A stretch of 34,132 nt of DNA. Origin: an uncultured Bacteroidales bacterium (GTDB taxonomy: Bacteria; Bacteroidota; Bacteroidia; Bacteroidales; FEN-979). Below the pieces are notes generated by a model. The model was given only the letters and a program-made list of their open reading frames with translations, was not told where the DNA came from and did not search any database. How positions within the stretch are numbered: position 1 is the first letter of the stretch; every line of letters starts with the position of its first letter. The translations under genes and the position numbers were made by a program. This document shows positions 1-34,132 of this stretch, piece by piece. The stretch lies in the NCBI GenBank assembly GCA_903828645.1, contig CAIKNA010000060.1:1-34132 (forward strand), read 5' to 3'.

Positions 1-447
1 ACGCTTCCGCTGAATCTTTTAACGCAAAGATAAAGGCTTTTCGTTCTGCATTCCGGGGAGTTAGAAATGTGAGTTTCTTCCTTTTCAGGTTAGCGAATAT
101 TTATGCTTAGCTAGCTTCCCCCCAGATTTTCCTCTTGATCCGAACTCACATTTCAGATTTCAGATTTCAGATTTCAGATTTTTTACCCCCAAATTTATCT
201 TCATCTTTGATTTTATCGCATTGAACAATCTCACCAGTTGTTCAACCTCCGACTAGATTTTCTTTGTTTTGGTAGCATCAAGTAAGTTGATACAAATCAG
301 GGAATTCATGGATGTCCGTAGATCAGGAGATAGTTCATTATATCATGGGAAAACGATTATTTCAAGGCGGCCATATTCTTCATTGCCATCAGTCAGAAGT
401 AATCAGGTTTTTTTGGCTTTTTTCGTTTCTCCGTACCTTGCGATGCT
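1..447. other. Left-edge intergenic region, no gene seen
   Basis: No convincing coding region is present; the only open frame of about 79 codons has no family features. The stretch holds a short 7-bp tandem repeat (150-177) and a minus-strand TATCTTTG (25-32) that matches the Bacteroidota -7 box and could serve a gene to the left of the window. No -33 TTG is found at the right distance from that box. Confidence 0.5.
150..177. repeat. 7-bp tandem repeat (ATTTCAG x4)
   Basis: Four exact copies of ATTTCAG run head to tail and are followed by a T-run. The repeat lies in non-coding DNA. It looks like a simple-sequence slippage tract, and no function can be read from it. Confidence 0.8.
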
Positions 448-1818
448 TTATTGTTTTATGAATGTCCCGATACTCAAATTTTTATCGCCGGTGAGCCTTA
501 CAAAATAGACCCCTCCGGGTAATCTCCTGACATCAATGGTTGTGGTTGGTTTGGTGACCGGTTGCTGCAATACTTGCTTGCCGCTGATGTTGTGGATTAC
601 AAGAGAACCCGAGGTGTTTGTCGTGATGGTAATTTGTTCCTGTCCCGGATTCGGATAGATCAAACCCAGCCTCCCCCCATGTTCGAAAATTCCCATATCA
701 ACTGAATCGTACTTCATTACGGTAGCTCTATCAGAGTTACCATTATCACTGTAAGCGACATACGGCACACCGGCAGAACTTATGGCAATGCATGTGTAAT
801 TTGCAGTACCAGCTGAAAAACCAGCATTCCCGACAGTTATCCATTTGCTCCCATCGTATTTCATTACTGTCGCCCTGAATGATGCTGCCGAATCGGTAAA
901 AGCAACGTATGGCTGACCGGTTTGATCAAGGTCAAGACTGATACAATTCGCCAAACCCACGGAGATACCCCCTGAACCTACGTTCACCCATCTCTGTCCG
1001 TTAAATTTTTTAAGTGTTGCCCGGTTTGCATTTACTTCATCCCTGTAAGCAACATATGGATACCCCGACGGATCAATCGCAATACCCGGATAATAAGCCA
1101 CTCCCTCAGAACAACCCGTTCCCCCAAGGTATTCCCATGCTGTTCCGTTATATTTCATCGCGGCAATCTTGTGCGAATGCGCCCAATCTTCGAATGCAAC
1201 ATAAGGTTGGTTGAGTGTGTTGATTGCCAGCCTGATATTATTTGACTGACCTGCTGAAAAACCTGCCGACCCTACGGTCAGCCAGTTTGTACCGTCAAAT
1301 TTCTTTACAGTGACCTTCGCAGACTGGGTCAAATCGGTATAGGCGATAAAAAGTTGACCAGCAGGACTGAATTTCAAACTTTGATAGCAGGACTGTCCAT
1401 CAGAACAGCCCGTAAGACCAACATCAACCCAGACTGTCCCAGTAAATTTTTTCACCTTGGTGCGGTTTCCTTCTGCATAATCCATATAAGCCACATAAGG
1501 CTGACCAAGCGGACTGACTGCAAGGCTGATATAATCAGCTTTGCCTGTTGAAAATCCCGCTGGCCCGACGACCCCCCATCCGGTTCCTTTGAGGGTCATT
1601 ACAGTTATTTTTTCTGAATTATGCCAGTCCTGAAAAGCCACATATGGTTGTCCCGCTGTGTCAAGGGCAAGGCTGATTATTTGTGCCCTATACTCAGAGA
1701 ATCCTGCGTTTCCGACATTCTTCCAGGAATAACCCAATGGAGTAGATTTCTGCCACGACTGCTGAGAATAGGCAAAGGCTGGAAGTAAAAGAACCAGAAA
1801 GTAAAAGGTTTTTTTCAT
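448..1818 (-). CDS. Secreted seven-repeat (beta-propeller-like) protein with T9SS type A sorting domain
   Basis: The product is 456 residues. The start is placed at the ATG (1816-1818) that opens a signal peptide (MKKTFYFLVLLLPAFAYS); the frame stays open upstream only because it runs antisense through tRNA-Ser. Residues of about 22-370 hold seven copies of a roughly 49-residue unit with the recurring signatures W-x2-VG, GFS/GCS-x-G and PYVA(F/Y)-x-D. Seven such units fit one seven-bladed propeller. From about residue 387 an IYPNPG motif starts a C-terminal domain of about 70 residues typical of T9SS type A cargo, ending in a GVYFVRL strand. The protein is therefore expected to cross the outer membrane by the T9SS and be surface-attached or released. 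The ligand is unknown. It follows tRNA-Ser on the same strand, but a hairpin terminator lies between them, so it is probably transcribed alone. Confidence 0.85.
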   Translation of the reverse strand: MKKTFYFLVLLLPAFAYSQQSWQKSTPLGYSWKNVGNAGFSEYRAQIISLALDTAGQPYVAFQDWHNSEKITVMTLKGTGWGVVGPAGFSTGKADYISLAVSPLGQPYVAYMDYAEGNRTKVKKFTGTVWVDVGLTGCSDGQSCYQSLKFSPAGQLFIAYTDLTQSAKVTVKKFDGTNWLTVGSAGFSAGQSNNIRLAINTLNQPYVAFEDWAHSHKIAAMKYNGTAWEYLGGTGCSEGVAYYPGIAIDPSGYPYVAYRDEVNANRATLKKFNGQRWVNVGSGGISVGLANCISLDLDQTGQPYVAFTDSAASFRATVMKYDGSKWITVGNAGFSAGTANYTCIAISSAGVPYVAYSDNGNSDRATVMKYDSVDMGIFEHGGRLGLIYPNPGQEQITITTNTSGSLVIHNISGKQVLQQPVTKPTTTIDVRRLPGGVYFVRLTGDKNLSIGTFIKQ

Positions 1819-1857
1819 ATCTGTTTTCGTATGAAAATTTAGATACAGGTAAATGAA

Positions 1858-1888
1858 AATCCCCGTAAACAGTGCGTTTACGGGGATT
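1858..1888 (-). terminator. Terminator of tRNA-Ser
   Basis: A perfect 13-bp stem (AATCCCCGTAAAC, 1858-1870, with its complement at 1876-1888) encloses a 5-nt loop. It begins 4 nt beyond the tRNA 3' end in the minus direction and is followed by a T-rich tract. It separates the tRNA from the T9SS gene downstream. Confidence 0.7.
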
Positions 1889-1892
1889 ATTG

Positions 1893-1979
1893 CGGAGAAG
1901 GGGGGATTCGAACCCCCGGTACAGTTTCCCGTACGACAGTTTAGCAAACTGTTGGTTTCAGCCACTCACCCACCTCTCC
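1893..1979 (-). tRNA. tRNA-Ser (anticodon GCT)
   Basis: Read on the minus strand, a 7-bp acceptor stem (GGAGAGG paired with CTTCTCC, one G-T pair) closes an 87-nt cloverleaf. The anticodon loop reads TTTGCTAAA, giving GCT (codons AGC/AGU). The long variable arm typical of class II tRNAs and a T-arm with GGTTCGAATCC are present. The discriminator base is G at 1893, and CCA is not encoded. Two antisense open frames across this locus are artefacts. Confidence 0.95.
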
Positions 1980-2006
1980 AGTTTTTCTACCCGTTTTATA
2001 GGGCTG

Positions 2007-2037
2007 CAAAGATAGGAAATACCTTTAAAACTAACAA
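2007..2037 (-). promoter_or_regulatory. Promoter of tRNA-Ser
   Basis: On the minus strand, TTG (2037-2035) is followed after 20 nt by TATCTTTG (2014-2007). This fits the Bacteroidota consensus TTG-N17-23-TAnnTTTG. The predicted start point lies about 20 nt before the tRNA 5' end at 1979. Confidence 0.75.
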
Positions 2038-2140
2038 AAAAAACGACTTCCCAATTACCCAATATCATGTTACACATTATCAGGCTAATAGGCGAATTTG
2101 TTACTGCGTTTTCAAAGATATTTGTCATCCCGGGCATGCC

Positions 2141-2177
2141 TATAAAAATACGCAGGGCCCGGATTACCGGGCCCTGC
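2141..2177 (-). terminator. Terminator of the 2147-residue T9SS gene
   Basis: A perfect 11-bp GC-rich stem (GCAGGGCCCGG at 2152-2162 with its complement at 2167-2177) has a 4-nt loop. In the minus direction it is followed by a T-rich tract (TATTTTTA). It lies about 30 bp past the stop codon of the minus-strand gene ending at 2210. Confidence 0.85.
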
Positions 2178-2209
2178 ATAAGGATTGAAAAATCAATCAG
2201 AGATGATGA

Positions 2210-5200
2210 CTACCGGGCAACCACCAACTTGAGCGATTCTACATGGCTGCCGGCAATGACTTTTACAAAGTAAAGCCCCGGCGAGAAATCAGAAAGCGTG
2301 AGTTTGTGACTTCTCTCACTTGCATATGATGTTGAAAGAAGAGCGTTACCCCGCATATCGAATATTTCAACCTGGATGTTACCGGTTGGAACATCTCCCT
2401 TTACCTGCAGGGTGAATATCCCAGTCGTTGGGTTCGGATAGATGGAGAACAGGCTGGATGCAGAGACAATTTCAGAGTGTACATCTTCGCCGGCAACTAC
2501 AGACATGATGGCAGGCGGCAGGTATCCGCAATACTGGTTGGTCGACGTGATGTATCCATGCATGTATCCTCCGGGTGCAACCGTTGTCCCGTAAAGATAG
2601 GAAATACTCACACCGGCGATCATCGTCGCGCTGGCACCGCTCTGAACAAGGAAGGTGTTGCCGCCACCAGCTACGGTGACCACATTGGAGGCATCGAAGC
2701 AGAGTGTAAGCGGCGATGGAACTGAACCAGTTACAGAAGTATTGGTAGCCACAACAACCATCAAAATCACATTCGATGTCGCCGGGTTCCCCGAGGGACA
2801 GAGCGTGTTGGATGTCAACACACACGCCACATGGTCATTGTTTGACGGCACATAGGAGAATGTTGAGAGACCAGAACCGGCATTGATCCCGTTGACTTTC
2901 CACTGGTACGACGGCAATGATCCTCCGTTTACCGGGGTTGCAGTAAATGTGACAAAGGTACTGGGAGGCACGGGGTTCGACGAGGCGGCAATGGTCACGC
3001 TGACCGGCTGTACCGGATTGACCGACAGGAGAACATTTCCCGTTGCTGTCGTTCCCAGGAAATCGGTTACCGTTACATTATAAGTAGTGGTGGCCAAAGG
3101 CGTGGCTAAAGGGTTGATGATGGTCGCATTTGACAATCCTGTTGCCGGGCTCCAGAGATAGGTGAAAGGAGCCAATCCCCCTGTACGGGTAATGTTCAGT
3201 TGTGATGAGGTACCCGGGCAGATCAAGGCCGGCGAGGCCGTAGGTGCGGCAGTTAATGTCGCAACCCAGTCGACAAGATTCCAGGAGTCGGCATCAAAAG
3301 CCTCTCCCGAGAATGCACCTGAGTAATCAACAAAGTAAACATGGCCGGTATTAGGTACCTTGGTTACGTTGCTGGCACCTCCCCATGTGTTGGTTGGAAA
3401 TACCGCATTCCTGATTGTCATGATCTGGCTGTTGTTGATTGCGAGCAATGTTCCGCCTGATGCACCATCCTGGAAAGTACATCCTTTGAAGGCATGTGCA
3501 AGGTCAAGCACGCTTCCCGCATTCAAAACAACACCATTTACTCCCATATCCCTGAATGTGGCATAGTCGGCGGCAATTGTTCCACCGGAGTAAACATTGA
3601 AACCAAATTTTGCTGTTGGCAGGTTCGCCCTGATCATTACCGGGTTGACAGCGGTTCCGCTGATATCGAGACGACCGCCGGAATTAACATTCAGGTTTTT
3701 TGTGTCTGACATGATAAATGTTGAAGATGCAGGTAACGACAAGATACCGTTTACGGCAACATCGCCGAAAACAGAGAGGGTGTTGCTGTTCAGATTATAT
3801 GTACCACCCTGGACGGTGAGGTTGCCGCCGAACTGGCATGAGGTACTTCCGACCTGTGTAACAGAAAAACCTGTCGTCTTGTTTATCAGCAAATGATGGA
3901 AATAGCCCAATGCGCTCGAGTACGTCAAAATAGAGTTCTGTGAACCGGTGAATTCGACCGTGTTCAAAGGGAAGGCGTTTAAGAATCCACCTGCTGGCTG
4001 AACGGTAAAATTCCCATAGAATTTATGGTGCAGTGTACCGGTCACATTATCCTCCCAGGTGCCGGTATTGATCAACAATTCACCATAGCAAAGAACATTG
4101 TTATTGGGTCTGAATTTGCCTGCACTTTTATCGATTCTTAGGTTATTGAAGGCTTCCTGTGCGCAATTGGTCGTGAGAAACTGATCGGCACTCCCATTGA
4201 AGATCACCTGGGAATAATTTCCTGGCATAAAGCCATAGTTCGTCGAATATGTAGTATTGGCATTTGTCCAGTTTTTCCCGACAAAGATCTGAGGACCATA
4301 TCCGTCACTGGCGTTAAGTCCGGCATTAAGATCAATGGTAAGGTTACCTGTAATATTCAGATTGGCCGGGGATACTAATTTCATGCTTCCGTCAATGATG
4401 TGGAGATCATTGGTAACATTCACATTCTGCATCAGCTGAAGTGCATCAAAGGCTGCATAAGTCTTATTCAGGCTGAGGTTATAGAAAGTTTCTCCTGTTA
4501 GGATACTTGCTGCAGCAGCCCCGTCAAAGGTGACGGTTCCGGTTCCAGGCAGGAAGCCTGATGGCCCGACAAGGTTGGACCAGTTTCCGCCAACATTAAT
4601 GTTAGAAAATGTACCAAGGACACCGCTTTGTATCGTAAAATTATTTTTAACGACAACATCCGTTTCAAAATATGAGGCAGCACCAGAGGGTTTGTTGAGA
4701 AGGAAATTATAAAAGAAATTTCCATTCCCACAGTATATGGCACCATCGGGCAGGTTTTCAGTCACCTCCACAACCCCTCCTGTTGGAAGGAAAGTTCCGG
4801 TATTGCTGGCATAGAATGCCCCCCCCGTTCTTAATGTTCCGCCGCTGACGGCAGTTGTTGCTGAGACACCAAGATTGATGCTGTTATGGGTGAGCTCAAA
4901 CAACCCGGCAGGCATGGTGATATTTCCATTGATATACTCCCACCCTTTGTCGCTGTGATTTGGCGAATCGGCTATGAAACTGCCACCGTTGATATGGATG
5001 GCGCTGGTGGATGAAGATGAGAATCTGCCATGAACCAGCACGTTGCCATCAGCAATGTCGAGGAGCCCGTTCAGGTTAAAGTCGGGATAGATTGTAAGGG
5101 AACCCACTGAAGCCGGAACATTCGGAGAAGCAGGCTGCCTGCTGGCACTTTGCTTTTCCTGGTTCATTGATTTGCCCGGGCCGTTATAAAGATAGATTGT

Positions 5201-8200
5201 GCTGGTGGCATTGTCGGTTACTGCACCATGCACAACCATCGTAAAATTCTGCATGTCGAGAACGTTGCCGGCATGCAGGTTCAGGGTGCCTGCAAGTTCT
5301 ATTAAACTCGGATAACTGTTTATGTAAAAATTGCCGGATGTTTTGTTCACATCAACATTGCCAAACACCGATCCGGGGCCGTCAACCTGGATACCGGTAT
5401 TGTTGCTGCCGGTAAAGTAGATTGTGTTGCCTGTTCCCCCATCGATGATGGCTGCGCCGGATGACCATACCCATGAAGCCGGGTAGATTGCCCCGGCGGT
5501 AAGGGTGCTGCTCGATCCGTCATGAAATTCCAGATGTTGCCAGGATGTTGTTCCGACATATAGTTTATCGGCAGCATTGTTCATCACCAGTGAGCCATAA
5601 ACATGGCAATAGGTGTTTGCGTTTGTCTGGTGCCCGTTCAGTGTGTATTTTCCTGTCTGAATCGTCAAGGTGCCATTAACAATAATGTCGGATCCAGCAC
5701 TCACGCCATTTGACAGCGGACTTTTAGACAAATTCCCCTGTCGGTCGTAAAATACTTCTTCATAATTTTGCATGGACTTGCTAACCACGGCAGCTTTGTT
5801 AATCACCAGGTTGGCAAAACTGCTCCCGGTTCCAAGGCTTACCTGGATATCAGTTGGTCCGTACAGTTCAACGGTGCCGCCGGATGGGGTAAAATCAGTC
5901 CGTGATCCTGAAAAATATCCATTTGTCCTGATCGTGCCACCCGAAATACTTTGAGTAAGTGTAAACGTACTAGGATTGAGATAAATCCCGTTATTCCTGA
6001 AATCCAGGATTCCGCCAGTCATTTCGATGAGGCCATTGCTTAAATATGGCCAATAACTTTGGCCATATCCTCCGGTAACTGTCATGGTTCCTCCATACAT
6101 GTGGATTTCGCCGTCCAGGTCGGTATATTGCCCGCCGTCCTGCGTAAGGTTTATAGCGCCCCCGGCGTTCACCCAATAGGTGCCATAAAGCCCGTTGTCG
6201 GCCAGGTCGAGCGCATTAAAAGTGCCGGCAAGAATATCGATGCCCCCGGTAGTCCAGTCGTACACGTTGCAGGTAACAGTATATGCCGCATTATTTAAAC
6301 GCAGGGCTGCCCCCATGTTTGCTTCGAGGACGTTGAAGGTTTCACTGCCATAAATATATTGATGGCCGGGGCCGTTAAAAACTACTCGTCCTGGTCCTGC
6401 AGAAAATCCTGTTACACCGGCCGATTCAGTCCAGTTCCCGGCTAATTTAATTACCCCGGCAGCATTGGTCATCTGAAGGCTTGCACCTGCATTGATATTC
6501 ACATTGCCATTTACCGTCAATGTTTTCTCAATGACCTGCAAAGTTCCACCTGACTGGATGGTAAGATTTTTACAGGGGTCATCATAAATTGAAAGCCAAA
6601 CTGGCTGATAACCTGCGTTGGTGATATATGCATCTTCAATTGCCGTGGGAATGTGTCCCAGCGACCAGTTTTGATCATTATGCCAATACTGGTTGAAGGT
6701 GCCTGTCCAATAATTTGGCAGAGGGGAGGTAACGTTGATGGTGTAATCTTCCACCTCGCCATATTGTGTGGCCCCGCAGGGATCAACGGATCCTGTATAA
6801 GTTATCCGGACTCTCATGGTCTTTGGCCCCAATGTTGTTCCGTAAGGAGGTGCAATCGTGGCTGTTAACGAACCACCTGTGGAGATGGTTTCACCGGCAT
6901 CTGCAAAATCACCGTCATTGTTCCAATCCACCCAGATGCCGCATTGATCGCCAATATATGGAGTTCCATTGATGACTGTTATTGCAGCAGATGAATTGAC
7001 CGGAATATTTGTAGACAGATTTGTGAAATTCTGATACCCATCACATGCAGAACTATTGTTGATGCTTCCCACACTGACGTTGGAGATGTATTCATCACAC
7101 CCGCCGCTTGCAATGCAATATCCACTGTAATGTATGGGTGACACATAGGTAAGGGCCCGCCCTGAACGGTTATCGGTCCAGGTTGGGTAAACCCGGTTGT
7201 TGTTGGCAGTTATGCCGAGGTAATCGCCAAAATAGCCAGTGGCAAGGCCGGGAATAGGAGATGGGGTAAAGGAGACATCGCCGACCCTGATATCTGTCCA
7301 GCTAGCGCCTCCGTTTTCGGAGTAGGCCATCCAGGTCTCCACTGCTGTGCTGGCACTTCCAAGGTTGCGGTCGTCGTAGAAAACGCAGTAAAGCTTTCCA
7401 GTAGACTGATCGCAGGTGATCCAAGGCATATATGAGGCGTAATCGTTGGCAGATGTGCCCTGATTTACCCTCACCGGGGTACCCCAGGTTGTTCCCCCGT
7501 CGGTTGAACGCATGCAATAGATACTGACATTGGTTCCTGTATTCACTCCCGGCACACCCACATTAGCCCATACAATATAAATATACCCGTTGTATGCTCC
7601 TCCGCTTACGTCGACCGCCATCGACGGGAAGGAATTTACCCTCATGTTTTTACCTGTGGCGTTGGTCGTCGGAGTATTGGAGTTAGGCCTGATTCCGTGG
7701 ATATTGTTGTTAATCCTGACGGGTGCAGTAAAAGATGCCCCGCCATTTGTCGACCTGGCAAATCCAATAGCATTTTCAAAATAGGTGGGCCCCCATACAT
7801 CATAAATTACCCAGGTGGCATAAACCTGCCCGTTGGGCCCAGTCTGGAGGTTCACGCCATGGTTGAACGCACCGGCAGAAACACCATTGCTGATATTTAC
7901 CGGTGTCGAAAACGACGCCCCGTTGTTTATACTTCTTGAAAACACAATGTCGTTGTTGTCGGTACTACCGCTGACAAACTGTGTCCATGCAGAGTAAATG
8001 TGTCCATTATAAAGTGAAAAAATGTCATTATCGACCACCAGGTGATTTTTATCCAGTAAGTCATTAGCCCCGGTCCCGTTGTTGGCCAACAAAACACTTG
8101 TCCAGGATGTCCCGTCGTCGGAGTGTGCGACCGACTGACCACCGGCTGAATTGATGAAACCGACAAATTGTCTTCCGTTCAGGTTGATGGCGGTTGAGGG

Positions 8201-8653
8201 ATCACCATCATTTGCCCCGCCGGCACCAAATTTGCTTCCTGTCCAGGTTTGGCCGTCGTCCGTGGAATTGAAATAATCAGCCCCCAGAAACCCGCTGGCT
8301 GACTTGGAGTTATTTGAATTCAGGAGATGGGCATTGTTGGTCGGGTCAACCGCAACCGAATTCTCGCTCTGGGTTACTCCCGCTTCGTCATCAACAACAA
8401 CATCTGTTGACATCTGGTCGGTAATTCCCATACCTGATTTTGTCGGAATCCCTTGCGCGGGCAATAATGGTACCACGGGATTGTATGGGACCAGCCCTTG
8501 TTTAGCCAGTTTCGTCCAGTATCCTATATTGTCAATCCGCGTATTTATTTGTGGATTTTGAGGCTGGCTTTGATCGGCTGGCACAGCCCTTTGTCCAAAT
8601 CCAAAGGTTGCTGCCAAAAACAGCAATGCTAAAATTGTAGCGATTTTTTTCAT
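2210..8653 (-). CDS. Giant secreted multidomain protein with BNR-like repeats, GEVED domain, beta-helix-like region and T9SS sorting domain
   Basis: The product is 2147 residues from the ATG at 8651-8653, which opens a signal peptide (MKKIATILALLFLAATFGFGQ). Residues of about 90-500 contain BNR/sialidase-type Asp-box repeats (DDGQTWTG, NNGASF, NGGASF, DGGTTW, NGGASW). Residues of about 505-640 form a GEVED-type domain ending YGEVEDYTINV, usual in T9SS surface proteins. Residues of about 645-1790 are rich in short repeated strands such as LTVNGNVNI and GGTLRT, suggesting a long right-handed beta-helix. About 1800-1970 look like PKD/Ig-type domains, and a T9SS type A domain starts near 2070 at IYPNPTTG and ends KLVVAR. 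BNR repeats alone do not show sialidase activity, and I see no catalytic set. The role is probably adhesion or glycan binding at the cell surface. It has its own terminator and appears monocistronic. Confidence 0.85.
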   Translation of the reverse strand: MKKIATILALLFLAATFGFGQRAVPADQSQPQNPQINTRIDNIGYWTKLAKQGLVPYNPVVPLLPAQGIPTKSGMGITDQMSTDVVVDDEAGVTQSENSVAVDPTNNAHLLNSNNSKSASGFLGADYFNSTDDGQTWTGSKFGAGGANDGDPSTAINLNGRQFVGFINSAGGQSVAHSDDGTSWTSVLLANNGTGANDLLDKNHLVVDNDIFSLYNGHIYSAWTQFVSGSTDNNDIVFSRSINNGASFSTPVNISNGVSAGAFNHGVNLQTGPNGQVYATWVIYDVWGPTYFENAIGFARSTNGGASFTAPVRINNNIHGIRPNSNTPTTNATGKNMRVNSFPSMAVDVSGGAYNGYIYIVWANVGVPGVNTGTNVSIYCMRSTDGGTTWGTPVRVNQGTSANDYASYMPWITCDQSTGKLYCVFYDDRNLGSASTAVETWMAYSENGGASWTDIRVGDVSFTPSPIPGLATGYFGDYLGITANNNRVYPTWTDNRSGRALTYVSPIHYSGYCIASGGCDEYISNVSVGSINNSSACDGYQNFTNLSTNIPVNSSAAITVINGTPYIGDQCGIWVDWNNDGDFADAGETISTGGSLTATIAPPYGTTLGPKTMRVRITYTGSVDPCGATQYGEVEDYTINVTSPLPNYWTGTFNQYWHNDQNWSLGHIPTAIEDAYITNAGYQPVWLSIYDDPCKNLTIQSGGTLQVIEKTLTVNGNVNINAGASLQMTNAAGVIKLAGNWTESAGVTGFSAGPGRVVFNGPGHQYIYGSETFNVLEANMGAALRLNNAAYTVTCNVYDWTTGGIDILAGTFNALDLADNGLYGTYWVNAGGAINLTQDGGQYTDLDGEIHMYGGTMTVTGGYGQSYWPYLSNGLIEMTGGILDFRNNGIYLNPSTFTLTQSISGGTIRTNGYFSGSRTDFTPSGGTVELYGPTDIQVSLGTGSSFANLVINKAAVVSKSMQNYEEVFYDRQGNLSKSPLSNGVSAGSDIIVNGTLTIQTGKYTLNGHQTNANTYCHVYGSLVMNNAADKLYVGTTSWQHLEFHDGSSSTLTAGAIYPASWVWSSGAAIIDGGTGNTIYFTGSNNTGIQVDGPGSVFGNVDVNKTSGNFYINSYPSLIELAGTLNLHAGNVLDMQNFTMVVHGAVTDNATSTIYLYNGPGKSMNQEKQSASRQPASPNVPASVGSLTIYPDFNLNGLLDIADGNVLVHGRFSSSSTSAIHINGGSFIADSPNHSDKGWEYINGNITMPAGLFELTHNSINLGVSATTAVSGGTLRTGGAFYASNTGTFLPTGGVVEVTENLPDGAIYCGNGNFFYNFLLNKPSGAASYFETDVVVKNNFTIQSGVLGTFSNINVGGNWSNLVGPSGFLPGTGTVTFDGAAAASILTGETFYNLSLNKTYAAFDALQLMQNVNVTNDLHIIDGSMKLVSPANLNITGNLTIDLNAGLNASDGYGPQIFVGKNWTNANTTYSTNYGFMPGNYSQVIFNGSADQFLTTNCAQEAFNNLRIDKSAGKFRPNNNVLCYGELLINTGTWEDNVTGTLHHKFYGNFTVQPAGGFLNAFPLNTVEFTGSQNSILTYSSALGYFHHLLINKTTGFSVTQVGSTSCQFGGNLTVQGGTYNLNSNTLSVFGDVAVNGILSLPASSTFIMSDTKNLNVNSGGRLDISGTAVNPVMIRANLPTAKFGFNVYSGGTIAADYATFRDMGVNGVVLNAGSVLDLAHAFKGCTFQDGASGGTLLAINNSQIMTIRNAVFPTNTWGGASNVTKVPNTGHVYFVDYSGAFSGEAFDADSWNLVDWVATLTAAPTASPALICPGTSSQLNITRTGGLAPFTYLWSPATGLSNATIINPLATPLATTTYNVTVTDFLGTTATGNVLLSVNPVQPVSVTIAASSNPVPPSTFVTFTATPVNGGSLPSYQWKVNGINAGSGLSTFSYVPSNNDHVACVLTSNTLCPSGNPATSNVILMVVVATNTSVTGSVPSPLTLCFDASNVVTVAGGGNTFLVQSGASATMIAGVSISYLYGTTVAPGGYMHGYITSTNQYCGYLPPAIMSVVAGEDVHSEIVSASSLFSIYPNPTTGIFTLQVKGDVPTGNIQVEIFDMRGNALLSTSYASERSHKLTLSDFSPGLYFVKVIAGSHVESLKLVVAR

Positions 8654-9170
8654 ACGAATAGAGGTTTTGGTGAATTTTAAATAACATCTGTTGCTCATAA
8701 ACCCACTTCCGGATCAAAACAGAAAGAATATCTTTCCGCATGTGGGGAGTAGTGATAGGGTAAATTACAAAACTTCAACATACCCATGCAAAAGTATGTA
8801 ATCCATAAATCAATGTTAATCCCTTTCGGACGTGATATGGCGTGATAGAAGCCGATATTTTTCCTGTTTACGAAGGAAAAAAAACTTATTTTTAATTGAT
8901 ATAAATCAATATAAGAAATGCCTTCCGAAGTATTTCAAGATGTTGTTCCTGTAAAATGTTGGAATCAAAAAAGTTAACTGATAGGACACATACCTGGTTC
9001 ATTTTCGGTGATAATGGATCATTCATTCGGATAAATTCGGGATCAGCGAGCCCTGGTTCGGTTTCCGGCAGAACCCTGAACAAATGATCGGGGAAAATGT
9101 AAATTTCTTCCCGGAAATCAAAAAAAAAAACTGAATTTTGTATCCTAAAACAAATCCAAAATTATCTGCC
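8654..9170. other. Divergent intergenic region (517 bp), no gene seen
   Basis: This spacer separates the minus-strand giant T9SS gene from the plus-strand hydro-lyase gene. A minus-strand TACTTTTG (8796-8789) matches the -7 consensus, but the nearest TTG is only 14 nt away, below the usual 17-23 nt. On the plus side TGAATTTTG (about 9132-9140) is a weak match. An A-run of about eleven bases lies at 9120-9130. No RNA gene or strong hairpin was recognised. Confidence 0.5.
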
Positions 9171-10946
9171 ATGACCGGAAAGACATTTGCCGAAAAAATC
9201 TTTGGCGCTGCAGCAGGAAGCATTGTGTTTGCTCGTCCCGACATCATTTTGTCGCACGACAACACCTCAAGCATCTACAGCACTTTTAAAAAAATGGGAG
9301 GAACCACGCTGGCCAACCCTGAAGCATTACTGATCACCCTTGATCACAATGCACCTCCTACCAACTTAAAACTCGCCAACGACTACCAGGTAATCCGTGA
9401 GTTCGTCGAGAAGTTCGGGATTAAGAAGTTTCATGATGCTGGCGATGGTATCTGCCATCAACTGATGTCATATTACGCAAAGCCCGGTCTCATCATCGTG
9501 GGAAGCGACAGTCATACGAGCACAGCCGGGGCGTATAACGCTTTCGCTGCCGGAATAGACCGTACCGAAACGGCAGGTTTGTGGAAACAGGGCGAAACGT
9601 GGTTCCGTGTTCCGGAGACTTTGAAAATAACACTGGATGGCAAGTTTCAGACCGGGGTCTATGCAAAGGATCTTGCATTGTGGATCATCGGGATGATCGG
9701 ATCCAGCGGTGCCGATTACATGTCGATCGAATACCATGGAGATGGCGTAAGATCCCTTACCGTTTCCGATCGCATGGTGCTTTCGAACCTTGCTTCGGAA
9801 ATGGGGGCGAAAAATGCTGTTTTCCCGGCCGATGAGATCCTGGAAAAACATTTCGGGCAAAAGCTGAAAGGGGTGTGGGCCGATGAAGATGCTACTTACC
9901 TGAGAGAAATCAGGATCAATTTAAATGAAATTTTCCCGGTGGTGGCAGCCCCTCACCATGTAGATAATGTGAAAGCCGTTGCAGAAGTCAGAGGAATAAA
10001 AATCCAGCAGGCGCTTATCGGTACCTGCACCAATGGTCGTCTCCAGGATTTGCGTGAAGCTGCAGAGGTGCTGAGAGGAGAGAAGGTTCCCAAATACATG
10101 CAGCTACAAATCATTCCCGCATCCAAGGAGATATTCATTCAGGCCATGAAAGAGGGGCTGATCGAGATTTTCATGGAATCCGGCGCCAACGTGCTTTCTG
10201 CCTCGTGCGGGCCATGCCTTGGTACGGGTCAGGGCATTCCGGCCGACAATTACAATGTTATCTCAACGGCGAACCGGAATTTCAAGGGGCGCATGGGCAA
10301 TCCTGCATCCAATGTTTACCTTGCTTCTCCATCAACCGTTGCCAAGTCGGCCCTGAAAGGTGAAATCACTGATCCGCGGGGCATAACCGCCAATGATGTA
10401 TTCCCATACCATGCACCGCAAAGTGCCACGGTTGATGTCAGGGAGGGCGACGACCGCTTCAGCGTGGGAACCTGGAATTATGCTGATGTCGACAACCTCA
10501 ATACCGACCAGATGTTTGCGGGGAACCTCACCTACAATGTTCAAAGCACTGAACCGGAAAAAATCATGCCGCACCTTTTCAAAGGTTTTGACAACAGCTT
10601 TTCCGACCGCGTTAAAGCAGGCGATATCATCATGGCCGGCGCCAATTTCGGGTGCGGCAGTTCCCGCGAACATCCTTCCGTAGGGCTTGCATTTGCCGGC
10701 ATCAAAGCGGTGATCTGCAAATCTGTCAACAGGATTTTCTACCGCTCCTCGGTGAACCAGGGGCTTCCGATCATCCTGGTGCCCGAAGCTGTCGATGCCT
10801 ACCGGCAAGGAGATGTGGTAAACATCGACTTTGAAAATGGATTTGTCTCCATCGGCAGCAAAAAATTTGCCTTTGCCGCCCTACCTGCGAAACTGATGGA
10901 GATTTTCAAAGCCAAAGGTCTTGTAAACTACGTTAAAAACAAATGA
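9171..10946 (+). CDS. Aconitase-superfamily hydro-lyase, large and swivel domains fused (aconitate / isopropylmalate / homoaconitate type)
   Basis: The product is 591 residues, with the start at the ATG at 9171; an upstream TTG would add only 11 unconserved residues. It is expected to be a cytosolic 4Fe-4S enzyme that isomerises a tricarboxylic or isopropylmalate-type acid by dehydration and rehydration. Cluster cysteines are visible as Cys286 (GTCTNGR) and Cys346/Cys349 (SCGPCLG). The swivel domain carries GCGSSREH at 494-501 with the substrate-binding Arg499. At 591 residues it is far shorter than AcnA/AcnB and corresponds to LeuC and LeuD joined in one chain, with the GTCTNGR/CGPC signature of the homoaconitase/LeuC2 branch. 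Aconitase is a reasonable guess because sucC is nearby, but the substrate cannot be fixed from sequence. Its stop overlaps the next gene start (ATGA), so the two are translationally coupled. Confidence 0.85.
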   Translation: MTGKTFAEKIFGAAAGSIVFARPDIILSHDNTSSIYSTFKKMGGTTLANPEALLITLDHNAPPTNLKLANDYQVIREFVEKFGIKKFHDAGDGICHQLMSYYAKPGLIIVGSDSHTSTAGAYNAFAAGIDRTETAGLWKQGETWFRVPETLKITLDGKFQTGVYAKDLALWIIGMIGSSGADYMSIEYHGDGVRSLTVSDRMVLSNLASEMGAKNAVFPADEILEKHFGQKLKGVWADEDATYLREIRINLNEIFPVVAAPHHVDNVKAVAEVRGIKIQQALIGTCTNGRLQDLREAAEVLRGEKVPKYMQLQIIPASKEIFIQAMKEGLIEIFMESGANVLSASCGPCLGTGQGIPADNYNVISTANRNFKGRMGNPASNVYLASPSTVAKSALKGEITDPRGITANDVFPYHAPQSATVDVREGDDRFSVGTWNYADVDNLNTDQMFAGNLTYNVQSTEPEKIMPHLFKGFDNSFSDRVKAGDIIMAGANFGCGSSREHPSVGLAFAGIKAVICKSVNRIFYRSSVNQGLPIILVPEAVDAYRQGDVVNIDFENGFVSIGSKKFAFAALPAKLMEIFKAKGLVNYVKNK

Positions 10947-12271
10947 AAAAATTCCTGTTCCCGACGCTCTTTGCCCTGCTTTCGCTTACGCTGGTAATGG
11001 TGTTGCGTTCCTTCCTGCCAAAGTATTCGGGAATGCTCATGTTTTTCTTCTTTTTTCTCCTTTTCGATGGCTACCTCTGGTTTTCGGTTCGCGGAACCAT
11101 CAAAAAAATTGGGAAAGGGTTAGAATCATCGATAACGATTCTATACTGGTTGCCGGTTGCCCTCTTGCCCTGCCTCATGATTTACGGTTTTTTCATGCCC
11201 TTCCTTGAGTGGAACCTGCCCTTTCGCACTTACCTTCAGAATTTCCTGCTAATCCTGTTCCTTTCTGAATTTTTCCCGATTATCACCATCATCCTGGCTG
11301 ACCTGATCCGGTTTGGCAAATACGCGTTCCTGTTTTTCATCCCAGGAAAGAAGGTCCCGGTAAAATCAATTCCCCGATACAAATTCCTGTTGCTGACTGG
11401 CTGGATCATGGGAGCACTTATTTTCCTGGTCATGACTGCAGGAACACTTTTCTGGCAATTTGATTTCACGGTACGGCGGCAGGTAATAATACTGGATCAA
11501 CTTCCTCCTGCATTCGAGGGGTTGAAAATTGTGCAGATTTCGGATATCCACCTTGGAAGCTGGAATTCAAAACAAAAGCTGCAGGAGGCCATGGATGAAA
11601 TTAACAATCTCCATCCCGACCTCATTTTTTTTACAGGCGACATGTTTAACTATTGTACGGCAGACGGGAATGGGTTTGAAAAGATACTGAAGACTCTTCA
11701 TGCATCCGATGGCATCTACGCCATCATGGGTAACCACGATTATGGCGATTATATCACATGGTCATCCCCGGCAGCAAAAAAACAGAACCTGGAAGACTTA
11801 AAATCCTTCTATCATTACCTGGGATGGAAACTGCTGCTTAACTCCCACGAAATCCTGAAACGGGGAGAAGACAGCATCGCCGTGATCGGCGTGGATAACT
11901 GGGGCGCTACAGCCCGGTTTCAAAGGTTAGGAGATATAGTAAAAGCCCAGGAGGGGACTGAGAATATGGCCATCCAGCTCCTGCTATCGCACGACCCTTC
12001 TTATTGGGGAAAGGTGATCAGTAAAAAATATCAGCACATTGACGTGACCTTTTCGGGTCATACGCATGGGGGACAGGTGGGAATTGACTGCTGCAACATA
12101 CACTGGAGTCCTGTGGTATGGATTTCAAGATTTTGGAGCGGCCTTTACACCAATTCCGGTTCACCCACTCCTCAATATCTTTATGTTAACCAGGGACTGG
12201 GTAACATCGGTTATTCAGGAAGGGTTGGTATTTTACCCGAAATAACCCTCTTTACCCTAAAAAGAAAATAA
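10943..12271 (+). CDS. Membrane-anchored metallophosphoesterase (YkuE/YaeI-like)
   Basis: The product is 442 residues. Its ATG overlaps the stop of the hydro-lyase gene by 4 nt. Residues 1-175 hold about five hydrophobic segments (roughly 4-25, 30-49, 65-90, 96-122, 148-171). The catalytic calcineurin-type domain follows, with metal-binding motifs in the expected order: SDIHLG near 200-205, GDMF near 232, GNHD near 263-266, the histidine in LLSHDP, and GHTHGG near 372-377. YkuE/YaeI relatives act on phospholipid-type substrates such as UDP-diacylglucosamine or remain undefined, and the substrate here cannot be assigned. The five-segment N-terminal part is longer than the single anchor of the short relatives. 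The gene converges on the giant TPR gene with only 39 bp between stops. Confidence 0.88.
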   Translation: MKKFLFPTLFALLSLTLVMVLRSFLPKYSGMLMFFFFFLLFDGYLWFSVRGTIKKIGKGLESSITILYWLPVALLPCLMIYGFFMPFLEWNLPFRTYLQNFLLILFLSEFFPIITIILADLIRFGKYAFLFFIPGKKVPVKSIPRYKFLLLTGWIMGALIFLVMTAGTLFWQFDFTVRRQVIILDQLPPAFEGLKIVQISDIHLGSWNSKQKLQEAMDEINNLHPDLIFFTGDMFNYCTADGNGFEKILKTLHASDGIYAIMGNHDYGDYITWSSPAAKKQNLEDLKSFYHYLGWKLLLNSHEILKRGEDSIAVIGVDNWGATARFQRLGDIVKAQEGTENMAIQLLLSHDPSYWGKVISKKYQHIDVTFSGHTHGGQVGIDCCNIHWSPVVWISRFWSGLYTNSGSPTPQYLYVNQGLGNIGYSGRVGILPEITLFTLKRK

Positions 12272-12310
12272 TACATTTCCTTCCAGGATCCGATTCGCAG
12301 AAGATGATCG

Positions 12311-15300
12311 TCAGTGGTTTATCGCCCTGGAAACCTGGATAAAGGAAACCTCCACATCCCCCCCCTGAGGGTAAAGGCTGATCCAGTTATTATCTTCACG
12401 CGACCATAAATCCTGGTCTTTGACACTGACCAACCGCTCGTTCACCTTGCCATCGTTATTGAGGTTGCGCATGACTACCCCGCCATTGGCCTGTTTGTCT
12501 TTGCCATACCTCATCAACACATTGAATGGTTTTTTGGAGAGGTTTTTGATCTTTATGTACACAAAATTGTTCTTCCTTGAAGCAAAAAGCACCGGTGGAA
12601 AAGGGAACTGCTTTTCGGTATTGGAAGCAATGACCACCGTTGTTTTCAACACATCTGCAATGGCATTCTCGACAATTGCCTTGTGGATTTTCACGATCAT
12701 CTCCCGGGGGTATTTCTCCATCGGCAGGAGATTCGCCGCATCGGTATATGCGTCTACCGCTTTGTCATATTCAAATGAATTATAAAAACGGTCCCCTTCA
12801 GCAACGGACTGGTCATACCTGGATTTGTTGGCACGGTATAAACTATCGACTCTCGCCGTGATGATGGATATTTGTCCCTTTGGATAGGACTGGGCGGGAA
12901 AAACAACAAGTGCCTGCTGATAGGTATCTTTTGCTTTTGCATAGTCTTTGTCCTTAAAGGAGTTGTCGGCATCGGCAACCAGGTTTTCATAATATTTCTG
13001 TTTGCCCAACTGTTCCTCCAGTGACTTGTTTATCCCTGCGATTTTCTCTTTTGGGTAGGTTGCCTGGGGCTTCATTGCCAGAGCATCCTGGTATGAAGTA
13101 CGGGCCTCTTCAAGTTTTTTCTGCTCAAGCAGCTGGTCGGCTGCTGCCAATGCGGCTTTGTAGGCGTCCTCCTTCGCCTTCAGTTCCGCGAGTACACCCT
13201 CTATCTCTGCGATCTTATCCTTTGGATATTGCTCTGAAGGCTTCAGGCCGGAGGCATTCGTGTACTCCTGTTTTGCAGGATCATACGATTTGGCTGCCAG
13301 CAGTTGGTCGGCTTTTGCAACAGATGCCTTATACTGGTCATCAAGCGTTTTCTGCCTGGCGATGGCAGCAAAGATGTCGTTTATCTCGATGATTTTGTCT
13401 TTTGGGTATTGCGCATCCGGTTTGATCTTCCCTGCTTCGAGATAGGCAATTTTAGCCTGGTCATAGGTTTTGGCCTGCATCAATTTGTCCGCACCCGCAA
13501 CAGCGGCGGCAAACTGCTCGTCGATGGCCTTGAGGCGGGCAACATCAGCAAGTGCCTTCTCAATCTCTGCCAGTTTTGTTTTGGGATACTGCTCGGCAGG
13601 TTTCAATCCGGCAGCCTTTTGATATTCCGACTTCGCCTGTTCATATGATTTTTCAGCGATGAGTTTATCAGCACCGGCAATGGTTTCCGAATATTCTTCC
13701 TCAAGCGCTTTTTGCCTGGCAATTGCAGCCAGGGCGGCATCGATCTCGGCAATTTTTGTTTTGGGATATTGTTCAGCAGGCTTCAGACCTGAGGCTTTCA
13801 GATATTCACTTTTAGCAGGGTCGAAAGTTTTTGCCGCAAGTAGTTGATCAGCCTTTGCGATGGATGTTTTATAGTTCTCATCCAGCGTTTTCAATGCAAC
13901 GAGATCTGCAAGGATTTTGTCGATTTCTGCAATTTTATTTTTCGGGTAATTTTCGGCAGGTTTGGTGTTGGCAGCATTTTGATATTCAACCCTGGCCTGT
14001 TCGTATGTTTTCGCTACCAGGAGTTTGTCTGCATTTGCAATAATGCCGGCGTATTTATCATCCAGTGCCTTTGCCGAAGCCAGATCGGAAAGGATCTTGT
14101 CGATCTCACTGATTTTTTCTTTGGGATAACCCTCCTGTGGTTTCAAAGATGAGGCATTCACATATTCATTCCTGGCAGGGGTGTACGATTTCTGGGTCAG
14201 CAGTTTATCGGCGTTGGCAATTGATGCCGCATATTTTTCATCACGATCCCTGATGCTTGCCAGTTCGGCTAGTGCCTTGTCGATCCCCGCTATTTTATCT
14301 TTGGGATACTGTTCCGATGGTTTTATTTTCAGTGCAGCCTGGTATTGGCCTTTCGACAGTTCATACGATTTATCAGCCAGTAATTTATCTGCATTCACGA
14401 TGGTTGATGCATATTCATCATCGAGGGCTTTTTGTCTGGCAATACTTTCAAGGATTGCATTGATTTCTGTAATTTTAGTAATGGGGTACCTTTCGGCAGG
14501 TTTCAGACCGGAAGCATTGGTATATTCACTTTTTGCAACATCGTAATTTTTGCCGGCGAGGTACTTGTCAGCGTTTGCAATGGCAGCCAGGTAGTTTTCA
14601 TCAAGGGACTTTGCCGCAGCGATCCCTGCAAGAATTTTATCGATGTCCGAAATTTTATCTTTCGGGTAGGTCTCTCCCGGTTTAATATTACCGGCGTTCT
14701 GGTATTCAACCCTCGCCTGTTCGTAGGTTTTTGCGGCCAGCAGTTTATCTGCCCCTGCAACCACGCTGGCATATTTGTCATCCAGGGCTTTCGCAGCTGC
14801 AAGATCTTCCAGTATTTTGTCAATCGAGGCAATCTTTTCCTTCGGGTAGGTTTCCTGCGGTTTTAGCGTGGAGGCATTCAGGTATTCAGTTCTCGCTACG
14901 ACATATGATTTGTCGGCCAACATTTTGTCTGCTTTGGCAATTGAACCTGAATACTGGGCTTCCAGTGACTTCAGCTTCTCTATCCCTGCCAGTATCTGGT
15001 TTATTTCACCGATTTTTCCTTTGGGATAATCCTCCGCCGGTTTGAGTTTCAGGGCGGCCTGGTACCCGGTCAGGGCAGGCTCGTACGACTTGTCGGCAAG
15101 CAGCTTGTCAGCCTGTGAAATGGTTGCGGCATACTCCTCTTCTGCGGCTTTTTGTTTGGCAAGTGAGGCCAGGATTGCGTCTATTTCAGCTGTTTTTGCC
15201 TTTGGATATTGCTCCTGCGGCTTTAACCGGGAGGCATTTGCATATTCGGTTTTAGCAGGTTCGTAGTTTTTTTCTGCGAAATATTTGTCCGCCTTTACAA

Positions 15301-17437
15301 TGGTTGCCTGGTAATTTTCATCAAGGCTTTTTGTGGCGGCAATGTCTGCCAGTATTTTATCAATACCTGCAATCTTATCCCTGGGATAAAGCTCGTCAGG
15401 CTTTATAGCACCTGCATTCTGGTATTCGGTACGTGCCTGATCCCAGGTTTTTGACGCCAGCAGTTTGTCGGCAGTTACAATAGCTGATGCATACCTGTCA
15501 TCAAGGGCTTTTTGAGCTGCCAGGCCGGCAAGTAGTTTGTCGATTTCGGAAATTTTATCCTTGGGATATGACTCCTGAGGTTTCAGGGCCGATGCATTCC
15601 CGTATTCAATCTTTGCAGGGGAATAGGATTTGTCGGCCAGCAGTTTGTCCGCTTTGGCAATCAATGCGATATACTGGCTTTCCTGTGATTTCTGTTTCTC
15701 TAGGTTGGCCAGGATGAGGTTGATTTCGCTGATTTTGTTTTTGGGATAAACCTCGGCAGGTTTCATGTCGGAGGCCTTCTGGAATTCTGTTTTTGCAGGC
15801 TGATATGCTTTCGCCAGCAGCATGCTGTCGGCTTTACCGATCGAATTTGCATACCTTGCATCAGCTGCTTTTTGCTGGGATTCAGCCGCCATCAGTTTCT
15901 CAAGTTCTGCAATTTTTGATTTGGGATAAACTTCATTTGCCTTGATGGTCAATGCATGCTGATATTCAGACCGGGCGCTTTCATAGGATTTGCTTGCAAA
16001 GGCCTTGTCGCCTGCTGAAACCGCAAGTTTGTACTGTTCCTCCTTATCCTTCGTTGCGTTCGCCAGGATATTGTCAATTTCAAGGATCTTATCTTTTGGA
16101 TATTGTTCGGTGGGCTTCAGATTTGAAGCTTTGACATATTCAGATCTCGCGGGTTCATATGACTTGTCAACCATCAATTTGTCAGCGCCGGCAAGGGTGG
16201 CTGCATATTGTTCTTCAAGCGCTTTTGCCATGGCTGCTTCCTGGCCGGTCAGCATCTTATCAGCCTTGGAAATCATCTCTTTCGGATAAGCTTCCCCGGG
16301 CTTTGCCGATAATGCCATCTGGTAGTTCTCCCTGGCCTTGAAATATTTTTTGTCGATGTAAAAACTATCTGCGAGGTTGACATACTTGTCATAATCTGCC
16401 TGGGCATTGGTTATCCGGGCCAGGATGCTTTCAATCTCCCTGATTTTATCCCTGGGATAGGTCTGCTCAGGTTTTATTACGATCGCCTCTTTATATGATT
16501 TGACTGCATCGGGATACTGAACGGCTTTGAACGACTGGTCGGCTAATGCAATGGCTTTATTGTATGCATCATCTCTGGCTTTCTGGGCAGCAAGCAAAGC
16601 GGTCACCTCCTTTATCCGGTCCTGGACATATTTCTCATCAGGTTTAATTCCGGCCGCCTTGTTATAATCAAGCAATGCATCCTGGTAGTTTTTGACAAGA
16701 AGGAATTTATCCGCCAGTGCGACAGCTTTACCATATTCCTCTTCTTTTACCTTGGTATCCACCTGGATCTTGATGATCTCATTGATCTTGTTTTTAGGGT
16801 AGGGATCTCCCGGTAAAAGCCTGCTTGCATTTTCATATTCCTGCATGGCTTTTTCATAATCACCCGCCTGAAACAATTTATCCGCACTTGCCACGGCCAC
16901 ATCAAACAGGATGTTCTGTGCTTTCTGGGAACGTAATAAATCAAGGGTTTTGCGAAGTTTTTCCCGGGCAGCGTCATCATTGGGGTTTTGAGAAACGGCC
17001 AGCTGGTAGGATGCTTTTGCATTAAGGTAATCCTTTGATTTAAAATAGGCGTCACCCGAAGCAATTGACTTCTGACTTGCATCTGCCTGTTCCTTTTGAG
17101 AGGCGACGAGCGCATTCAAACTGGTGATTCTTTCTTTCAGTGACTGGTCCTGGGGTTTTATCTGTTGGGCCTTTTGCAATTCCGCAAGGCTTTTTCCATA
17201 GTTCTTTTCATTGTAAAACTTATCGGCAGCATTCAGAAATACGTGATAGAGTGAATCCTGGGGGTTTGACTTTTTAACAGGAATGGTATCATAGGCAGAG
17301 GAGTGTGTTATGGGCGAGAAATGTTGCGCGGGCTCGTACGGCAGGGTCAGATAGGTAACAAACAGGGCAATCGTGACTGATGAAACCAGCACTGCTGCAA
17401 CAATTGGAAAGGATTTTTTTAAACCGTTTATTTTCAT
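12311..17437 (-). CDS. Giant single-pass membrane protein with 26 TPR-like repeats and a C-terminal beta-rich domain
   Basis: The product is 1708 residues. One N-terminal membrane segment (about residues 10-32) has no clear cleavage site, so the rest is probably periplasmic and anchored in the inner membrane. From about residue 68 I count 26 units of about 60 residues with the pattern ADKLL-x2-K-x-Y-x2-A-x2-EY-x2-A-x2-KP-x2-YPK-x-KI-x-EI. The two-helix spacing resembles TPR repeats with a long connecting helix. Sixteen consecutive units keep an exact 180-bp DNA period, and units 10-21 form a 720-bp higher-order repeat. The last 113 residues or so are not repetitive and look like a beta-sandwich (FPFPP, NNFVYIKIKN, NWISLYPQGG); I do not recognise this domain. 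It follows lolD on the same strand after 79 bp, hinting at an envelope role. A scaffold or spacer across the periplasm is an inference. Confidence 0.85.
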   Translation of the reverse strand: MKINGLKKSFPIVAAVLVSSVTIALFVTYLTLPYEPAQHFSPITHSSAYDTIPVKKSNPQDSLYHVFLNAADKFYNEKNYGKSLAELQKAQQIKPQDQSLKERITSLNALVASQKEQADASQKSIASGDAYFKSKDYLNAKASYQLAVSQNPNDDAAREKLRKTLDLLRSQKAQNILFDVAVASADKLFQAGDYEKAMQEYENASRLLPGDPYPKNKINEIIKIQVDTKVKEEEYGKAVALADKFLLVKNYQDALLDYNKAAGIKPDEKYVQDRIKEVTALLAAQKARDDAYNKAIALADQSFKAVQYPDAVKSYKEAIVIKPEQTYPRDKIREIESILARITNAQADYDKYVNLADSFYIDKKYFKARENYQMALSAKPGEAYPKEMISKADKMLTGQEAAMAKALEEQYAATLAGADKLMVDKSYEPARSEYVKASNLKPTEQYPKDKILEIDNILANATKDKEEQYKLAVSAGDKAFASKSYESARSEYQHALTIKANEVYPKSKIAELEKLMAAESQQKAADARYANSIGKADSMLLAKAYQPAKTEFQKASDMKPAEVYPKNKISEINLILANLEKQKSQESQYIALIAKADKLLADKSYSPAKIEYGNASALKPQESYPKDKISEIDKLLAGLAAQKALDDRYASAIVTADKLLASKTWDQARTEYQNAGAIKPDELYPRDKIAGIDKILADIAATKSLDENYQATIVKADKYFAEKNYEPAKTEYANASRLKPQEQYPKAKTAEIDAILASLAKQKAAEEEYAATISQADKLLADKSYEPALTGYQAALKLKPAEDYPKGKIGEINQILAGIEKLKSLEAQYSGSIAKADKMLADKSYVVARTEYLNASTLKPQETYPKEKIASIDKILEDLAAAKALDDKYASVVAGADKLLAAKTYEQARVEYQNAGNIKPGETYPKDKISDIDKILAGIAAAKSLDENYLAAIANADKYLAGKNYDVAKSEYTNASGLKPAERYPITKITEINAILESIARQKALDDEYASTIVNADKLLADKSYELSKGQYQAALKIKPSEQYPKDKIAGIDKALAELASIRDRDEKYAASIANADKLLTQKSYTPARNEYVNASSLKPQEGYPKEKISEIDKILSDLASAKALDDKYAGIIANADKLLVAKTYEQARVEYQNAANTKPAENYPKNKIAEIDKILADLVALKTLDENYKTSIAKADQLLAAKTFDPAKSEYLKASGLKPAEQYPKTKIAEIDAALAAIARQKALEEEYSETIAGADKLIAEKSYEQAKSEYQKAAGLKPAEQYPKTKLAEIEKALADVARLKAIDEQFAAAVAGADKLMQAKTYDQAKIAYLEAGKIKPDAQYPKDKIIEINDIFAAIARQKTLDDQYKASVAKADQLLAAKSYDPAKQEYTNASGLKPSEQYPKDKIAEIEGVLAELKAKEDAYKAALAAADQLLEQKKLEEARTSYQDALAMKPQATYPKEKIAGINKSLEEQLGKQKYYENLVADADNSFKDKDYAKAKDTYQQALVVFPAQSYPKGQISIITARVDSLYRANKSRYDQSVAEGDRFYNSFEYDKAVDAYTDAANLLPMEKYPREMIVKIHKAIVENAIADVLKTTVVIASNTEKQFPFPPVLFASRKNNFVYIKIKNLSKKPFNVLMRYGKDKQANGGVVMRNLNNDGKVNERLVSVKDQDLWSREDNNWISLYPQGGDVEVSFIQVSRAINH
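13501..15660 (-). repeat. Higher-order repeat: three 720-bp blocks of four 180-bp TPR-like units
   Basis: Within the giant TPR gene, units 10-13, 14-17 and 18-21 match type by type. For example ALDD(R/K)YA follows the first unit of each block, SLDENY or TLDENY follows the second, and the third and fourth units share their own variants (YQAALK in two of the three fourth units). Corresponding DNA lies exactly 720 bp apart, as at 14101, 14821 and 15541. Copies have diverged substantially, so the duplication is not recent. Confidence 0.75.
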
Positions 17438-17516
17438 GCGATGGAGGTGCGTTCGGGTGATTGATTTCTATGGATAATATTTAACGTGATTTTTCGTGAA
17501 TAATTACATGCCCGGG

Positions 17517-18170
17517 CTACAAGACGATCAAGCCATCCTTCATGGTCAGCTTGCGGTCGGCCATATCGGCCAGGTCAAGATTATGGGTTACGATGATGTA
17601 TGTCTGCCTGAACATGTCGCGCAAACGAAAGAAAAGCTTGTGAAGTTCAACAGCAGAGGCTGAATCGAGGTTTCCCGAGGGCTCATCTGCAAGGATCACG
17701 GCAGGATTGTTCATGAGGGCTCTTGCAACGGCTACGCGCTGCTGTTCACCTCCTGAAAGTTCCGATGGTTTGTGACCCGCACGCTCACCGAGGTTCATGA
17801 TGTCGAGAAGCTCCATTGCCTTTTTAATTGATTCACTTTTCCCATGTTTGGCAATAAAGGCCGGGATGCACACGTTTTCAAGGGCTGTGAATTCTGGCAG
17901 GAGATGATGAAACTGGAAAACAAACCCGATTTGCCTGTTGCGAAAATCGGACAATTTTCGTTCTGACAACTCCTGAACCCTGATCCCGTTGAGTTCAACG
18001 CTGCCGGAATCGGCTTTATCGAGGGTTCCAAGGATGTGCAGCAACGTTGATTTTCCGGCGCCCGAAGCACCAACAATGGAGATGATTTCACCTTTTTCCA
18101 CCACAAGGTTGATTCCCTTGAGAACTTTAAGCGGACCAAATGATTTATGAATGTTATGCGCAATGATCAT
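17517..18170 (-). CDS. lolD: Lipoprotein-releasing / MacB-type ABC transporter ATP-binding protein
   Basis: The product is 217 residues from the ATG at 18168-18170, a normal LolD length; a 25-residue upstream extension is not conserved in character. All ABC ATPase motifs are present: Walker [10 protein letters not shown] (34-42), Q-loop at Gln86 (FVFQ), signature LSGGEQ (138-143), Walker B VILADEP with Glu163, and switch His196. The [14 protein letters not shown] stretch after the Q-loop is typical of the LolD/MacB/FtsE group. LolD powers release of outer-membrane lipoproteins by LolC/E at the inner membrane. No permease gene is adjacent, as often seen in Bacteroidota, so a MacB-type partner cannot be excluded. 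It lies upstream of the giant TPR gene on the same strand and diverges from sucC. Confidence 0.85.
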
Positions 18171-18187
18171 AGAGTAGCCTTGAACGG

Positions 18188-18195
18188 CAAAGTTA
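18188..18195 (-). promoter_or_regulatory. Possible -7 box of lolD
   Basis: The minus strand reads TAACTTTG, matching TAnnTTTG, about 18 nt before the lolD start codon. No TTG lies 17-23 nt upstream of it, so only half of the promoter consensus is met. Confidence 0.35.
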
Positions 18196-18224
18196 AGAAA
18201 ATTGAAATCTTTGTACCCTCTTTT

Positions 18225-18254
18225 TTGTAAATCCAATTCAAACAACTATTTTTG
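18225..18254 (+). promoter_or_regulatory. Promoter of sucC
   Basis: TTG (18225-18227) is followed after 19 nt by TATTTTTG (18247-18254), a full match to the Bacteroidota consensus TTG-N17-23-TAnnTTTG. The predicted start point is near 18261, leaving a leader of about 19 nt before the ATG at 18280. Confidence 0.75.
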
Positions 18255-18279
18255 AAAATCGATATTAACTTTCCGACAT

Positions 18280-19470
18280 ATGAACTTACACGAATATCAG
18301 AGTAAATCAATTTTAAAGCAATATGGCGTAGCGGTTCCCGAAGGCGGACTGGCCCACACCGAAGAAGAAGCGGTAAAGGCTGCCGAGTACCTCCAGGGCG
18401 CTACGGGTACCGATAAATTTGTTATTAAAGCCCAGGTGCATGCTGGCGGACGCGGGAAAGGCGGAGGGGTAAAAGTGGCCAGGTCCATTGAAGAGGTGAG
18501 GCATTTTGCAGCGCAGATACTTGGCATGCACCTTGTAACCCCGCAAACAAGCAAAGAGGGAAAACTGGTCAGAAAGGTATATGTCGAGCAAAATATCTTT
18601 TATCCCGGACCCTCGGAACCTGCGGAAATCTATATGAGTATTTTGCTGAACAGGCAGAAAGGATACACCATCTTAATGTATTCACCAAGAGGGGGCATGG
18701 ATATCGAAACTGTTGCCGAAGAGACGCCGGAACTGATTTTCACGGAGGAGGTCGATCCGAAAATTGGATTGCAGGCATTCCAGGCAAGGAAAGTGGCATT
18801 CAATCTCGGGTTAAAAGACGAAGCCTATAAAAATATGATCAAATTCGTCTTTTCAATTTACAAGGCGTATGAAGGAAGCGATGCCTCCCTGATCGAAATC
18901 AACCCTGTTTTTAAAACCTCGGATAATAAAATCCTGGCAGCAGATGCCAAGATAGTGATCGACAACAATGCCCTTTTTCGCCATCCTGATATTGCGCTTA
19001 TGCGCGACCTGGACGAGGAAGACCCCATTGAAGTCGAAGCGACCCGTCATGACCTTAATTATGTCAAGCTGAACGGCAATGTGGGTTGCATGGTCAATGG
19101 TGCAGGTCTCGCCATGGCTACCATGGATATTATCAAACTCTCAGGCGGAGATCCGGCCAATTTCCTGGATGTTGGAGGCTCTGCCAGTGCCAAAAGGGTA
19201 GAAGAGGGGTTCAGGATTATCCTGAAAGATCCTGCAGTAAAGGCAATCCTTGTTAACATTTTTGGCGGAATTGTGCGCTGCGACAGGGTTGCGCAGGGAA
19301 TCGTCGATGCCTATAAAAACATCGGGAAGATCAATATCCCCATTATCGTACGGCTCCAGGGAACGAATGCCGTTGAGGGGAAAAAACTGATTGATGAATC
19401 AGGCCTGCAGGTACATTCGGCTATCACGCTTAAAGAGGCGGCAGACCTTGTGACGGAAGTGTTTCACTAA
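18280..19470 (+). CDS. sucC: Succinyl-CoA synthetase (ADP-forming) beta subunit
   Basis: The product is 396 residues, close to the usual length of 385-400, and begins with the family's MNLHEYQ-type N-terminus. It forms the TCA-cycle enzyme with SucD and interconverts succinyl-CoA and succinate with nucleotide phosphorylation. The N-terminal ATP-grasp domain contains GGRGKGG (56-62), and the C-terminal CoA-ligase domain has LDVGGSAS and VNIFGGIVRCD, which are characteristic of the subunit. No sucD is in the window, so the two subunits are encoded apart here. The gene has its own promoter, and no clear Shine-Dalgarno sequence is seen. Its last 41 nt overlap the 3' end of the convergent glycosyltransferase gene. 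Confidence 0.96.
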   Translation: MNLHEYQSKSILKQYGVAVPEGGLAHTEEEAVKAAEYLQGATGTDKFVIKAQVHAGGRGKGGGVKVARSIEEVRHFAAQILGMHLVTPQTSKEGKLVRKVYVEQNIFYPGPSEPAEIYMSILLNRQKGYTILMYSPRGGMDIETVAEETPELIFTEEVDPKIGLQAFQARKVAFNLGLKDEAYKNMIKFVFSIYKAYEGSDASLIEINPVFKTSDNKILAADAKIVIDNNALFRHPDIALMRDLDEEDPIEVEATRHDLNYVKLNGNVGCMVNGAGLAMATMDIIKLSGGDPANFLDVGGSASAKRVEEGFRIILKDPAVKAILVNIFGGIVRCDRVAQGIVDAYKNIGKINIPIIVRLQGTNAVEGKKLIDESGLQVHSAITLKEAADLVTEVFH

Positions 19471-20722
19471 GCCTGACCTCCGTTTCTTTCCGGAAAAGGA
19501 ACATTCTTATTCTTTCCAGCTTCTCCACCGGGCAATCGGAAAAAGAGAGAGATTCACCGCTTATCTCCAGCTCACGGAGTTCTTCGGGTGGGTAAAATCT
19601 TTTCAGAAATTCCAGCAGGTTCACCTCATCCCGGGATGGATCGGTTTCAATCGCCGTTTTCAGAAATTGAAGAATCCTCAACCCGTCGAATTTTTCATGA
19701 AAGGCACGGATGAAATGTCCGGGATCCCGGTGGTTTAACCTGAGCGGTTGAAAAGGATCCGCCTCACCGGATGCCATTGAAATGAACCGAATGACCTTAG
19801 TGTCATGCGGCTGTTGATATAAGCGCGGAAGCAGGGTATAGGTTTCAAGGATCTCGTCAAAAAAAGCAGAGGGATAGATCGGGTAACTTGACCAGTCTCC
19901 TCCCGCTCCCCTGATCATGGCAGGACCGGTACCAAAGAACACCCGATCGGAAAACCGGGCTTCAGGAAAGACCATTTCATCATTCCACTGGATAACATGA
20001 CCGAATTTCCTGAGTTTTTGAAGGAGATAAAAATCTTCCCCGCTCAGCTTCGGGGTCATTCCGCCAATGGCACGGTATGCCCAAACAGGAAATGCCATGG
20101 CTGAACCAAGTGCAGTAAAAGCAAACGGAGACCCGATACGTGCAAGGTTCAGGAAATAATAGCGCATGTAAATTTCATACCGAAGCATGGCCCTTGAGGC
20201 GAATTCATCCGGAGGCGTATTATGAAAATAGGGGACAGATAATGCCGCAGATCCGGGATGTTTGCGAAAATTCCTTGCGATCGACATAAGGTAGTCAGCG
20301 GAGAAAACGCTGTCGGCATCCATGCTGACCATGATATCCCCGGGGGCCGCAACACCTTCAATATAGTCCATCAGGGTTTTCCTGGCATATCCAACGCCAT
20401 GTCGTTTCCCGGTCCAGCCATACCCTCTTGAGGAACGGTCGATGATGCTGATATCAAAACCTTTAAAGTCGGATAAGAGCCTGAGACTCGCCTCATTGTT
20501 TTTGCAAACAGCCAATTTGGAGGGATTGTGCCACCAGTTTTCAGGCTGGTTCACGCAAACAAATAAGCTGAACCGATCGTAAGTCTGGATTGAAATACAA
20601 TCCAGTAACCTCTGAAGAAGGTCAGGTTCATCCATCACCGGCAGGGCGAGGTACAGGAAAGGCAACCCGGAATCTCCGCCAGTATTAGCGGTCAATTTTA
20701 AGTTTTTGGTATAAGCCATCAT
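19430..20722 (-). CDS. Family 2 (GT-A) glycosyltransferase
   Basis: The product is 430 residues. The start is placed at tandem ATGs (20722-20717), with GAGG 9 nt upstream; an earlier TTG would add five residues. The N-terminal strand LYLALPVMDEP and a nucleotide-sugar fold lead to a DxD motif, Asp135-Ala-Asp137-Ser. SGEDFYLLQKL with Glu229-Asp230 follows as the usual GT2 ED motif. No membrane segments are visible, so it is probably cytosolic or peripheral. The acceptor and sugar are unknown. Its start lies inside the end of the S41 protease gene (38-nt overlap), indicating co-transcription and coupling. Its end overlaps the 3' end of sucC on the opposite strand by 41 nt. Confidence 0.8.
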   Translation of the reverse strand: MMAYTKNLKLTANTGGDSGLPFLYLALPVMDEPDLLQRLLDCISIQTYDRFSLFVCVNQPENWWHNPSKLAVCKNNEASLRLLSDFKGFDISIIDRSSRGYGWTGKRHGVGYARKTLMDYIEGVAAPGDIMVSMDADSVFSADYLMSIARNFRKHPGSAALSVPYFHNTPPDEFASRAMLRYEIYMRYYFLNLARIGSPFAFTALGSAMAFPVWAYRAIGGMTPKLSGEDFYLLQKLRKFGHVIQWNDEMVFPEARFSDRVFFGTGPAMIRGAGGDWSSYPIYPSAFFDEILETYTLLPRLYQQPHDTKVIRFISMASGEADPFQPLRLNHRDPGHFIRAFHEKFDGLRILQFLKTAIETDPSRDEVNLLEFLKRFYPPEELRELEISGESLSFSDCPVEKLERIRMFLFRKETEVRLSETLPSQGLPPL

Positions 20723-22307
20723 CCTCAACAACCTCAATTGCTTTTAGCACCTCTTCATCATACTGGTTGATAATGGTATACAATTCAGTCATGTCCCAGA
20801 GTTTCTGGGCGATCAGCCCTTTAAGCTGCGACTTTATCAGTTTTTCCGATGCAGCATAGCCCTTTTCATCTTTTTTGACCCCCTCTTTTTCCGCATAGCT
20901 GAAAAAATCGACCATCAAAGCATCATCAGCCTGGAAACTTTTTTCGTAAGTACTAAATTCGGGATAGTTGGTCTTTAGCATTTTACGATTTTTATCCACA
21001 TAATCACCTACATAAGTGTTTATGATATTCTTGCGCCGGAGATCAAGATAATAATCGGAAACCGGTGTTGAATCCCAGGGGATGAAAACGTCGGGCATGA
21101 TTCCGCCGCCACCGTATACAACCCGTTTATTAGCCGTATAAAATTTCAGCGAATCGGGGAATTTGACACTGTCGGGATGGATCAGTTCACCATGCTTCAT
21201 CCGGTTGCTGAAATCTTCATAATATTTATCAACCCCTTCGGCGTAGGATTTCTGTATGCACTTCCCGGAAGGATTGTAATACCTTGCGGTGGTAAGCCTG
21301 ATCACAGAACTGTCGGGGAGTTGGAAAGGCCGCTGGACAAGCCCTTTCCCAAACGACCTGCGGCCAACAATGATGCCCCTGTCCCAGTCCTGGATGGCGC
21401 CTGAAACAATTTCACTGGCTGAAGCGGAATTTTCATTGATCATGACCACGAGCTTCCCAGTTTCAAAAAGCCCTTTGGCCGAGGAGTAGAAATCTTCGCG
21501 TGGCGATGTCCTCCCCTGAGTATAGACAATAAGCTTTCCCGGTTTCAGAAATTCATCAGACAACTCAATGGCAGTTCCCATGTAACCGCCTGAATTGTTG
21601 CGTAAGTCAAGGATCATGCTTTTCATGCCCTTCGAATTAAGAAGAGTCACCGCATCGGTAAATTCCTGCACGGAGGTCTGCGCGAATTTATTGAGATTGA
21701 TGTAACCGATTCCCGGTTTAATCATGTAGGCTGCATCAATGCTGTTGATTGGTATCTTATCGCGGGTAATCGTAAATTCGATCAGATCCTTTTTCCCTTT
21801 CCTGAAGATCGAAACATTAACCTTGGTGCCGCGTTTTCCGCGCAGATGGTCGAGCACAAACTGGGTTGTGATTTTTTTACCTACCACCACTTCGCTGTTA
21901 ATTTTAACAATTTTATCACCGGAAACAATGCCAAGCCGGTCAGAAGGCCCTCCCGGGATGGAGTGTACGACCGTAATTGTATCCTTCAATATCTCAAATT
22001 GAACACCGATGCCGTCAAAATTACCCTCCAGCGGTTCATTGGCTTTTTGAACATCCTTTTTTGAAATATAAACCGAATGAGGGTCCAGCTCTTTGAGGGT
22101 CTCCACAATTGCCTTTTCAACCAGTCGCGATTCGTTGATGGTATCGACATAGGCATAATTGATGAGTTGCATGGCCGCGTTGTATTTTTTGATACCGCCA
22201 TTTGGATCCTGATGCTGAACCTGCGCCTGTGTGAGGTTGCCAAGCAAAAGGATAAAAAACAGCAACAGGCTGCTTCTGAAAATATTAAGTGAAATGGAGT
22301 TATTCAT
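20685..22307 (-). CDS. S41 family C-terminal processing protease with PDZ domain
   Basis: The product is 540 residues from the ATG at 22305-22307, with a signal peptide (about residues 1-28, ending TQA), so it acts in the periplasm. A PDZ domain spans about 97-185. The S41 core contains MILDLRNNSGG (231-241), then the catalytic Ser296 in NENSASASE and Lys321/Gln325 in FGKGLVQ, with the family spacing. The C-terminal 150 residues or so are a helical extension with DVFIPWDS, commonly seen in Bacteroidota members. Such enzymes (CtpA/Prc) cut misfolded or tagged envelope proteins from the C-terminus. It is the first gene of a two-gene unit with the glycosyltransferase. Confidence 0.92.
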   Translation of the reverse strand: MNNSISLNIFRSSLLLFFILLLGNLTQAQVQHQDPNGGIKKYNAAMQLINYAYVDTINESRLVEKAIVETLKELDPHSVYISKKDVQKANEPLEGNFDGIGVQFEILKDTITVVHSIPGGPSDRLGIVSGDKIVKINSEVVVGKKITTQFVLDHLRGKRGTKVNVSIFRKGKKDLIEFTITRDKIPINSIDAAYMIKPGIGYINLNKFAQTSVQEFTDAVTLLNSKGMKSMILDLRNNSGGYMGTAIELSDEFLKPGKLIVYTQGRTSPREDFYSSAKGLFETGKLVVMINENSASASEIVSGAIQDWDRGIIVGRRSFGKGLVQRPFQLPDSSVIRLTTARYYNPSGKCIQKSYAEGVDKYYEDFSNRMKHGELIHPDSVKFPDSLKFYTANKRVVYGGGGIMPDVFIPWDSTPVSDYYLDLRRKNIINTYVGDYVDKNRKMLKTNYPEFSTYEKSFQADDALMVDFFSYAEKEGVKKDEKGYAASEKLIKSQLKGLIAQKLWDMTELYTIINQYDEEVLKAIEVVEDDGLYQKLKIDR

Positions 22308-22341
22308 CGTTAAAAGCTTATTGAATTTGGTTTTGAGCCGT

Positions 22342-22349
22342 CAAAGGTA
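22342..22349 (-). promoter_or_regulatory. Possible -7 box of the S41 protease gene
   Basis: The minus strand reads TACCTTTG, a match to TAnnTTTG, 34 nt before the start codon. No TTG is found at the right distance upstream, so only the -7 half is supported. Confidence 0.4.
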
Positions 22350-22415
22350 CTTTTATTTTACCTTGGGTACTGAAATTGCTTTAATTTAACTACTTTTATC
22401 GGGAAATATTATACG

Positions 22416-23081
22416 GTGGCAGACGAGGAAAAGTTAAGGATTTATCAGAGTTTACGTGTTCCCGTGATACTGGTACTCCTTTTATGGCTGATCAAAGGAG
22501 CGGATATGCTGTTTGACCTAGAGTTAAATAATTACGGACTTTACCCAATGCAGGTTAAAGGATTACCGGGAATTTTCACTTCGCCGTTCCTGCATGCAGA
22601 CCTGGCCCACCTTTTCGCGAACTCAATACCTTTGCTGATCCTGGGTTCGTTTCTCTTTTATTTTTACAAAGAGATCGCCTGGATGATCCTCTTCCTGGTA
22701 TACATTATCACTGGAATATGGGTGTGGGTTTATGCACGGGGCGGTGCTGCACACATCGGCGCCAGCGGTGTCATTTACGGGCTTGCCTCGTTTCTGTTTT
22801 TCAGTGGCATGATACGGCGTGAGACCGGACTGCTGGTCATCACCATGCTCGTTGCATTTCTTTATGGTGGCCTGATTTGGGGCATCTTTCCGCAACTTTT
22901 TCCAAATCAGCCTATTTCGTGGGAATCCCATTTGCTGGGGCTTTTGTCCGGATTTGTGCTTGCCATTTACTACCGGAAACAGGGTCCCCAGCGCAAACCC
23001 TGGGATTGGGGGGAAGAGGATGAAGATGATGACGGTTCATGGGCCGATCCTCAGATAGATGATCATCTTCCTGAAAACTGA
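22416..23081 (+). CDS. Rhomboid family intramembrane serine protease
   Basis: The product is 221 residues and starts at GTG (22416); no in-frame ATG lies upstream, and the next ATG falls after the first membrane segment has begun. About six membrane segments are present. Rhomboid signatures are visible: HLFAN (His65 to Asn69), the catalytic Ser117 in GASG and the catalytic His172 in ESHLLGLLSG. Such enzymes cleave single-pass membrane proteins within the bilayer. The C-terminus is a short acidic cytosolic tail (GEEDEDDDGSW). The gene diverges from the S41 protease gene and its final 45 nt overlap the convergent helix-hairpin-helix gene. Confidence 0.93.
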   Translation: MADEEKLRIYQSLRVPVILVLLLWLIKGADMLFDLELNNYGLYPMQVKGLPGIFTSPFLHADLAHLFANSIPLLILGSFLFYFYKEIAWMILFLVYIITGIWVWVYARGGAAHIGASGVIYGLASFLFFSGMIRRETGLLVITMLVAFLYGGLIWGIFPQLFPNQPISWESHLLGLLSGFVLAIYYRKQGPQRKPWDWGEEDEDDDGSWADPQIDDHLPEN

Positions 23082-23768
23082 ATCATTGATACCCTGGATA
23101 TTCCTCAACTCCGCAAGATTTTTGAAATTTTTATTTTTCTGCCGGTAGATCATGATGTTTTTCGTTACGGCAAACGGAAAATATGGATGATGGAGGAGTT
23201 CCTTGAAGGTAACCGTATTCAGGTCTAAAGGGTGGATTGAATCGGGATTGACTGTCAGATTCTTTTCAATCATCCTGTACCTTGCCGTATCCATACCTGC
23301 TACTTCCAGAACCTGACGCTTATCGCAGTACCCCCTCAGTCGTTCGCGATAATAAACAATCCTCCTGGCAAACCCAGGGCCAATACCCCTCAACTGCTGT
23401 AATTCAAAGGTGTCTGCCGAATTCAATTCAATGATCACGACTGGTTTTGCCGCTTTCAGCCTGGTATAAATTGAATCATTCGCAAGGGTGCCCGACCTCT
23501 TTCCAAAGTGCATGTATCTTTGTGACCGGGCTGCGCTGTCGGAGTCGGCCGCTTTTTGCCAGGCATTTTCAAATGCCATGATCTCCTTTGAGAACGCTGT
23601 AAAATCGGGAGATTTTTGAATTGTCCCGGATGGAATCACCGCATTGGCGATGATCACTCCCAGCAGGATCAAACTTAATACCAGTATCCCGCGCTGCTCT
23701 GCCCGGTTATAGGTAAGGTAATCTCCCACCATCCTTCCAATTTCTTTTTTTATGTTCCGAGTGTCCAT
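23037..23768 (-). CDS. Membrane-anchored helix-hairpin-helix (ComEA-like) protein
   Basis: The product is 243 residues from the ATG at 23766-23768. One membrane segment (about 27-46) precedes an extracytoplasmic part. Two ComEA-type helix-hairpin-helix domains follow: one at about 113-175 starting ELNSADTFELQQLRGIGPG, and a second at about 185-240 with LDLNTVTFKELLHHPY and LRNIQGIN. HhH domains bind DNA without sequence specificity, and ComEA does so in DNA uptake; a role in DNA uptake here is only an inference. It lies 63 nt downstream of the DUF2851 gene on the same strand. A longer frame starting at a TTG directly after the upstream stop is in frame but less likely to be the start. Confidence 0.8.
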   Translation of the reverse strand: MDTRNIKKEIGRMVGDYLTYNRAEQRGILVLSLILLGVIIANAVIPSGTIQKSPDFTAFSKEIMAFENAWQKAADSDSAARSQRYMHFGKRSGTLANDSIYTRLKAAKPVVIIELNSADTFELQQLRGIGPGFARRIVYYRERLRGYCDKRQVLEVAGMDTARYRMIEKNLTVNPDSIHPLDLNTVTFKELLHHPYFPFAVTKNIMIYRQKNKNFKNLAELRNIQGINDSVFRKMIIYLRIGP

Positions 23769-23831
23769 GGCATGGCATTTTGCATTGAACTGATTCCTTT
23801 TCACCCCCCGGGAGACCGTAGCGCAAAACAA

Positions 23832-25106
23832 TCAACCGTTATCCACAAGGAGTTTTCTCCCGATCCTGCAATCAAGGCATCTCTTTTTATCGCAAAAAAA
23901 CTTCTTCAAATGCAGCAGGGCCTGAGTTTGCATCGCATTATCCACAGGCAGCCCGGCTGCTTTCCAGCGAATGATATCAGCATTGTTTTCCCCGCCTGTT
24001 TGTTCTAAAAAGTTCAGGACTCCTTCGCATATGCCAGACTGGTTTTTTTCAATTCCATAAAAAAACAAAAATGGAGCCAGTCCGTTAATAATTAGCAGTT
24101 TAACGCACAGGTCGCCCATGGTTTTTTGCTTTCTGACTGCCTGTTTGTCAAACACATAATGGGTATTCCAATAATCAGATGCAGTCAGTTCCAACATCCC
24201 TGAAACTCCTTTGAGGGAACCATCTGCAAGAAGGTTGAAGAACCTTGCCTGGGTTTTGAAAAGAAAAGAGGCAAACTGACTGATTCGGATGGTTGGAAAA
24301 TTTGACGGCCGCAAACGCAAATATTTCCAGACACTACCGGAAACAGGAGCCAGGTTGAATTTTGCCCGAAGGAAGCGATACTCCCGTGATAATTCCTGCG
24401 GGTATTCATCCGAGAACTCCGTGTCCAGCAATCCTGCCTGTCCATACAGCAATGCCTCCAGCCGGAACAGACTTTCACAGTGCTGTCTGATGATTTTTAC
24501 TGAAAGCGACTTTGCCAGCAACTCGAATGGAAGGCTGTTGATCTTGAATCCGAAACAACCAGCCAGGTGACGATAAAACGCGTCATCCCAATCGTTTCCA
24601 CAACTGGTTAAAAGTTGCCTGATACCGGTTGTTTTATATTCCAATCGCTCCAGTGCCAGAACAGGGGCCCACATGCTGAAATCATGATCCCGGACATCAT
24701 GAAGCTGGTTCATACAGGGTATCCACTGCTCATTCATCATCATTCTTAAATAGCGATCATAAATCCAGCCAGGGAACTGGTTCCTGACCACCAGAGTTTG
24801 AACTGGTTCGCCATTCTGATGATAAACCCGGCGGTCAGCCTCGTAAACTACATGCAGGATCACATGATCATAAGCCGGGTCGGTATGGTGACCATGTCTA
24901 TACCAGTCTGAAGCCTGCAGATGGATTTCAACATTACCGGCCCAGGTGGTGCTCCCGATGCGCAGCCTGGCATTGAAGAAGTCGGGCCCGCTGTCGGTGT
25001 TTTGATTACCGGGATGAAAAACGGTCAGCTGCTCGCCTGATTCCGTGCGGATATCCTGGTTGAAATGACGGTACTTCCATAAATAGGAAAGAAACGATTC
25101 GTTCAT
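23832..25106 (-). CDS. DUF2851 family protein
   Basis: The product is 424 residues with the start at the ATG at 25104-25106. The N-terminus (FLSYLWKYRHF, then GNQNTDSGPDFFNARL and WAGNVEIHLQASDWYRHGH) is the typical signature of DUF2851, a family frequent in Bacteroidota with no established function. The conserved D-x-GPDF, E-x-H and H-x2-D residues look like a nuclease-type metal site, but this is only an impression. The C-terminus carries a Cys-rich CDKKRCLDCR that could bind a metal. There is no signal peptide or membrane segment, so it is probably cytosolic. It precedes the HhH protein in the same frame with a single TGA between them. Confidence 0.82.
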   Translation of the reverse strand: MNESFLSYLWKYRHFNQDIRTESGEQLTVFHPGNQNTDSGPDFFNARLRIGSTTWAGNVEIHLQASDWYRHGHHTDPAYDHVILHVVYEADRRVYHQNGEPVQTLVVRNQFPGWIYDRYLRMMMNEQWIPCMNQLHDVRDHDFSMWAPVLALERLEYKTTGIRQLLTSCGNDWDDAFYRHLAGCFGFKINSLPFELLAKSLSVKIIRQHCESLFRLEALLYGQAGLLDTEFSDEYPQELSREYRFLRAKFNLAPVSGSVWKYLRLRPSNFPTIRISQFASFLFKTQARFFNLLADGSLKGVSGMLELTASDYWNTHYVFDKQAVRKQKTMGDLCVKLLIINGLAPFLFFYGIEKNQSGICEGVLNFLEQTGGENNADIIRWKAAGLPVDNAMQTQALLHLKKFFCDKKRCLDCRIGRKLLVDNG

Positions 25107-25169
25107 ATGTTCAGAATTCAGGTTTTTTTATTGCTTAATCGGGTTAAGGGTCAAAAGGTGAAACACATG

Positions 25170-25201
25170 TTGAAAAAAAATAAAATAATTAATTATCTTT
25201 G
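25170..25201 (+). promoter_or_regulatory. Promoter of the coiled-coil/zapA operon
   Basis: TTG (25170-25172) is followed after 21 nt of A/T-rich DNA by TATCTTTG (25194-25201), a full consensus match. The predicted start point near 25208 gives a leader of about 18 nt that contains a TGGAG ribosome-binding site (25214-25218) before the ATG at 25226. Confidence 0.75.
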
Positions 25202-25225
25202 CATGAATTATAATGGAGACTCCCT

Positions 25226-25513
25226 ATGAAGGATGTTGCAACCCTTGTTTCAGGTATTGAATACAAGATGGGGAAACTTATTGAACAACATTACCTTCAA
25301 AGAGCTGATAATAAAAAACATATTGTTGAGATACAAGAGTTGAAGCAGATCATCAGCGAACAAAAGAGACTAATCAGGCAACTGGAAGACAACCTTAAAA
25401 TACTTAGAATCGCTAAAACAATAGAAACAAAGGAAGGAAACGTTGAGGCAAAATTAAAAATCAACGAACTTGTGCGGGAAATCGATAAATGTATTGGGCT
25501 TTTAAATACTTAG
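25226..25513 (+). CDS. Small coiled-coil protein upstream of zapA
   Basis: The product is 95 residues. A promoter and a ribosome-binding site (TGGAG, 7 nt spacing) support this start. Residues of about 25-65 are a charged heptad-type helix (EIQELKQIISEQKRLIRQL), and the rest is also predicted helical, so the protein is essentially a small coiled coil. It lies 22 bp before zapA in one operon. By position and size it could act with ZapA at the Z-ring, like ZapB, but no sequence signature proves it. Confidence 0.75.
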   Translation: MKDVATLVSGIEYKMGKLIEQHYLQRADNKKHIVEIQELKQIISEQKRLIRQLEDNLKILRIAKTIETKEGNVEAKLKINELVREIDKCIGLLNT

Positions 25514-25535
25514 AATACGATCCAAAGTCAGGCCA

Positions 25536-25844
25536 ATGAACGAACTTTCCATATCGCTACCTATCGCTGACAGGTCATACCGGCTGGCGATAGACAAGGA
25601 ACATGAGGAACTTTTTCGCAAAGCTGCCAAACTGATCGATAAACGAATGAAAGATTACTCGAGCAGCTATGCATATAAAGACAAACAGGACCTCCTGGCC
25701 ATGGTAGCATTGGAATACGCTACGGGATACCTGCAGAATGATCAATTATTGTCGGATAATGAAACACAATGGAAGGCAAAACTTCGGGCAATAGATCATG
25801 CGCTGGATGAACAACTTAAGTATGAAACTGCAATTGTTCTTTGA
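25536..25844 (+). CDS. zapA: Cell division protein ZapA
   Basis: The product is 102 residues, the usual ZapA length. The N-terminal globular part begins with MNELSISLPIADRSYRLAI and continues with a helix containing EELFRKAAKLIDKRM, followed by the dimer helix (KDKQDLLAMVALEYATGYL). ZapA cross-links FtsZ filaments at the division site. It follows the small coiled-coil gene and is directly followed by a structured RNA, an arrangement that recalls the zapA-ssrS neighbourhood of other bacteria. Confidence 0.88.
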   Translation: MNELSISLPIADRSYRLAIDKEHEELFRKAAKLIDKRMKDYSSSYAYKDKQDLLAMVALEYATGYLQNDQLLSDNETQWKAKLRAIDHALDEQLKYETAIVL

Positions 25845-25862
25845 AAATATTCTGAAGATTTA

Positions 25863-26062
25863 CCCGCATTATTTCAGACAGTTTGTAATCCTAACATTAC
25901 AAATATTAGGGCAAAGCTCATCGTCTTGTAGGACAGGCCTCACTCTTGCTTCGGCAGGAGACCAGGGATCATTTCCTGACCGTGGAAGTTCGAAAAGTCT
26001 GGCAGCTCTATTCGTGTCGTTAGAGGATTATCAATACCTCGCTGAATAATGCGGGTTTTTTT
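25863..26062 (+). ncRNA. Structured RNA between zapA and rny, candidate 6S RNA (6S-Flavo type)
   Basis: About 193 nt are closed by a long-range stem: CCCGCATTATTTCAG (25863-25877) pairs with CTGAATAATGCGGG (26042-26055), 14 pairs with one bulged T, and a run of seven T follows. At the apex a 7-bp hairpin carries a UUCG loop (25943-25960, CTCTTGC/GCAGGAG). A second hairpin is TTTGTAAT/ATTACAAA (25882-25903). The rod shape with a closing stem, open central region and apical hairpin, the length and the position after zapA all fit 6S RNA, which binds the housekeeping RNA polymerase. I cannot verify the family without a covariance search. A leader or attenuator for rny is the main alternative. Confidence 0.6.
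26042..26062 (+). terminator. 3' end of the candidate 6S RNA
   Basis: The 3' strand of the long closing stem (26042-26055) is followed by seven T (26056-26062). Only a weak local hairpin (GAGG/CCTC, 26023-26040) lies just upstream, so termination or the mature end seems to depend on the closing stem itself. Confidence 0.55.
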
Positions 26063-26102
26063 ATTTCCGCTGCTTTCCTTCCTGATTAATTAACCTTGTT
26101 AT

Positions 26103-26120
26103 GTCACATTTCGATGTGAC
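26103..26120 (+). promoter_or_regulatory. Leader hairpin of rny with UUCG loop
   Basis: GTCACAT-TTCG-ATGTGAC is a perfect 7-bp stem with a stable UUCG loop, 22 nt before the rny start. A weak -7-like TAACCTTG (26091-26098) would start transcription close to the hairpin, placing it at the extreme 5' end of the mRNA, where it could protect the message. The regulatory role is inferred. Confidence 0.45.
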
Positions 26121-26142
26121 ACGACGAAAAACAAATATATCT

Positions 26143-27684
26143 ATGGGAATTCTGATACTAATCATCATTGGGGTGGCAGGGGTCATCCTTGGAGGTGTCA
26201 TCACGGGCACTATATTAAACAGGGCACTGGAGCGTAAACGGGATGCACTCTTAAAAGATGCAATGGAAAAAGCAGAAGTTGCTAAAAAGGAGAAGATCCT
26301 GCAGGCAAAAGAAAAATTCATGCAGTTGAAAAGCGAACATGAAAAATTCATCCATGAAAAAAACGATGAACTTGGCCGCAACGAGAACCGGTTTAAACAG
26401 AAAGAAGGAACGCTGAACCTGAAAGTTGAAGAGTATGCAAAAAAGCAGAAGGAGGTCGTTACCATCAAGCAAAATCTTGCCCAGCAACTGGAAATCATCA
26501 GCAAAAAGCAGGCAGATCTAGACAAAGCGATGAAAATCCAGGTAGAAAAGCTTGAAGCTATTTCATCTCTTTCTGCCGTTGAAGCGAAAGCACAACTCAT
26601 AGAGACCCTCAAAGAGGAGGCGAAGACGGAGGCAATCGTTTATATGAAAGACATCATTGACGAGGCAAAACTCTCCGCAAACACTGAAGCGAAAAAAATC
26701 ATCATTGAAACTATCCAGCGAACCGCCTCCGAGCACGCCATAGAAAATACCGTTTCCGTTTTCAACATTGAAAGTGAAGAGATCAAAGGCAGGATCATCG
26801 GCCGTGAAGGACGGAATATCCGCACCCTTGAATCGCTTACTGGCGTGGAAATCATCATTGACGACTCTCCTGACGCCATTATCCTTTCGGGATTTGACCC
26901 GGTGCGCCGTGAAATTGCACGGCTGGCATTGCACAAACTGGTTACCGACGGGCGTATTCACCCTGCCCGCATTGAAGAGGTTGTGGCCAAGACGAAAAAG
27001 CAGATTGAACAGGAAATCATTGAAACCGGCAAGCGGATCAGCATCGACCTGGGTATTCATAACATGCACCACGAACTTGTCAGGATGATCGGCAAAATGA
27101 AGTACCGGTCCTCATACGGGCAGAACCTGTTGCAGCATTCCATTGAAGTTTCGAAGTTATGTGCCACAATGGCAGCTGAACTGGGATTGAATCCAAAAAT
27201 GGCGAAACGTGCAGGATTATTGCATGATATCGGGAAAGTGCCCGATACAGAGCCTGAATTGCCACACGCAATACTTGGCATGAAACTGGCAGAGAAGTTC
27301 AAGGAAAAGGCGGAAATTATCAATGCCATCGGGGCGCATCATGATGAAGTGGAAATGAACAACCTTATTTCACCGATTGTCCAGGTTTGCGATGCCATTT
27401 CAGGTGCCCGCCCGGGAGCACGCCGTGAAGTTGTCGAAGCATACATCGAACGGTTAAAGCACCTGGAGGAGTTGGCGCTTAGTTATCCCGGAGTGGTGAA
27501 AACGTATGCGATCCAGGCCGGGCGCGAACTTCGCGTAATTGTTGGTGCCGATAAAGTAAATGATGTTGAAGCCAACCAGATTTCATTCGATCTTTCCAAG
27601 AGGATCCAGAGTGAGATGACCTACCCCGGACAGATTAAAATTACCGTAATCCGCGAGACCAGGGCAGTAAGTTATGCGAAATAG
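26143..27684 (+). CDS. rny: Ribonuclease Y
   Basis: The product is 513 residues from the ATG at 26143, which places the membrane anchor (about 2-22, [17 protein letters not shown]) at the N-terminus as in the family; an in-frame ATG at 26101 would put a charged extension before the anchor and translate the leader hairpin. A long coiled coil (about 30-180) follows, then a KH domain with [10 protein letters not shown] (about 216-225) and an HD domain with His361-Asp362 (LLHDIGK) and AHHDE. RNase Y is a membrane-bound endoribonuclease that starts mRNA decay. It lies directly after the candidate 6S RNA and its T-run and so probably has its own promoter. No clear terminator follows. Confidence 0.95.
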
Positions 27685-27898
27685 GGTCTTTCGGGTTCCC
27701 AGCAGGCGGGCTCAGGAGTGCGGGCAAACCTCCAGCCTGCTTATTTGAACGGGCTATATAGAGCTGTGGTTGGGCATGTAAGGGTGAATCCAGAAGCAGA
27801 GACATGTGTGCCAGGTAAATGTGGATAATTATAACTGCCAGTTTATTGGCGTGAATGAAAAAAGAATTTTGAAATCCGTATTCGTACACATTTTTTAC

Positions 27899-27906
27899 TA
27901 CCTTTG
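27899..27906 (+). promoter_or_regulatory. -7 box of tRNA-Pro
   Basis: TACCTTTG matches TAnnTTTG and lies 36 nt before the tRNA 5' end, a sensible distance. The nearest upstream TTG is 27 nt away, longer than the usual 17-23 nt, so the -33 element is uncertain. Confidence 0.5.
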
Positions 27907-27942
27907 TCGCTCGTTCTTCACATTTCGTTTTATTAATGTTTA

Positions 27943-28020
27943 CGGGGTATAGCGTAGCACGGTTATCGCGCCTGCTTTGGGAGCAGGAGGTCGCAAGTTC
28001 GAATCTTGCTACCCCGACCA
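27943..28020 (+). tRNA. tRNA-Pro (anticodon TGG)
   Basis: A 7-bp acceptor stem (CGGGGTA with TACCCCG), an anticodon arm CCTGC-TTTGGGA-GCAGG giving TGG, and a T-arm with GTTCGAATC are all present. The discriminator is A at 28017 and the CCA end (28018-28020) is encoded. The DNA that follows differs in content from the core region, so the 3' end of this tRNA is the likely attachment site of the element to its right. Confidence 0.95.
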
Positions 28021-28028
28021 GTAAAATC

Positions 28029-28065
28029 AAGGGTTTCAGAAAATAAAAATCTGAAACCCTTTTTT
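28029..28065 (+). terminator. Terminator of tRNA-Pro
   Basis: AAGGGTTTCAGA (28029-28040) pairs fully with TCTGAAACCCTT (28050-28061) around a 9-nt A-rich loop, and the stem is followed by a T-run to 28065. It lies 8 nt after the tRNA. Confidence 0.85.
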
Positions 28066-28086
28066 AATGTAACCCTAAATGTAACC
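28066..28086. repeat. 9-bp direct repeat after the tRNA-Pro terminator
   Basis: AATGTAACC occurs at 28066-28074 and again at 28078-28086, 12 bp apart. Short direct repeats just inside a tRNA-linked element end can be integrase arm-type sites; this function is an inference. Confidence 0.4.
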
Positions 28087-28134
28087 ACAGAAGTTCGGAA
28101 TCAAGGGCTCAGAAACTTTACAATCTTACCAATA

Positions 28135-29133
28135 ATGCAATATCCTCGATTTGCCCTCTGTATCGAATTACTTAATACTCCCATTGAACATCTTTCACCT
28201 GGGCATCCCGAGGAGAATCCCCTGTTGGGCACCGCCGGGGTGATCAGTGAATTTTATATTGAGCTTTTCACCATTGAACTTGAAGAGGAGTTAGAGAGAA
28301 AGCATACGAGGGAGCAAATGGAAAACCTGATTAGGCTGTTTGTATCCAGGTTGATTAAATCCAAAAACCATAGATCAATTAAAGAAATTCTACCTGATAT
28401 AGAAGTCAATGATCCCCCAAAAGAATTAAAAAGCAATCCCAGGAGCAACAGAAACAATGAATGGATATTCGACACGGGTATTCCTATTACCCGAGTTCAT
28501 GAACAACAATTTTCAAGAGGTTGCAATATCCTGTACCACTTAATCTTTGATGAACTGCAAAGGTGCTGTGTCACATTTAAAATCCCATTTCTTCGATTGT
28601 GCGAGGAGTTAAACTTTGACATTGCGACAATTAATGTTGAATATTCCGTAAAAAATGGGCAGAAAGAAATTTCTCCGGAGATTGAGAATTCAAGGGAGGT
28701 AACCATCCAACCCCAAATAACAGTCCTTTCAGATCTCGATATGAAACGTGAGCTTCAGCAAATAAGGAATTCAGAAAATCAATTCTGGAGGGGTTTGTCA
28801 ATGGAATTTGTTATCAACCACTTTAGTGTGTTCACATCAAAAAAAAGCAGAAACGAGAATGTATTCTTAACCAATGAGCAGTTTATTTCATTTTTAAAAA
28901 GGGGTTTTCTAAAGGATACGACACAACCTGTGCAAAAAATAAATTGTTCCAGTCGTGAAAAAGGTATGATCATAAAAACGTTTTATCAGTTTTATGATGT
29001 TGCAGTGGGACAATATGCGTGCCCACATACAAAGGTACATTTTATCAGCCTCTTTACTGACTGTTTTAACAATTGGGATCCAAGTACCGTAAAAGATTTT
29101 TTCAGACCAGGGAAAGTAAATAAACAGTTATAA
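28135..29133 (+). CDS. Protein of unknown function in the tRNA-Pro element
   Basis: The product is 332 residues from the ATG at 28135. The frame is open further upstream, but only by running through the tRNA-Pro terminator. I do not recognise a family with certainty. The N-terminal half has a strongly charged helix (IELEEELERKHTREQMENLI), and the C-terminal part (LTNEQFISFLKRGFL, then MIIKTFYQFYDVAVG and FISLFTDCFNN) resembles proteins often found on Bacteroidota mobile elements; an RteC-like regulator is a weak possibility. It has no signal peptide or membrane segment. The gene is clearly more AT-rich than the core genes to its left, which suggests transfer. It stands where an integrase gene would often lie. 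Confidence 0.65.
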   Translation: MQYPRFALCIELLNTPIEHLSPGHPEENPLLGTAGVISEFYIELFTIELEEELERKHTREQMENLIRLFVSRLIKSKNHRSIKEILPDIEVNDPPKELKSNPRSNRNNEWIFDTGIPITRVHEQQFSRGCNILYHLIFDELQRCCVTFKIPFLRLCEELNFDIATINVEYSVKNGQKEISPEIENSREVTIQPQITVLSDLDMKRELQQIRNSENQFWRGLSMEFVINHFSVFTSKKSRNENVFLTNEQFISFLKRGFLKDTTQPVQKINCSSREKGMIIKTFYQFYDVAVGQYACPHTKVHFISLFTDCFNNWDPSTVKDFFRPGKVNKQL

Positions 29134-29157
29134 TTAATTGTTTTCAACTACTTTATT

Positions 29158-29205
29158 CTTGCCCATCTTGCCCATCTTGCCTATTTTCTTGCCCATCTTG
29201 CCCTT
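29158..29205. repeat. 9-bp direct repeats (CTTGCCCAT-type, five copies)
   Basis: Three exact CTTGCCCAT copies (29158-29166, 29167-29175, 29188-29196) and two one-mismatch copies (29176-29184, 29197-29205) lie in the non-coding gap before the HTH gene. Their spacing is 9 bp except for one 3-bp insertion. They could be operator or iteron sites for the HTH protein or the primase, or a slippage tract. Confidence 0.65.
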
Positions 29206-29270
29206 ACTATAAGCAAGCCACTGACAACCCATTATCATTGCAGCAGGTTTCACATATAAAACTTGTAACA

Positions 29271-29615
29271 ATGGAAATGACCTTTGAAAAATTACCCCAC
29301 GCAGTTGCTGAGTTATCTGATAAGTTGGATCATCTTGAACGACTTATCCTTTCTCAAAGCAATACCACCCAACCTGATGCCGATAAACTCCTTACTATAA
29401 AGGAGACTGCCGAGTTCCTGCACCTTACGGTCCCTACCATATATCTTATGGTTCAGCGGGCTGAAATCCCTGTTTGCAAACGAGGAAAGCGACTCTATTT
29501 TTCGAAATTGGAAATCACCTCCTGGATTATGGCAGGACGAAAAAAAACGACTTTAGAATTAGAGGATAAGGTTAATTCCTTTGTTCATGCATCAAGAAAG
29601 GGGAGGAGCAAGTGA
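29271..29615 (+). CDS. Excisionase-family helix-turn-helix DNA-binding protein
   Basis: The product is 114 residues, starting at the ATG at 29271 rather than an upstream TTG. Residues of about 40-86 form a MerR/Xis-type winged helix (HTH_17): LLTIKETAEFLHLTVPTIY, then VCKRGKRLYFSKLEITSWI. The N-terminal 30 residues look like a short coiled coil. Such proteins act as excisionases or small regulators on Bacteroidota mobile elements. Its stop overlaps the start of the primase gene (GTGA), so both are made from one message. The 9-bp direct repeats upstream are candidate binding sites. Whether it is an excisionase or a replication regulator is open; coupling to the primase favours the latter. Confidence 0.85.
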   Translation: MEMTFEKLPHAVAELSDKLDHLERLILSQSNTTQPDADKLLTIKETAEFLHLTVPTIYLMVQRAEIPVCKRGKRLYFSKLEITSWIMAGRKKTTLELEDKVNSFVHASRKGRSK

Positions 29616-32600
29616 TATCGAACGCAGAAGAAATCAAAGGTGCTGTCCAAATTGCCGATGTCATTGGTGATTTTATCACACTTAAAAAGAAGGGTGTTAA
29701 TTACACAGCCTGTTGCCCGTTTCATCATGAAAAGACACCAAGCTTCATGGTGAATCTCGTTCGCGGTTCATACAAATGTTTCGGATGTGGCAAGTCAGGC
29801 GACGCCATCGAGTTCCTTCGGGAGCATGAGGCAATGAGTTATACCGAAGCACTCACCTATATTGCTGGTAAGTATGGCATCGCCATCACCAGGAATAGCA
29901 ATGATGCAGACTATTCCGATGCACAAAAACGGCGTGATGGAATCTTTGCTGTTCTGACCTGGGCTCAGGAACATTTTTCTGGAAACATTGAGAAAAACAA
30001 GCCAGCCCTGGAATACCTCCAGGAAAGGAAACTCAATAATGCCATTGACCACTTTCAGATTGGTTATGCTGAATCCGGTAATAACCTGCTTAAAGCAGCC
30101 AGACAGGCCGGGTACTCAAATGATATATTGTTGGCTGCCGGTTTGATCAGAAAGAATGAGCAATACCAGTATTATGACTACTTCCAGAAACGGATCATTT
30201 TCCCGTTTTACGATCGTTCAGGTCGGGTGATTGGCTTTACCGGAAGGATTATTACAAATGAAAAGGATAAACAAAAGTACCTGAACAGCCCGGATACTGA
30301 AGTATTCAAAAAGTGCAAGGCTCTTTATGGACTATTCCAGTCTAAAAAGGAGATCATGAAAGAGAACGATTGCCTGCTGGTGGAAGGTCAAACCGACCTG
30401 ATCAGCTGGCACCTGGCCGGGATCAGGAATGTAGTTGCCGGTTCTGGAACTGCACTGAGCGAAGATCAGGTTAGGATGATACAATCTTTCACTAATTGCC
30501 TCACAATTGTATATGATGGCGACCCCGCCGGGATCAGGGCCAGCATCGCTAACCTCAATACACCACTTCAAATGGGGCTTGATGTTTACATTGTTGTATT
30601 GCCGGATGGTGAGGATCCCGATTCTTTTGTGTTAAAGCATGGCGCTGAAACCCTGAAGGCTTTCATCGAAGATAACCGAAAGGATATCGTTTCGTTCCGC
30701 ATCGATATGATTAAGGAGCAGGTGGATCAGGACCCACTGCAAAAAGCAAAGCTGGTCAAAGAACTTGTCTCCCAGATTTCACTCATCGGGGATGAGCAAA
30801 CACGGGGATACCTGACCAGCGACATTGCGAAAAAACTGGATGTGAACCTGGACGATCTCGTGCGGCATGTAAAAAAACAACTTCCCAAAATCAAAAACCA
30901 GGAAAAGGGTTTTTTCGGACTTGATGCCGCAGAAGAGATGATTAAGGACAAAGGCTTTGCTGTTTTGCTACCAGACCCGGGGGGAGTTGTTTCATGTCAT
31001 GCCGAAGGAAACGAAAACACTATAAGTCTGCCGGATGGTCCGGTTAGGAAAGATGATATTTCCCGGCTGGCAAAATTGACAAAAAATGTTAAAATTCAAG
31101 GTCTTAAACTGATCGTTGATGAAAATGATGTTGAATTTCCGCTGGCCGAGGCTGGCCGGCTCCTTACCGAAAATGGGCTGCAGGTTGAAGTCCTTGAAGA
31201 GAATGCCTTTGATACTTTGAGTGAGGATCATGATTCTGTTGTGTATATTGATTTCCTTGATTTTTATGTGGGTGGTTTAGTCATTCCGTTGAAACGACAA
31301 CCCGACACAAAACGTTCCAAGAAGTTTGTGGAGATGGTTGCCGAGTTTCTGTCCAAACTTGATAACACCATTATCCATATCAAGACCAATTGGATTGCCA
31401 AACAATTCGACCTCACTCAGTCCGCATTTTCAAAAATATTGCGCCCTTATGTTGAGAAGTGCAAGAACCTGGCCGTTCAGAGGCAGGAACAAGTTGTTAT
31501 TGATGATCAACAATTTGTCTTCGATATAGGGCACATTCCATCATATGTTAACCAGGCTTTTTTTCAAAGGTATGGTTTCTTCGCAGCGCAAAATAAAAGC
31601 GGGAACAAGATATTCTATGTGTTCCGCACACTCGAAAATACCCTGGTGAAGGTTGGGAATTTCTTCATGGAACCTTTGTTTCAGGTGTATGATCCTGATC
31701 CTGTAAAGAATAAAAGGGTTGTAAAGCTTATTCATTCAGAACTTAATAAAGAGGAGTATGTTGAGTTCAAGAGTACTGATATGGTTGAATTGCAACAGTT
31801 CAAGAAATTTCTTTGGAATAACGGAGGTTATATTTTTACAAATGGCAAACCTTTTCATCATGAGAAGATACTTGAAAGCATTGCACTGCAATTCCCCAAG
31901 TGCTGGGAATTTTCAACATTCGGATGGCAACCTGAGGGTTTCTTTGCATTTGCAAATGGCATTATTGCTGGTAATTCTTTTACTGAGGTGGATGAACTCG
32001 GATTGGTGACATTTAGAAACGTAACCTACTACTCTCCTGCATTTAGTACTATATATAAGGATCAGCGGTCTGACAATGACAGATACGAGTATGATCGGTT
32101 TTTGGTTTACAAGCCTGAACAACGAACCTCATGGGCAGAGTGGTCTACACTGATGAACAATGTCTACAAATATAATGGTAATGGCATGTGGGCACTTCTT
32201 TTCGCCATTTTATCCGCTCACAGAAGTGTTATTTTTCCGATCGAACGTTTTTTTACATCATTGTTTTTCATAGGTCCTACCGAATCCGGCAAGTCAAGGA
32301 TAGCCGAAAGTATCCGGGCTCCATTCATGTATGGTGCTCCACTGTTTAACCTTAATTCGGGCACCGATGCCGCGTTCTTCACGAGTCTCGAACGATTTCG
32401 TGACATCCCGATAATATATGATGAATATAACGATTACCAGATATCCGATGTGAAGTTCCAGGGATTAAAGGCAGCCGTGTATGACAATGAAGGGAAGCAG
32501 AAACGCAAGGATGCAACCAGCAAGGATATTGATGTATCTAAAATTAATGGCAGTCCGATCCTGCTTGGCCAGGAAGGTCCTGAACGTGATGATGGGGCAT

Positions 32601-33451
32601 TGGGTAACCGTGTCGTTCAGAAACACGTTCCGAAAAAAGATGACTGGACCGAAGAGGAGGTTGCAATGTATATAGATTTAAAGGACCGTCAGCGTGACGG
32701 ATTAAGCAATATCGCCATGGAAATTATCAACTTAAGGCCTATTGTGAAAAAGTATTTTGCTACGTACATGCGTGAATCTCAAAAGCAGGTAAAGATAGAT
32801 ATTGAGAAAGAAGGTGGCGCTTATCAAACTCGCCTCATCAATACCGTTAGCATTTTTATTGCATTGGTTAAAATGATGGAAGTTCATGTGAAGGATCTTC
32901 CGCTTCCTTTCACTTTTGATACATTTTATGAAGATGCTAAACGACAAATCCTTCGCCAAAGCGAAGAATTGAGCACCAGCAACCGGTTATCCGTGTTTTT
33001 CAATACCATCAGCATGTTGTATGCACAGGGACAAATCATAAGCGGACGGGAATTCGATATTTCCACGGAATCTCAGGTGACCATCACCGTGTCAAAAACG
33101 GAAAGATCCGAAGTTCCAATGGATGGGGGATCAGCACCGGTGTTATTCCTTATATTGAACGACACGGCTCACATCTGCCAGAAAATGCACAATTCTGAAA
33201 GTTTAAAGATTAACGCACTGCGGATGTACCTCAAAGACCACCCCGCCTATATTGGCCAGGTTAACAGTCACCGATTTATATACCAGGTAGAATCATGGGA
33301 AGCAGATCCTGTAACTGGTATTAACCGTAAAATCGTCACCAAAGCAGATCGGGTTACAAGTTGCGTTGCGCTTAAATACAAATTGATTGAGGCCATGGGA
33401 ATCGATCTTCAGCGGTTTAAACCCACTGAGCCAGATGAACCGCCGTTCTGA
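29612..33451 (+). CDS. Element-encoded DnaG-like primase fused to a P-loop ATPase/helicase-like domain
   Basis: The product is 1279 residues. The GTG start overlaps the stop of the HTH gene and has a strong GGGGAGG ribosome-binding site just upstream. A CHC2 zinc finger (Cys35, His38, Cys56, Cys59) opens a DnaG-type primase with a Toprim domain: Glu258 in VEGQTD and Asp302/Asp304 in YDGDPAG. Residues of about 430-860 are not recognised. A P-loop NTPase follows, with Walker A GPTESGKS (888-895), acidic Walker B IIYDEYND (Asp937-Glu938) and a later GALGNR stretch that may hold an arginine finger. This order resembles replication proteins of phages, satellites and plasmids that combine primase and helicase in one chain. 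Genomic DnaG is about 600 residues and has no such ATPase, so this is an element replicase. It lies directly before an iteron-like array. Confidence 0.88.
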   Translation: MISNAEEIKGAVQIADVIGDFITLKKKGVNYTACCPFHHEKTPSFMVNLVRGSYKCFGCGKSGDAIEFLREHEAMSYTEALTYIAGKYGIAITRNSNDADYSDAQKRRDGIFAVLTWAQEHFSGNIEKNKPALEYLQERKLNNAIDHFQIGYAESGNNLLKAARQAGYSNDILLAAGLIRKNEQYQYYDYFQKRIIFPFYDRSGRVIGFTGRIITNEKDKQKYLNSPDTEVFKKCKALYGLFQSKKEIMKENDCLLVEGQTDLISWHLAGIRNVVAGSGTALSEDQVRMIQSFTNCLTIVYDGDPAGIRASIANLNTPLQMGLDVYIVVLPDGEDPDSFVLKHGAETLKAFIEDNRKDIVSFRIDMIKEQVDQDPLQKAKLVKELVSQISLIGDEQTRGYLTSDIAKKLDVNLDDLVRHVKKQLPKIKNQEKGFFGLDAAEEMIKDKGFAVLLPDPGGVVSCHAEGNENTISLPDGPVRKDDISRLAKLTKNVKIQGLKLIVDENDVEFPLAEAGRLLTENGLQVEVLEENAFDTLSEDHDSVVYIDFLDFYVGGLVIPLKRQPDTKRSKKFVEMVAEFLSKLDNTIIHIKTNWIAKQFDLTQSAFSKILRPYVEKCKNLAVQRQEQVVIDDQQFVFDIGHIPSYVNQAFFQRYGFFAAQNKSGNKIFYVFRTLENTLVKVGNFFMEPLFQVYDPDPVKNKRVVKLIHSELNKEEYVEFKSTDMVELQQFKKFLWNNGGYIFTNGKPFHHEKILESIALQFPKCWEFSTFGWQPEGFFAFANGIIAGNSFTEVDELGLVTFRNVTYYSPAFSTIYKDQRSDNDRYEYDRFLVYKPEQRTSWAEWSTLMNNVYKYNGNGMWALLFAILSAHRSVIFPIERFFTSLFFIGPTESGKSRIAESIRAPFMYGAPLFNLNSGTDAAFFTSLERFRDIPIIYDEYNDYQISDVKFQGLKAAVYDNEGKQKRKDATSKDIDVSKINGSPILLGQEGPERDDGALGNRVVQKHVPKKDDWTEEEVAMYIDLKDRQRDGLSNIAMEIINLRPIVKKYFATYMRESQKQVKIDIEKEGGAYQTRLINTVSIFIALVKMMEVHVKDLPLPFTFDTFYEDAKRQILRQSEELSTSNRLSVFFNTISMLYAQGQIISGREFDISTESQVTITVSKTERSEVPMDGGSAPVLFLILNDTAHICQKMHNSESLKINALRMYLKDHPAYIGQVNSHRFIYQVESWEADPVTGINRKIVTKADRVTSCVALKYKLIEAMGIDLQRFKPTEPDEPPF

Positions 33452-33485
33452 AAGTTCACACGGAAATTCCTGCCGGGAAAGTTGC

Positions 33486-33749
33486 GCCCTACAGCCCTAC
33501 AGCCCTACAAATACAATATTAATCTATTATTATATTATTTATCAGTATGTTATGTTTTATGATTCTTGTAGGGCTGTTGATTTTTTGTAGGGATTTGAAG
33601 GGATTATGGTGAAGCCACATTTTTTTGGGTCCGTAGGGCTGGAAAAACCGCCCTACGGAATTTTGGGAAGATCCTGCAAACATTTGATATTCATTATCAG
33701 AGTTTTATTGCTTTTCAAATGCTTTTGTAGGGCTGTAGGGCTGTAGGGA
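33486..33749. repeat. Iteron-like inverted arrays of GCCCTACA/TGTAGGGC, candidate replication origin
   Basis: Ten copies of an 8-bp word lie within 264 bp of non-coding DNA after the primase gene. Three tandem GCCCTACA (33486-33509) face three tandem TGTAGGGC/A (33726-33749), forming 24-bp inverted arrays with one mismatch. Between them are TGTAGGGC (33567), TGTAGGGA (33586) and a hairpin CCGTAGGGC/GCCCTACGG (33631-33658). An AT-rich segment (about 33510-33566) follows the first array. Iterons beside an AT-rich region and a replication gene are the usual layout of a plasmid- or satellite-type origin. An operator array is the alternative. The whole gap 33452-33806 contains no gene. Confidence 0.6.
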
Positions 33750-33806
33750 TTAAAAAATGATGCTTCCCTATACTGAATAATTATTTGAACACTAATCGAA
33801 TTAGCC

Positions 33807-33875
33807 ATGGGGGATTATGATCAAGCTATTAATTTACAACTATTCAATTTTAATCATAAATATAACGACGGATGA
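33807..33875 (+). CDS. Possible 22-residue leader peptide
   Basis: A short frame from the ATG at 33807 ends in TGA overlapping the ATG of the next gene (ATGA, 33872-33875). The overlap suggests translational coupling, and the next gene's GACGG site lies inside this frame. No clear ribosome-binding site precedes it, and a frame this short may be chance. Confidence 0.25.
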   Translation: MGDYDQAINLQLFNFNHKYNDG

Positions 33876-34132
33876 ATACTTATAAACTTCAAGAAAATAC
33901 GCTCTATGAGCGTCTTCGCCTCCATTATTTGGAAGAGTATGAAATTACCGCAGCAGATGCCAAGATATTGGAGCGATGGGAAGCCGCCCATGCTCTTGTA
34001 CTTGCAGAGAAAGAAACAGATCACAACGTAGTAAAAATCCTGATGAAGCGGTTTAGTATTTCAAATGTATGTGCATATAATGATATCAGAAATTCCAAAC
34101 ACTTTTTTGGAGATGTACGCTCTTCAAATAAA
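33872..34132 (+). CDS. Small helical HTH-like protein, possibly small terminase-like, cut by the window end
   Basis: At least 87 residues are encoded from the ATG at 33872 (GACGG upstream), with no stop before the window ends. The sequence is helical with ITAADAKILERWEAAHALV followed by a basic helix-turn-helix-like part (ILMKRFSISNVCAYNDIR) and FFGD. The W-E-x-A-H/Y-A-L pattern and the later helix recall small DNA-binding proteins that resemble phage terminase small subunits on Bacteroidota elements. This is family resemblance by eye only. If right, packaging genes should follow outside the window. Confidence 0.6.
   Translation, partial: MNTYKLQENTLYERLRLHYLEEYEITAADAKILERWEAAHALVLAEKETDHNVVKILMKRFSISNVCAYNDIRNSKHFFGDVRSSNK

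Follow-up and report, generated by a model that had tools for sequence, protein, structure and literature searches.

What function could be served by ten copies of an 8-bp word, gathered within 264 bp directly after a primase gene? The locus lies near the end of contig CAIKNA010000060.1 (GCA_903828645.1) from an uncultured Bacteroidales bacterium (FEN-979), and the window analysed here is the whole forward strand of that contig, 34,132 nt. The initial annotation had proposed a replication origin. Judging from the layout of the DNA and its recurrence in relatives, we conclude that the arrays very probably serve an integrated phage-related element as its replication origin.

Anatomy of the repeat arrays and their gene

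The features on which the argument rests are as follows.

27943..28020, +: tRNA-Pro(TGG), probable attachment site; similarity to a related element begins here
29238..29615, +: HTH_17 protein, excisionase-like
29612..33451, +: initiator gene, a DnaG-type primase fused to a SaPI-Rep/Cch-like helicase (domains and fold)
33032..33391, +: codons 1141-1260 of the initiator, C-terminal domain co-varying with the iteron word (association and trees)
33486..33509, +: forward iteron array of three GCCCTACA copies (word count and aligned loci)
33510..33559, no strand: least stable 50 bp, proposed unwinding element (stability and GC)
33540..33552, +: TATCAGTATGTTA, an IHF-like site (consensus relaxed to WATCARNNNNTTR)
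33567..33574, -: single iteron GCCCTACA (word count and aligned loci)
33586..33593, -: single iteron TCCCTACA (aligned loci)
33596-33603: degenerate iteron copy following the one at 33586..33593 (by eye)
33630..33659, no strand: two iterons in inverted orientation, at 33632-33639 (minus) and 33650-33657 (plus), forming a 10-bp stem with a 10-nt loop
33695..33707, +: TATCAGAGTTTTA, the second IHF-like site (under the relaxed consensus)
33726..33749, -: reverse iteron array of two GCCCTACA copies and one TCCCTACA (word count and aligned loci)
33872..34132, +: start of a terminase-small-subunit-like gene (assigned by position in relatives), cut by the contig end

GCCCTACA is found six times without mismatch in the window, always inside 33486-33741, while shuffled sequences contained 0.65 copies on average and reached six in none of 100 shuffles; TCCCTACA occurs at 33586 and 33742, and GCCCTACG at 33632 and 33650. 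The common core, CCCTAC, is found 15 times in the window, and 10 of these lie in the 264 bp from 33486 to 33749, where the largest cluster in any such span over 200 first-order Markov simulations was 3, so that the non-randomness originally claimed for ten repeats is borne out. Three copies run forward at one end and three backward at the other. Of the four inner copies three point backward and one forward, and the last of these backward ones pairs with the forward one as the 10-bp stem. The description of two facing triple arrays of a single word holds for the arrays and their inversion, but the second array has TCCCTACA as its outermost copy; likewise the four further inner copies are present, but only that at 33567-33574 is exact. 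The outer arrays contribute to a perfect 25-nt inverted repeat with arms at 33487-33511 and 33724-33748 and a 212-nt spacer. Within the window, inverted triple arrays scoring at least 25/30 were found only at 33486-33749 (900-bp windows, step 300).

The AT-rich segment noted earlier between the arrays is evident at 33512-33566, immediately after the forward array, where GC content is 14.5%, and the 50 bp from 33510 form the weakest duplex among the 34,082 such stretches of the window. The gene preceding the arrays, recognized earlier as a primase-ATPase, does end directly before them, at 33451. Its primase part comprises a zinc ribbon, DNAG_N and Toprim, and its helicase part has a fold in common with SaPI Rep and SCCmec Cch. 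By position and layout the candidate origin thus stands directly downstream of an apparent initiator gene. The arrangement is that of an iteron origin, with short repeats clustered beside an initiator-like gene and an AT-rich, putatively unwinding region, and also that of a PICI origin, in which two iteron sets flank an AT-rich region after pri-rep.

The array word is not a dispersed genome repeat, an outcome that would have counted against the initial proposal: GCCCTACAGCCCTACA, the double word, has four matches with at most 2 mismatches in the 5.1-Mb assembly, and all are at the array site. The same letters read backwards gave six matches in that assembly, so chance matches do occur at that stringency. 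Just upstream of the HTH_17 gene, at 29158-29205, TTGCCCATC-like repeats stand in tandem as a further, separate array that could be regulatory.

Recurrence of the layout in relatives

Of 149 genomes, 29, counting that of the window, contained a homologue of the initiator at E <= 1e-20. The close set was drawn from 20 fetched regions and two viral contigs, leaving out loci L052-L054, which end inside the gene. By eye, arrays stand at the same place in 19 of 20 loci, the window among them (18 of the 19 relatives with readable downstream DNA), and a strict scan requiring at least 27/30 passes 16 of 20 (15 of the 19 relatives), which bears out the expectation that arrays would be kept beside orthologous replicases. 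Below the threshold were L036 with 26, L037 with 25 (two copies running forward) and the degenerate L051 with 24, and the strict scan of the DNA downstream of L056 (37% identity) returned no arrays. Alignment, association and tree analyses used 18 loci (the window, L037-L051, L055 and L035); for IHF-like sites and duplex stability L036 replaced L055. Most iteron copies keep a fixed distance from the stop codon across the 18 aligned loci. The words fall into the classes CCCTAC (6 loci), CCCAAC (2), TCCAAC (6, including L051, whose mixed copies were placed there by judgement) and G[C/A]CAAC (4). Copies within one locus largely agree and have therefore changed together. One genome, G002, carries five complete copies of the locus (L037, L038, L040, L043 and L045) with partly different words, two pairs sharing a class.

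A wider set comprised at least 103 loci with a match among the best 80 kept per scan, of which 97 were scanned, duplicates included. Inverted triple arrays scoring at least 27/30 were found in 40 of the 97, while none of 1,940 shuffled controls reached 27 (best 26) and neither did any coding control (best 24). Grouped by identity to whichever of the window, L051 and L055 proteins is nearest, and among the matches listed, arrays were present in 18/23 loci at 70% or above, 7/16 at 50-70%, 1/16 at 35-50% and 14/42 below 35%; at 35-50% they are therefore nearly always missing, changed or elsewhere. Inverted triple arrays also follow the helicase gene in L021 (34% identity) and L026 (27%), two of 15 such distant loci scanned, both scoring 28 where the remainder scored 24 or less.

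The IHF consensus, slightly relaxed to WATCARNNNNTTR, matched 80-128 nt past the stop codon in 17 of 18 loci, against a chance expectation of 0.058 per locus, and in 13 of these 18 loci the same relaxed consensus matched a second time ahead of the reverse array. A further 18 loci, which include duplicates, yielded an IHF-like match of any kind in 6 cases.

The repeat word, its putative reader and rival explanations

Changes in the repeat word tend to go with changes in one small part of the primase-helicase. When 60-residue blocks of the protein were compared with word position 2, residues 1141-1200 (33032-33211 in the window) gave the highest mean association, 0.36, the next block reaching 0.29. 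Residue 1159, picked as the best column, sorts all 18 loci, with T or I accompanying C, Q or M accompanying T, and R accompanying G; among nine further loci with a comparable core, seven fit this rule, L036 is mixed and L092 contradicts it. On a quick tree of residues 1141-1260 the word class changes twice, the minimum for three classes, whereas quick trees of residues 1-460, 461-1100 and 1-1100 each require five changes; word position 5 changes twice on every tree.

A natural comparison is that between L058 and L060, whose words are GCCCAACC and ATCCAACA. Mean nucleotide identity between them is 94% over codons 1-1140, falls to 55-77% over codons 1141-1200 and then returns to 87-92%; in the origin it is again 50-72%, and in the next 300 bp 85-97%, with hardly any difference in the product of the gene that follows. 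These data suggest that the iterons are read by the C-terminal domain of the primase-helicase, which is probably a winged-helix domain. The HTH protein encoded just upstream in the window is unlikely to bind the iterons, since a single one of 15 relatives (L057) showed its gene upstream; the other 14 had no match upstream (in L035 the upstream DNA amounts to 260 bp), and L069 has another HTH protein in that region.

In the explanation that we favour, the C-terminal domain would bind the 8-bp iterons and the oppositely oriented triple arrays would load two helicase rings face to face. The IHF-like bends and the single inner copies may fold the origin region, the AT-rich stretch by the forward array would melt, and the fused DnaG-type primase would make the first primers, which a host polymerase would extend.

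On the other hand, the arrays might be operators, at which a repressor or the primase-helicase itself controls downstream genes with no role in starting replication. The next gene (33872) does begin about 120 bp past the reverse array, and iteron proteins often autoregulate as well. Such control would explain neither the forward array nor the unwinding-prone stretch nor the IHF-like sites, the layout stays constant though the next gene varies (terminase-small-subunit-like in L057, another in L058), and the rarity of the window-type HTH gene upstream speaks against that protein as the repressor; we consider operators alone unlikely. A functional single-strand hairpin or RNA element, such as a terminator or priming hairpin, with the repeats incidental, would make use of the stem and loop that two iterons build at 33630-33659, but by eye the L046-L049 group has kept the arrays with the stem broken, and the sole Rfam match over 27600-34132 was the tRNA, so that we give this proposal very little credence. 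That the arrays are a packaging site (pac/cos) recognized by the terminase small subunit would fit the terminase-small-subunit-like gene that follows at once in the window, L057, L069 and L238. In L041, L042, L046, L047 and L049, however, that gene lies several kb off beside TerL and the arrays stay by the primase, and the word tracks the helicase C-terminus; a packaging site is thus hardly credible. The origin reading remains the one that we prefer.

The element and its kin

The element that carries the origin is phage-related. Among the 23 close loci (window counted) for which downstream DNA was available, 17 have a phage head protease, 16 of the 17 also having a capsid-gene match; no protease was found in the window, L037/L057, L038/L069, L039, L051 or L086, and in L039 TerS and TerL follow at once. 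The gene order in L057 is HTH, integrase, unknown protein, HTH_17-like protein, primase-helicase, origin and a 223-residue protein, and L069 has the like with an AbiEii-like pair in addition. A PICI would have integrase, excision gene, pri-rep-ori and terminase small subunit without capsid genes, and both loci show this gene order to the contig limits. Full-length relatives of the 223-residue protein have no Pfam or PHROG match, but homologues directly precede TerL in L035, L072 and contig C177 of the window's own genome, and by this position we take it to be a terminase small subunit; the window holds the first 87 codons of its gene. The right-hand pieces (L239 and L250, 30 kb) of a related element in G018, whose join to the left part is unassembled, gave no match to the structural proteins tried.

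The window copy itself is likely a small satellite resembling a phage-inducible island, with initiator, origin and terminase small subunit, and we put it no more firmly because the contig ends 681 bp past the primase gene and the integrase is out of view. Such a satellite would be induced and packaged by a helper phage, a possible candidate for which is a prophage module with protease, capsid, TerS and TerL, assigned by homology and position, on contig C177 (L240, 1-7561).

Several other observations concern these elements and their surroundings. The end of L248 (contig C288, same genome) has the same tRNA-Pro and shares about 125 bp at 94%, followed, by eye, by a PKD-domain-like protein and a type I restriction-like gene, and is either an empty site or another junction. 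The protein encoded after the tRNA in the window, at 28135-29133, is 68% alike in L070; by eye it looks RteC-like, though the comparison with families gave nothing above the cut-off. A radC-like gene lies 1.3-2.3 kb past the terminase genes in four elements (L069 12966-13559, by Pfam; L238 2629-3225, L239 1526-2266 and L240 9815-10555, by eye). The host part of the window has two very large minus-strand ORFs, at 2210-8698 (2162 codons) and 12311-17437 (1708 codons).

In phage P4, primase, helicase and origin-binding parts are united in one polypeptide, alpha, which acts on short iterons; the window may resemble it in these features. The Pri-Rep-ori systems of SaPI/PICI elements (SaPIbov1 Rep, PDB 8tch; SaPI5 Pri-Rep) share with the window an initiator helicase, an origin directly downstream and two iteron sets around an AT-rich stretch; SaPIbov1 Rep has a similar helicase fold, and the origin is recognized in the published system by the C-terminal part. 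The primases of SaPIbov1 and SaPI5 belong to the AEP family, whereas that of the window is of the DnaG/Toprim type, and unlike SaPI the present loci have Bacteroidota hosts, IHF-like sites and, for most close relatives, a place in tailed prophages. The best fold match to the window helicase is SCCmec Cch/Cch2 (PDB 5dgk). Cch2 has a putative origin downstream with iterons, which its isolated C-terminal domain binds, but its iterons number three, of 5 nt each, and its primase is separate, where the window has about ten 8-bp iterons and a fused primase.

Homologous primase-helicases are encoded by Porphyromonas gingivalis prophages (e.g. BK068100, about 35-38% identity) and Cellulophaga phage Ingeline (23%). 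Neither matches the strict window layout: iteron-like repeats lie about 1.5 kb downstream in the P. gingivalis prophage and 2.4 kb downstream in Ingeline (the latter seen by eye and unflagged by the scan), whereas in the window they directly follow the gene. In BK068100 (L210), TGTAGGAC-type arrays at 9430-9650, about 1.5 kb past the primase, fall partly inside a small annotated gene.

Taken jointly, these observations allow a tentative reading, which we hold possible but rather doubtful as a whole, in which temperate phages and capsid-less satellites of Bacteroidota share a lock-and-key replicon: a block of about 60 residues in a DnaG-primase/MCM-like-helicase fusion would set the 8-bp word, and natural exchange of block and origin together would give rise to private words. 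Were this so, several such elements could coexist in one genome, and satellites could share or escape their helper's replication. The occurrence of a satellite-type design in Bacteroidota tailed prophages, with another primase family, bears on where satellite replicons came from, and the natural word-domain pairs, including two near-identical proteins with different words, make initiator-iteron recognition testable in vitro.
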